Positions 1 through 64,000 of a stretch of DNA of 64,000 nucleotides are shown here, piece after piece. This DNA comes from Caulochytrium protostelioides (lineage: Eukaryota > Chytridiomycota > Caulochytriomycetes > Caulochytriales > Caulochytriaceae). Position 1 is the stretch's first letter, and each line of letters begins with the position of its first letter. Both the position numbers and the translations under genes were made by a program. Location: NCBI GenBank assembly GCA_003615045.1, contig ML014192.1, positions 1 through 64,000 of the forward strand, written 5' to 3'. A model generated the notes under the pieces. It worked only from the letters and a program-made list of their open reading frames with translations, ran no database searches and was not told the DNA's origin.

Positions 1-534
1 TTGGTCCTCAATTCGTTGAAGCTTGGGTTTGCGGCCTGGCTTTTGGCGAGGCTGATGGTACAATGTGGAGTGTGCAGAACGGGCGGTCGACGACTGCAGA
101 AGCGGCAAAACGGCAGGAATGACGCCGGTTGGATCGACAATCTGACTGAGCGAGGGCATCAAGTCCCCACCAGGTGCGGCTGCGTGCTCCACCGGGTGAG
201 AAACAGCTTGGGTGTGTGCTTGACCAGCACGCATATGATCCAGCTTCGACGATAGATCAAGCGTCGCATGATGTTGCTGCATATGCACTTGAAGGGTGGC
301 GTCAGCCTTACCTCGAAGTGCATTGTGGATCTGATTCATTGTCTGGTCACGATGCTGCTGCTGTTTGTGGTGCTGCTGCATCTGCTGGAACTTCATCAGA
401 TGCGACGAAACATCGCTTGGGGAAAGGGCATTTGCATCTTCGGGTTTGATGGGGGCATGCTCGAGCTCTTGTGCAAAGAGAAGCCCGAGGAAAGGGTCTT
501 CCTGGGTGGGGTGCGACACGGACATAGTAGACAT
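1..534 (-). CDS. N-terminal part of a Gln/His-rich putative transcription factor (runs off the left edge)
   Basis: The minus strand is open for 178 codons from an ATG at 534 to the window edge, and an in-frame TAG lies a few codons upstream, so the start is well placed. The N-terminus is acidic and hydrophobic (MSTMSVSHPTQEDPFLGLLF). A Gln/His-rich stretch follows at about residues 47-90 (FQQMQQHHKQQQH). Near the edge is a basic AT-hook-like motif, QKPGRKPKLQR, at about residues 164-174. In fungal bZIP proteins of the Yap/Pap1 type, a PGRKP motif often comes just before the DNA-binding basic region, so this may be a bZIP N-terminus, but that domain would lie outside the window. Composition and the basic motif suggest a nuclear regulator; function is inference. 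It is transcribed away from the dynein gene. Confidence 0.55.
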   Translation of the reverse strand, partial: MSTMSVSHPTQEDPFLGLLFAQELEHAPIKPEDANALSPSDVSSHLMKFQQMQQHHKQQQHRDQTMNQIHNALRGKADATLQVHMQQHHATLDLSSKLDHMRAGQAHTQAVSHPVEHAAAPGGDLMPSLSQIVDPTGVIPAVLPLLQSSTARSAHSTLYHQPRQKPGRKPKLQRIEDQ

Positions 535-1600
535 GACGCCGTCAAACGAAATGATGCCGATCGACTAAACCGTGGTGCTAAGCGAGCCGATAAAGGATGG
601 AGGAGGAGACAAGTCTCGGATAACAGTGGGTCACACCGTGATAGCCCGACCTTTACGCCGAGCAAAAGCGATCAGTTCGATACCAGGGAAGATAAAATGA
701 TCAAACAAAGGAGGACAATGATTGCAGTATCTCGAGGATAGTGTAAAAGCAATGCTATAACAAGAATTGTAGCTCGAGTTTGAATTTGGATCCAATCATG
801 TGCAAGCAGCTTGAAAGGTAATGCGGATGAAATGTTTACTGGACGCACTGTCGATGTTTTGAATGTATCCTGCAGAGTGTTCACGTCAACCTAAAACTGG
901 CCACTGTCCACTCTGTGGACAATGTCCACTCTGAGACATGACATTAGCCTTGATGGTACGGAAGAAAGCGTTGGCAGAGTCAGTAACCCTGTCAGATTCA
1001 GGGAGATATGCGGCGCAACCGGCCTTTCAAACCGTCTGAATCAGTTCTTGATCGTTGCCGTTGGTTTGTGCTGATTGTGCCCTCGTTCGTTGTGATTGGC
1101 GCCAAGTTTCAAAAAGGCAGCGCCACTGGTGATGGCTGTGCTGCCACCGGGCGGAAACCGTGAACGGATCGTGGCGTCTAATGAGCCATTCCGCCAGGCA
1201 GATTCTAAAAAATACTATGTGTCGTGATAATGGCTACAATATTCCGCGGAGATGTGCCTAAACAACAAGTCTGAGCCTTGACGCCACAAAGGGCTGCGCC
1301 GACAACATTCCCTAGCCATTTCGACCATCAGCGACATGGCGTAGCCATTACGTCGGTTTTTGTCTGCCACTTTGCCGGCCACTCAATGTCCCCGGTCCGG
1401 TCAACTTTTTCTTTTTCGATCTCTTTCGCTTGCGAAACGTCGTGCCACTCTTTTTTCTGTAGCATCCTGCGGCTGGCGGTGAATGGTAGTGCACGCCGCC
1501 ACTCTTGAATACTGCCGCCCATAGCCATCATACTATCAATCCGCTAGCATGACCGCTGGACATCTAGAATGGACTAATTTTTTTCAACGAGCTTCTCGTG
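535..1600. other. Intergenic spacer upstream of the left-edge gene
   Basis: No convincing coding region on either strand. It presumably holds the promoter of the leftward gene. A short perfect inverted repeat, TGTCCA-CTCTG-TGGACA, lies at about 905-921, and a second TGTCCACTCTG follows immediately. Confidence 0.5.
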
Positions 1601-1951
1601 TATATAGGCTCATTCTTACTCAACACGGGCCCCATATCGTCCTTGGCCCCCAAGGATTCCTCACGGCGGCAATAGCGCATTCGGTCCAATGAGATTGCCG
1701 GCTACGGGCTGCATAGAGGCTTGTACGGGGATGCGGCACAACGCTGCAGGTCTGACCCGCATGGCCAGGCAGCGTCGGATGTTCAACGCGGCACTGAGAT
1801 CGCGGTTCACGACCTTGCCGTTGGCGACTTCACACCATAGCAAATCCCGGACCACGATACCCTGGCGCCGGCGTTGACTGGGTTTCAGGACCACATGGGT
1901 CTGGGCATACACCTGGGTCGTGCGGACCGGGTTGACCGGCGTCGGCGCGGC
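1601..1951 (-). mobile_element. Decayed Fanzor/TnpB-like element fragment, copy 1 (C-terminal RuvC-like tail plus 3' tail)
   Basis: On the minus strand this encodes a conserved tail: VYAQTHVVLKP, QRRRQGIVVRDLLWC, then GKVVNRDLSAALNIRRCLA, ending at TGA (1661-1663). The same protein and DNA recur near 23.4 and 63.1 kb. The core NRDLxAALNI resembles the third RuvC motif (RDxNAAxNI) of TnpB and eukaryotic Fanzor nucleases, where the Asp is catalytic. This copy keeps the Asp. The N-terminal domains and the first two RuvC motifs are absent. Homology begins abruptly after a pyrimidine-rich CTCTCCTCAG, which could be a splice acceptor or the breakpoint. The family call rests on motif recognition only. 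It is a remnant and not likely to make an active protein. Confidence 0.55.
1640..1656 (-). other. Perfect hairpin in the 3' tail of Fanzor-like copy 1
   Basis: TCCTTGG-GGG-CCAAGGA, a 7-bp perfect stem, lies just downstream of the copy-1 stop codon. The equivalent hairpin (CCTTGG...CCAAGG) is kept in copy 2 at 23789-23805 with a longer loop. In TnpB/Fanzor loci the guide (omega) RNA comes from the 3' end of the gene and its downstream flank, so this could be a relic of such an RNA. That role is inference. Confidence 0.4.
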
Positions 1952-2932
1952 CTGAGGAGAGGAGATAATGTTGTATTATAAGGTTGCGCAGCTTTTTCAT
2001 GATTGCCTCAACATCTCTTGAATGTTAGAATGTCAGAGAGAAATCATGTCCGATGAACGAGGAATTACATCATGTGAATTGCAGGGGACCATTATCGTCG
2101 TGGATCGTGGTCTCATTGAATACATAGACTCGAATCGATTTGATATAAAGAGATAATAGGCTGAGGTTCCACGTGCGGCACAATTGGTCGTGCAGGCGTG
2201 GTCTCTGAAGAGTGATCAATGGTGCAGCCTGCCGTAGGTGTATTCAATCCAGTCGGGCACATCGGACGATCGAAAGCCGTGGGGCGGCCCGCCAAAAGAA
2301 CCGTGGTGCTTGAGGTTGGCGGTCCGTGGCGGGCCGACCCGACCGGCCGACGGCGCCCCGTCTCTTCGCATCAGGTGTGTTCTATCCTGTTTTGCCGTGC
2401 CGAGCCAGATCTTGGCACGCGAAGACGATGAAAACCCGGCCTGATCAGCACAGTGCTGTGAAATGGGCTAGCTCACGTTGTTCGTTTGGCTCAGCCGCCC
2501 TATCGGCGAAAGCACCATTAATTGATCTTCGATATTTCTACTAGTACTTCGTCTCCACCTTCCCTTCCAGCCGTCGTCGACTCCTCGTTGTTCTGGTTAG
2601 ATCGGATCCGCGACTCCGATTCCGCTCGTTCAAACGACGTGGTCACAATCATCGCCAAGAACAAGCCATCGGCCAAAAAAAAAATCAGATTCGGTGTGGA
2701 CATCGTCGGTCGCTGGACGCTCTAGAGGCAGCAGGTCTGCTCTATTCGAGTGAGGACGTCCTGCAGGACCGCGGGGACCATTGTGGACGCCGGTTTTGCC
2801 CGTACGGGTAACTGTGTAATATATCCGCCTTCTGCCGCGGCGTCGACGACCGCTTCCGATCAGCGCTATAGCATCACGCCGATCAGCCGATTATTGCATT
2901 CCGAAGACGGCTCGTCGAACGAGATCGGCATC
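1952..2932. other. Spacer and probable 5' region of the dynein gene
   Basis: No supported gene. The stretch before 2933 should contain the promoter and 5' UTR of the dynein gene. An in-frame TAG at 2723 bounds the first dynein exon upstream. Short ORFs on both strands here look like chance. Confidence 0.45.
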
Positions 2933-5900
2933 ATGGCCGCGTCTCGTCCCAACTCGGGCGCCCACCGGCATACCTATGGCCCGCCTTCCCAACCGGCCGT
3001 GCAAGCCAAGGTTCATGGCACCTTGCCCACCGCGGACCAGTCTTCTCATCAAGCGCAGCAACTACATACCCGATCTGAGGCGTTGAAAGGTAAATGTCGT
3101 TTTTCAGAAGACATGATAGTCATTCTGTATCATGCTGCAGCCAGTGTCTGTCACATTAAAACTGTTTCCCGGGATTTCCTAACGCTGATTTATCTCCTAC
3201 TTGGTTTCCCATGTGATGCATACGTGATATTTCAGATTTGGTGGGCCAGTCTCGAGCGACGCGCTTGAACGGCTACCTTATTCCCGAAGGCCATCGTAAA
3301 GATGTCCGCATTGCTCATCACCCAGCCAAGCGGCTGGTTTCTGGGGGCCGGTCGCCTGTGGACGCGGTGCCCGTTCCGCTTCCCCGTATTCAAATGCGCA
3401 ATGTGCCTGATGAGACGCAGGAAGACGTATCCGGACGTCCCCGCTCCGCTGCATCGTTTTCTGAAGCTTCCCCGGAAGCGGAAGTCTTCCATCCGGTGGA
3501 AAAGACGCATCATGCATCTATGTCTGATGGTTCCACCTTCAAATCACTGCTGCTCGACTTTCTTATTCGTCGCCGTGAAGAAGCCGGCGTGCCCCACAGC
3601 AAGAATCTGAGTATCCCGAGCTCGATCTTGCCCATGCCCCAGCAAGTGTTGGAACGGCAGCTTGGTCACATCGACGATAATTACGTGCCTAAAAAGTCCT
3701 TCACCGAACGATATCTGGAAGATCAGCCTGCTCTTGACGGCAAAGCTGTAGCCAGGTTTTATGCCTACTTCACCGAGAGCATTCGAGAGCACACAGAGGG
3801 CGATCTTGAGCCGGAATGGACGAATGCGATCCTGAACATGCTACCGCAGTCTCTCGTTTGCCAGTTCCCCCCGGAGTCGCGCGCTTTGTTTACTGAAACG
3901 AGAGAAGATTTTCTGGAAAGCAACAAAACTGCCGCCGTAAGCTTCATTTTGCGGTCACCCTTGGAAGGCCAGAATCCTACAAGTGCTCCGCTTGAGCCCG
4001 ACACGTTTGGCAATGAGACTGAAGACGCCCGCGCTGCACGGCGGGAGCGTTTTGCAAAGGCGCGACGTGCTTTGACCGCCCATCTTCACCTGTTGCGGCC
4101 TTCCATGCAGAAGCTGCTGGCGCTGGGCGACACGTACAAAGACATGCGCCTTTTTGGACACATGTCAACTTCTGTGGCGCACGGATCGAATGCACGTCAT
4201 GGGCCACCGCTTTCTGAAGCGATTCGGATATCGGCATTCCGCAGCTCGTTGTTGGTGCAGTCGGAGAAGAGCAAGGAGCTCATCACCAAGACCTGGATGA
4301 TGGCCGCTGGCAAGATCTTGGCGCGTGAGGCCGAGGCGGCGGCGGCAGACAACGAGACATTGCCTCTCAACTTCTACCTGACGGGGCAAGCCTTGCTGAA
4401 AGCCAGCATATACAACATCATGGACGCCTCGTTGAAAGATATCTGCCAGACTCTGATTCTGCCGACGAATGAGGATGGCCAGGTCGAAGGCCCGTCTCAC
4501 TTGTTGGTGCGTCTCTACCTGAAGAAGGACAAGATTGAATTTGATCCGCCGCTGTCGGATGTGATGGAGCTCGTGGCTGAAAGCTTAGACTACCTGCAGC
4601 GCACCATCAGCAACATCCCGTCTCTGGAGCTTCTCTACCACAATCCGAAACTCCGCTATGAGATGGCCACCAGCGATAAGGAAGTGGACTTTGCTCAACT
4701 GAAGCTCCTGGGTCTCACATCGAATTGTGAATTCAGCGTGCTTCTCAATGCACATGAAATTGAAGAAGCACGTGTCCGCATGACGGCTTCGGTCACGCAG
4801 GCATGGAAGCAGTTGATGGAATATCTGAACCGCTACGACGCATATTCCCCCCTTTTGACGCTGCATACGGAGCTCCTGCCGGCCATGAAGCAGATGCTTG
4901 AGGTCAATCCCAACTTCTGGCAGTGCTCCCAAGAAATCGAGAAATACCGCAAAATTGCATCGAGTATCACCATGGACAACCCAGCGCGTCAGTCGCTGCC
5001 GCTCTTTGAGCTGCACCTAGATGAGCTTAACCGCAACTTTGTCACTCGGGCCCAAGAAGTTGCCAATTTGGCCATTCAGTTTATTGTTCAGCGCCAGATC
5101 ACCGATCACCAAGAGATATGTGCCAGCTATCAACGTATTGCTGACGTTGCCTTGGCCGTCCCTGACAACTTCAAAGAGATGGCGGATCAGATGGCATTCA
5201 TGGATCAAGCGCGCGAGGTGGACCTTCCTGCGTTGCAAGAGCGTCTCGACGCTTCTCGCTCCATCTTGCTATACCTCATGGGCGCGACATTCTTGTCCAA
5301 AGATCATTTGGCCATCAACAATCAAGCCTTTGGATGGCCGACACGCATCATTCCGATCCTCGAACAAAATTGCGCCATCTTTGGAGAGGCCAAGGAGAAA
5401 TCAGCGGTGACGCTGCGTCAGCGCCGCAATGAATTTGAGCTGGAGCTCGAGCAGTTTACCAAGCAAATTGCCGAGTTTGAGCAAGTGGGTGATCTGGAAG
5501 ATATGCCCTTCTACATCAAGAAGGTTCAGACCCTTACCAAGCAGTTGCAATCGGCTCAAGACACGGTGGCTGCGTTTAATCGCGAGGAGAAGCTCTTCGG
5601 TTGGCAAGTGAGTGTTTACCCGCAGCGCAAACAGCTGCTTTCCGCATTGGAGCCTTACCAAGCGCTTTACAACATGGCGACCAACTTTCAGAAATCGTTT
5701 AAACGATGGATGGATGGCCCGCTGTTGGAACTGGAAAGCGATCAAATTGAGGAGGAAATCGATAGTCTCAAACGCGAGATCTTCCGCTTGCTGGGCTCCA
5801 TGGGCAAAGAGAATCCGTCGAAGAACATTGTTCGCCAAGTCCAGGAGCGCTTGGAGGAATTCCTGCAAAACGTGCCTGTGATCCAGGTGATGTGCAATCC

Positions 5901-8900
5901 GGGTCTCCGCGATCGTCACTGGGAGCGGATGTCGGCCATTGTTGGCATAGAGCTCAAGCCAGATGCGACGACAACGCTTCGGAGAATGCTCAAGAACAAC
6001 ATCCACCCGCACTTGCCGCTTTTCCGTGAGATCAGCGATATGGCGTCCAAGGAGTTTACCATCGAGAAAAACCTTAACAAAATGATTGCCGACTGGCAGC
6101 CGCTCACCTTTGCGCCGATTCCTTACCGCGACTCCGATACATTCGTGCTCGCCTCTGTGGACGAAATTCAGCTGCTGCTCGACGATCACATCGTCAAAGT
6201 CCAAAGCATGCGTGGTTCCCCCTATATCAAGCCTCTGGAGTCCCAGGTGAAGGAATTTGAGCAGCGCTTGCTCATGAGCCAGGAAATCGTTGACGCGTGG
6301 TTGAAAGTGCAGTCCACATGGTTGTATCTGGAGCCCATTTTCAGTAGCGAGGATATTCTTGTGCAGATGCCCGAAGAGGGCCGCATGTTCAAAAGCGTGG
6401 ATTCCAGCTGGAAAACGCTGATGCGCGCGGTCGATGCTCAGTCGGCAGTGATGGCGGTTACGGCGATGCCCAATCTACTTGACGAGCTCAACAAAGACAA
6501 TCAGTATCTTGAGCTGATCATCAAAGGTCTCAACTCGTACCTGGAGGTCAAGCGTCTGTTTTTCCCGCGTTTCTTCTTCTTGTCCAACGACGAGATGCTC
6601 GAGATCTTGTCTGAAACCAAAGATCCCACCCGTGTGGAGCCGCATCTCAAGAAGTGCTTTGAAGGTATCAACCGCTTGGAGTTTGACCCCGAGATGAACA
6701 TTCTGGCCCTCATCTCGAGCGAGAAGGAGCGTCTGCCCTTGACCGAAACGATCTCCACTGCCGATGCGCGTGGCTCGGTAGAGCGCTGGCTTCTTCAAGT
6801 CGAGCAAGGCATGATGGCCAGTGTGCAGCACACAATTGGTCAGGCCGCCACCGCTTATACGAGTAAGCCACGCAGGGAGTGGGTCCTCGACTGGCCCGGT
6901 CAAGCGGTGTTGTGCGTCGCCCAAATCCTGTGGACGCTCCGCGCTGAAGAAGCCATTGCCCGCGGCCCTGCCGCCACCAAAAAGTTCTTCCAAGTGTTGA
7001 ACGACGAGCTGAACGAGATTATCGAGCTGGTGCGCGGCCAGCCGAGCAAAATGGCCCGCTTGACGCTCGGCGCGCTCGTGGTTCTCGACGTACATGCCCG
7101 CGACGTTATCGGTGACTTGTGCGCGAAGCAGCTTTCGAGCGTCTCCGAATTCAGCTGGCAGAGCCAGCTGCGATACTACCTGGATCCCGAGAACCCCACC
7201 AATGGCGACGTCACAGTTCGCATGATCAATGCCGAGAAGCGTTATGGATACGAGTATCTCGGAAACAGCTCGCGACTCGTCATCACGCCTCTCACGGACC
7301 GTTGTTACAGGACCTTATTTGGGGCCCTCCAGCTCAACCTCGGTGGTGCGCCCGAAGGTCCTGCTGGCACGGGAAAAACTGAAACGACGAAGGACTTGGC
7401 CAAGGCCTTGGCCAAACAGTGCGTCGTCTACAACTGCTCGGACGGCTTGGACTATCTGGCGATGGGCAAGTTTTTCAAGGGGTTGGCATCGGCCGGTGCT
7501 TGGGCCTGCTTCGATGAGTTCAATCGTATCGACCTGGAAGTACTGTCGGTGACGGCTCAGCAAATTCTGACGATTCAGCGTGCGATCGCCGCATCGGCCA
7601 TCGAATTCAATTTCGAGGGCACCACGCTTCGGCTGAACCCCACATGTGCTGTGTTTATCACCATGAATCCGGGTTATGCCGGTCGCAGTGAGCTGCCCGA
7701 TAACCTGAAGGCGCTGTTCCGTACTGTGGCCATGATGGTTCCCGATTACACCTTGATCGGTGAAATTACGCTGTACAGTTTCGGGTTTGTGCAGGCACGT
7801 ATGCTGGCTCGTAAGATCACGGCCACCTACCGTCTGTGTTCAGAACAACTGTCGTCCCAGGATCACTATGACTACGGCATGCGTGCCGTGAAAAGTGTAT
7901 TGACGGCGGCTGGAAACCTGAAGTTGATGTACCCGACGGAGCAGGAAGATATCCTCGTTCTGCGCAGTATCATGGACGTCAACTTGCCCAAGTTCCTCTC
8001 TCAGGACATCGAGCTCTTCCGTGGTATCGCTTCTGATTTGTTCCCTGGTATTACCCTCCCGAAGCCGGACTACGACGAGCTCATTTATGCCATTGAAGAT
8101 GCCTGCCGTCACTACAAACTGCAGATTGTCGCACCCTTCGTCGAAAAGGTTATCCAATTGTATGAGATGATGCTGGTTCGACACGGCTTCATGTTGGTCG
8201 GTGAGCCCTTCTCGGGCAAGACGTCTGCTTACAAGGTGCTGGCAAAAGCATTGAATGAGCTCTATGCACAGTCACAATCGACTAAACATGGATGGCTTCC
8301 CGTTCAGTACCGCGTCATTAATCCGAAAAGCATTACGATGGGCCAGCTGTATGGCGAGTTTGACCCGGTCTCGCACGAGTGGACCGATGGTGTGATCGCC
8401 ACGACATTCCGATACTTTGCCAGCTCCACTTTGCCCGATCGTTACTGGGTCCTTCTAGACGGACCCGTCGACGCCATCTGGATCGAAAACATGAATACGG
8501 TGCTGGACGACAACAAAAAGCTCTGTCTGATGAGTGGTGAAATCATCCAGCTCAGCAATACCATGAGTCTTGTCTTTGAAGTCGCCGACCTCGCTGTGGC
8601 CTCCCCCGCGACTGTCAGTCGCTGTGGTATGATCTACATGGAGCCTGAGCGCCTCGGCTGGCGTCCGCTTTTTACCAGCTGGCTAAATGAGCAGTCAGCC
8701 CTCGTGAACATCAAAGATTGGGTGGCCGCGCTATTCACGACATTTGTCCCCAAACTGCTCGCGTTTGTGAAGAGCGACTCATGTGTAGAGCTCAGCCTTA
8801 CCACGCCGATCGGGTTGGTTAATGCCTTGATGAATTTGCTAGCGGGCCACAATGGGATTTTTGAAGTCTACAAGAATCATGATGTCCAGCTCAAGACGGC

Positions 8901-11900
8901 CTTCTATGGTCTTTTTGTCTTCAGTACACTCTGGTCAATTGGTGGCTGCTTGGATCTGACCTCCCAAGACAAATTTGACCACCATTTCCGCGTGCTGATT
9001 GAATCCCAGTCCGAGCAGCTCGTCTTGCTTCCCCAGGATGGTTCGCTTTATGATTACCAGCTTCACGTTCGTACCGAAGATATTCAATCTGGAGAAGACT
9101 TGTGCCTGTGGTCGCTTTGGACAAACGCAATTACAGACTTCCAGATTGCGCCTGATGCCGAGTTCCGCGATATTGTCGTGCCCACCAAGGACACAGCGCG
9201 ATACAAGTATCTCATTGACGTGCTCATTAAAGCACAAGTCGCAACCATGCTCATTGGCCCAACTGGCACCGGCAAGAGCAAGTACATCATGGACAAACTG
9301 CTGAACGAGCTCGACACCTCTACATTCCAGCCGTTGTTTGTCAACTTCTCTGCCCGAACGCGCTCGAGTCAAGTGCAAGACCTGCTGATGTCTAAGTTTG
9401 AGAAACGTCGCAAGGGTGTCTACGGTGCCCCGACCAACAAAAAGTATGTGGTCTTCGTGGATGACGTCAATGTCGTCCAAAAGGAAGTGTATGGCGCACA
9501 GCCTCCGATTGAACTCTTCCGCCAGCTGCTAGACCATGGAAACTGGTACGACAAGAAGGATACCACGCGTCTCGAGATTGTTGATGTTCAGCTAATTGCG
9601 GCGGCCGGGCCGATGTTGACCGGGTCGCAGAACATCGTGACCTCGCGTTTCCTCCGTCACTTCAACCAGATTGCCATCAACAGCTTTAACCAGCGCACGT
9701 TGGGCGAGATCTTTTCCATGATTCTCAAATGGCAGTTTTGTGAGCGGTTCGATTTCACAGAGAAGGTCAAGCGGTTTGCAACGAAGGCCCTCGCTCCGGC
9801 ATGTACGCGGATTTTTCAGTGGGCTCTATCCAATCTGCTGCCGACGCCGGCGAAGATGCACTACACGTTCAACCTCCGTGACTATTCGCGCGTGGTCCAG
9901 GGCATCTGCCGGGCGTTGCCGGAGCATGTCTCGGAGCCCGCTCATCTGATCAGTCTGTGGACCCACGAGACAGCACGGATCTACTATGACCGTTTGACGA
10001 ACGACACCGATCGTGAAATGCTCATCAAAGCCATGGAAGATACCGCCTTCGAGGTACTTCATGCCGACAAGCACGACGTGTTCACCAGCCTGAAGAATCC
10101 AGACGGCAAGCTAACAGGCGAGACGCTGCGTGGTCTGCTTTACACAGATGTGCTGTCGGCGAGTGACGACCGCGTCTCACGTGGCACGCAGCCAGCGGCT
10201 GGTGACCACGACGATGAGCCGGGTTCCGACGTCCCGACGATCTCGCGCAGCAACGAGTACATTCAGATCAAGCACTATCACGCTCTCCACGCGCTCATTG
10301 AGTCAAGCCTGAACGAGTACAATCTGATTCAGAAAACCAAAATGAATCTCGTTCTGTTCCGATTTGCCGTCGAGCATGTTCTTAAAATCTGCCGCATTCT
10401 CAAGCTGCAGGGTGGCCATGCCCTGCTGGTCGGCGTCGGCGGCAGCGGTCGCCAATCATTGACGCGCTTAGCCTGCTTCCTGTGTGACATGGATGTCTTC
10501 CAGATCGAGCTCAGCAAAAACTACAGTATCGCGGATTGGCGCGAGGACCTTAAGAAGCTGCTGATGATCGCTGGATGTGATGCCCGTCCAGTGACGTTCC
10601 TTTTCCCCGACGTGCACATCAAATCGGAAAGTTTCCTCGAAGACGTGAACAGTCTGCTAAACAGCGGTGATGTCCCCAACCTATATGCTCCCGATGAGTT
10701 CCAGGCGATCCTGGAGAAAGTGGGCGCCGCGGCGAACGAAGCTGCGGCCCAGGCGGCGGCACAGGGGGGTGAGGAAATTCAAATGTCGTCCATGATGCTG
10801 TATTCGTTCTTTGTGGAACGCGTCAAGCGCAACCTCCACATTGTTTTGTGTATGTCGCCCGTCGGTAGTGCTTTCCGCAACCGGCTGCGTCAGTTCGGTG
10901 CAGTCGTCAACTGCTGTACCATCGATTGGTTCCAGGCTTGGCCAGGCGATGCGCTGCAGGCGGTGGCCCAGCAGTCCTTGAGAGATGTTTCCCTGAATGC
11001 CCAGCTCGAAGAAAAGGTGGTTCATATGTGCCGTTACTTCCATACTACCGTGCAGGAACTTTCCACCCGATTTGCCGCCCATGCGCGTCGCTACAACTAT
11101 GTGACTCCCACGAGCTATCTTGGTTTGCTGGAAAGCTACAAGAACCTGCTTAGCATCAAGCGCAACGAAATTTTGGCCATCCAGCGCCGATACCAGAGCG
11201 GTCTTAGCAAGCTGGAGTTTGCTGCTAAGCAAGTCATGCAGATGCAGAGTGATTTGACCAACCTACAGCCGCAACTTGTTCGCACGCAGCAGGAAACGGC
11301 AGATATGCTGATCCGTATCGAGCGCGAATCAGTCGAAGTGGAAGCCACGCGGACTAATGTTTCGGCCGAAGAAGCGATAGCAATGTCCAAGGCGAAAGAA
11401 GCTAAGGCTATCAAGGACGACTGCGAGGCCCAGCTGGCCGAAGCCTTACCTCTGCTTCGTTCGGCTCTGGCTGCTCTTGACACGCTCAAGAAGCAGGACA
11501 TTGATCTGGTCAAGAGCATGAAGAACCCACCGGACGGCGTGAAGCTGGTGATGGAGGCTGTCTGCGTCATGAAAGACATCAAACCGGACAAGATTCCGGA
11601 TCCGTCTGGATCAGGCAAGATGATCAACGACTACTGGAAGACCTCCTTGAAAATGCTGAGTGATCCACGATTCTTAGATTCACTGAAAGCCTTTGACAAG
11701 GACAACATCCCGCCCCATGTCGTCAAGAAAATCCGCACGTCCTTCATGACCAATTCGGAGTTCAAGCCCGAAAAGGTCCGCAATGCGAGTTCAGCCGCCG
11801 AAGGTCTTTGCAGCTGGATTCTCGCTATGGAGGCCTACGACCGCGTCGCGAAGGTCGTGGCACCCAAGCAAGTGGCTCTTGGCCAAGCTGAAGCGGAGTT

Positions 11901-14900
11901 ATCCGTCACCATGACTAGTCTCAACGAAAAGCAAGCCGTCCTGAAAGCTGTTGAAGACCGTCTGGCATCATTGAATGCGGAACTGCAGGGTTTAGCTGAC
12001 AAGAAGGTGCGTCTTGAGGGTGAGGTTAAATCGTGCGAGGAGCAGCTCGACCGTGCCCAAAAGCTGATGGGTGGTCTCGGCGGCGAGAAATCTCGTTGGA
12101 CCATCATTGTGCAGGACATGGAGATGGCTCTGGTTGACCTGCCCGGCAACATTCTCATTGCATCAGGCGTGATTGCCTACCTGGGCGCATTCTCCAAGAC
12201 GTACCGCCAGGAGTGCACCACGGACTGGATCCAAGAATGCCGACGCGTGGGCATCCCTTGCTCCGAAAAATTCACCTTGTCGTCGATATTGGGCGACCCC
12301 ATCCAGATCCGTGACTGGGCCATCTACGGCATGCCGTCCGACAACTTTTCGATTGACAACGGCATCATCATCAAGAACAGTCGCCAGTGGCCACTTATGA
12401 TCGATCCTCAAGGCCAAGCCAACCGATGGATCAAGCAGATGGAGGCGTCTAACAATCTGCAAGTCATCAAGCTGACTGATTCCGACTACATTCGAACGCT
12501 GGAAAACGCCATCACATTCGGCCAGCCCGTGCTGCTGGAGAATGTCAAGGAGGAGCTCGACCCTGTCCTCGACAGTGTGCTGGGCAAGCAAATCTTCAAA
12601 TCTGGCGGTGTGAACTGCATCCGGCTGGGTGACGCGATCGTGGAATATAGCGACAATTTCCGTTTGTACATCACGACGAAGCTCCGCAATCCCCATTATC
12701 TGCCTGAGATCTCAACGAAGGTGACGCTGCTGAACTTCATGATCATTCAAGAAGGCTTAGAGGATCAACTTCTCGGCATCGTAGTGTCCAAAGAGCGGCC
12801 CGAGCTTCAGGACGAAAAGAATCAATTGATCATGCAGAGTGCCGAGAACAAAAAACGACTAAAGAGCATCGAAGACCGCATTCTCGAGATTCTCTCCTCG
12901 TCCGAGGGCAACATTTTGGAGAATGAGACAGCCATTCAGGTTCTTTCGTCGTCTAAACTGCTTTCGGTGGAACTGAGCGAAAAGCAAAAGGTAGCCGAAG
13001 AAACCGAAAAGAAGATCGATGAAACGCGCGAATCTTACCGCCCAATCGCTGAGTTTGCAAGTAGCGTGTTCTTCATGGTGGCCGATCTGGCCCAGATCGA
13101 CAGCATGTACCAGTTTAGTCTGGGCTGGTTTGTTGATCTCTACGTCAACGCGATCACACACTCGACCAAAAGCAGCGTCGTCACGCGCCGTCTCAAAAAC
13201 TTGGAGAATCACTTTACCTTCTTGTTCTACTCGAACGTGTGCCGCAGCTTGTTTGAGCGCGACAAGCTGCTGTTTGCTTTCCAGCTGTGCACGACGGTGC
13301 TTCGAACGCGGAACCTGATCAAGTTGCCTGATCTCAACTTCCTGGTCAATGGCGCAGCAGGCATGCCCCCTGTTGCTGACGGTCCGCACATTGGTCCACG
13401 CCCCGAAGACGCGACGCTGTTTACGGATCGTGTTTGGCAGGAACTGATGCTGCTGACGGCGGTCAGCCCTGACTGGAAAGACATTCTGCGCCACATCAAG
13501 CTGAGCGAGTGGCAAGCGTTCGCCGAAGCCGAAGATCTGTTTAATGCACCGCTCCCCAAGACGGGTTGCAGTCATCTGGATGAACTGCAGAAGCTGGTGC
13601 TGATTCGCGTGCTGAAGCCGCAAAGTCTGATCCCTGCCGTGCAGGAATTCATCAAGCTCAAGATGTCTCAGAAGTTTATAGAGCCGCCGCCGTTTGATTT
13701 GGCCGCCTCGTTTGAGGACAGCAGCCACTACGCGCCTTTGGTCTTTGTGCTGTCGCCCGGAATGGATCCTATGGCCCAATTGCTCAAGTTTGCGGACGAT
13801 TCGGGCATCGGGAGCAGCCGCGTCTTTTCAATTTCTCTCGGCCAAGGTCAAGGCCCGATCGCGGCGCAAATGATCAGTGAGGCGCAGGCGAAGGGCGACT
13901 GGGTCGTGCTGCAGAACTGCCACCTAGCCACCAGCTGGCTGAGCTCGCTGGAAAAGATCGTTGACGACATGCTGACGGCGTCCAACAATCCGCTGGACAA
14001 GACGATCAATCCGTCCTTCCGGCTCTGGCTCACCAGCTACCCCAGCCCCAGCTTCCCGATGTCGGTTCTCCAGCGTGCCATTAAAATGACGAACGAACCG
14101 CCCCGTGGTTTGCGTGCCAACATTCTGAAAACCTACCTGACGGATCCCATCTCGTCACCGGAGTTCTTTTCATCGCTGGCCGCCGGACCGCCCGAGGCAC
14201 AGCCCGAAGTCAAGCAGGACATCTTTGAAAAGCTGCTCTTCTCGCTGTGCACGTTCCACGCTGTGGTCCAGGAGCGTCGCCAGTTTGGTCCGCTCGGTTG
14301 GAACATCCCGTACGAGTTCAACGAGTCTGACTTGCGGATCTCGGTGCGTCAGCTGCAGATGTTCCTCGACGGAAGCCCCGCCGGCATCGTGCCGTTTGAT
14401 GCGCTGCTCTATCTGACGGGCGAGTGCAACTACGGCGGTCGTGTGACGGATGACTGGGATCGCCGCACGCTCAACGCGATTCTCGGCAAGTTCATCAACG
14501 TGCACGCCATCAAGCAGCCCAACTATGCCTTCTCGGCCTCGGGTCACTACACGGTGCCCGCCACGATGACGGCCGCCACGAGCTACGAGGGCTATCTCGA
14601 GCACATCCGCCGCTTGCCGCTCAACCAGAAGCCCGAGGCCTTCGGCATCCATGACAACGGCGACATTGCCCGCCAGCTCTCGGACACCAAGTCGCTGCTG
14701 GACACGATCGCCAAGACACAGGACAACGGCGGGAGCGGCGTGGCGGCGACACGTCCCGGTGCCAATGCGGAGGATGCGCTGACCGAAATCGCGCGGTCGA
14801 TCCTGGCCCGCATCCCGGCGCCCTTCGACGTGGCCGCCGTGATGCGCAAATACCCTGTTGACTACCACGAGAGTATGAACACGGTACTGATCCAAGAGCT

Positions 14901-15639
14901 AACCCGGTTCAACCGTCTGATCATTTTGATCGCCACGAGCCTGCGGAACCTGCTCAAAGCCACGGCGGGTCTGATCCTGCTCACGGAAGAGCTCGAGGAC
15001 ACGGGCAAGAACTTGATGCTTGGCAAGGTGCCCACGTTCTGGGCGGCCAAGTCGTACCCGTCGCTGAAGCCGCTGGCCTCCTACATCGATGATTTTGTCG
15101 AGCGCATTCACTTTTTCCAACGGTGGATCGACCAAGGACCGCCGGCAGTCTTCTGGATGTCGGGTTTCTGCCTGACGCAATCGTTTATTACGGCCACGCT
15201 GCAAAACTATGCGCGTCGTCTCGCCATCCCCATTGACGAATTGACGCTTGAGTTTGAGGTCCTCGACATCACCAAGGCTAGCCAGGGCCCTGACGAGGGC
15301 GTTTATGTCTCGGGCCTATACCTGGAAGCCGCGCGATGGGACCCCGAGGCCCGATGCATCGTGGACAGTCTCCCGTCGGTGCTGTACAACTACCTGCCGC
15401 TGGTTCACTTCAAACCCCTGCGACGCATCATGAACGCTGAAGGCCAGCCTGAGTCGGCGGTACCCAAGAAGCCGAGCTACACCTGCCCCGTGTACAAAAC
15501 CAGCGCGCGTCGCGGCGTGCTAAGTACGACAGGCCACTCGACCAACTTCGTACTGCCCATCCAGCTGCCCATGGATCCGTCGACCACCGAAGAGCACTGG
15601 ATCTTGCGCGGTGTCGCGGCCTTGCTTCAGCTCGACTAG
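2933..15639 (+). CDS. DNAH7-like: Axonemal inner-arm dynein heavy chain (DNAH3/7/12 type)
   Basis: Motor subunit of a single-headed ciliary inner-arm dynein, which uses ATP to slide axonemal microtubules. The model has two exons: 2933-3089 and 3236-15639. The 146-bp phase-1 intron restores one frame (ALK-D-LVGQS), giving about 4186 residues, normal for DNAH3/7/12. The start at 2933 is the first in-frame ATG, with A at -3 and G at +4. Visible parts in order: N-terminal linker/tail; AAA1 Walker A GPAGTGKT at about 1427 and Walker B ACFDEFNRI at about 1475; AAA2 GEPFSGKT at about 1708; AAA3 GPTGTGKS at about 2061; AAA4 GVGGSGRQSL at about 2452; coiled-coil stalk with microtubule-binding domain at about 2680-2940; AAA5-6; and a C-terminal domain ending LSTTGHSTNFV and HWILRGVAALLQLD. 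AAA1 and C-terminal wording match DNAH7/3/12 best; the exact orthologue is not settled. It indicates a flagellated life stage. Confidence 0.95.
3090..3235 (+). other. Intron 1 of the dynein heavy chain gene
   Basis: Donor GTAAAT follows GAAAG at 3089. Acceptor TTTCAG ends at 3235. A CTGAT branch-like motif lies about 50 bases before the acceptor. Removing it joins the only two frames that give a continuous dynein N-terminus (phase 1, GAT codon across the junction). Confidence 0.75.
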
Positions 15640-16773
15640 CTCACCATCATTCATCCTATATCGATAGTGTAAAATCAAAGCAATGTTCATGTCCTTTCCT
15701 AGCCTGAAAACATATGAACGCTGCTGTTCCGAGGAAAAAGCTGAACTGCTGATCATGCCCGAGCAGCCCGACAATGGAAGTCTCTGTCCCGATTCACGAC
15801 GAAAACGAGGTACTCAGGACCGCTGGAGGCTTGTGCCATGTTCGCACGGCGGCAGCCTCACGCGACGCGACGCGCTATGCCTCATCGGCACCCCAGCTTA
15901 GCCGGATCTGAAGCCATCCGTCAGGCCTGCTTGGCCAGGCTTGCTCGCATCCGCATCCACACCCTGCCGTCCTTGCACGCCACGAGCCACTTGCCTTCCC
16001 GGGCGCACGACGACCACAGCATGTGGCGGATGGGCCACTGACCATGGCGATGCGCCGCGCGCCTTTCTCGTTTTATTTTATCTATTTTTTTTTTCTTTGC
16101 GAGTCGCGCTGATCTCCTTTCGTTCGCCACCGAAGGATTGATTTGTTTGTGGGGAGTGCCGAAGGCAGATCGTCGCCCCATGGTGGGGCCGTTGTCGTTG
16201 CCATTGCGCCCCCGCGTTCCCACCGCGCACGTCCATGCAATGGATACGATGCGATACGATGCGATGCGATGGCCCCAAGGCTACGCTAGCCGCGGCCCCC
16301 TTGAAGGCAACATCGCTACAGCATGGTGTGGTGCGCATTGCCGTGCGACACTGTGCCGAGGGTGATGGCATGTGTGAGATGCGCGACGCGTGCGCACACG
16401 ATGATGTGATCGTGATGGTCTCACCACACAGCGATATCGCGTGCGTATACCAACCTGCTGACGGTGGAGTGAATAGGCGGATTCAGACCATCCCGTGCGT
16501 TTGCCGATTCGATCCTCGCGGACCAGACCCTCCGCGACCCATGGCAATTTTGGCCGCCCATCTTGACCTACATCCAGCACCGGGTCTTGGCACCGACGAG
16601 ATCGCCGCTCTCCACGCTGCGATCGCATCACCGATTAGTCACACGCAATCGACCCCCACCACGCTTACGGGTAGCCGCTTTGCCGCTCCGGAGAACGGCG
16701 AGCCGCCGGTGGAGTGCGCCTCGACCCCGTGACCCCCGACCCGAGCCTGTAACCTCGACTTGCTGCTGAAAGA
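15640..16773. other. Spacer between the dynein and Rab-like genes
   Basis: No supported gene. Holds the dynein 3' region and the Rab-like promoter. A short tandem repeat of CGATG/CGATA pentamers lies at about 16242-16271, and a T-rich run occurs near 16075-16100. Confidence 0.45.
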
Positions 16774-17888
16774 ATGCCAGTGCAGCTTGCGGAGTCGCGC
16801 GGCGAGCCCGATCTCTTCGGCCACTATGAAGAGCAGCGTAAGGTCGTCGTCCTCGGCGCCGTCGGGTCCGGCAAGACCAGTCTCGTCGAGGCCGGCTTGG
16901 GCCTGCCCTTCAAACCGGGATACGCGCAGACCTTCGGCGCCGATCTCTACATCAAGAAAAATGCCGACGCGTAAGGTCTCCTCCTGATTACGGCGCTCCT
17001 CAACTCCGCTCGGTTGACACTTTGCGTCGGCTTCGCGACCGACATGTCCCCGTGATACCGACAGCGGAGTGAGCGGCCGACATGCGATGAGAGGTCGTGG
17101 GGTGATGAGACCATGCGGTGACGAGCGCCTTGGGCACGCCTGGTCTAAAGGACAATCATCCGATCGAAGGCGTGCCGCATGCCCGCTCAGCATCTCTCGC
17201 AGGATGCAGGATGCTTGCGCGTACAAGGACTCATCTCATTTTACTTTTTTCGACTTGAACTGACGGGCCTTTGTTGACCCCGGGATCAGTCGGAGCGTCC
17301 CACTCAAGATTTGGTGCTGTTCGGGTCAAGAGCGAACACGCGTGCTGATGGGACAGTTTATCCAGAACGCAGCGGTAAGTCTGGGTTAGCCGGATCTATA
17401 TGATGAATAACCCATATTGACTCATGCGGGGAGCGTGTTGCCTGACTGTCTTATGACGAGTTGTTGTGCCAATAGGCCGCCTTGATTGTTTTCGATATGC
17501 TCGATGAATCGACCTTCCGGGAAACACGATTCTGGTATAATGAGGTGCGAAGGTACGTTGCGATTTCAAAAATTATACGAGGGCATATAGACGGTCTAGG
17601 ACGCAAAACCCATGTCCCTATCGAGCTCAAGCATCGGTTGACTCACTCCCATGGGTATGCTGCTGCGAACTCGGCGTATGCAGAATCAGTCCCGAAACGA
17701 TCATTTGGCTCGTGGGCGCCAAAGCGGACGACATCGCCAATGTCCGGATCCGCGTCCAGGACGCGGTGCACAAAGCGACAGAATGGAATATTGATTTCAT
17801 TCCCACCTCCGTCGTGACCGGCAAAGGCGTGGGCGCCCTTTTTGCTTCGCTGCAGGACGCCCAGCTCCGCACAAAGACCACGATGTAA
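16774..17888 (+). CDS. Divergent Rab-like small GTPase, four exons
   Basis: Predicted small GTPase of 187 residues assembled from exons 16774-16970, 17290-17374, 17476-17552 and 17684-17888. All introns are GT-AG and all joins stay in frame. It shows a P-loop GAVGSGKTS (residues 28-36), switch I QTFGADLYIK (Thr53), a switch II/G3 segment WCCSGQERTR (74-83), the strand ALIVFDMLDESTF (96-108) and a G4 region VGAKADD (130-136). The Thr of the P-loop, Thr53 and the Gln/Glu of G3 are kept. However, the usual WDTAGQE is WCCSGQE and the usual NKxD is AKAD. The C-terminus ends TKTTM with no prenylation cysteine. Canonical Rabs cycle on membranes; a protein without these features may bind nucleotide weakly or act through partners, as some Rab28/RABL ciliary GTPases do. 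The subfamily is unresolved. It converges on the RhoGAP gene 242 bp away. Confidence 0.8.
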
Positions 17889-18130
17889 CATCTATCCAAT
17901 TCCCTAGCGACAAATCGCACAATCGCTGCCGTTGCAGACGACGTGGGCATATGCGCGCTCCCGTCCGCTTCCAACTTGCTTGGGATCCACTGGGATGCAT
18001 TCCACCAGATGAGGGTCTCGTGCTCCGTATGTCGCGCGATTGGTTCTCTGAAACCTACGGTCAGGGGGACGGTCTGCTGTCACGAGGGGCAATATTGGCG
18101 TCGGCCCCTTGGCGACGGCATCGATGTCGG

Positions 18131-20671
18131 CTACTTGGCTGTTGCGTCGGTGTCGCCGGCGGCGGCCGTGTTGCTAGTGTCGGAGGCGAGTCCGACGCCG
18201 AGCATGCGATGGATGATATTGTCGTCCATGTCCTCCGTCGAGACCTCGAGCGAGCCGAACAGTCGGCTACCCTTGTTTGAAGAGAAACCGAGCAACGACG
18301 GCGGTAGCAAGTAAGCGGTTTCATCGAACGGAATGCGCTCAGCCATGCTGTCCTGGCGGCTCGCGGTAGGGGACCGGCGCGACTCGTCGCCCGTGTCACC
18401 TGAGACCGACGAGGACGAGGCGGCAGCTGGGACGCCGCGGCGGGGGCTGCCCGCGTCCGGCGCCGCGGTGGTCGACGGCGGCCGGGACGCACTGGCGTCG
18501 CGGTCGGAGCCGAGCGCCGGGTTCGATTGCGAGATGGCTCGGTCGATCGCCGCCACGGGTGTCGCGTTGCCCAGACCGACCGAGGAGCCCACCGAGCTCC
18601 GGCCGGTCGCCCGGCTGGTCGAGTTGACCAGGGGGACGGTTGTGCGCGACGGCCGCTGGCTCAGGCGGTTGTCCACGGGGCCATCACTCGGCGTATCGCG
18701 GGACCCGCGGTCGCCGTCCTCCCCGGCGTTCGAGGCCACATCCGCTTCCGTGTCGAATGCCGTCTCCGCGACGCCACGCGCGATCTTGCTGTCGGCCGAG
18801 ATACGGCGTTCCTCCGCCGGCGGTAGAAGGCGGCGCCGCCAGAGGACCATTTCCTCAAACGCGCGGTCGTTCTTGAGCGACTCCAGCAGTGCGATATCGA
18901 CCTTCTCACGTGTCGGGCTCTCCGAGGTATGGAAGCTGTTGGTCGCGGTGCGGAAGAGGGCACCTAGGCCCGTGGAGCCCGGCCCCGCGTTGGCCGCAGA
19001 GGCGCCGTCGGTGCTGGAGGCTTCACCGCCGTTGGAGAAAAGAATCGGGCCAAAGATGCGGCTCAGGTTGTAAACCACCATCTTGTTCGTGGACGCGTGC
19101 TGCGCCACTAGGGCAATGTGGTCTAGCAGCCGTCGCAGCGTATCCTGGTGGGCTGGCGGCAAGCTCTGGACCCGGTTCTGCAGCAGGAGCAGACGCGTGT
19201 CGTCGTCGGGCTGTGCTGCATACTCGGCGCGCTCCTTCACAGTAAAGGGGCAAACGGCTTCTGGCAACTCGCGCAGATAGGTCTTGGCGAGACCCGCGAT
19301 CGCATGGATATCCCAATCCGGACTCAACAGGTCCGTGGACGCGAGGCTCTGCTCGACGCGGGCGCGCAACTCCTGAACTTCCGTGACGCGGCCCGAGATG
19401 CGGTAGATGCCCTCGACCTGGAGGCCGTTGGCCTCGATCGCTTTGAAGAGCGCCTCCAGCACCGGCGGCACGGCGACGCCGAGCAGACGCGTATGCAGCG
19501 TGAGACCGACGCCAAACGCCAGGTCGTGGAAGGTACCGCGCTGTGCATGCTCGTAGAAGACCTGCTGCGGCTGCGGCCACAGTCGCTCGCACTCCGACCC
19601 GACTAGCGCGAGATCGACGGCCATATTGATGTTGATGGTGCACTGGTTCAGCTCGCTGTGCACCTGGCAGTACTTCTTGGTTACGACGTCGTCGGCCTCG
19701 ATAAACGAGGTCAGCGCGGCTTCGGTGACCGCGATGCGCTCGGACTCGGCGGCCTCGGTACCCTTGCGGCACACATCGCCGAAGGCCACGAGTTTGTGGC
19801 GTTGGTCCTCAACGGCCTCGACGGCATGCCGGTACGAAGAGTCGGCCATCTGCAGCTCACGCTGCATTTTGGTGGCCTTAGCCACGTGCTCCTTCGATCC
19901 CGGATCCTTCACTAGGGCTTCGCTGGCTTCGGTCTCGCGACAACGCTTCAGGTAGGCCTCGCGTCGGCGGGGCAGGACCTGGTGGGCGACTTCGGCGTAT
20001 TCGCGGTAGACCCGGTGCGCGTCCTTTTTGAGGGTATGACGCCGTGTTTTCTGCGAGTCGCGCGCGATCTGCAGGGTCGGCACGACCGTCGAGGCGATAT
20101 GGTCAGCCAGCATCTGGAAGCAGGAGGCCATCTCCTTGGTGCCCAGATACAAGCGACGGGCGGCTTCCGAGCTCGTGTACTTGGTGACGCCGGCATCCGC
20201 CATCAGCGCTTTTTTCGACAGTTCTTCCAGATTCTGAGCATGCTTCGCCTCGATCTTGGCCCGCTCCTGGAAATACATCAACAGGTTGGAAATCGATTTC
20301 GCGCCGGTTTGCAGGTAGTCCGCATAGTTTTCGGTCGGATCCTGCTCTGAGAATGGGGAAGGCCCCTACATGACATCCATAGGTTGTTGGAACCCGAGAG
20401 GTCACCATCAGAATGAAGGCAGCACCATAAAAACAGAAATGACATCCAGGCGGGTGAGTGGACACTGTCATGCCACGGGCATGGGATGGGACCCGCCTTC
20501 GGCTGTACCGCTGCGCCGCAACGGCAACGACATGCGTTGGCACTACAGCCAAAGGCGCGTCGGGGTCGCGACCCCCCTGGTAGTGGCTGGACGGCTGCGC
20601 GCGATCGGGGAGCACCAAGCACATACCTGCTCTGTGGGCGAAGGCCCCTGCGAGCCTGGAGAGGCACTCAT
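18131..20671 (-). CDS. RGD1-like: F-BAR and RhoGAP domain protein (Rgd1-like)
   Basis: Predicted membrane-curvature-sensing GTPase-activating protein for Rho-family GTPases, acting at the plasma membrane or in actin control. The main exon ends at 18131 and is open upstream to about 20344. It begins ENYADYLQTGAKSISNLLMY and continues as an F-BAR coiled-coil (FQERAKIEAKHAQNLEELSK) for about 230 residues. A RhoGAP domain follows with the arginine finger in VEGIYRISGR, the helix GLAKTYLRELPEAVCPF and the motif NKMVVYNLSRIFGPILF. The last about 250 residues are Ser/Thr/Pro-rich and probably disordered. The main exon has no suitable ATG upstream of the F-BAR start. I infer a 15-codon first exon at 20627-20671 (MSASPGSQGPSPTEQ) with donor GTATGT and an acceptor near 20345; this exon is tentative. 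Domain order matches fungal Rgd1. Confidence 0.85.
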
Positions 20672-21171
20672 CGTCGCGTTTCTTTCTATCGGGTGGTTGA
20701 CCCTACAGCAACAGGGGTCGTGGGTTGGTCACGCCGTGTCGATCCGTCGAGCCCACGTCGCGTCGCCAATGGACGCGTGCGTGGCGTCACCGAGGAAGGA
20801 AAAGGCCACGAGGCAAGGCGCGGGCTGGGCGGGACAGGACCGGACGAGGCGCGGCGCGGGGGCGGGGCAGTGATCGGCCGGTGGCGGGGCGGGCCGGGCT
20901 GCCGGGGTTACACCAAGGCGCATCGGTGGGGTGCCTAGGATCCGCGCAATGTCAAGGCGAGGAAAGACTCGTGCGCGCGCCATCCTCTCCGTGGTCGTGC
21001 CTCGCGCACCAGCAGCCGGTCACCCAGACAAGCACCAATCTGCACATCGATGCTGCGCACGTCATTCAACGTCATCGGATCGCATCCTCGCGTTTAGTAG
21101 TATTCTCGCGTATTCTCGCGTCAACGTCGTGTGCCGCGGCCCGAGCCGCCGAGGCGGACGGCTCCTGCTCT

Positions 21172-21212
21172 GGCATCGGCATCGGGCATCGGGCATCGGG
21201 CATCGGGCATCG
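21172..21212. repeat. Tandem 7-mer repeat (GGGCATC)n
   Basis: About five to six uninterrupted GGGCATC-type units in an intergenic region. A similar 7-mer array, (AATCGTG)n, lies at about 21939-21962. Confidence 0.8.
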
Positions 21213-22302
21213 AGACCGAACACCGCATGGCTGCGAAAGTGGCATGGGTGGGGCCACCGAGCACAGGCCGGGCTTCACCACGATCACCTGTGCTTCGCCC
21301 CGTCGTTGATTGGCCAATAGGCCGTCACGAAGCCGCGGCGGATGGAACCGAAACATGCCGTTCGACGTCTTTGTCATGCTTGGGAGGCTGGGGCCCCGCG
21401 CAAGCGGTCCCGCCTGCGGGCCGCCAGGCAGACCGATGCGGGCGCCGGCATGCCAAGACGCGGCCTGTCGCGCCTCGCGCATCGCGCCGCATTGCGAAAC
21501 GCACTGCGACCTCGGGCAGCGATGCCCCCCTCCGTCGATCCGGTGCCAGCATCGACGACGACGCACACAATGACATTCGAGTGGCTCGCCCCCCGTCGAG
21601 TGCGGGAAGCCGCCGTCTGTCGCCGTGGCCCGCGCGAGTTCGCTACCGCTACCGCTGCCGGTGCCGTGCCGTGCTGGCAGCGGCAGCGGCAGCAGCAGCG
21701 GCCAACCGGCGAGCTTCACCCGCACCATCGGCGTCCCACCCAACGCCCAACCATTCTGCGGACTGTTCTCCAAGCGACGTCTTATCTGCTCTGCCAGCCC
21801 CTCCGAGGCTGCGGGGGCCGGCCCCGGGACCCACGTCGCCGGATCCGACGGCAGGGCCGTCATCAACAACGCCGCGCCCAGCGAGGCTCGACGACAGCTC
21901 CCGCCGCACTGATCTCTGCCGCCGTCCGCTATCAACCGCGAATCGTGAATCGTGAATCGTGATGCGGGGCCGGGTCCGTAGGCGAGGATGAGCATCGCCG
22001 CCGCTGCCGGAACCCATTCCGGTCGCCCGCCGGTGCAGAAGTCACCCATGTCACGGGCGATACACGCCATCCGCCCGCGTCCAGTCGCCGCGTGATGGCC
22101 GCTCACACCCTGCCGAAGCGAGGGGTCGGTGCTGACACGGCTGTTTGGCCGCAGATCCCGGCGCCGGGGCTGAGAGAGGCGGGCCAAGCGAGCCTCCGGA
22201 AAGGCGCCGGAACCCCCGCCGCAGGCCCGTCCGCCGATCTCAGGCACCCCGAGGGCTGGCGCCACGCCGTGGCCCTGGCGGCGGATAGGCGGCGCGGCCG
22301 CT

Positions 22303-22341
22303 GAATGCGGAGTCCCGAATGCGGAGTCCCGAATGCGGAGT
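22303..22341. repeat. Tandem 14-mer repeat
   Basis: GAATGCGGAGTCCC is repeated 2.8 times with no mismatch in the visible copies. Confidence 0.8.
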
Positions 22342-22511
22342 ATCGAAGGCCGAGGATCGAAGGCCGAAGGCCCCCGACCGAACACGCCATGCTCCAGTGT
22401 CGGCCGCCGGCGCCGTGGCTCGCGCGGTTGTGGCTGCCGGAGGGAGGTGTTTCCGCGCGCGCGGAGGGAAGAGCGGACCTGCACGGTTTGCCCACGGCGG
22501 GCCGACCCGTT

Positions 22512-22512
<1 letters not shown>

Positions 22513-22548
<36 letters not shown>

Positions 22549-22549
22549 A
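22513..22549. repeat. (GCC)n trinucleotide microsatellite
   Basis: About twelve perfect GCC units in intergenic sequence; a shorter interrupted GCC-rich run follows near 22625-22660. Confidence 0.85.
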
Positions 22550-23413
22550 GGACGGAACCCGCCTGGCCCGCGTCCTCGCGGTCGGCGGCCGCCGCTGAGC
22601 AATGCGCCCGTGAGCACGGCGCGTCCGCCGCCGCCGCCGCAGCCGCCGCCGCCGCCCCCCTGTCTGGCCCGTATCACGCGTGGTCGCAGAGGCCGGGGAG
22701 CGGCCGCCACGCGCCTCTGGGCCGTGGGAGCCGCGTGGCGACTCGTGAGACGTCCTGGACGCGCCTTGGTAGCGGCGCAGGCGGGACAGGGGGCGACCCC
22801 CAAGGGCGGGGAGGCCGGCCGGTGACACGCAGCGATGGCGGTGGCCGCGGGGAGCAGGTGAGGGCAATCGCGACGGGCGGGTGAGCGGCCATCACGTCGC
22901 GCGACGCGGACGCCGTGGAACAGGATCCCTCGGATCACGCAAGACGCAGCCGCCGCTCGCCGGCATGGGTCGTGAAACAGCGATGCAGCTCGAGCGAGGC
23001 GATGGTGTCCCGAACGATGGGCGGCGGAGGCGGCAGCGTCGCCTGCGCTCAAGCCGAGTCGAACAGACATCGAAGGTCGCCTTCGTGCCTTCGCGGCGAC
23101 GGCGCGACACAGCCTCGTCATACATACGCGTTCCTGCGGATCGGAGTCCCCGGGTGTTCCAGTAGGTCTTGACACCCCTCCCGGCAGGATCGACCGAGAT
23201 CGGCCCATGCTCCGGCCGAGGCCGGGGCCAAACGCATGAGCTCGGCGTAACGGATCTGGCATCTGGGTGTCATAAGCCACAGCAATACAAGAAGAGGGCC
23301 GGCTATTCTTCATAGGCCTTCTGATGCAAAGCAGGCGAATGTTGCTGCAGAAGAACAGCCGTGCAACCCCAGCGCTCGTGTAACCCCGGCGCCTTGGCTC
23401 TTAGGCGGCCCCC

Positions 23414-23844
23414 CTGACCAAGGTTCAACCCCGGGACACCACGGTCGTGCCGATCTTTCCTGCGTCCCGGGCGGGCGCTCCTCCGGCCGCGCCCATGCCG
23501 GTCAAACCGGTCCACAAGACCCGGGTGTATGCCCAGACGAATGTAGTCCTGAAACCCGGTCAACGCCGGCGCCAAGGGATCCTGGTTCGAGGTTTGCTGA
23601 GGTGTGATGCCACCCACGGCAAGTTGGTGAACCGCCATCTCAATGCCGCGTTGAACACCCGACGCTGCCTGGTCTCACGGGTCGGACCGAATGCGTTGTG
23701 CCGCCACCTCGGGCAAGCTCATCTGCAGCCCAAGGTCGGCAAGGCCATCCGGCAGAAAACCGAATGCGCTACTGCCGCCGTGGGAAATCCTTGGGGGCAC
23801 CAAGGTGGGTACGGTGTTCGTGTTGGGTAAGAATGAGCCTGTAT
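23414..23844 (+). mobile_element. Decayed Fanzor/TnpB-like element fragment, copy 2
   Basis: Plus-strand copy of the family also found near 1.6 and 63.1 kb. It reads VYAQTNVVLKP, QRRRQGILVRGLLRC, GKLVNRHLNAALNTRRCLV, and then LCRHLGQAHLQPKVG. The catalytic Asp of the RuvC-like motif is replaced by His (NRHLNAA), and Ile by Thr in NT, so this copy should be inactive. Upstream it shares LTKVQ...TVVPI...AS.AG with copy 3, so the parental protein extended further N-terminally. The TGA that ends copy 1 is TGG here, and the frame reads on to a TAA near 23828. The 3' tail with a CCTTGG/CCAAGG hairpin (23789-23805) and the end sequence GTAAGAATGAGCCTGTAT is shared with copy 1. Confidence 0.55.
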
Positions 23845-24326
23845 GTTCTCTAAAAAAAGGTAAGGGATCGAGTCAATAAATAAGTATGATGAAGGAAGGT
23901 GTGGGAGAAACAAAGGCAGCGGTGAGCGCCACAGGACATGGAGACCAAGTAAGGGCGCGCCGTACGGCATGCCATGCACACATGTCTGGCGATGTGACGC
24001 CATAGAGCCATTCGCACTTGTCGTTGGGTCTGACTCGTCGTCATTGCATGCTTGGCGCCAGCTTGCGTGTTTGGCGAGCGAGGTCACGTCGCAACCATCG
24101 TACGCATCGCCGGGCAGAAGCGAATTCGGGGCATATCAGAAGGGGAGTCGGAACAGACAGCTGTTGGCGACGTCGCCATGTGTATCAAGCATCACCGTGC
24201 GGTATGCCAAGTGCCATGCAGAAGCCCACACCTCCCTGTCAGCATGGGGCGAGCTCAGCACAGGTCCATGCTGGGTCGTGACAACGGGGGAAGCGGTGTT
24301 CGGTGTCGATCGATTAACAAGCACAC
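23845..24326. other. Spacer downstream of PAM18
   Basis: No supported gene on either strand. It carries the 3' region of the leftward PAM18 gene. Confidence 0.45.
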
Positions 24327-24668
24327 TTAGAACCGCCGCGATTTCTCCAGTAAGTCCTTGGCTTCGTTAACCTTGCTGGCCAGGAAGGGCGTTCCCGAGC
24401 GATCGGGGTGGTTGGCCAACATGACCTGGCGGTGGGCCTCCTTCAGCTTCTGGGCCGAGACGGTTTCACGGACGCCGAGGATAAGGGCCGCCTCGCGACG
24501 GGACATCTTGGGCTCGAAGCCGCCGCGCAGGAACTTGCTGCCAGCCGAGAATCCCGTGATGGTGGCGACGTTGTTGGCAGCCTTGTGCGAGGCTGACGCG
24601 CGCAGCGCCGCGCGGCCCAGGTAGGCCAGGCCAGCCACGCCCACGCTGGCAGCAATCACGGTCGCCAT
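24327..24668 (-). CDS. PAM18: Mitochondrial import motor J-protein PAM18/TIM14
   Basis: Complete 113-residue single-exon gene. PAM18 (Tim14, DNAJC19 in animals) is an inner-membrane J-protein that stimulates the ATPase of mitochondrial Hsp70 in the TIM23 presequence-translocase motor. An N-terminal hydrophobic segment (residues 4-22) should anchor it. The family signature FEPKMSRREAALILGV runs from residue 51. The J-domain HPD motif is at 87-89 in MLANHPDRSG and is followed by KVNEAKDLLE. Length and layout match fungal Tim14 without its optional N-terminal extension. The start is the only suitable ATG. It lies head-to-head with the C9orf85-like gene, about 1.1 kb away. Confidence 0.95.
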   Translation of the reverse strand: MATVIAASVGVAGLAYLGRAALRASASHKAANNVATITGFSAGSKFLRGGFEPKMSRREAALILGVRETVSAQKLKEAHRQVMLANHPDRSGTPFLASKVNEAKDLLEKSRRF

Positions 24669-25756
24669 GTCAGCAGCTGGTAAGTAACAGTCGAACGGTA
24701 GACGTCTCGGCGATGAGTCGGGTATCGTGAATCAGAAAGAATCGAGCCGTCCGGGGCGTCCTGGGAATGGTGACAACGTGGCAGGCTTGGCAGGAGACAT
24801 CGCAGTGGCCATGCGTCTGGGCATCAGCAAGCGCACCGTCAGCAAGCTGCGGTGGCCATGTCTGCCTCAGCTGTGTTGCTGACATGCGTGGGCGGCTCGT
24901 GATGTCATCAAGTCCGCGCTCGCTGCGACGGCGACGCCATGCGACCCGCCAGCCATACCGGTAGCGGTCGTGGCATCGTGGAGACATTCCGCATGCCTGG
25001 CGCCTCCTTCCCGGTGCGGCTGCGCCATGCGGCGTTCGTTCCGTTCCGTTCTCGCCGAACGCCGCACGGAAGAGGGTCTATCGCAAGGTCTGTCGCGCGG
25101 TCGGCCCAGATGTGGCGTGGTCGTGTGGCGCAGCACCACCGGGACAGCGGTCGGAGATGGCGCCGGCTCGGCGGACCGCCCGGGGGTAGCCGCCAGGTGT
25201 TCGGTCCTGTGGGGCCGAAGACCGCCCAAACTCCGGACATTGCCGCCGCGACTGGCGTCAGGCAAGCTAGGGCAACGCCAGGCCCGACGAAGGCTAGACG
25301 AGGAAAGGCAAAGCAAGGCGAGACCAGCCGGTGATGCCAGCGGCTCCAGCAATGACGGGATCCTATCGCAGCGGCGGGTGTGCCACGCTGACGCAGCCAT
25401 GCCCACGGGCAGCACCATGGCAATGGCCGCATGCGCATCGGAGGGGTTGAGGCCACCACCTCGTTAGGCGTGATCGTTGCCCTCGTAAGTCACGACGTTG
25501 CCGACAGGGTGCCTCGCTTGCGTTGGGTCCTTCTTGGCCGTGCTATTCGACTGACTCGCTGGACCTGTCGTGACAAGCCCAACCTGGTCGCCTCTCAACG
25601 CTAGAACTCCGCTCGGCTCCTAGCATCGGACGGACCAGCCCCTGCTCCGCCATATCACGATACCACGCCCATCCGCCAATCAATATTACTCGGCCCATCC
25701 CCCGCTATCACATCACGTCTAGCTTGACAACGACCCCCTCCCCTTTCGCGTCCGCC
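24669..25756. other. Divergent spacer between PAM18 and the C9orf85-like gene
   Basis: No supported gene. It must hold the promoters of both outward-facing genes. No clear TATA or other element could be assigned. Confidence 0.45.
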
Positions 25757-26440
25757 ATGCCGACCAAGATCTCCTCAGCTCGCGGCAGCGGCGACAAGCG
25801 GTCGCGCGCGCCGAAGCACCAAAACCGCACGGCCTGGGCGCCGAACAAGCACTCGACGAAGGCGCTGGCGCTGGCGGCGCTGCCGACGTACAGCGTGTGC
25901 CCGCGGTGCCGCGACCAAATCGAGTGGCGCAAGCGCATGGGCCAGTACAAGCCGCTCACGGTGGCCAAGAAGTGCACGAGTTGCCTGCAGAAGCGCATCA
26001 CGACGGCGTACCATACGCTGTGCATGCCGTGCGCGAAGGAGCGCCGCGTGTGCGCGAAATGCGCCGAGTCCTCGCACGGCCACACCGACGCGCCCAAGTC
26101 GCAGCAGGAGCTCAGCCGCGAGGAGCAGGACGAGGCCGACCAACTCGATCTCCTCACCGAGCGCCAGCGGCGGACTTACCTGCGCCGCATGGACGCGGGG
26201 CAGGTCACCGAGGCCCGTGAGGAGCTGGCCAAGATCTTGGCAAAGCTGGCGCTCGATGAATCAGACTTTAGCTCCGATGAGGACTCCGAAGACGAGTCGG
26301 GAGACGACAAGAACAGGACCGAAAACGGCGATCATGACGAAGCCTCGGATCACGATGACAGCGAAGACGATGCTTCTTCATCATCTGAAGCGGAGGCCGA
26401 CGCGGTCAAGGTGAAGGCCGAGGACGGCAAATCGGCTTAA
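25757..26440 (+). CDS. C9orf85-like DUF2039 zinc-binding protein
   Basis: A 227-residue protein with a conserved N-terminal region and an acidic tail. The start at 25757 is the first ATG; the frame is open for eleven codons before it but without an ATG. Family hallmarks are the early KHQNRTAWAPNK motif, CPRCRDQIEWRKRMGQYKPL, then KKCTSCLQKRI and CMPCAKERRVCAKC. These four CxxC pairs should bind zinc. Residues after about 160 are Asp/Glu/Ser-rich and likely disordered, a tail that human C9orf85 lacks in this form. The family is conserved across eukaryotes and its molecular function is not established. It converges on the bZIP gene with 398 bp between the stops. Confidence 0.88.
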   Translation: MPTKISSARGSGDKRSRAPKHQNRTAWAPNKHSTKALALAALPTYSVCPRCRDQIEWRKRMGQYKPLTVAKKCTSCLQKRITTAYHTLCMPCAKERRVCAKCAESSHGHTDAPKSQQELSREEQDEADQLDLLTERQRRTYLRRMDAGQVTEAREELAKILAKLALDESDFSSDEDSEDESGDDKNRTENGDHDEASDHDDSEDDASSSSEAEADAVKVKAEDGKSA

Positions 26441-26838
26441 ATGATGTGTCCACCACTCGGCCTTTTTATTCTCTCTATTTAATGACACCTAGTATTTATG
26501 AGTTCATTCTTTGGCTGGTTTGACGATCCATGGATGATGTTTATCAAGATGCATATAGGCCATTTACAACAATGTACAAGGGATGAGTGTGATGCCACTC
26601 AATGGATTGGGCGTCACGCGTCGGGCTGCCCCAGAGGGAAGCCGCCATAAGAATGACAGCAGGAGAGAGCGTATTAACAGAACGGAAACGATGCGACTGG
26701 CACGGTTCGCTCTTGTCCATCGCGCCGTATCGAAGAAACCCGTTGATCTAGGGAGAATAAAAGTATCACGCAAATGATGCTTGTTGAGCCAACACCCTCG
26801 GCCTCGGTGGACGAGGGCAGGGTGACGAGACCCAAGGC
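26441..26838. other. Convergent spacer
   Basis: 3' regions of the converging C9orf85-like and bZIP genes. No gene seen. Confidence 0.45.
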
Positions 26839-28230
26839 CTAGGACCACATGGGCCCATCCGTAATGACGAAGACGGGCTGGGTGGACTCGGGGACCTTCG
26901 TGGTACGCAGCGCTTCTTCGGCCACCACGACGGCCTCTACTTCACCCAGTGCCGCGAGCAAGTCCTTGACCCGCGACTTGAGGCCCGTATTGCACTCAAT
27001 GAGCTGCTGGGTCTCCTGCTCGAGCTGGGCGAGGTGCTGCCGCCGGCGCTTGCGCGAGGCATCGGCGGCCTCGCGATTACGCATCATGCGCACATACTTC
27101 TTACGGCCTTGAGGCGTGGTCAGGTCGAAGCTCGGCGTCGAGCTGCCGAACGGGCTGCCGACGGGCGTGTCCATGCCAGACATCGACGACGCGAGGCTCG
27201 GCGCGGCCGAGGCCGGGCGCGGTGGGCCCAGCGACGGGATCCCGGGCACGCGCGGACTCGACGTCGTGGTCGATGGACTGTCCAACCCGAGGCTCTGCTG
27301 GGCTGCAAAGTCGATCAAACTCGCGAGGCGGCTGTGCATCGGGAATGGCTCGAGGAGGCCCGTGCTGCCGCCGGTACCGAGCGGCGTCTGGCTGCGGGAG
27401 GCCGCGCCCCTCTTCTGGGCGTCGAGGGCGGCCTGCGCCGCGCGGATCGTGAGCGGCGGCGGCGGCGCATGCAGCATCTCGGGCGTCTGCATGAACGCGC
27501 TCTGCGACAGCTCGGGCGCGTCGCCGTGGACGCTGCCGTTGCGGCCGAGCGTGTCGACCTTATCGGACGGGTGGTTCGCCAGCATCGGCGTCGGCATCGG
27601 TGTCGGCATCGACATCGGCATCGGCGTTGGCGTCGATGTTGGCGTCGGGTGGCCCGTGAGCAGATCGAACGAGGCGACAAAGTCCAGGGCGCTCCCGATG
27701 CCCGGCGCGCCGTGGGCCTCGTGCGGCGAAGCATGCACCATCACCGGCCCGGCGGTCGCAGCGCGCGGCATCGCCAGCACGTCGCTCAATTCCATCATTG
27801 GGCTCTGCATGAGCTCGCGCGTCATCCAGTCGGGCGTATGCGCCGGCGGCACCGCGGGCGACATGAACATCCCGCTCGTGCGGTCAAGCATGAACCCGGC
27901 ATGACCCACTGCACCTGCAGCAGCAGCAGCGACGGCATCCTCGCTGGCCAGGGCCATCCCACCGAACGACGACTGGGATGCGGAGGGGATGCCCGGGATC
28001 GCGCTGAGCATCGGCGTCTGGAACATGGCGAGGTCGCTGAAGTGGGCGGGGATGAGCGGCGTGGAGAGGGGCGTGGACATGGAGGTGGAAAGAGGCGCCA
28101 TGGACGGCACCGGCGTGCCAGTGGGCGCGGCGCCGTAGGGCGTGTGGCCAGCGGCGGCCATGAACGCCAGGAACTCGGCGTCGGCAGATGTCGGGGCCAT
28201 CATCGCCGCCGAGGCCGCGGGCGACTGCAT
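26839..28230 (-). CDS. bZIP transcription factor
   Basis: A 463-residue DNA-binding regulator, single exon. The bZIP is near the C-terminus: basic region KKYVRMMRNREAADASRKRR (the invariant Asn is about residue 385), followed by a leucine zipper LAQLEQETQQLIECNTGLK. The N-terminal about 370 residues are Ala/Pro/Ser/Thr-rich with a Met-Pro-Thr repeat (PTPTSTPTPMPMSMP), typical of a disordered activation region. The start at 28230 (MQSPAASAAMM) is the first ATG in the frame; the frame stays open upstream without an ATG and includes a (CGT)n-type run, so that part is probably 5' UTR. Target genes cannot be inferred. The basic region NREAADASR is of the ATF/CREB-like broad class and not the Yap class. 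Confidence 0.88.
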   Translation of the reverse strand: MQSPAASAAMMAPTSADAEFLAFMAAAGHTPYGAAPTGTPVPSMAPLSTSMSTPLSTPLIPAHFSDLAMFQTPMLSAIPGIPSASQSSFGGMALASEDAVAAAAAGAVGHAGFMLDRTSGMFMSPAVPPAHTPDWMTRELMQSPMMELSDVLAMPRAATAGPVMVHASPHEAHGAPGIGSALDFVASFDLLTGHPTPTSTPTPMPMSMPTPMPTPMLANHPSDKVDTLGRNGSVHGDAPELSQSAFMQTPEMLHAPPPPLTIRAAQAALDAQKRGAASRSQTPLGTGGSTGLLEPFPMHSRLASLIDFAAQQSLGLDSPSTTTSSPRVPGIPSLGPPRPASAAPSLASSMSGMDTPVGSPFGSSTPSFDLTTPQGRKKYVRMMRNREAADASRKRRRQHLAQLEQETQQLIECNTGLKSRVKDLLAALGEVEAVVVAEEALRTTKVPESTQPVFVITDGPMWS

Positions 28231-29951
28231 GGTGCAAGCCACGAAAGCAGAAGGGGGATCGAGACGAAAACGACGACGACGACGACGGCCGCGGCGAGAG
28301 ATCGCCCACGATGGGACGGTGGATGCCGGTGCAGGATCACGGCACGAGCGGAAAGAAAGAGGGTCTGAAGTCCAGGTCAGGGGAGGAGGCGGGAGCGACG
28401 ACAAACGACTGTGATCAGCGTAAACGGCAAGCGGACGTCCACGCCGAGAGAGAAGACGAGTCCGTTTGGGAAAAAATGGGTCCCGTAGATGAAGGCGACG
28501 CTGGTCGCACGTTGGGCAATGGGAGATGGAACCGGCAACGATACGGACTCGTCAAGGTCTAGGCGATGCGGGTGAGCTTGTCAACGCAACAGATATCTGG
28601 GATGTACGTATGTTCCGCCACCAGCATTTGCGTTGGGCGACTGCCGGCGGCCGTGAGATGCCCATCTCGCTGGATCACGCGGAATGCATGGGCATATATC
28701 GACCTGGACCGGGTATCAAGCGAAGGCCATCGAGCGTATGGCATAATGCACGGCCAAAGGCCGGAGGGTAACATGAAACGAGCGCGGATGCGCCTTTGCA
28801 TCATGTTGTCCCGGCGCAGCGACCAGAGAAAAGCGTACCGACCGAGCGAACGTCTTTCGGCGGGGCCGCGCGAGGGCGGGGTCCGCCTTTTCAGACCGAA
28901 AGCCAGCGTTCATACCTATGTCGCCGTCGATCGCCGTGTCCATGTCTGCGCTTGTGTCCGTAGAGCGGGCGCCGTGCCGGCCTGCGCCGACGGTATACCG
29001 CATGCAGGACGGAAGGCCTGGATTCCTGAAACAGGCACCACGCCTGGGCCGCCGCCGCCGCCGCCGCGTCTCGCTGCCGATTCGCATGCGCCATTTTCTG
29101 CAGGTGGGGCCGCAGTGCCGCGACCGCTGCCCCAGCGCCACGGCGATTTTTCCCGGAAAAATGGAGAGCGAGGCGCGGCGTCGCCGATCGTCGCCGGCTC
29201 TTGCCAAAACGCGACGCCATTGGACGATTCTGCCGTTACGATCGGGTGAAGCGACGCCCATCAGCCCGCGCCCGGCGGGATACTGTGCTGCCCGGCTCGG
29301 TCGGCGCCATCCGGGCGACTTTTGCCGGCGGAGCCAGGCCAGGCCGTTTCGGAGGCGAGGATCGGCCCGATGCGCCACAGCACACGGCGAGCGACTGGGG
29401 GAAGACCCTTTTCCGCCGAGAAAAAGGCGACGAGCTCTTCGCACCGCGCGTCCTGCCTGCCAGAACGCCGATGGATCGGGCAACGCCGGGACCTCACCGC
29501 GGCCCACTCACCGCGGTCGCGACGCCAATGAATGGGATCCTGTGTGTTCCTGTCGCCAATCTGGCCAGTAACGCCAATTGCGCAGCAGCCGTCTCAAGGG
29601 CCGTGGGGCATGCCCGGACTAGCACGGCGTGGCCAACGCCATGCTGGCGACGTCTCGTTGCCGTTAGGGCCCGTTCCTCTTCCAAATCCCTTGGTATGAC
29701 TAGCAAAGGCTCATTCATCTGGTGCTTCCTCGCACAACGAGGCGAACGGGACCTTCCAAGGTGGACGATGGCAGCATTTCCGCAGGAGATGATACATGCA
29801 AACCGGCAAAATCAAAAGAAAAAGTAGTCAAGAAAAATGGGGGATCCGGCGAGGATGATCTCAATAACAACAAGGGTGGAGGTCGATGCAGAGAAGGCCG
29901 GGAGGATGGACCATGGGGCGGCCCGCATGATAAACAGCATTAGGTCGCCGC
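28231..29951. other. Spacer between bZIP and SRP68 genes
   Basis: GC-rich, with overlapping long ORFs in several frames but no recognisable domain. It includes the bZIP promoter and the SRP68 3' region. Confidence 0.4.
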
Positions 29952-32516
29952 TTAGAAGAGCTTGGACAGAAAGCCGCCAACGATGCCCGTGGCGCGGCCC
30001 GCGGCCGAGGACGCCGTGGTCGACGGCGGCGACGGCGTAGCGCGGCGGGACGCCGCCGGCGGCACCACCGCATCGCTCCATACGGCTCCGACATCCCCGC
30101 CCGCCGCATCGGGCGTGTCGCCGTCCGCCAGCCGCTGCAGATGCGCGACGGGGTACGTGAGCCGCCCGTACGCCAAATCAAAAAAGAGCGGCTTAGACGG
30201 CATGAACTGCAGCTTCGGCGGGAAGGGCACGAGGTTCTTGGGCGTGAGCGGGAAGTTGGGGTCGCTGAGGTGGTCGATCAGATACGGCCCCGCGGGGGCG
30301 TCGAAGGGGACGCCGTCGCGAGCGACGCGCGACCCGTCCGAGGGGCGGCGGCCGCGGCCGCGACCGGGCGGGGCAGCCGACGCGGCGGGGACCGTCTCTG
30401 AAGCCGTGCCCGAGCCCAGACTCATGCGTGCGAGCTCCTGCGCGAGCTGAGCAAAGCGCCCAACGCGCTTCTTGCGGCGCTCCAGGCCCGTCGCGGCCGG
30501 CGACGGACGTCCCATGCGGGCGATCTTTTGGGCGGCACGGCGGCTCGCGCGCCGCTGCTGGGCGCGGAGCGCATACCACGCGTAGAGCCGCTGGGCCTTC
30601 TGGACATCGACGACCATCCGGCGCAGCTGCCGCGAGAGCGCGCGGTACTGGCGCTGGTCGACCGGCCCGCCCGGGCGGCTGAGCTGTGGGTCGAGCGCGG
30701 CAAAGAAGAACGTCTGCGGCTTCGTCGGGCTACCCGGCGGCGCCGCCCGGGCCGGGGCATTGGCGGCCTTGGAGAATTTGCGGTCCAGCGAGTGCTGGAC
30801 CATCTGCGCGGCCTCGATATGCGTCCACGCGCGGCCGACGAGATGGAAGGCATCGTTGTAACGGCGCTCCTGGGCCAGCAGATCGGCGAGCGTCAGGCAC
30901 CGCGTGCCGCGGCAGAGGTCGAGCGCGAGCGCACTCAGGTCCGCGAGGAACGGGTGGTCCTGCCAGTCGGGCAGACGTGTGCGCTCCGTCAGGTGGTTGA
31001 TGCATGCATCGTAGAGCCGCACCATGCCCGTCAGCGTCGTGACGGCGGCCGCGTGGGAGAGCGGGTGGGACGCCCGTGTCGCGGTCGACGGCGCCCCGGG
31101 CGCCGCCATCGCGCGGTGGCGGCGGCGGGGTCCATGGCCGCGGCGCAGATGACGCTTCATCGCCGCGAGCAGGCCCCGCGTCTTGATGAGTTCCAGATCG
31201 GTGCGCAACAGCGAGACTTTCAGATAGACGGTTTTGGCCGCGGCGACGGCGCGCTCGGAAGCCGTCGTCTTGATGCCCGAGCCGGAAGCCGCGATCTCCA
31301 TCTCCTGGCGGGCGAGCTCGCAGGCTTCCCACAGACTCGCGAGCGTCGTGTCGAGCGCTTGCTGCCGTTGGAGCGGCGACTTGAACGCTGATTTGATGGC
31401 AAACCGTGGAACCGTCACGTCAGCTTTCTGGACAATCTCGACAAGGGTCGCGTTGTCGCAAGGCACAGCCTCGCCGCGGAAGTGGACGGTTGGCTTGGCG
31501 GCCTTCTTTTTGGCGGCCTTCTTGGGTCCGAGGGCCGCGAGCTTCTGGCGTTGCTTGACCGCAGCTGCGGCGTTGGCGAGCAGGTGCTGCGTCGTAACCT
31601 GGGGCAGGCCGAGCTTAAAGCAGCAGTAGCGCAGATTGGGCTCGATCGACGCGAGGAACTGCGCGATCGTCATCGCGTACGTGCGCGACCGATGCGCGAG
31701 CTTGCCATACAGCCGGCACGCGCGCGTGAACCACTGCCGCGCGTGTTCGAACCGTCGGCACTCAAAGGAGTAGAACCCCTGCATAACGGCGTGGTACGCG
31801 CGGGCGTCCGAGCGCAGGCACGCGTTGTAGCGGTCGACGCGCTCCGCATACCGCACGAGCGCGTTTGCCCGCCGCACGGCGCGACGCCACGACTTCTTGA
31901 CGAGCCGCGGCGACACGGGCTCGCCGGCCGCCGCCGCAGCGCTCGCCCGCAGCCCGAAGGCCGCCGCCCAGCTGCGCTCCACGTCCAGGATCAGCAGCGC
32001 CACGACCGACGGCGCCTCCGGCATGGCGGCCGTGGCGGCCGCCGCGGCCGCGGCCGCCGCGCCAGGCACGGGGTGCGAGCGCCGTCGCTGGATGGCGGTC
32101 GCGCACGGGATCGTGTCGACGGCATGGACGCCGGTGCGCGCGCGCAGCTTGCGCAGCTTGTTCGAGCAGTAGGTGCGGTACCGCGCGTAGTCGTGGTGGG
32201 GCACGCCGTGGGCCAGACGAGCGGCCTGAACGTAGTCGAGCACGCGCGTGCGCTTCGTCCGGGCCCGCGAGGTCTTGATCGGAGGCGGCGCGGCCCGACG
32301 CGCCGCAGCGCGCGATTTCTCGGTGGCCGCCGCCGTCGCTGCCGCCGTCGCTGCCGCAGTCTTGGCCGCCGCGCGGCGCGGCGCTTTGGTCGCCCCAGGC
32401 GTTCGGGCCATCGTTCGGGCTGCCGGTCGCGGTGGTCGCGATGGGATGCGAAGGAGGGGTCGATGGGACAGCGTAGTGCCGCCGGGCTTGCGGATCGATG
32501 GCAATCCCGTCTTCAT
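29952..32516 (-). CDS. SRP68: Signal recognition particle subunit SRP68
   Basis: Cytosolic subunit that forms a heterodimer with SRP72 and binds SRP RNA for co-translational targeting to the ER. The RNA-binding region is clear: RARTKRTRVLDYVQAARLAH, then GVPHHDYARYRTYCSNKLRK, then LLILDVERSWAAAF and the helical repeats with RTYAMTIAQFLASIEPNLRYC. The C-terminus ends GIVGGFLSKLF, as in other SRP68 proteins. The start is uncertain: ATG at 32516 gives 854 residues. A later ATG at 32411 (MARTPGATKAP, A at -3) gives 819 and is more likely to be the translated one. Fungal SRP68 is usually near 600 residues. The excess lies in Ala/Arg-rich inserts, including a KTAAATAAATAAATEK segment and an Ala run near residue 165. 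It shares a 660-bp divergent spacer with the RPAIN gene. Confidence 0.9.
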   Translation of the reverse strand: MKTGLPSIRKPGGTTLSHRPLLRIPSRPPRPAARTMARTPGATKAPRRAAAKTAAATAAATAAATEKSRAAARRAAPPPIKTSRARTKRTRVLDYVQAARLAHGVPHHDYARYRTYCSNKLRKLRARTGVHAVDTIPCATAIQRRRSHPVPGAAAAAAAAATAAMPEAPSVVALLILDVERSWAAAFGLRASAAAAAGEPVSPRLVKKSWRRAVRRANALVRYAERVDRYNACLRSDARAYHAVMQGFYSFECRRFEHARQWFTRACRLYGKLAHRSRTYAMTIAQFLASIEPNLRYCCFKLGLPQVTTQHLLANAAAAVKQRQKLAALGPKKAAKKKAAKPTVHFRGEAVPCDNATLVEIVQKADVTVPRFAIKSAFKSPLQRQQALDTTLASLWEACELARQEMEIAASGSGIKTTASERAVAAAKTVYLKVSLLRTDLELIKTRGLLAAMKRHLRRGHGPRRRHRAMAAPGAPSTATRASHPLSHAAAVTTLTGMVRLYDACINHLTERTRLPDWQDHPFLADLSALALDLCRGTRCLTLADLLAQERRYNDAFHLVGRAWTHIEAAQMVQHSLDRKFSKAANAPARAAPPGSPTKPQTFFFAALDPQLSRPGGPVDQRQYRALSRQLRRMVVDVQKAQRLYAWYALRAQQRRASRRAAQKIARMGRPSPAATGLERRKKRVGRFAQLAQELARMSLGSGTASETVPAASAAPPGRGRGRRPSDGSRVARDGVPFDAPAGPYLIDHLSDPNFPLTPKNLVPFPPKLQFMPSKPLFFDLAYGRLTYPVAHLQRLADGDTPDAAGGDVGAVWSDAVVPPAASRRATPSPPSTTASSAAGRATGIVGGFLSKLF

Positions 32517-33176
32517 GCGGCACGCGTGCACGTTCTCGTGGTACGCATGCCCGACCGAGCGATCGTGGGACCGACGCGGTATGATCCGCCGAGCCTGCTG
32601 TGCGACGCCATCGCTGCGGGACGACCGTTTATCATGTGGGTGTGACGTTCGCTAGCAGCGAGGGGCCGATGCCCGTTCGGGCCGTCCTTTCTCGTGGTCG
32701 CCCCGGCGGTGCGCCTCGTCAGCGAGAAAGGGAAAGGACCCCTTCCTGGGCGGGCTCCGCCCCAGCGGCCTCAGTGTTGGCGCATCCCGCTCGGGCTCGC
32801 CTCTCGCTCGAAGCAAGGCGCCGCTTCTGCAGACATCGGCTCCGCTGGGTGAAGCCGCCAAGGCCGGCCGCGGGGGTGGCTGGCCCGCCGTCCACGTGCA
32901 TCCCATGCAGAGAGTGCCTTGGCGCACGTCCCGCCAAGCGCCTGGCCGGCGACGGATCCCGCACCCGAAAGCAACCAAGACGGCGAGCGCCGCGCGCTAG
33001 GGTCGCTAGGGCCGGCCGATCCCGCCGCGGTCCAGCGGCGAACGAGCGTCCGAACCACCTGCCGATCTCCTTCTGACGCCACCGCCACCGCTCGCACCGT
33101 TGATCAGGTGGATTGCCGCGCCGCCGGCCGCGCTTGCTGCGCCAGCCTTCCTCGACGCCCGATACACATCGCGACC
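32517..33176. other. Divergent spacer between SRP68 and RPAIN
   Basis: 660 bp between outward-facing starts, so a shared or bidirectional promoter is likely. No element could be assigned. Confidence 0.4.
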
Positions 33177-33962
33177 ATGCCGGCTCCCGACCGGACGCCC
33201 GTCAAGCCGTGGGGTCCCGGTCGCCCGGCGCCACGGACCCCGGCCGCCGTCGCCGCCGCCGCCGCCGCGGATCCGGCGACCACCGACGCCGCAGACCCGG
33301 CGGCGGCGGCACCGCCGGCCCACGGCGCCGCCGCGGCCTGGCGCGACCGTGTGCGCAGCGACTACCGCGAGCGGGTCCGCAGCTCCCGTGCTCAGCAGAT
33401 CCAGTCGCGGCGGCAGATCGGCGCCGCGTTCCGGGGTCCCGCCGCCGACGCCGGTCCCGCCGGTTCCGCCGCCGAGGCCCTCGCCATCCCCGACGCCGCC
33501 GCGCCGCGCGCGCACGAGCAGGCGGCCGACGACGCGCTGCGCCGCATGATGGAGGCCGAGCTCCGCGCCGTGCTGGCGGACGCCCAGGCCAGGGGCACGC
33601 TGTCCCTCGACGAGGCAATGATGATGGAGCACGAGCTGCGGGCCGAGACGGCCGCGTTCTGGGAGGAGGAGCCGCCCATGCCCGACGACGCCGTCGCGGC
33701 AGGCGCCACGGGCGCTGCGGGCGACGTCGTTGCGCCCGAGGAAACCGTGTGTATGTGCTGTGGCCGCGGGTTTTTGCGGGTCCGGTATCCCCTCCCAACG
33801 CCCCCGTCGTCGTCGCACGGCGCCGCATCCGCCAGCGACCCGGCGCCGTCGAATCGGATGATCGAGTGCGATGCGTGCCCAATGCGCATCACAATCCCGC
33901 CCCATGGCACGCTGTATGCGACCTTGGCCGACATGGATGACCGCATCCGGCAGCATACGTAA
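33177..33962 (+). CDS. RPAIN: RPA-interacting protein (RPAIN/RIP-like)
   Basis: A 261-residue protein. RPAIN is an importin adaptor that carries replication protein A into the nucleus. The N-terminal family helix is WRDRVRSDYRERVRSSRAQQ (from residue 55), and it is followed by an acidic helical middle region (LRRMMEAELRAVL, MMMEHELRAE). A C-terminal zinc-binding module uses Cys192/Cys195 (CMCCGRGFL) and Cys231/Cys234 (CDACPMRITIP), ending DRIRQHT. The start at 33177 has A at -3 and comes before a Pro/Ala-rich lead. Compared with human RPAIN, the segment between the two Cys pairs is longer (35 residues) and the protein ends earlier, so the last zinc ligands of the human form are missing. The family assignment comes from the helix plus the zinc module and is good but not certain. 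Confidence 0.75.
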   Translation: MPAPDRTPVKPWGPGRPAPRTPAAVAAAAAADPATTDAADPAAAAPPAHGAAAAWRDRVRSDYRERVRSSRAQQIQSRRQIGAAFRGPAADAGPAGSAAEALAIPDAAAPRAHEQAADDALRRMMEAELRAVLADAQARGTLSLDEAMMMEHELRAETAAFWEEEPPMPDDAVAAGATGAAGDVVAPEETVCMCCGRGFLRVRYPLPTPPSSSHGAASASDPAPSNRMIECDACPMRITIPPHGTLYATLADMDDRIRQHT

Positions 33963-34235
33963 GTGGCGTCCTCACCGGTTAGCGTTACAAGATGCGGTAT
34001 AACAGATCGTGCCGTGCCATACCATGCCATGAAGAGTCTCATCGTTTCCGTGCACAGGCAAAACTCACTTTTCTGACTCTATCGTTCCTGCATTTGTGAT
34101 CATGACCTTAGTGCCGGATGTGCCGGGCTGATTGGATTCATATATGATGCCTCCATGGGGCTGATTATGATGTGCAGTGCCTGCGACTTTTTCGCCGGAT
34201 GGTAGAGAGAGGAAGAAACAATGAAGATTTGATGT
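33963..34235. other. Spacer downstream of RPAIN
   Basis: About 270 bp, AT-richer than the surroundings; nothing recognised. Confidence 0.4.
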
Positions 34236-34824
34236 CATGACATGCAACCAGACCGGGACACAACGGCATTGCGTAGCGCCTGCTTACGGCATCTGGCATG
34301 ACCCTGAGACTCACGCTATACACTCGAGCAAGTGTGACTTGAACGCGGCCGCATAAGCAGGGTCAGAGCGTCTGGAGCAGCGTCCGCGCGCTATCGACGG
34401 AAAAGGCGTCCGGAATGTATCGGGCAAAGGCGATCGGCACCGCGTTGCCTTCCAGCAAAAGCGATCTTTGCACGTCGGCCATGTTGGCGGATCTCGCATA
34501 ATATCGCATAGGTGCGGTGCTGGTCTTCATCCACTTTGAGCAGCACACACCCGCTGATCTTCGTTTGGGCGTCGCGAATATCGACGAGGAAGTCGATGAA
34601 GCATCTGTCGCCGTCGCAGTCTCCTCCGACACCGCGTAAGTCGATGGCATGTTGCTCCTTGGACGGAACCCCTTCGGTCTGGAGCAATCGAAGGGTCGCA
34701 CCTTCCGCCTTCTGCTTGCGAACTTCGCCATTCTCTGTGTGCCAGTAAAAGGCATGTAAATTAAGAGCGCCCGACTGGGCAAAACGCGCCGTCGCAGCTC
34801 TCAAAGGTGCACTTGGACGGCTTC
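34236..34824. repeat. Direct repeat, copy A (about 590 bp), flanking the LCAT-like gene
   Basis: Nearly identical in the same orientation to 38001-38588; by eye only scattered substitutions and one 1-bp indel (AAAACGCG here, AAACGCG in copy B). It carries the 3' part of a broken zinc-finger/nuclease-like gene on the minus strand. The right end lies inside the last eight codons of the LCAT-like gene. Confidence 0.9.
34363..34824 (-). pseudogene. Broken C2H2 zinc-finger and endonuclease-like gene, copy A
   Basis: Minus-strand remnant. The reading frames show SGALNLHAFYWHTENG (end of a C2H2 finger), then CFIDFLVDIRD and VLLKVDEDQHRTYAILC, and in another frame NMADVQRSLLLEGNAVPIAF ending LLQTL-stop. 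The ID...(L)xVDExQH pattern resembles a Vsr/PD-(D/E)XK-like nuclease domain fused to zinc fingers in protists, algae and some large DNA viruses; the family call is my recognition and unverified. Here the expected Glu of the LEVDE motif is Lys. Two lesions are visible: an extra A inside the finger region near 34780, and a one-base frameshift near 34486 that copy B shares. Confidence 0.6.
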
Positions 34825-37338
34825 CCGCGCGGGTGGACTCGCTCGTAGACTCGCTTCTCGCCCGGACGTTTCCGCGCTCGTCGGCTTCAACCCGGTGACG
34901 TGGCGGATGGCCTGCACAAACGTCGCCGTGTCGTTCATGATAGAGACGTGGTGGTACGAACTCTGGAAAGTCATAGCTGCGTATCCCTCCGGCAGCGACG
35001 TGCTACTTATGGGCACGACGCCGTCGCCTGGCTCGAACTTGACCGGCTGCCCGATCGTGATATGTTTGACCGGGTGCGGCACGGCGTCTGAGGACGCCGC
35101 TTCAATGGCCGCGGAGGGCGCTGCGTGGTTGTCGGTTGACGGGGGTGTCGTAGTCGCCGCCGACGCCGACGCCGACGCCCCCGAGACGGTTGCGGCGCTC
35201 TTTTCGGCGATGGGCGCCGGCGCGTCGGGCGCCGGCGCCACATAGGTCGCGCGGAAGCCCGTGGGCGTCTGCCAGCCGCGGCTGGTGACGAGCGCGATCG
35301 GCGGGTAGCGTGCCTCAGGTCGGAACGCCCACGCGGCGCGGAACTGCTGCGTCTGCCGGAGCGTATCGCCCAGGTAGCCGACGAGCCGGGAGACACGGTC
35401 GGGTGGTTTGTGCCGGAAGACCTGGCTGAGGCCGCGGCGCTCCCACGTGGCCGGGTCCATCAGATCGATATCGACCTCGCGGCCGTCGGCCGTATAGAGG
35501 CCGGTGCCCTGCTGCGGCAGAAAGATGTATGAAGAGCGCGCACCGAAGTGCAGCTCCGCGCTGAGGATCCGGCGGCCGAGCAAGAACGGCACACCGCGCT
35601 GCAGGACCGGCAGGATGAGCGGGACCCCGTTAAACGGCGTGCCGACCAAGACCAGCCCTCGAAACAACTCGGGCTGCGCGTTCATGGCCGCGGTCGCACA
35701 GAGCCCGCCCATCGAGTGGGCGCAGACGAGGATCGGCTGGCCGCCGTTGGATTCATGAATCGATCGCATTTTCTGAAGCAACTCGCGCGTCGTGTGTTGG
35801 CCCTCGCGCCGCCAGTCGTAGGGAAACGGGTGGAACCGGAACCGACCGTCGCTCAGGTCCTGCCACTCGCGCATGAGCTGCTCGAAGTCGGCGCAGACGT
35901 TGAAGGGGCCCATCCGCGAGAGCACGGCTTCGGGCTCGTACGGGTCCGCGTCGCCCTCCTCGGCGATCGCGAGCTCCACGTGGTTGGACAGATTCCACCC
36001 GAGCAGCGCGTCGAACGTGAGCCAGCCGCGCACCTTCGTCTCTTTGTGGACGAGATGACTTCCATAGTAACCGGCCAAAAAAATCAAGTCGCCCTCCAGG
36101 CCGTTGAGAGGGTGCGCCGCAGCGCGGGCCTCGCGACTCGGGGTCGGTACGCTCCGCGGCAGCATCATGTTGCGCATCGTCTGCCAGTACCCTGCCGACT
36201 TGGCCTCCGTCTGTGGGCTCGACCCGGACGTCGGATTCGTACTCGCACTCGCACTCGAGCTGGACGGGGCACGGGAGCCAGTTGGCGGGATCGATGCCGT
36301 ATCGGCTCGCGACGGCGCCGCGGTTCCCTCAGTCATCGATAATGGCGCCGCGAAAGCGGGCGTGGCGAGCGTCGTGGCGTCGCGGGCGGCCGCGGCGAGC
36401 GCCGCCATGTCCAGTGAAAAGAATCGACCGAAAACATCGCGACCAAATGTCCACTGCTCCGCCATCGCCGCATCGTCGTCCAGAACCGCCGATGCCCCAT
36501 CATCGTCAGGGCCCGCGCCCGGCCTCACGGTCAGCGGCGACGGCGAGGCGGCGGCCGCCGCGGCGGACGCCGACGACGCCGACGACGGCGTCAGCAGACG
36601 ACTCCATGAAGCGGCCGCCGCTGCCGACGACTGGCTCAGCGAAGCCGTGGCTGACGGCAGATGCGTGGCGACCCCATCGCTCGCGCTCGCCATCGCGCCC
36701 GTCGCGGCTTTCGCCCACCCGGTGACCGAGGACCACGAGCTCTGCGCCACACTCGCGGCCGCGGCCTGCACGGCGTCGCGCGTCGGCGACCACGCACTGC
36801 CGACGCGCTTGCCCGGGCTCGGCGGCGCGCGCGGCGCGAAGGACACGCGGTCCTGCACCGCGAGCGCGGCGCCGCGTGCGGCCTGCGCGTACTCGCGCTG
36901 CAGCGCGTCGTGGTACAGCAAGAACGCGGTGGGCGCCGCGCGATGCCAGCTGGCCGGCGACGGCGAGACCGACGCCGACGCCGTGGGAGGCGTTGATGGG
37001 GAGGGCGGTGGCTTGGCCGCCACGCGCGAAGCGGAGACGGAAGCCGTCGCCATTGATCGCGCGGGCATGCCGGCGGCGACGCGTGAATCGTCTTCGGCGG
37101 TCGTCGCCGACGCAAGCACGAGACCCGCAGCGCCGAGGCTCGCAGCGACGGTCCAAGGCCGTCGGGGGGTCCGCGACGTCGGCCGGGCGCGAGGCAAGGA
37201 CCGCCACGGCCGGCGGGGGTCGGAGCGTATCGCGCGGGCCGCGTCGACCGCGACGCTGCGCGGGGGGATGAGGAGGCCGCGATGCGGAAGCAGCGGCGTC
37301 GCGCGACCCGACCCCATCTGGGAACGGAGAGCCGCCAT
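34801..37338 (-). CDS. LCAT-like alpha/beta-hydrolase (lipase or acyltransferase)
   Basis: An 845-residue protein with a C-terminal serine hydrolase domain related to lecithin:cholesterol acyltransferase. The domain opens LEGDLIFLAGYYGSHLV. Nucleophile motif AHSMGG has Ser542. The likely Asp is Asp772 in PGDGVVPIS, and the His is 796/797 in SSYHHVSIMND. An N-terminal Arg-rich lead is followed by a hydrophobic stretch (WTVAASLGAAGLVLAS), compatible with mitochondrial targeting or membrane anchoring; this is a guess. About 300 residues of Ala/Ser-rich low complexity separate it from the hydrolase. The start at 37338 is the first ATG. Similar uncharacterised fungal lipases lack assigned substrates. 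The last seven codons and TGA lie inside direct-repeat copy A, so the native C-terminus appears to have been replaced. Confidence 0.82.
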   Translation of the reverse strand: MAALRSQMGSGRATPLLPHRGLLIPPRSVAVDAARAIRSDPRRPWRSLPRARPTSRTPRRPWTVAASLGAAGLVLASATTAEDDSRVAAGMPARSMATASVSASRVAAKPPPSPSTPPTASASVSPSPASWHRAAPTAFLLYHDALQREYAQAARGAALAVQDRVSFAPRAPPSPGKRVGSAWSPTRDAVQAAAASVAQSSWSSVTGWAKAATGAMASASDGVATHLPSATASLSQSSAAAAASWSRLLTPSSASSASAAAAAASPSPLTVRPGAGPDDDGASAVLDDDAAMAEQWTFGRDVFGRFFSLDMAALAAAARDATTLATPAFAAPLSMTEGTAAPSRADTASIPPTGSRAPSSSSASASTNPTSGSSPQTEAKSAGYWQTMRNMMLPRSVPTPSREARAAAHPLNGLEGDLIFLAGYYGSHLVHKETKVRGWLTFDALLGWNLSNHVELAIAEEGDADPYEPEAVLSRMGPFNVCADFEQLMREWQDLSDGRFRFHPFPYDWRREGQHTTRELLQKMRSIHESNGGQPILVCAHSMGGLCATAAMNAQPELFRGLVLVGTPFNGVPLILPVLQRGVPFLLGRRILSAELHFGARSSYIFLPQQGTGLYTADGREVDIDLMDPATWERRGLSQVFRHKPPDRVSRLVGYLGDTLRQTQQFRAAWAFRPEARYPPIALVTSRGWQTPTGFRATYVAPAPDAPAPIAEKSAATVSGASASASAATTTPPSTDNHAAPSAAIEAASSDAVPHPVKHITIGQPVKFEPGDGVVPISSTSLPEGYAAMTFQSSYHHVSIMNDTATFVQAIRHVTGLKPTSAETSGREASLRASPPAREAVQVHL

Positions 37339-38000
37339 CGCGGCAACGCAGAGGGGGGTGATGGCGCAGCGCGGCGCGGCGCGGCACCCAGGACAAACGC
37401 TTGCGATCACGCGGTCGTCGCCGTTGGTGTCGCCCGTCAAGGAATGCGGGATATGGCAGCTGATGCAATGGACACGTCAGTCAATGACACCGTAGTGTGT
37501 GAATCCATGCGTCACCCGCCGGTCGTCCTTGTCCGTCTGTCACGAGCCGTTGGCGAGCGAGCAAGACGTAGGAACCACCGTCAGACGGGGCTAATGCGAC
37601 AGTCATGAAGGATCAGCAACCAGCAACCAGGACCAGCAGACCGATGTGGTGCACCGCATCAACATCGGCCTCGGTATCGACATGACGGGCCAGAGCCCGA
37701 GTGGCACGTGCCGCTTCTCGGCGCATCGGTGGGTCTCGCCGTGCCAGCCGCGTCGCGCCACAGCGGCCGATCATCGGGGGTGAGTGCAATTGTCGTCATC
37801 CCGCTCAGCCGAGGCACGAAGTGACAAGTAATGCCGTCGTACTGCGCCAGCGTGCTGCGCCACGCGTCAGAGCCGCATGCCGCGTCCCGCGTGCGTCCCA
37901 TCGAGACTGCACGCGCATCGGCCGCGAGCGAGACCCCCCGGGCGGACCGCATGGGGAAGGCCATGGCATGACCCTAGCCTGCGCGCATGTGGCCCTCCGC
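37339..38000. other. Upstream spacer of the LCAT-like gene
   Basis: Presumed promoter of the leftward LCAT-like gene. No gene recognised. Confidence 0.4.
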
Positions 38001-38588
38001 CATGACATGCAACCAGATCGGGACACAACGGCAATGCGTAGCGCCTGCTTACGGCATCTAGCATGATCCTGAGACTCACGCTATACACTCGAGCAGGTGT
38101 GACTTGAACGCGGCCGCATAAGCAGGGTCAGAGCGTCTGGAGCAGCGTCCGCACGCTATCGACGGAAAAGGCGTCCGGATTGTATCGGGCAAAGGCGATC
38201 GGCACCGCGTTGCCTTCCAGCAAAAGCGATCTTTGCACGTCGGCCATGTTGGCGGATCTCGCATAATATCGCATAGGTGCGGTGCTGGTCTTCATCCACT
38301 TCGAGCAGCACACACCCGCTGATCTTCGTTTGGGCGTCGCGAATGTCGACGAGGAAGTCGATGAAGCATCTGTCGCCGTCGCAGTCTCCTCCGACACCGC
38401 GTAAGTCGATGGCATGTTGCTCCTTGGACGGAACCCCTTCGGTCTGGAGCAATCGAAGGGTCGCACCTTCCGCCTTCTGCTTGCAAACATGGCCATTCTC
38501 TGTGTGCCAGTAAAAGGCATGTAAATTAAGAGCGCCCGACTGGGCAAACGCGCCGTCGCAGCTCTCAAAGGGGCACTTGGACGGCTTC
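38001..38588. repeat. Direct repeat, copy B
   Basis: Same orientation as copy A, offset 3765 bp. Homology starts at CATGACATGCAACCAG and ends at ACTTGGACGGCTTC. The pair brackets the LCAT-like gene exactly. Confidence 0.9.
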
Positions 38589-38608
38589 TCGCCTCTACCG
38601 ACCCGCAC
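38128..38608 (-). pseudogene. Broken C2H2 zinc-finger and endonuclease-like gene, copy B
   Basis: More complete than copy A. It keeps a full finger, CPFESCDGAFAQSGALNLH followed by AFYWH (CX4CX12HX4H), then a linker, CFIDFLVDIRDAQTK, VLLEVDEDQHRTYAILCEIR, and after a one-base frameshift near 38251, NMADVQRSLLLEGNAVPIAF, ARYNPDAFSVD and LLQTL-stop. Conserved Asp in FIDF and Glu/Asp in LEVDE would be the nuclease-like residues. Upstream the frame is open for about 25 codons without an ATG, so the 5' end is missing or elsewhere. The same shift in both copies shows it predates the duplication. Confidence 0.6.
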
Positions 38609-38816
38609 TGGCGTCGTCGCCCCGGAGTCAGTCGTGGCCGCTTGACAACCGTCAAGAACCGTTGATGCTGATCGTCACCTTGTAATATTTTGTGTCGTTT
38701 GGACGGCTTTCGGATGCCCTCTCGGATCGCCACGTCGACCGGTATCGCGCCTTCGACGGGTGTCTCTGGATGGGCTCCGTCGTGCGGCCCTGGGGTCATG
38801 ATTGAAGGTTCCTCGC

Positions 38817-39065
38817 TCATGGCGAGTTCACTTCTAGCGCTGCATGTGACAGGAAGTCGGCCGAAGTGTACTTCCTGGGCCTGTGTTTCGTCTTAAAGTC
38901 ATATTCATGGAGACTCGTGACCCATCGCGCACGCATTCCCGTGAGAGGCGTTGGCGACCGCAAGATTGATAAGAGAGCGGCGTGATCGGTGATCAGCGTG
39001 AAGGGTTTTCCGTAGAGTGAGAATCTAAACCTTGCCAACTTCTGGTCTTGGGAGATTCGTGGCGA
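38817..39065 (-). mobile_element. Ty3/gypsy retrotransposon RNase H fragment
   Basis: Minus-strand reading QDQKLARFRFSLYGKPFTL, ITDHAALLSILRS, RARWVTSLHEYDFKTKHRP and KYTSADFLSHAALEV is the classic RNase H region of Ty3/gypsy polyproteins (TDH and the D of ADxLSR). Only about 80 codons remain, with a stop after NSP. No LTR, reverse transcriptase or integrase is seen nearby. The next about 230 bp towards copy B may be further decayed element but cannot be assigned. Confidence 0.85.
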
Positions 39066-39898
39066 ACATTTGTCTGGCTGGCTTGGAAGCGAAGGACTTC
39101 CTGGTCCTGCAATGCTTATGGTCCAGAGCGGAGTCTAGGAGCCATGGACTCCTAACGTCGTTTCCGAACGTGTTGCAAAGTGCGTGTTCTGGTAGGTATT
39201 GTGCAGGTGTTGTGGTAGGGTGGTAGGGCTTTAGGTCTTTAAACTTTCAGCGGACTCGTGCTGGATGCTATACCCGCTATCCGCCCAACCCTCGGGTGGC
39301 TAAAGAAAAAACCACCGAGTACTCTCGGCCAGGTGTCACTCCACGTCAGTGGCACCTCAAGTAATGCTATTCGCGATTCGTGGTTTCAGCGATGTGCCCA
39401 TGACAAGTCGCGTCAGAAGCTTATATATCCCAAAGAAAGAAGCGTTTTTAATGTCCATTCCAAGGTCAAGCCGCCGCCATCATCGCCGTCGCGAAGTAGA
39501 TCAGACAGCACATGGACGACTGATGGACACAATAACTGGGACGACGGGTCGGCAACACGCGCATACGGACCGTCGCCGCCGCCGTGCCCGCGACCCACAC
39601 CCCGCCACGTCATCAACCCACCTCGACGGCGGCACCGCGGTCCATCAAGCAATGATGCCATACGGAACGAACGACAAAGTCATGATATCCGGCGGACCGA
39701 TCTAGAAATATGGGAACGAAACAAAGAACCCGAAGGATGTGCAAACAAACGGGAAGAGCCGGCGCTGACGCAACAGAAGCGGCGCCAGGCAGAACATCAA
39801 CCGGCTCATGAGGTCAGTGAGGCGACTAACACAGCAGCGACGGGCGGCAGACGCAGGGCCGCTTCCCCGCGGGGCATCGCGTACCCCCCACGCCGGCA
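39066..39898. other. Spacer downstream of the SRPK gene
   Basis: No supported gene; 3' region of the leftward kinase gene. Confidence 0.4.
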
Positions 39899-42658
39899 TT
39901 AGGCGGAGAGGCCGATGTGCGCGACCAGCGGCGAGCCCAGGGCGCGCTGGTCGACTTCGCCGTCGGACAGCGCGTCGTCCGCATCGTCCGCGAGGATCTG
40001 CGGCGACGACGGGTCCTCGCCGTGCAAGGACGCCGCCGAGCCGGCGGCGGCCACGGGCGGCGGCGGCTTGAGGGCGGCCGGCGCGCGGTCGGATGTGAGC
40101 CGGCGCGGCGCGACGCGGCTCGGAAGGTCTCGCTCGGCTTCGTCGCAGGTCGCGTCGTCGTCCTCGTCGCCGTCGTCGAGCGTCGTGGCCGAGGACACGA
40201 GCGCTTTCGCGGGCGGGCGCACCGGCGCCTCGCCGGCCGACAGCGGAGCCGCGCCCGGCGACGGCGACAGGCGGGCGTCGATGTCACGGTCGTCGGGGTC
40301 GTCGCGCGTCGAAATGATCGACGCCGCGTCGTCCTCAGCCGCCACGGCCCGGGCGTCGATCACGTCGTCCTCGACGTCCGCCAACCACGGGTGGCTCAGC
40401 ATCTCGCGGGCTGAGGCACGTTCCTTGGGGTCGAGCGCGAGCATGGGCAGCAAGAAATCTGCGACTTCCGCCGCCGCCTGCCGCGAGAAATCGTACTTCT
40501 GGCGCAAGATATCCTCGAGCTTCCAAAACCGCAGGGTGTGGATGCGCTTCAAGTTGCCGCGACGCGTAAAGATATCGTCGCTGTACTTGCCGGACCACAT
40601 GATGTAGTCCGGGAACACGCCGAGTAGCTCAATGATCTGCGCCACGTGGTCGTCGTTTTTGTCGTACGCGGCGCCCGGCTGCGGGTCAAACAGGTACTCG
40701 CCCGTGAGAAGTTCGAATGCCATGCACGCGAGACTCCAGATATCCACTTTCTGGTTATAGTACGCGCCCAGAATGGCCTCCGGCGAGCGGTACTGCCGCG
40801 TCTGGATATCGGACGTAAAGTGCTGGTTGATCCAGCACGCGTTGCCCAGATCCGCCAGCTTTACGTTGATCCGCGCGGGCGGCTCGGGCTTCGGCTTGCG
40901 GCGATGGCGGCGCGCCGGCGATGTTGCGACAGACGACGCCGTTGCCGCCGCGGGCGCGGCGTGCTCCGACACCAACGAGGCGGACGACGAGCACGTCGTC
41001 GTCGGCAGCGACGGCAACACCTTCTGCGACAAGTCGGGCAGCGGCGCCGGGGCGGGGTGGGCGGGCGCGGCTGAAACGGAACCGGTGGAAGGGGTCGAAG
41101 AGGTCAAGGGATGCGGGGAGACCGAGCTCTCGGTCAAGGAGACTTTGGACATGTCGTGCTGCAGCACGGCAGCGTCGGCAGGCGGCATGGCGGCCGCTGC
41201 GGCGGCGGCGGGCGCGGGGGCCGCCGACTTGGCGGAGGGCGCGCCCGACGCTTTCGAGATGGTGCCCTGCACCTTCTTGAGCGCTTTTTTGAGCTTAGCG
41301 CGCTGGCGTTTGCGCTGCGACCGTGACATCTTTTTGTTGATGGCTTGCCCCGGCCCCGCCGAGTGGGAGTGGGAGCGCGGCGGGGAAGGCGAGACCGCGG
41401 TGGGCGCGTGGGTCGCGACGACGGGGAGGATCGCAGCGGCGGCGGCGGGCGCGGGCGCGAGGGACACCGTGGACGGGGTGGTGGCGGCGCCAATGGTCGC
41501 GACCACGCCGGGCGCGGCCTCGAAGCAGGACGGCGGCGTGCGCTCGAGTGATTTGGACGGCTCGGGCGACGTGAAGCGGTACGACCGCACGGATTCCTGA
41601 TCCGGGCGCAGCATTGCGGACGATGGCGCCGCCGACGGCATCGCGGACAGCGGCGTCGGCGCGTCGGCGTCGGCGTCCAGGTCGGGGTGGTCGGACACAA
41701 GCGTGGTGGCCGCCGTGGTGCTGGCCGTCACGACAGTGGCTGAGGTCGCGCCGTCCGCAGGGCTGCCCTGTGGCGCGGCGCTGCTGTGGGTGCTGCTGCT
41801 GCCACCACTGGCATCGCCGGGGAGCTTGGGGGCCTCGGTACAAATGAGCACGTTTTCAGGCTTGAGATCCGTGTGGATGATGCCGCACTCCTCGTGCAAG
41901 TAAGCGAGCGCGCCCAAGATCTGCTTGACGATGCGCTTCACAATGTCGACAGGAATGCCGCGATGGTGGTGCCGGATAAGGGTCAGCAGGTTCGGGCCGA
42001 GGATCTCGAAGGACATGCAGACGTGCGTGCCATTGGGTCCGGTATGCGAAAAGGTGCTGAGGAGCGAGACGACGGTAGCGCGGTATGGGCTATTCGGGTT
42101 CGCGTCGACAACGCGCTGCAGCAGCTCGATTTCGTCGAGGGCCGACTCGGTATAGTGTTTGGAGGACTTGACGATCTTGAGCGCAACGGGGCGGTCACCC
42201 AGATGCCGGTCGAGCGCGAGCCACACCGTCGAGAAGTGGCCCCAGCCGAGCTTGCGCAGCACGACATACCTGCCGTGGTGGAAGACGTCGCCGGGGTGCA
42301 CCGGGTGGTACCCGCCGGGGCCGTACTCGGCGGCGTCCTCCTCCTCCTCGCTGAACGACGCATCGGAGGGCGCCGCGCCGTTTGGTAAGAGACCAGTCCC
42401 GGGAACCGCCGCGAACGCCGTCGTCGGGTGGATGGCCGGCGCGGCCGCGCCCGTCGCGCCTGCCGTCACGGCGGGTGGTGGCGGCGCCGGGGGCGCCGTG
42501 GCCGCCGCGGCGCCGTGAGTGTGGCCATAGCCGTGGCTGTGACCGTGGCCGTGGCCGTGGCCGTGGTCATGGCCGTGGGGATGCCCGTGGCCATGAGCTT
42601 GCGGCCCAGGCCGCGCGGCCTTCGCCCCGGACGGAGCGGCCCCGTGTGTGAGTGCCAT
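39899..42658 (-). CDS. SRPK (SKY1-like): SRPK-family SR-protein kinase
   Basis: A 919-residue Ser/Arg-protein kinase that phosphorylates RS domains of splicing factors in cytosol and nucleus. The kinase fold is split by a spacer, as in all SRPKs. First half: glycine loop LGWGHFSTVWLA (about 137-148), Lys161 in VALKIVK, and catalytic loop IHTDLKPENV with Asp264. Second half: the magnesium Asp about 603 in ADLGNACWINQHF, activation/P+1 segment TRQYRSPEAILG, and DIWSLACMAFELLTGEYLFD. The spacer is about 320 residues, Ala/Pro/Ser-rich with a basic patch (KKMSRSQRKRQRAKLKK), and may govern localisation. Residues 22-48 are a His-Gly run (HGHGHPHGHDHGHGHGHGH) that could bind metal. The tail after about 750 is disordered. 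The start ATG at 42658 is clear. Confidence 0.95.
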   Translation of the reverse strand: MALTHGAAPSGAKAARPGPQAHGHGHPHGHDHGHGHGHGHSHGYGHTHGAAAATAPPAPPPPAVTAGATGAAAPAIHPTTAFAAVPGTGLLPNGAAPSDASFSEEEEDAAEYGPGGYHPVHPGDVFHHGRYVVLRKLGWGHFSTVWLALDRHLGDRPVALKIVKSSKHYTESALDEIELLQRVVDANPNSPYRATVVSLLSTFSHTGPNGTHVCMSFEILGPNLLTLIRHHHRGIPVDIVKRIVKQILGALAYLHEECGIIHTDLKPENVLICTEAPKLPGDASGGSSSTHSSAAPQGSPADGATSATVVTASTTAATTLVSDHPDLDADADAPTPLSAMPSAAPSSAMLRPDQESVRSYRFTSPEPSKSLERTPPSCFEAAPGVVATIGAATTPSTVSLAPAPAAAAAILPVVATHAPTAVSPSPPRSHSHSAGPGQAINKKMSRSQRKRQRAKLKKALKKVQGTISKASGAPSAKSAAPAPAAAAAAAMPPADAAVLQHDMSKVSLTESSVSPHPLTSSTPSTGSVSAAPAHPAPAPLPDLSQKVLPSLPTTTCSSSASLVSEHAAPAAATASSVATSPARRHRRKPKPEPPARINVKLADLGNACWINQHFTSDIQTRQYRSPEAILGAYYNQKVDIWSLACMAFELLTGEYLFDPQPGAAYDKNDDHVAQIIELLGVFPDYIMWSGKYSDDIFTRRGNLKRIHTLRFWKLEDILRQKYDFSRQAAAEVADFLLPMLALDPKERASAREMLSHPWLADVEDDVIDARAVAAEDDAASIISTRDDPDDRDIDARLSPSPGAAPLSAGEAPVRPPAKALVSSATTLDDGDEDDDATCDEAERDLPSRVAPRRLTSDRAPAALKPPPPVAAAGSAASLHGEDPSSPQILADDADDALSDGEVDQRALGSPLVAHIGLSA

Positions 42659-45600
42659 GGGTGGGAACAGCGCCGTGGGCGGCGTGAGGCGGGCCGAGCC
42701 GAACGAGAGCTTGCCGCACGCCGTGAGCGCCGCCGTCCGCTCCGGTCAGCGAGGCGGCGGTATGAGACGGCGGGGTGCGGCGAGACGGCGCGGCAAGGAG
42801 CGATCCGCCACGTGAGCAGTGATTAGGAACGGGAGATCCGGATGACAGCCGGTGCGCAGCGCCGTCCGCGATGGCGAAGGAAGCGGTTTTGGTTCAACGA
42901 GCAGCGACCAGCGGAGCCGTTGAGAGGGGTCTGCGATCGACGCTCGCACGACAACCCGCGATAGGACCGCCTGGCAGCACCGACGCGAGTCGTGCGGCCG
43001 TGTCGAGAGATGGCGGCGACGGCGACGGCGACGGCGACGGCAATGACGACGGCGACGGGGACGAAGCGGCGCTCGGTGGTGAACGACGCCAGCAAAGCAG
43101 GTCACCAGCGTGAATCTCCGAGACGAGCAGCGGGAAGCGCCGATACACGGGAAGCGCCGGTACGGAGAGGCCGGGGTCGCCGGTGTGGTCGTGCGAAAAG
43201 ACGTTCTGCACGGCGAATGGGCAACGAAGCGACGGACTGCAGGAGATGATCCTGCCGCAGTATGAAGAAGCGTCGACGCGACGCTCGAATCGCAGCCAAG
43301 ACCCGTCGCCGTGGGCTTGCCCTTGACTGGCTGGCTCGGCGCTGGTCGGGGGAGGCGGTCGGGGGAGGCGCCAAACACGAGGCCGGCACAACACCAAAGA
43401 AAAGAAAGGGCCGTTGCTTCCTCGTTCTCCTATTCCGCATCGCCCCTTCGGCCCGCTCCCCCGTCGGCGCCCGTCGTGGTTCGCCACGCCGTGTCGCCGT
43501 CAACGACGGGGTCGGGGACGGGGGTCCGTGTCCACGACGGTGTCCACGACGTTATCGGTGTCGACGCTCGTGCTGCTCGCCCGTATCGGGTTTCACACCA
43601 GTTCCATGCTCATCCGGCCCTGGCTCGCCTGGCTTCCCCGCCCTCCTTTTGGGCGACGACACCGCGCACCACCGGCTGCTGCGCTGCCCGCTGCTGAGCG
43701 CTGCGGTTCCCAAAGCCGCGGATGCCGATGCTGCAACCGCGGCGGCGGCAAGGGCGGTGGCGGCGGCAAGGGCCGCGGCGACGGCAGCAGCACGCAAGCA
43801 ACGGCAAGGCCCGAGACAGCGGCGAGCGCGGCGGCGAGGGCTCGGAATCGGCGGTCTGAATGAGGTCATGCAAGGACGGGCGCGAACTCGCGAGACGGCG
43901 ACCCCGACAGCCGCGGCGGCCAATGGACGCCGTCGTCCAGCGCCGGCGGCCTGCGTGGGCCAGGCGGGTGCGTGGGCCAAGAAAGGACCAAGCGGGAAGC
44001 CACGGCGCAAGAAAAAAAAATTGTCTGAAAAAAAAAAGGAGCAAAACCAACCTGTCGCTGCGTCGGCCGCCGTATGCGGCAGCACGGGGGCTGAGCAAGA
44101 CTAGCGTCGCGCAAGGTCGACGCGGTAGACGCGCCGGTCCGCGACACGATTCCGCAGCGGCTGTGGATGCGGATCGCCCACGTCGGTCGGAAGCGGCGCC
44201 CAAAGGCGCTTCGGCCGGGGGCCGCGACGATCTTCAGGGCCGATGCGTCGACCGGGCGACCGGGTCGGGGCGACCCGTATCGGCGGACACGATACGACGT
44301 GGCGTGGCTGACCAGCGGACCGCGCAGGGCGGCCGGCGAGGGTCTCGCGAGGACGGATGGGAGCACGCCGTCCACTTCACCGGCCTCCCGCAGGATCGGC
44401 GGATGGACGAGTCCCGGCGGACCCCTTCCTCTCCGCTCCACTCCACCCCACGCGACGCGATGGATCGGCGATGCGGAATGGGGCCGAGGCTTCACGACGA
44501 GCGCTCGGCGGGGGCGGAACGCCGTCTCGTCGATGGTCACGCACGGGGTGAACAGGTACAATAGAAAACGGGTCAGCGGCATGCAGTCACCAGAGTCTGA
44601 AACATGCGCATCTATCGAGCCGCGCTGAAGGCGACACGATGCGGAGGAGCTGGCAGGGGCAGGTGAAATGCTCGATGAGACCGCGCGCCGTCCCCATCGA
44701 CGGCGACTGGGAATATCTCACGCACGCACGGGGCAGGTCAGGCAAGCACGTTGGCGAGATTGGCGCGGGGCGTCTAGAGCATCCGTGACTGGTGAACGAA
44801 CCAAAGAGTCATCAGAGCCATCCCAATCGATGCGATGTGAATGTGTTCAACCAGGAATCGGCGATGGATCTCTCGCGGCCTCGACCCATCGCTCCGGCCG
44901 TCCGCGTCAAGAGCAGAAACAGCATGTCGGGGTGTGCCTCATGTGACGAGCGGTTGCGAGCCATCCTGCCGAGCCATGCCGCCGAGCCGTAATGCGTTGA
45001 TCTTCCGAAGCGCCCGCACGGCACCGCTGATTGAGGGGACGGCTCCCTTCCCCCTCGCCGAGCACGAAGGCGCCCACCCGCGGGAGAAGCGGCGGGTATG
45101 GGTGCGGGGGCTCGCGCCGCTGACAGCCGCCACGGGCGGCCTGAACTCGTTCTTGGACGCCCGGACGCCGACAGCGCTGCCGTGAGGCGGCCCTTGGCCC
45201 ACGTCAACAGCGCAACGCCGCGCCGCGAGCCGCGTACCATGGAGCCGAAGCGCAACGGCCTCGTCGGGGCGCTGCTTCCTCCTGGACATGGCCTGCTGAT
45301 GCGCTTGACTCGCCGCGCCAGCAGCAACGTCCACAGCAGGAGCCAGCAGGAGGACGAGCCGCCAGCAGCAGCACGAGCCGCCAGCAGCAGCATCCTGATC
45401 CTGATCCATACTGCTCATGAGGAGGCCCTGCGGAGGCCTGTCGCTGTGCGAGCGCGCCGATGACACGTCTGGCAAGGCGCAGCCGCGCCTCCGTCCCAGG
45501 CCGGAGCGACGCCTCCGCGTGGCTGTTTCGGCCGCGCGTGTCGGCGGCTTCGCGCATGGCGTGGCGAGACTCCAGGGGGCCACGGGCGCCCACGGGCGCC

Positions 45601-45751
45601 CACGGACGGGCCTGGCCGTGCCCCTGTCCGATGCGTTCGCCGGGCGTTCCTCGAGCGACCGGCAACGTGGGAAGTGGCGCAGCACGACGATCGCCCGTCG
45701 GCCTGGACCTTCTGTAAAACAAATCTATTCAATTGGACACTCGATGACCCT
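42659..45751. other. Long gene-poor GC-rich spacer
   Basis: About 3.1 kb without a supported gene. Overlapping ORFs up to 280 codons are Arg/Ala-rich and occur in several frames at once. A GGCGAC-type tandem run lies near 43013-43055. It includes the SRPK promoter side. Confidence 0.4.
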
Positions 45752-47863
45752 CTACATGACCGCGTTGCAAACAAGATTGGCCAGCACCTGGTTCTCGACA
45801 TCGATCTCGAGGCGCGTCGCATGGTTGCTGTTGCACTCCGTGAAGGGCGCGCCGCGGCGGTCCCCCAGCAGATGCGTGTCCCAGATGGCGACGCCAGCCT
45901 GCGCCATGCGCCAGCGCAGCAGCAGATCGGTGGCGAGCAGACGCATCCGCGAGTAATAGCGTTGTACGGGCTCGCGCGGGTAGTAGGCCTGCGCGCCGCG
46001 GTAGATGGCCAGGCGAGTGGGGCCACCGTTGCTCGTCGGCGCGTTGGGCTTCGCATCAGCGCGCCACGGCCGCCGGTAAACGTTCTCAATCCTCTCCATA
46101 AACGACTCGAGGTTCGTCACGGTATGCCCATGGGCGACAAACGCGGCATCCCAGTTGGCCAGCCCGATGACCGAAAGATCTGGCGCCCGCGCATCCGGGA
46201 AGTGATGTTCCTGGAGCTCCTGCGTCATCAGGGTCTTGTTGAGCGCGATCTCCCAGTCCTCACCGCGCTTCACGATGCCGTGCCACGAGGTGTACACCGT
46301 CTGGATCGGGCTCGTGCCGATGCGGTCGACGAAGTGCCGGCCGGTATCGTGCGAGACGACGTCGGTGTCGAGGTCCCAGTCCTCGCAAAGACAGTTGTGC
46401 GATTTCGGATCAAACCACGTGCTGCACCACGCGCCGCCCGACGACACGGCCTTCCAGTAGCGACGCGTGTTCGAGTCGCCCGCCAGATGCATGTACGGGT
46501 AGTGCGGCGCTAGGCAGTCCGTGATGAGCTGGTCATACGTGTAGTGGCGGTAGCGGCAGTCGTACGGGACCCAGACGCGGTTGTCGTCAATGACCTTGAG
46601 TGTATACTCGTCCACGTGGGCGCGCGTCTGCCGCCAGTACGCCTCAACATCACCCACGAGCCGGTCAAGCGGGATCCAGCGGCCGAAATGGTCACCTTGC
46701 GTGCACACGGGCAAGGCGCGGTAGTCCGCGAGTGTGAGCTCGGTGCCCGGCACTTCGAGCTTGAGCTCCATCAGCGGCGGCTGCGCAATCAGCGACGGCG
46801 CCCCCCCGCTCGTCGTCGTCAGCGTCACGAACGGAATCGGCTGCGGCGCGTAGGGCGCCGCGTCTGAGCGGTACAGATGCCACTCGTAGTTCTGGTACTC
46901 AATCAGCGCCGTCATGACATACCGGTCGGGGTCCATCAGCGGCACCATCGTCGGATACACGCGGACCACGGCGTGGTCGAACGTCTCCTCCCACGGCACG
47001 GGGCTGTACTCGGCATGGCTGTAGTAGCCGTGCGCGCCCTTCGCCTCCCACAGCAGACTGTCGGGCGCGAACCCGGGCACGCGCAGGGTCGGCTGCGAGC
47101 GGAGCTTCGCGGCGACCGCGCGGCCCGGCTTCGGCGTGATGGACACCATGTAGGCGCACAGGACGTCCTGCTGGCCGCGGTGCCACACGGCCTCTCCCTG
47201 CGCCGGCGCCGACGGCCCGCCGATCCGACGTTGCTTCGCCAGCGCCGTGTCCGGGATCACGACCGCGCCCAGATAGTCCTCCAGCGGGCTCGCTGGGTCG
47301 GCGAACGCACGCTCGAGGGTCGCGCGGTCCAGCGGGGGCAAGTCCGCACACGGTCCCGTGCGCGGGGCCGTCGTGCCCTGGTAGAAGTGGGCGTCCGGCG
47401 AAAGCTCCCACCCGAAGTGGCGGAACGCCGAGTAGGCCGTATGCGGCGCCAGGTTGCCGTGCAGGTATTGGCCCCACGTCTGCCACTGCGTCGGGTAGCT
47501 GGCATTAGAGAACTGCGGCATCATGCCCGTCGGGTCAGCGTAGGTCGTCGGATTCACGTTAACAAGCACGGCTTCCCTGCGCTGCGGCGCCGCCGCATCG
47601 CGGGGCGCCCGTCCGGGGAGCCTGAAGTCGGGGTCGGCGACATGGCCGCCGAGCTGGTGGATGACCACGAGACAGACGATGGCGAGGAGGGCGCAGCGCA
47701 CCAGCGCCTGGTGTGGCCGCGCGGCACCGAGACACGCCAGCGGGCTCAGAGCCGCGCACACCGACGCCGTCCAGCCGCGCAGCGGAGAGCGCCGATACGT
47801 GCCGTCAGGGGCGCTCTGAGGCGAAGCATCGGCACCGAGGAAGGGCAGCGTGTCATAGCTCAT
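45752..47863 (-). CDS. Type II membrane SGNH/NXPE-like protein, paralogue 1 (DxxH changed to NxxH)
   Basis: A 703-residue protein with a short cytosolic tail, a signal-anchor helix at about 52-71 (VRCALLAIVCLVVIHQL) and a large lumenal part. An about 300-residue N-terminal module contains DVLCAYMVSITPKPGRA and a VPGF..D motif. The C-terminal module has GDSNTRR (Ser464), which fits block I of SGNH/PC-esterase folds, WVPYDCRYRHYTYD before it, and ends ATRLEIDVENQVLANLVCN, resembling the NXPE family ending. The expected catalytic DxxH is N678-S-N-H681 here; paralogue 2 has DSNH. Such folds in TBL, CAS1 and NXPE proteins modify glycans in the Golgi; substrate is unknown. The first ATG in frame is at 47863. 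Confidence 0.78.
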   Translation of the reverse strand: MSYDTLPFLGADASPQSAPDGTYRRSPLRGWTASVCAALSPLACLGAARPHQALVRCALLAIVCLVVIHQLGGHVADPDFRLPGRAPRDAAAPQRREAVLVNVNPTTYADPTGMMPQFSNASYPTQWQTWGQYLHGNLAPHTAYSAFRHFGWELSPDAHFYQGTTAPRTGPCADLPPLDRATLERAFADPASPLEDYLGAVVIPDTALAKQRRIGGPSAPAQGEAVWHRGQQDVLCAYMVSITPKPGRAVAAKLRSQPTLRVPGFAPDSLLWEAKGAHGYYSHAEYSPVPWEETFDHAVVRVYPTMVPLMDPDRYVMTALIEYQNYEWHLYRSDAAPYAPQPIPFVTLTTTSGGAPSLIAQPPLMELKLEVPGTELTLADYRALPVCTQGDHFGRWIPLDRLVGDVEAYWRQTRAHVDEYTLKVIDDNRVWVPYDCRYRHYTYDQLITDCLAPHYPYMHLAGDSNTRRYWKAVSSGGAWCSTWFDPKSHNCLCEDWDLDTDVVSHDTGRHFVDRIGTSPIQTVYTSWHGIVKRGEDWEIALNKTLMTQELQEHHFPDARAPDLSVIGLANWDAAFVAHGHTVTNLESFMERIENVYRRPWRADAKPNAPTSNGGPTRLAIYRGAQAYYPREPVQRYYSRMRLLATDLLLRWRMAQAGVAIWDTHLLGDRRGAPFTECNSNHATRLEIDVENQVLANLVCNAVM

Positions 47864-49978
47864 ACTGGCGACTGAAAAGGGTCTGACGCGCGGGGACGCC
47901 CACGGGCGATGTTGCAATGCAATGCAAGTAGTGCAATCACCCAAACGTGGCACGTGGATAGGCACGTGGATACGGGGTCCTACAGCTAACCCGGGATCGG
48001 CGCTGAAAAGAGAACTACAGACTCGACAACGAATCTAATCTAAAGGAATCTAAAGGAATCTAAACGAAAGAATCTCTAATGAATTAATCGGATGCCGTTG
48101 TAGGGCGCGTCGTAGATCCCCATATAGGGAGGAATGCCAGTCCGAGAGGAATTGTGGTCATGATATCCGCTGATCTACCTCGTGAGCGCCCCCCTGCTTG
48201 GCTTACATGCTCTCGATCGACGACGCTACTTATGAGCAGCGGCGCTGCCGCCAGCACGACCCGGCCTCATATCATGCCGTCACGCCCATGCCTTACGCAT
48301 GCGCTGCTGTCTGTCAGTAAGGTCTGGCTGGCGGCGACTTCCAGGCAATGGCCCAGGCGTGCCCGGCCGGCGTACTCCCCCGGCTCGCCGTCTAGTAGGC
48401 TGGCCTCCCTGCCACGGGACCGGCGACCGCCGTTTTCTTGAGGCGAATAGGTTGAGGCGAAGGGCTGACGTCGGCGTGCGAACACACCTTGTCCGCCAAA
48501 TTTCTCGGCGTTGCTATTTCGGGCGGCCGCCGCCTCCGCATCCGCCGCCGCCACGGGCGGCCGTCTCGCCTCGGATGGCGGTCGCAGAAATGACATACAA
48601 CCCCAAGCCGCCGCGGTCCTCGCCTTCCTCGCTGCCACGCCACAACACACGGCGCCTGCAGACAATCCCGTGGGGGAAACATCGGCCGCCGCCATCGCCA
48701 ACGTTGCCGCTCCTGCTGACGTCGTCAACCGCTCCGTCAGCATCTGCGGGTCGCCCCTTGGCACGGCTGCTCGGGTCCAAGCCTGTGCCGCCAGACGTCT
48801 CTGTTGCCGGTGCCGTCGGTCGACACAGAGCCCGTGCCCCGCTGGGCGTGTTCGGCCAAACAAACGAGGAAGGCCCTGAGGCGCCTTGTCCCCGATAGGA
48901 ATCCGCAGCGAGCCGCCCCCGCCCCGGTCTCCGCTGTTGTGATGTCCATGCGGCCCCAGGGTACCTCGTACCTTCGCATCAGGACTCTGCGTACGCCCGC
49001 TTGGCGCCGGTTCGAAGACCGCGTTTTAGCGCTTTTAACTTCAATATTTTCTGTTGGTGCGCCACAAATAGAGGGGCGGGGCCGACATTGTCGGAAGGGG
49101 CCGAATTCGTTGGGGCCGAAGGCCCCAACAATTTTAAGGCCGCGACTGGCGGAGGCGCCCATTCGTCGTGCGTATCGGCCTCAGAGCGGGACAAGATCTA
49201 CGACAACAGCATCGGTCGCTCCGGCGGCTCTCGCAAGACTCCTCGGGCATTGGCGGAACATGGCCGTCGCACCGCACGACGTGTTTGATGCGACAACGCA
49301 AGCCGCGTGGGGAGTCTGTCCCTGGCTCCCGCAATTCAATAATGTACCCAAAGAAAAAAAGGAGAGCGGAAAACAACCACACTTGTGGGCAAGATGGGGT
49401 TCTCGATGACCAGTAACAAAGACAAAGACTCGTAACAAAGTTCAACCTCAGCTAAACCTGTTAACGTGGGCCTTCACTGCTCATGTGTCGTCGTCGTCGT
49501 CGTCATCGCATATGACGGTCTGGGGGCATTGAAGCAGACCTCAACGTGGGTGGCCAAGCCGACTGCAGCACTACGGAGTATTACAGCCATTTAAATCTAA
49601 AGCCCGGGTCCCCTCGACCCTCCAGCATTAACGACTCAAAGGATTCACTGCTACACGTCGGAAGAGAATTTATGATGGGTGCACAGGGAACACGGATCCA
49701 TGTTGGAGCAAAGGAGTACGGGACGATCAGATCGGACGAATTCGTGGCGTGCATGCAAAAATGATGATGAGGGCGTCCATGATATGGCGACAGATCGCTG
49801 CCGATCACGGATGATACATGATTCGACCACAACATGCATCGGCGTGAGGCATACACAGACAGATGCTCGACCCGAGATGACAGAATGCACTCAGTTTCTT
49901 GTGCTCTGATAGTCCTTTACTGTCTACATATATAATAGTGTCAAGATGGCTCTGCTCAGCTCAGCCTGAGGGAGGGAG
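47864..49978. other. Spacer between the two SGNH-like paralogues
   Basis: 2.1 kb with no supported gene. An AAAGGAATCT-type tandem run lies at 48031-48079 and a (GTC)n run near 49485-49505. Confidence 0.4.
48031..48079. repeat. Tandem AAAGGAATCT-type repeat
   Basis: Three imperfect 10-mer units with related GAATCTAA ends, just upstream of paralogue 1. Confidence 0.7.
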
Positions 49979-52096
49979 TCACCGCGAATCCGTGAATACG
50001 TGCTCGTTGCACAACATGTTGTTGAGGATTGTGACTTCCATATCGATTTCAGGGCGCGTCGCGTGGTTGCTGTCGCAGTCGCCGAGGATTGGCTGGCCGC
50101 GCCGGTCCCCGAGCATATGGACATCCCAGACTTGGAAGCCCAGTGGCACCAAGTGGGCGCGCAGCAGCAGATCAACGAACGTAGTCCGCAGATGCGACAG
50201 CTTTCGTCCTTCCGCGCCCGCCCGGCAGCAGAATGCCTGGGGCGGGCGGTAGATCAAGTGCTGGGACTGCGAATGCGGGTCGTTCAGGTCCCACAAGTTC
50301 ACGTAGTTCTCGATAACGAGGCGCGCCAACTCGGGCGCGTCCCGCGTCACGTCATCCAGCATGGAAAACGCGGCGTCCCAGTTGCCCAGCCCCATAATGG
50401 TGACGTTCGGCGCTGAGGGCATGCCGTTGTTCACAAGCCGCTCTCTCAGCAGCTGAGGGTTCAGCTCCACGCGAAAGCTCATTCCGCGATCAATGAGACC
50501 CATCCACCAGGAGAAGTACGTCTTGACCTTGGACATACCCGCCATATGCATGAGGTAGTAGTCACCGGGGGGCCCGGGAATTAGCTCGGAGGGCAATCCC
50601 TGGTCTTCGCAGTTGCACTCATGCGATTCCGGCGAGTAGAACGTGTTGCACCACGCGCCGCCGGTCGTCATGGTTTTCCACGTGCGGCGCATGTTGGAGT
50701 CGCCGTACGAGTGGATCGTCGGGTAGTGCGGCGCGAGGCAGTCGTTCGTCAGCTCGTCGTACGTGTAGTGGCGGTAACGGCAGTCATACGGGATCCAAGT
50801 GCGCTGGTCCTTGATCAGCGGGAAGCGGAACTCATCGATCTGGCGACGGCGGTCGCGAAGGTAGGTGTCGACGTCCAGGACGAGTTGCCGGAGGGGCACC
50901 CAGCGTCCGTAGTGGTCGCCCCCGGTGCACAGCGGCAACCGGCGGTAAGCCTTCATGGTCAGCGGGGTGCCCGGCACGTGGAGATCGAGAGCACTCACGA
51001 CCAGCCCCTTTCCAATCATTTGGGCCCGGCCCCTGCCGGAGACCGTGGTGATGGGTATCGCGAGCGGCTCGTAGCGGGTTTGCTCCAAGCGCGCCGGGTT
51101 CCACTGGTAATGCTGATACTCTAACACGGCTTCGAGATGGTAGAGATCGGGATCCATGAGTGGGAGCATCGCCGCGTACACGCGGACCACAGCATGGTCA
51201 AAGGTCTCGGTCCAAGGCACCGGACGGTACTCGGCCTTGCTGAAGTATCCCTGCAGGCCCTGTGCCGTCCAGCGGATACTGTCGGGCGCAAAGCCGGGCA
51301 CCTGCTCGGCGTAGATCTTGCCGGAATGACCGTAGGCCTGGGCGGCAGTGCTGCGGCTGGGGGACGGCGTGACAGAAATCACGTAGCCGCACAGGACATC
51401 GCGGCTGCCACGGCGCCACGTGGCGGTGACGGCGGCTTGGGCGCCATGCCAGGAATTGAGACCGGCAAGAGCGGATTCGGGGAGCACGACGGCGCCGAGG
51501 TACGCGTCGAACGGGGCATTGGGGTTGGAGAAGGCTTGCTCGAGGGAGGCGCGCTCCAGGGGTGGCAGGTCGGAGCAGACGCCGCGCCCGGGAGCCGTTG
51601 TGCCGATGTGGAGGAAGGGATCGGCCGAAATTTCGAACTGGAACCGCTGGAACGGCGGATGATACTGGTGGACGGAGAGATTTCCGTGCACGTAAGCGCC
51701 CCACTGGCTCCAGTTCTCTGGTTCGAAGCGGCTGAACTCAACGGTCCGCAAGCCGGTTGCTTCGTGGTATGCCTCGGGGTGGAGGGCACCGAGCGGCGCC
51801 AGCCCGGAGGCGGACACGCCAACGGAGACGACAGCCTCCTCGCGCAGCGCGGCGCCCAGTGTCAAGTAGACGACCGTCGCGAAGGTGAGCCCAAACACAG
51901 ACGTATAGTAGACGCTGCGCTGCGACCGACTGCGGAGCCAGCGAACGATGTACTGGCTCTGGATCCAATGAGTCGTGGTCCGCTTGAACTCATATAGAGG
52001 CGAGCTAGGTGTGTCGGGCACATCTGGGGTGTCCGGCGGTCCGTCCGGGTTGCGGTCCGGTCCCCAGAGAACCGGGACCGCCTGATAATGGGACAT
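49979..52096 (-). CDS. Type II membrane SGNH/NXPE-like protein, paralogue 2
   Basis: A 705-residue paralogue of the preceding gene with the same layout: cytosolic N-tail rich in Pro/Asp, signal anchor at about 63-83 (YYTSVFGLTFATVVYLTLG), N-terminal module with SRDVLCGYVISVTPSPS and VPGFAPDSIRW, then IPYDCRYRHYTYDEL, block I GDSNMRR (Ser467), WDVHMLGDRRG and C-terminal CDSNHATRPEID. The Asp675-x-x-His678 pair completes a plausible Ser-Asp-His set, so this copy looks catalytically intact. The paralogues sit in tandem on the same strand, 2.1 kb apart, so they probably arose by tandem duplication. The start is the first ATG (52096). Likely Golgi or secretory pathway; substrate unknown. Confidence 0.8.
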   Translation of the reverse strand: MSHYQAVPVLWGPDRNPDGPPDTPDVPDTPSSPLYEFKRTTTHWIQSQYIVRWLRSRSQRSVYYTSVFGLTFATVVYLTLGAALREEAVVSVGVSASGLAPLGALHPEAYHEATGLRTVEFSRFEPENWSQWGAYVHGNLSVHQYHPPFQRFQFEISADPFLHIGTTAPGRGVCSDLPPLERASLEQAFSNPNAPFDAYLGAVVLPESALAGLNSWHGAQAAVTATWRRGSRDVLCGYVISVTPSPSRSTAAQAYGHSGKIYAEQVPGFAPDSIRWTAQGLQGYFSKAEYRPVPWTETFDHAVVRVYAAMLPLMDPDLYHLEAVLEYQHYQWNPARLEQTRYEPLAIPITTVSGRGRAQMIGKGLVVSALDLHVPGTPLTMKAYRRLPLCTGGDHYGRWVPLRQLVLDVDTYLRDRRRQIDEFRFPLIKDQRTWIPYDCRYRHYTYDELTNDCLAPHYPTIHSYGDSNMRRTWKTMTTGGAWCNTFYSPESHECNCEDQGLPSELIPGPPGDYYLMHMAGMSKVKTYFSWWMGLIDRGMSFRVELNPQLLRERLVNNGMPSAPNVTIMGLGNWDAAFSMLDDVTRDAPELARLVIENYVNLWDLNDPHSQSQHLIYRPPQAFCCRAGAEGRKLSHLRTTFVDLLLRAHLVPLGFQVWDVHMLGDRRGQPILGDCDSNHATRPEIDMEVTILNNMLCNEHVFTDSR

Positions 52097-55000
52097 TGCG
52101 CAGTGGATGTGAGGGATATCACTGAAGCGGGCGACACCAAACCCTCTCGACGGGAGATGCAGGAGCCGAGACGTCGATGGTCCCTGCCGGCCTCATAGGG
52201 AAACGGGGACGATACAGTCTACAGAGAACTTGCAGAGTCGGATCATATCCTCTCCTCTCAATTCACGTGCATCACGTGCACCGCATCCCTGACATTGCCG
52301 AGCTGAGGGCCGTGATATACGGGTCCCCGAGCGCCGAGGTCGGCGCGCGATCGTGATGGCGACGGCTGGGCAACCCCCTCGTCACGCTTGCTGGCCTCCG
52401 CCGCATGATGGGTCAGCTCGATGCGCCAGGCGTCACGAATCGCCACCGAATCATCCACCGTTTCGACGGCGCGGTGTGAAACATACGTTATTCTCGTCTT
52501 CCCGAAAAATTATCCTTCGTCTATTTTTTTGCTCGGATCGGCGTCCTCTAGTCTCCCTCTAGCTCCGGCGCGGACCTACCAGGGGCTGCAGTAGACGAAG
52601 GGCGTTTGAGGGCCATCCCATAGGGCACCAACTAAGACGGCCTCACGGGAATCGACTCGCCAGGCTCGCCCGTGCGGTCTGACCGCAGCGCCTCAGATGC
52701 TTCTCGCATCCGGTAGCGGGAGCGCGATGGAGAAAAAGCAAACTTGCCGGGGCGATCGGCCCGTCTCGAAGACGCCGCCTTCATAACGCGTGATACGACG
52801 TCTCGAAAACGAGACAACCCGAAACCAGGCCCGTTTGCACCACAGGTGATCATATCGTCTCGGCGTTCTCGAGGCAGCGGCCGATTCAAAGCATTCGGCG
52901 CCGCTGCAGCCGCTCTGCTGTTCCGCCGCTGAACCGCCCACCGAAGGCGGTTTGCATATCACCCGCCGCCACGGGCCTGGGCACTGACCGAGACGCCTCA
53001 CCCCGCCTTCCCCCCGCCACTCTGGAGGCGCTGAAGAGGGGGATCGTGCCGACCGGCCTGCCCTCCCGACCCCCCCAGCGCCCTCTTGGACCCTTCGGAA
53101 TCCTCGCAGGGCCGGTCAGGCCGACTGACCATACCGTAGACCAGACGAAGTGAAGCCCCATCGGCCGTTTAAGGCAATCCACACACCGTAGATTCAGGAC
53201 GATCGGGTCACGCGCAAAATGGCGGTCATAGTGGCACGCCCCGTCGGGTCTTGAATCACTTCACCATGACACGCGGACGCAGTCGCCGGCGCTTTGAAGC
53301 ACCGCGTGCTCCTGTTGTCTGCGGCTCGTCGAGTGCGGCGGTAGGGTTCATATCGCTGATGGCCCATCGATCCAATATGGTCGCTATGGGTCGGTAACAG
53401 GCGTCTGCGAAGGGGATCGCCGCCACGCCATGGTTGACGTGGCGGCCATGCTTCTTATGCCGAAGCGACGGCGGCGGGGAGCGGCGCATGGCATGGGGTG
53501 ATTTTCTTTTTCCTGATCAAGGGCGGGTGGGGGCGGGCGTGTGGCCCGTGAGACGTTTTGCAGATCTGATGAGCCCACGGCCCATCAGGGAATATGTGGC
53601 GGACCAAGCTTTCGAGCCTGTCTGTTCCCGTCGCATACCGAGGGTAAGGATGCCGGCGGCGCGTGAAAAGCTAGCAAAGCCAAACAAGCCTCTCCTAAAG
53701 GAGCTGGTGGGCGCACCATGCGACCATGTACTGAATGACGGTAACATGGTGCTCTGCCGCTTGAAGGGCTTTTCTGCACGGCGTCGTCGTCGAAAAAAGA
53801 GCATTGACAGCACTGTCACGCATGATGATGGCTTCCTTGTGAGGAGCAAGAGTCTTGGCGATCGAATCGCTAGCATTATCGCGCGACGTCGTCCAGACCA
53901 AGACAACGTCATAGAAGGTGTGTGCATGGTTGTACTCGATGCCTTGGCTGCGCTTTAGCGACGAAATCAGCACGTGGGCGATCGCCCGAGACGAGATCCT
54001 GCTGAATCATGTGCACAGCTGGGCCATCGCCGCAGCGAACTAGACAAACAAGCATGCGGCCCGTGCTCAGGCCGCTGACACATCCGCCGACACTACTGAT
54101 ATGGCCACCAACACGCCTGCCGGTACGGCCGCGCGTGCTGGTCTGGACGGTGGCAGGCCGTACCCCGTGCCGCGGCGCACCCTCAGAAGCCTGTTCATCG
54201 GTCCCCCGTTGTCTCGTTGTCTGGTGTCCGATGGGCCCGCTGCTCGGCATCCGGATCCGGATCCGGATCGGCGCGCACGCGTGTCGCACCCTGGGCTGGG
54301 CTCCTGGTCACAGTCGCATGTCCCGCGAACCGCCCTGCGCCGCCGTCCGTAGCGCATGCGTGGGCCGCTTCGCCGAATCGCTCGCGCGCCCTGGCGACGG
54401 GCGGCACGAACGCCATTGAACGCCCCGTCGCATGCGGATCCAGGCTGGAGCTCGAGGCGCGGCGCGCGCGCCAGTATCGCCCAGGGTTTCACGGCCGTGG
54501 CCAACGCCCTGTCGTGCAGGCACGCCCTCGGCCTGAGGATCCGTCATCCGCGTCCGCGGGCGGCGTGGCGGCGTGGCCTGGCTCGGCCCGTGCGGCTCGG
54601 ATGGGCAGACCGGCGTGCGTCGCGCACAAGGCTTCGCGCGCGCCGGGCTTCCCGCTTCCTCGCCGTGACCGCTGGATGGCATCACCGCGCAGTCCCGTTC
54701 GTCCTGCTATCGCATCGCGTCGTCCCGCGTGTCGCGCGCGATGCGGCGCATCGCGTCCGATGGCATCGGGTCAAGGAGAAACCGCCTCCCTTTCCACCCT
54801 TTCGCCCTCTCCCCACAGGAGGGGACCCAAGGGAACGATTTGCGGAGGCCGTCAAGCGCGCCGTCAATTGTCGCTGGCCACGGGAGGCCTCGGAAGGGGG
54901 CTGTTGCGCGGCCGACCCGTCTCGACGAGACGGCGGCCAACGTCTGACGACGCGTCGGCCTAGCGCTTGTCTGGAGCCGGAGGGCCAGCGGGACGGAGGG

Positions 55001-56289
55001 CGCCCACCGCAGGGCCGGAGGCGAGGGTGACTTCGGCTTCTGTTTTTCCCCGCCCCCATCCCCTGCCCAGGCCCCAACGCCCCATCCCATGCCCATTCGC
55101 ATCCTTGCTATCTCTCTTTTGGAAAACCATTGGAGCGCCTTGGTGGAGGAGAGGCGGCGCGCGCCAGCGCCAGCGCCAGCACGCGATCCCGCGAGCGCGA
55201 CGCGCCCGTCATCATCGTCGTCGCGGGTGGCCGTGGCGCAGCGGCTGGGCTGGCTGGTTCCTCCTCTCAGGTCCGCACCGGCATCGTGCCGGTGCATCTC
55301 CCTCTCTCTCCCTCTCCCGCGGTGGTGGTGCAAGGAGGCCGCAGGCGACGTAAGCCAGAAGGGATGCATGGCTCGACTCGGCTTGACTCAGCTTGGCCGC
55401 GGCCGCCTGGCCTTGCCTCAGCGCGAACTCGTCATGCATCGCATCGCATCGCATCGCATCGCGTCGCATCGCGTCGCATCGCATCGCGTCGCATCGCGTC
55501 GCATCGCATCGTATCGAACCACGGCTGTCAGGACAGGCATCGCGAGACGACGCGACACCGACACCAAGGCCGGCGCCCACGGTCTGCGCGACCGCCTAGG
55601 CCCACCACCGCGCAGCCCGAGCCACGCTTCGGACGAAGCACACGCTCGTCTCAGGCCCTCGCCTCGCGTCGCCCTGAGCTGCGGGTGGGCGGGCGCGGAT
55701 GGAGGCGGAATGGACAAGGGCGAGTGAGACAGGATGGAATGGGAGCGAGGGTCGTCATGCCTGCCCGGTCTCGGCCGACGGCGCGGCAGCGTCATGAGGC
55801 GGCGCGACGACCCCAGGCCCATCGCCCCTCGATGGTCCCATGGCCTCACGGCCCGTCATCCCGGCCCCGGCGTCAGCCTCGGCCTTGGGCTTCGGGCTTC
55901 GGGCCGCGGGCCGCGGGCTTCGGGCGCAAGGACCCACGAAGGGGGCGGGCCTCACGGCCAAGGAAAAAATAACGACCACGACGCGGTCCTCCTGCGCACG
56001 GGGTTCGCTGCGGTCCACGCATCGCGCATCATCGTCGCCGCGTCGCGTCCCGAGCTGAAGACCTTATCTAGGGCTTGCTTGGACGCGCACGCGTTTCGGG
56101 GATATCTGCTTTCGGCTGATGTGACCACGGAATTTGTCTGCATGCTTATACCTGCTGCGTATCTGCCCTCGGTTCTGCGACGTCTCAAGCATACTCTATC
56201 TCCACAGCCGCCCACCCCATTGTCTTCATTTTTTCTCTTTTTCTTGCCCCCCGAGCCCCCTTCCCCCAACCTCCATTGAAATCGTCACC
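52097..56289. other. Long spacer, about 4.2 kb, before the HMG-like gene
   Basis: No convincing gene in six frames. Right part has tandem repeats. The last about 100 bp before 56290 is strongly pyrimidine-rich, as in leaders of highly expressed genes. Confidence 0.4.
55436..55515. repeat. Pentamer minisatellite (GCATC/GCGTC), 16 units
   Basis: Sixteen consecutive 5-bp units alternating GCATC and GCGTC, last unit GTATC. Because five is not divisible by three, it makes ORFs in different frames. Confidence 0.9.
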
Positions 56290-56487
56290 ATGCCCAAGGC
56301 TGAGAAACCCGCCAAGAAGTCGGCCACCGGCAAGGCCGCCAAGGCCCCGACGCCGTACAACCTCTTCATGAAGAGCGAGCTCCCCAAGGTGAAGAGCACC
56401 AACCCGAACCTCTCCCACCGCGAGGCCTTCACGGCCGCCGCCAAGAACTGGGCTACCTCGCCCCAGAACCCCAAGAACAAGAAGTAA
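56290..56487 (+). CDS. Small YABBY/HMG-box-like nuclear protein
   Basis: A complete 65-residue protein: Lys/Ala-rich start (MPKAEKPAKKSATGK), then PTPYNLFMKSELPKVK, then NLSHREAFTAAAKNWATSPQ and a basic end NPKNKK. The core aligns with the YABBY/HMG-like mini-domain of small fungal DNA-binding proteins (pattern SAYNxFM+xELpkxK...P.lsH+eaF..aA.nWa.sP.NPK). It probably binds DNA without sequence specificity. The start has A at -3 (ACCATG) and the leader is pyrimidine-rich. Codon use is strongly biased to C-ending codons (GCC, AAG, AAC), unlike longer neighbours, which suggests high expression. No intron seen. Homologues exist in many chytrids and other fungi, role unproven. Confidence 0.85.
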   Translation: MPKAEKPAKKSATGKAAKAPTPYNLFMKSELPKVKSTNPNLSHREAFTAAAKNWATSPQNPKNKK

Positions 56488-57367
56488 TGCCCCTCTCTTC
56501 CCCTTCCTTCGCGTTTTCCTGACGATCGTCGGAACCGTGTCCGCGTCCCGTCGCGGTGCCGCACGGCGCAGAGGGACCGCGTCCTACCCGCGTCCTGCCG
56601 TGACTGCCGCTTTCGCACACGCCGTCGTCGATTGCCCGGGTCGTCCTGTGACAGCCGCCAAATTCGGGCCCAGTGGTCGCCGGCGCGCCTGTGCCCGGAC
56701 CACCAAGACTCCCTGCAGGCGAAAAAGAACGACGAGCGGCATGGAAGCTTGCGGCGGCGCCCTGCCGCTCGCCCGCCGGTCGCGGCCAACGGCCTGATGG
56801 GACGACGGCAAGGCGATCGCGCGGCCCCGTGAGTCCGATCGCCCGCGTGCCTCGGGTCGGTCTGGCGGAGGCATTTCGGGGCCCTGAACGCCGTCGCGCG
56901 ATCTGATCGTGCCGCGGTACCAAACGGTGGTGAGGTGGTGCGAGGCGCGACGCGCGAGGCCCGTCAGACGCGGCTGTCGCTGCAATGGGGTCATCCCGAC
57001 GGTGCCCGCAAGCACAACGAACAGCGACTTTCTCACGCGAACCTCTCGACGGGCCTCGCTGTCGGATGCTGAAGTCGGTGCCGGTGGTATGGTCTTGCCG
57101 TACCGCATGGTGCGGCTTCGCCTCCTCCTGCTGATTTGTATTCGCGCGACCCGCGACCAGCGCCCCTCGACCCCACTCGGGATCGGTGCCACATTCTTGT
57201 ATGAGCGCGACGTGAAACACGAGGCTTTTCTGTTTCTTCCCCACTGCTTCATATTCCCCCCACTCTATCCTACCATCTATGTCTCTCTGTTCTCTCTTGT
57301 TTCTTTGTGTATTCCCCTATGAGTTTGTCTGACTTTTTTTTACCGAGGATGTGATGAAAGGTCCAGC
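56488..57367. other. Convergent spacer
   Basis: 3' regions of the HMG-like gene and the GATA gene. No gene recognised. Confidence 0.4.
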
Positions 57368-60211
57368 TCAGGCGGAAGACGGATGCGGCAGCGGCGACGC
57401 GCGCCAAGTTTCCGAGCAGCACATCGGTAACGGCGCTGGACACGAGGCGTCCAGATCGGGATCCCAGCCTGGGCCCACGACGTCCCACGGCACGCCGCCT
57501 GCCGATCCAAGCAGCAGGCAGACGCGCCACCACATCGCATCACTCAGATCGCGCACATCCACAGAGATTGAATCGCCCGATCCACCTGCCACGTGGGAGG
57601 TCGAGGCCACACGAGCTATCGTCTCTATTTCCCGATCCGGATCACTAGTCAGCAGGGCCACGAGCGCCGTCAGCGTTGCAGGCGGTAAATGCGGGATCAC
57701 TGCTTGCAGATGCGCCGCACGGCCACTCGGATCAGACAAGGCGGTCGCCCGTGCCGACGACGGCGTAACCGTCACGTCAGGGGAGAGATGGCTGGTTGGT
57801 GGTCGTGCTGCAGAAGCAGAGGCAGATATGGATATGGATGTGGGAGTGAAGGAGGTAGGTAGGATACTCCCCAGTGCCGGGGCCGCACTGGGTCTCGCAG
57901 CTGGTGGAGCGGGCATGACCGATAGGAGGGATGACAGCGACCGTGAGGTCTGCGGCGGCGAGGCCAAGGCCCCTCTTGGGGGTTTCGATGGTACAGAAGG
58001 CGGTGTCATCGATGGGGCCATCCACTGCGCTGCCGCGGACGACACAGAGGCCGAGAAGTCGCTAGAGGGTCGCTCCATTGAATGACATGGTACAGAGAAA
58101 CGTTGATCAGACCCTGATATTCCCTGATGATGGTCGCGACCGCTATCACTCGATGTTTCGCTCAGGCTTTCGCAGGATGCGAGATCGGGCACAATAGTGC
58201 TCGGCCGACGCACATGCGAGTTGACAGGCTCAGTCGCAGAAGCAATGGTCATGTGAGAAGTGTCGCCCATAGCAATCGCTGGTGGTGAATGGCACAGCTC
58301 GTGCGTGAGTGATCGAGCTGCTGCAAGAGCGGGTCCGGATGACATAAAATCCATCGAGGCCAGCTCGACGTCGAAGGCGGCCAGGTGTTCAAGCGTTCGG
58401 GCCAGGGCCTCGTAACCAAGCGATGTGTCGGGATCATTGCTTGCGCCATTACTCTGGTGATACGTTGTATTGACCGCTCTGGTGGAGTTTTCGAGGGCCA
58501 CCGGGTCGCTGTCACATATGACGCCACGGCTGAGGCAGAACAGATCGTGGGCCAATGAATCGCGCAACGCGCAAGATGCAGGCGCTCCGGCCGGAATAGA
58601 AGGGTGGGTCGCGCACGAATGTGGCGATGGAGAGTATGAGGTAGAGGAGGTATCAGAAGATGAGGAGGAGGAGGAGGAAGACGACGACGAGCAGGAGGAG
58701 GATGAGCACGATGATGAGCAACGAGTCGTGTCAGTCATATGTCTGTTTAACGGCGTCGGCATGACGGTCGCGTTGAAGATGCCGGATTCGTGTCTTTCTG
58801 CAGTGGGAAGCGCCTCCTTCGTCACGATGGCCGGCGATGGCATCGGTGATGCCATGGTGAACGACAGATCCGCCACGTTCCAAATCGGCGAAACGGCGGC
58901 ATCAATATAGCATGGTACCGTCGCATGGGCGCCAAGGGACTCAGTGGCATCGACTTCGGCAGGAAACAGAACTGCGTCAGACAAGGGGCTCACGCTGCGG
59001 TGGTGACGAGTCGCCTGAGGCATGGGCGAGGTCGTAGCATCGCACAGCTGCGGGAAGGCCAGCGGACCCATGCCAAGCGCATCGTCCGACGTGGCATTGT
59101 ATGGCACGCCCCTAGTTTCACACGTTGTGGAGAGCAAGCTGGTCGCCGAGGCCACGGGAACGGATGCTGGAGCGGACACCTGAGCGTGCTGAGCACGGGC
59201 TTGGGAACGAGCCAGATGGCGACGACCCTTGTAGCCTCCTGTTGGTGTGCCAGAGGCCGCAGATTGATCTGAAGTATCCGCCGACTCCCGTCGAGCGGCG
59301 TGCTGGTGCACCATCTGCGCTTCTCGCTTGATCTGGAACGGATCGTTTTGATCGGATTCCAAAGGAAGGGCCGTTCCTTCAGGAGCAATAGAGGCATCGT
59401 TTTTCGACGCCGAATCGGCGAGTGTACCGTCCATCATGGTCGCATCGTCGGTCGCGACGTCGACTCCTGACGTATTCTTCTTGATGAGATGTTCGGGCGC
59501 GCGTCCCGTCGGTCGCACCGCGACGCGAGAAGCATTTCGGAGAATATTGCCGCGACGCCACTTGACACCACAGCGGTTACACAGGGGTGTCCACCCAGGG
59601 GGTCCGTGGCGGAACATGGGGGTTCGCGTGGTGTGGCAAAACGCGCAGGCCCGGGCGTAGGCCAAAAGACATCCTTCTTCTTGGGGACGATCCGGAGCGT
59701 TGGAAGTGTTGGTCGCGATGGCGGCGCCCTTGGCTGTTGTCGATCTGGTCACACCGGATGTGCCACGACCTTCCGTTGCGGACAGCACAGAAAACGAATT
59801 GACTTGATTCCGAGTCTTTTGCTGGCGGCGCGCATGGGATCGTAACGCACATCGTTTTGGCGTGGGTGGCGGCGTCTTCATGGGATGCTCCGTGTCCGGG
59901 GAAGACGCCGTGACGACCGTGTGCTGGTTTGGTTCACTGTATTCAGCAGCGGATGGTTTCGACAAACCATCCTTGTTCCCGTTATGGGCCGTCGGCCGCG
60001 CCGCCGACGGCTGGTCCGTCTCCGCGGTCGCCATCGCCGAAGAAGCAGATGGCGAGGCAACGGCGCAAACGCGCTTCATTGGGGGCGGACTCGCTACACC
60101 CACCGCCGATGACGGCGGCGACGATGATGACGCCGTCGAGTCATCAACGTATCCGGATTTATCTCTTTTCAGACGAAGTCGTAAGGCCCGAATAGGAGAT
60201 GCGACCGCCAT
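57368..60211 (-). CDS. GATA-type zinc-finger transcription factor
   Basis: A 947-residue regulator with one GATA finger: Cys189-x2-Cys192-x18-Cys211-x2-Cys214 in CAFCHTTRTPMFRHGPPGWT and PLCNRCGVKWRRGNIL. The PxWRHG-type loop and KWRRG tail match the fungal GATA/Ash1-like group that binds GATA-like DNA. The remaining protein is Ser/Thr/Pro-rich and probably disordered, with a Ser/Cys run (SSSCSSSSCSSSSSS) near the middle and a hydrophobic block near the C-terminus (VIPHLPPATLTALVALLTSD). The start ATG at 60211 is clear and the gene is intronless. Pathway unknown; fungal GATA factors often control nitrogen, iron or light responses. Confidence 0.88.
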   Translation of the reverse strand: MAVASPIRALRLRLKRDKSGYVDDSTASSSSPPSSAVGVASPPPMKRVCAVASPSASSAMATAETDQPSAARPTAHNGNKDGLSKPSAAEYSEPNQHTVVTASSPDTEHPMKTPPPTPKRCALRSHARRQQKTRNQVNSFSVLSATEGRGTSGVTRSTTAKGAAIATNTSNAPDRPQEEGCLLAYARACAFCHTTRTPMFRHGPPGWTPLCNRCGVKWRRGNILRNASRVAVRPTGRAPEHLIKKNTSGVDVATDDATMMDGTLADSASKNDASIAPEGTALPLESDQNDPFQIKREAQMVHQHAARRESADTSDQSAASGTPTGGYKGRRHLARSQARAQHAQVSAPASVPVASATSLLSTTCETRGVPYNATSDDALGMGPLAFPQLCDATTSPMPQATRHHRSVSPLSDAVLFPAEVDATESLGAHATVPCYIDAAVSPIWNVADLSFTMASPMPSPAIVTKEALPTAERHESGIFNATVMPTPLNRHMTDTTRCSSSCSSSSCSSSSSSSSSSSSDTSSTSYSPSPHSCATHPSIPAGAPASCALRDSLAHDLFCLSRGVICDSDPVALENSTRAVNTTYHQSNGASNDPDTSLGYEALARTLEHLAAFDVELASMDFMSSGPALAAARSLTHELCHSPPAIAMGDTSHMTIASATEPVNSHVRRPSTIVPDLASCESLSETSSDSGRDHHQGISGSDQRFSVPCHSMERPSSDFSASVSSAAAQWMAPSMTPPSVPSKPPRGALASPPQTSRSLSSLLSVMPAPPAARPSAAPALGSILPTSFTPTSISISASASAARPPTSHLSPDVTVTPSSARATALSDPSGRAAHLQAVIPHLPPATLTALVALLTSDPDREIETIARVASTSHVAGGSGDSISVDVRDLSDAMWWRVCLLLGSAGGVPWDVVGPGWDPDLDASCPAPLPMCCSETWRASPLPHPSSA

Positions 60212-61027
60212 CGTGCTCCTTCAAGGGGTGAATGCACCAACGGGATCGTGACAGAGCAGAAAGAAGTAGGCGGGGATCACACCGCTCTTGAAGGCTTTGA
60301 CATACGGTTGTGACGAGAACTGGGTAAAGTTGATGGCAGAGTAGAGGGGATGACAATCCCGGCGAAGATAGGGGTATCGAGTATCGAGATTTTTTAGATA
60401 TAGATCTCGAGAACTTTAGAAAAACGTCAATGGGTCACGATGGAAAGAGTGAAAAGCTGGGGATTAGCTATGTAATGCGTATGCTGTAAACCATGTGTTC
60501 AGATTCAAGAGGATACGAATGAGAGACAATCGAGACGAGAGGGTGGTTTACGCTAAATGCAGCCAAAGATGCCAATTAAGCTTTTTTTATTGTTTGTCTT
60601 TTTGTGTCTCGTGCACGTGCTTCTGCGCCGCCCACCGATCACACACGCGGTTACTCTGCATGCCATCGTCGCCCTCGGAAGTTGTGTCGTCATCCTGCCC
60701 CGCTCCTTCGCCGACGCCTTCCTTCGTCTCCGAGAGAGACATCCGCGCTTTTATATACGTGGGCTGCGTCGCGACCATGCAACCTCGACAACCGCCAGCA
60801 GGCATGCGCGGCGTACTTGGTCCCTCGGAGACGTGGGTCATGACCCACCAACGATGCGCCATGGGCTACGACACTCTCGAGTCTCGCGTCTTGAGCCGCG
60901 AGGCTCGAGCCAGAAGCAACATCCTGCCACCGCGTGGCCTTCGCGCGGCTTCGACCGCCGTAGCGTGACGCCTGACGCCTAGCACAGGGGAGTCAGGTGG
61001 ATGACCCTGCCTGAACTACCGGCACGC

Positions 61028-61072
61028 GCCTCGCTGCCTCGCTGCCTCGCTGCCTCGCTGCCTCACCGCTCG
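61028..61072. repeat. Tandem 8-mer repeat (TCGCTGCC)n
   Basis: Five TCGCTGCC-type units in a row with almost no variation. Confidence 0.85.
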
Positions 61073-61669
61073 GCCCCGCACCGCATGCCGCTCGCTGGCA
61101 CGGCCTTTGAGATGGTTGCGGGCTTGGTCGTGTGCGCCTGGACGACACCTGTCCGGCGCGATTAGGAACTCCGGCGACCCGATGCAACCATCACGAGCAC
61201 ACTAACACCCGCCGAGCGAGACGGCTACGCGTGCGAGCGCCTCGGTATCCCCACTGCGGCCGCGCTCCCTCCTCCGCCTCGGCAGCGGCGCCGCAGCCGT
61301 CCCAGCGGACACTTGCCCATGTGGCCCGCGATTCGTCATGAGCCCCTGCGGGCAGTCTCGTCGGAACAGGACGGACGGGTGGCCGCCGCCGCCGTTCATG
61401 CCGTCTTGGGGCCGCCGAGGCGCGAAGGCGCGTCCGCGCCACTGGCCACGTCTCGGGTCGCCGGTCTCATGTAAGCATTTCATGACACTCGGGGGGAGGG
61501 AAGGGCAGCCGGGGTTTCACCAGATCCATCCGAGGAGCCCGCCGACGGGCTCGCGAGGGTGGCGTGTCCCCAGCCCCTCTGTCGAGGCCCCGCTCTGCGC
61601 TCAGCCGTCCAGCCGCCCCAGGGGCACCCTGCGCCACAGCGGCCGCAGGACCGCGGCACATGGGGCAAA

Positions 61670-61703
61670 ATGCATCATGCAGCATGCAGCATGCAGCATG
61701 CAT
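61670..61703. repeat. Tandem 7-mer repeat (CATGCAG)n
   Basis: Three to four CATGCAG units, flanked by ATGCATC on both sides. Confidence 0.75.
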
Positions 61704-62220
61704 CTTGCGTTTGCTTTGAGGTTGTTCCTCACCTCGCGTATTGAGGACGCAGCTGGGAGCAAGATCGAGACGAATAATCCAGCCGGCACGCCCTTGGGCA
61801 GCCCCCCCCCCACCGACACCGTCTGCGGCATGGCATGGCTGCCGTGGTCAAAGCAAGCTCTGCAGTCCTGCAGCGACGACGGCCGAGCCGCCCGCAGCAT
61901 GTCATTGCGCAAGTCCGGCCGCGAGCCGCGCCGCTGACGGCGATGCGCCGGTCACCCGCGATGAAAGAGCGGCCCCCACCGGCTGGATTGGCGGTGACAC
62001 GCCATCTCGCTGCCGTCGCACGGCCGGCTGCCGCTGGTGTGAAGCGGCGCTGCATGAAGCAAAGATGCTTTGACGCGGCGTTATCGGGGCATGGCCGGGA
62101 GCTAGCGCGGCGTTGTTGGTGGGCTGACGCCGACGTCCTCGATGATGCGGCGTCGGTCGCGTGCTCGGCTCGATCATCTCGCGGAGGTCAGCGTATCAAC
62201 ATCCCGATCACCCCCGCCCC

Positions 62221-62250
62221 CGATCACGCTCGATCACGCTCGATCATATC
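62221..62250. repeat. Tandem 10-mer repeat (CGATCACGCT)n
   Basis: Two full CGATCACGCT units plus a partial third. Confidence 0.7.
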
Positions 62251-63124
62251 ATCAACATGGCCCCCCGATCATGGGTGACAAGCGCCCCATGGCGCTACGG
62301 CGCCCACTCGGCTGGCCGGCGCGAGGAAAGTGGGGTCAGCGCCAGCGAGACGCTACCGACAAGACATTGCAAAACGCCGAGCGTTCCCTTATAGTGAGGA
62401 CGCCGGGATGTATCGGAACACCGACGACGGGCTCCCTGGGAGGCGATCCGAGGCCGCCCGATGGCGAGAGAAGCCCCCTTTCCACGGTACTCGTTCCTGG
62501 GGGTGTCCCCGCCCCGTGAAGCCAAGATTGCGACCACAGCGCCTGCTGGCGTCGTCCCGGTTCGGTCCGGTGGGTGGTCCGGTGCCGTCAGCGCCGGATG
62601 CCAAACGTCCGAGAGGGTCACAAGCCATTACAGGAGTGTTCGCCCTCGGGCAAGGATCGTGCGCGCGCCAGTGTGCATGTGCGCGCTTGCGTCGACGTCG
62701 ACGTCGGCGTCGGTGGTCATGGATGCGGAGGTGGCCATGGATGTAGCGTTTTGAAGCCGACCTCGCGTGGGCTGGTCGGCCGGCTGGTTGCTGTTGGACA
62801 GGCACGCAGGGATGAGAAAAGCCAGGATCTGCTCCATCGCCCTTGAGATTGAGCCGAATCCCCGGCGGGAGTGTCGAGATCATCAATGACATGCGCGACA
62901 ACAGCCTCGATCACTGTGTGATCGATCACGAAGCCATCGATACCGCCGATATATGTGCTGGTCGTCGGACAGAAGCCACCCGGTGGTTGTACCAGAACGA
63001 AAACGTCTCACAAAATGTCGCCATCGCCTCGTGACCACCCCCTTTTTGCTCTAACGTTACGATTACCATCTTGCCATCACTCATCTTTTAGTGATAGCCA
63101 CGTCGTGGCACCCATTGTATCATG

Positions 63125-63545
63125 ATATATATAGGACCATCCTTACCTAACGCACACGTCATCCCCTCCATGGTGCCTCCAGGGGTCCCCCACGGCGGCA
63201 GTAACGCATTCGGTTTATTGCCGACCACAGATAGGAACGGGGCTTGCCCGGGGATGCGGCACAACGCCATCGGCCTGACCTGTGAGGCCAGGCAGCACCG
63301 GATGTTCAACGCGGCATTGAGATCGCGGTTCACCAACTTGCCGTGGGTGGCATCACCGCAGCAAATCTCAGACTACGGTCCCCTGGCGCCGGCGTTGAAC
63401 GGGTTTCAGGACCTCATGCGTCTGAGCACACACCTGGGTCCTCTGGACCCAGTTGACTGCCTGCCTGAGTAGGTGCCCGCCTGAGACGCACGAGAGATCG
63501 GCACGGCCGTCGGGTCCTGGGCTTGCATCTTGGCCAGAATCTCAT
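63125..63545 (-). mobile_element. Decayed Fanzor/TnpB-like element fragment, copy 3
   Basis: Third family member, minus strand. The downstream part reads GKLVNRDLNAALNIRCCLA, LCRIPGQA and NKPNALLPPWG, keeping the Asp of the RuvC-like motif. The upstream part reads GIPDEILAKMQAQDPTAVPI, which aligns with copy 2. The frame is broken between them by an in-frame TGA and a small deletion (GGTGAT versus GGTGTGAT). Beyond 63545 the same frame continues with a further TGA. The end sequence GGTAAGGATGGTCCTATAT resembles the tails of copies 1 and 2. Clearly inactive. Confidence 0.5.
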
Positions 63546-64000
63546 CCGGTATGCCTCTTCATGACGCCCTCACTCGGAGGAACTGTTGAACGATGCCGCG
63601 CCGAAAGCATGAAATCATCACGCAGGCAATCAGCCATGCCCGCTGGTCCTTCCCGACATCCCAACCAAAGCGACAGCATGAACGTGATTTCTCCACCTAA
63701 AGCAACGACATGCATCCTGAATTCACGTTGTCATGTGGGGAGTCGCCCACATCGGTGCCTCAGCAGGACGTGAGGCGATGTGAGCGTGCGGGCTCGCCAC
63801 GACGCGAATCCGGCAAGCGATGAGCATCGACGGCGTCATCGGCGGAATCATCCCTGCGGACGTCTGGCCGGATCCCCACCGCAGGCCCTGCGGTCACGCG
63901 CTTCTTGACGCGGGGCAATGCATCGTGGCCCACGACGCCAGGACCGAATCATGCCGCTCACACCCCCGTCGAGTTACGGTGTTGTCACCATCCGTCCTTC
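63546..64000. other. Right-edge spacer
   Basis: No supported gene. On the minus strand a frame continuing from copy 3 (DVGKDQRAWLIACVM, then RRGIVQQFLRV) might be an older upstream part of the element. It contains stops and is not claimed. Confidence 0.35.

Follow-up and report, generated by a model that had tools for sequence, protein, structure and literature searches.

The three repeated protein tails dispersed over the window (the whole stretch of DNA analysed, 64,000 nt of contig ML014192.1) are, in an explanation that we consider rather probable with the mode of spread included, inactive, 5'-truncated copies of one Fanzor1 transposable-element family, and the assignment of this family to Fanzor1 is itself close to certain. 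The host, Caulochytrium protostelioides, is a chytrid-like mycoparasite according to extracts of its genome description (PMC6784888), and its genome contains several hundred such tails, mostly shortened from the 5' end. The preliminary description of this DNA had reported three dispersed copies and quoted their shared motifs, all of which are present at the three places (Table 1); to this are now added a copy number in the hundreds, the polar 5' truncation, a family-wide loss of the zinc ribbon and a hairpin after the stop codon.

Table 1. Fanzor1 element copies and their hairpin regions in the window.
Feature	Position	Strand	Basis
Copy 1, 3' end of a 5'-truncated Fanzor1 element	1578..1959	-	tblastn (residues 544-627), DNA boundary, RuvC-III motif
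Copy 1 hairpin region (candidate guide-RNA scaffold), degraded	1616..1690	-	covariance model R1, 45.3 bits; copy outside the model
Copy 2, 3' end of a 5'-truncated Fanzor1 element, RuvC-III Asp to His	23410..23858	+	39 other places among 40 scored, tblastn, boundaries
Copy 2 hairpin region (candidate guide-RNA scaffold)	23754..23830	+	R1, 76.8 bits; copy among the 44 in the model
Copy 3, 3' end of a 5'-truncated Fanzor1 element, stops and frame change	63120..63549 (3' limit estimated)	-	tblastn, boundary
Copy 3 hairpin region (candidate guide-RNA scaffold)	63143..63219	-	R1, 75.0 bits; copy outside the model

The copies measure about 380-450 bp and not ~350 bp as first estimated. Copy 1 starts at about residue 544 of P0001, a relative of 629 aa, and runs to an A-rich 3' end with an A7 run; it reads ...VYAQTHVVLKPSQRRRQGIVVRDLLWCEVANGKVVNRDLSAALNIRRC and keeps the third catalytic Asp in its RuvC-III motif, VNRDLSAALNI. 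The replacement of this Asp by His noticed earlier in copy 2 is confirmed in ...VYAQTNVVLKPGQRRRQGILVRGLLRCDATHGKLVNRHLNAALNTRRC, and copy 3 has stop codons in frame and also changes frame, so that VNRDLNAALNIRCC is read in another one. The N-terminal part is absent in all three, as had been stated, but this reflects a 5' truncation common to the whole family and not three separate lesions. With six relatives as tblastn queries, E values ranged from 1e-7 to 6e-20 at the three copies, the remaining matches in the window being 0.36 or worse. Re-scanning the window by blastn with other family copies returned the same three places, each matched by at least three loci, and no fourth place matched by that many. 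A 421-bp piece around copy 2 matched copy 2 itself and 39 other places in the genome, 77-82% identical (40 scored of 538 candidates). These repeat matches, the tblastn E values and the count of a tail 24-mer compared with its control (see below) rule out a chance motif. The only Pfam match in copy 1 was the TnpB ribbon family PF07282, at an E value of 0.025 that falls short of the cut-off, and copies 2 and 3 matched no Pfam domain; another Pfam domain as the identity of the repeat was rejected on these results.

The identity of the family was established from its longer copies, which encode a protein of ~620 aa. A 382-aa piece of one of them (L061) retrieved 77 related proteins (7993 candidates scored), mostly 580-700 aa long and including proteins from Caulochytrium and Chlamydomonas eustigma, and a profile search added 16 more, giving 93 proteins in all. 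In an alignment of 32 of the 77 relatives (A1), the invariant residues are D381 (in DPG), E546 (in a DEFRTT-like motif) and D590 (in RDxNAAxNI), with D381-P-G and E546 held by 32/32 sequences. Over the larger set, the RuvC-I DPG motif is held by 91/93 relatives; by pattern, 85/93 have the alternative catalytic Glu, which lies in DEFRTT/S ahead of the ribbon position, and 91/93 the third Asp in RDxNAAxNI. In the host copy L064 the first of these motifs reads DPGRTN.

Searched against the PDB, the A1 profile matched the solved Fanzor1 proteins of Parasitella parasitica (PpFz1, 5e-18), Spizellomyces punctatus (SpuFz1, 2e-9) and Guillardia theta (GtFz1, 3.5e-4). No Fanzor was retrieved from the PDB by single sequences, whether pieces of host copies or P0001, so that a profile was needed to reach this match. 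The AlphaFold model of P0001 (pLDDT 90.6) retrieved SpuFz as its best Foldseek match in the PDB (E 1e-19, TM 0.66-0.70), with SpuFz, PpFz and GtFz all at 1.1e-14 or better and Cas12 proteins ranking next, the fold being assessed on this relative and on the 32 relatives of A1 and not on a host copy. The combination of DPG with the alternative Glu is a Fanzor fingerprint in extracts of Yoon et al. (2023; PMC10711439), and the profile match, the fold match and this fingerprint together identify the family as Fanzor1. The family name offered earlier, Fanzor/TnpB, is therefore sustained by the profile match to three solved Fanzor1 proteins, by fold and by the D-E-D residues; no full-length relative lacking an RNase H-like fold appeared. 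The product is predicted to have been a TnpB-group RuvC nuclease guided by RNA. PF26935 is precomputed on many of the relatives. No relative on a viral contig was confirmed among 600 pattern matches. In one relative annotated in C. protostelioides (CXG81DRAFT_23488), a fragment of Fanzor is joined to a long C-terminal part of unrelated sequence, through an artefact of the gene model or a genuine gene fusion.

None of the 83 relatives (of 93) in which the Glu-Asp segment is recognisable has a CxxC in it, whereas the solved Spizellomyces and Parasitella Fanzors have CPRC/CPKC at that position; both of these, the two compared structures with a comparable ribbon segment, carry the zinc ribbon. In extracts of the literature, the C4 zinc finger is called 'strictly conserved' (Bao and Jurka, 2013; PMC3627910) and the zinc ribbon is ascribed to 'many' Fanzors (Yoon et al., 2023; PMC10711439), and none of the PMC titles and abstract openings listed on Fanzor or Caulochytrium names a ribbon-less Fanzor group. 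Since the 2023 fingerprint requires no ribbon, the subfamily is filed as a Fanzor1 variant. The absence of the ribbon from the window copies reflects its loss in the subfamily and not decay, and this loss would also explain why PF07282 gave no match in the whole genome (4 candidates scored). An Ala/Pro-rich insert occupies the place of the ribbon in the host copies, where the Glu-Asp segment measures 82-141 aa in the four copies readable in one frame, compared with 35-63 aa in 18 relatives caught by a strict pattern. A subfamily that keeps its active-site residues without the ribbon would test the purpose of the ribbon and offers candidate RNA-guided nucleases, since a large share of the relatives in public databases seem to be of full length. 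On the coding strand of L055, L036 and L059, the insert between RuvC-II and RuvC-III is rich in Ala, Pro and Arg and has, by eye, a loose rhythm of ~18 aa, the VYAQT motif of the preliminary description being its last unit; when two loci were searched for tandem repeats, the insert did not come out as an array.

The copy number was estimated over the 20.9-Mb assembly (337 contigs) with three 24-mers, at up to 3 mismatches. Matches numbered 422 near RuvC-III, 98 directly downstream of RuvC-I and 33 close to residue 59, and each of the three reversed-pattern controls gave 0. On the loci in hand, the 24-mers recovered 28/30 (3'), 25/29 (middle) and 18/24 (5'), rates that are optimistic because the 24-mers were chosen on those same loci. 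Used as a query, the 5' terminal 381 bases returned 18 candidates. Among 30 loci picked by their 3' end, all reach at least residue 618 and none reaches residue 60, their starting points being scattered over residues 90-587. In the set of 28 picked by the middle, the match extends to at least residue 600 in 25 loci and begins before residue 60 in six; the 3' part is missing in three (L039, L045 and L048, the C-terminal match at the last belonging to a neighbouring copy), and L058 meets a contig end. In these counts two loci (L031, L037) were dropped as repeats of others (L011, L003), and L040 and L041, 99% identical, were both kept among the 28. Taken together, the two sets of loci show that the loss is strongly one-sided. 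With its hundreds of ends, the genome documents naturally, and on a large scale, how 3'-anchored copies spread and how 3' ends evolve.

The full element probably measured ~2.3-2.6 kb and consisted of a 5' end beginning CTGCACAGGC..., a TATA-like box, a single ORF of ~620 codons, a hairpin of ~80 nt from the stop codon and an A/T-rich 3' end. Near-full copies have a common start context, with the TATA-like box ~200 bases 5' of the ATG, and share the 5' base at CTGCACAGGC in about five independent copies, counting the pairs L100/L101 and L103/L104 once each. These pairs have similar flanks also upstream of the element 5' end, which suggests duplicated segments or insertion into another repeat. 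At the 3' end, subfamilies end in AACTCAATATA, in AAATGAATATA or in a small hairpin and an A-run; this end is often directly preceded by GGGCCTGTAC or GGGCCTATA, and one subfamily has the hairpin GAGCACGTATGCTC near it. GGGCCTGTAC is the inverted counterpart of the 5'-end CTGCACAGGC, a short pair matching by eye at ~10/14 bases that resembles the asymmetrical terminal repeats described for Helitron2 in extracts of PMC3627910; in Helitron2-type elements the 5' repeat lies at the very end and the 3' one upstream of a 3' hairpin. Two copies (L102, L104) keep both ends and have internal deletions.

The element may have spread as a non-autonomous passenger of rolling-circle (Helitron2-like) machinery, whose one-ended copying would start at the 3' end and often stop early, leaving 5'-truncated copies. 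This is the preferred, unproven mechanism, to which we attach about an even chance. It has a precedent in Chlamydomonas, where Bao and Jurka (2013; PMC3627910, extracts) attributed 3'-anchored copies of Fanzor1 elements to one-ended rolling-circle replication of the Helitron kind. The C. reinhardtii elements CRe-1, -2 and -3, non-autonomous Helitron2 elements of the Fanzor1 group in that source, are likewise present at hundreds of loci, with 5'-truncated copies, intact 3' ends, internal deletions and short asymmetrical terminal repeats. As given in the same extracts, however, their genes contain introns, a family-dependent share of them has target-site duplications and their ends are shared with real Helitrons, none of which was seen here; the T-rich tract at their truncation points was likewise absent upstream of those in 46 loci. 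The Helitron replicase profile PF14214 gave 0 matches in the genome and matched no control genome either. Target-site duplications showed no excess over mismatched pairs (51 and 33 loci), a test of little power with copies ~20% apart. From its description, CMe-1A of Cyanidioschyzon merolae is another similar Fanzor1, with ~150 old copies ~80% identical to their consensus, no inverted repeats and undetermined duplications; some of its copies still encode an intact protein, and none intact was seen here.

Scattered 5' truncation with intact 3' ends, some of them A-rich or AATA-rich, would also arise if LINE machinery had acted on the RNA of the element by target-primed reverse transcription, as with SINEs and processed pseudogenes, and LINE-type frames do exist in the genome: among its 19 RVT_1 matches, L066 and L068 (G000:C311, C234) have a reverse transcriptase by PF00078 and, by our reading, an endonuclease-like part. 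We nevertheless consider this unlikely. The longest copies extend 5' of the TATA-like box, and if this box is a promoter, an mRNA would not contain that sequence, so that LINE copying explains the polarity and not the inclusion of the promoter; L102 and L104 retain both ends despite their internal deletions; and the lack of target-site duplications above the null counts against it. The two LINEs, whose 3' ends are undefined, share a single 27-base match with the family copies. Rolling-circle copying from the 3' end would account for the polarity, the deletion copies with both ends and the 5' ends that include the promoter-like region. The Fanzor itself may have helped its own or related elements to persist.

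The preliminary description had expected a full-length parent elsewhere in the genome, and near-full-length relatives do exist; no intact one was found among the candidates scored. With the C-terminal half as protein query (125 scored of 1171 candidates), the matches listed include open frames of up to 526 aa, the 526-aa frame beginning in unrelated sequence, and an N-terminal search (150 scored of 205 candidates) gave frames of up to 695 aa among the matches listed. The 695-aa frame was rejected as an intact copy, as ~40-65 Fanzor residues match beside an unrelated open frame. On the minus strand of L106 (G000:C46:25900-28900), a short piece of Fanzor sits next to, or inside, a long open frame of unrelated sequence, possibly through capture by a host gene or by chance.

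The family is old, its copies being ~20% apart. Across 64 copies, rare variants (in one or two copies) are spread over the three codon positions as 200:216:172, whereas shared variants (in six or more) are biased to the third position (51:42:73). The copies thus decayed without visible constraint, whereas the masters of the subfamilies were selected for their protein, which supports the protein having been needed while the family was active. Pairwise differences by codon position show a clear third-position bias in the RuvC-II stretch (0.198, 0.153, 0.256), a mild one around RuvC-III (0.177, 0.164, 0.212) and none in the final coding part, downstream of RRCLA (0.245, 0.258, 0.251); the 24 shared variants of the untranslated part are too few for comparison. 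A rival reading is that whole DNA transposons lost their 5' parts through later deletions that spared the 3' end, whether by chance or because selection acted on the RNA. The age of the family and its internally deleted copies fit such a history, but deletion should strike both ends, and a 3' loss in 3/28 loci stands against a 13-fold drop in copies towards the 5' end; selection, for its part, finds no constraint among the rare variants. We regard it as improbable.

The ~80 bases from the stop codon onward form a long imperfect hairpin, whose region was retained in 3/3 window copies by the covariance model R1. Of 64 copies, 56 passed a hairpin score, and the 44 left after removing 12 with large indels or odd length form alignment A3. 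Here 73.4% of cells pair, against 38-50% when the structure is slid, a value favoured by the structure having been drawn from L043, itself one of the 44. The covariation score of 0.165 compares with 0.049-0.102 in the slid controls and was reached by 0/500 shuffles, with pairs changing among G-C, U-G, C-G and U-A at one position and from C-G to U-A at another. An alternative structure (from L027) pairs 69.7% of cells and scores 0.144, reached by 7/500 shuffles. The measures least swayed by relatedness are less distinct: 58/500 shuffles reached the count of double-change pairs and 37/500 that of further pair types, and double-change pairs number 15 in the hairpin frame and 16 and 18 in two slid versions. 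RNAalifold returned no consensus structure and no pairs on either of two alignments, and Rfam no match in three loci. Folded singly, 14/15 stretches (15 of 41) have z scores below zero, 2/15 fall below -2 and one stands at +2.1. The hairpin as a conserved structure is thus supported but not settled.

By analogy with S. punctatus, where, in extracts of Saito et al. (2023; PMC10432273), a 75-nt guide-RNA scaffold lies just past the stop codon, the hairpin may be an omega-RNA scaffold. The SPu-1 element of that fungus, which encodes SpuFz1, resembles the present family in fold, D-E-D residues and chytrid host and, as far as the extracts go, perhaps in a conserved ~75-nt stretch, coding for RNA, that directly follows the stop codon, and in its many protein-less copies (134 ghost loci), which are found here too. 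It differs in having the zinc ribbon and, from the same extracts, terminal inverted repeats of 30-33 bp and intact copies; no long inverted repeats were noticed and no intact copy was seen here.

A post-stop hairpin at the constant end of the element also fits copies made by the Fanzor itself, through RNA-guided cuts and a repair that copied another element from its 3' (guide-RNA) end and aborted early. TnpB-type nucleases are reported to promote element copying after a cut. The topic is discussed in Saito et al. (2023; PMC10432273, extracts). The same pattern, however, is expected without Fanzor activity, and no guide, target motif or insertion-site homology was shown in this analysis, which leaves this route very improbable next to rolling-circle spread. 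A slightly bolder version, and a shade less probable again, has the ribbon-less Fanzor1 subfamily (~90 mostly unnamed public proteins) multiplying from its guide-RNA end by its own RNA-guided cuts and repair copying, with several hundred solo guide-RNA loci that could have programmed protein from a few masters.

Elsewhere in the window, a single open frame of 4140 aa (3217-15639, plus strand) presumably encodes a dynein heavy chain of the axonemal type, as would suit a fungus that forms zoospores. Two neighbouring similar frames on the minus strand (45752-48034 and 49979-52192), both with GDSN..R..WK, NWDAAF and LGDRRG, are probably a tandem duplicate. A 950-aa frame on the same strand (57368-60220) has long Ser runs and a zinc-finger-like stretch, CAFCHTTRTPMFRHGPPGWTPLCNRCG, which we take to be GATA-type. 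Finally, positions 55436-55516 hold a GCATC array of ~16 copies of the 5-bp unit.
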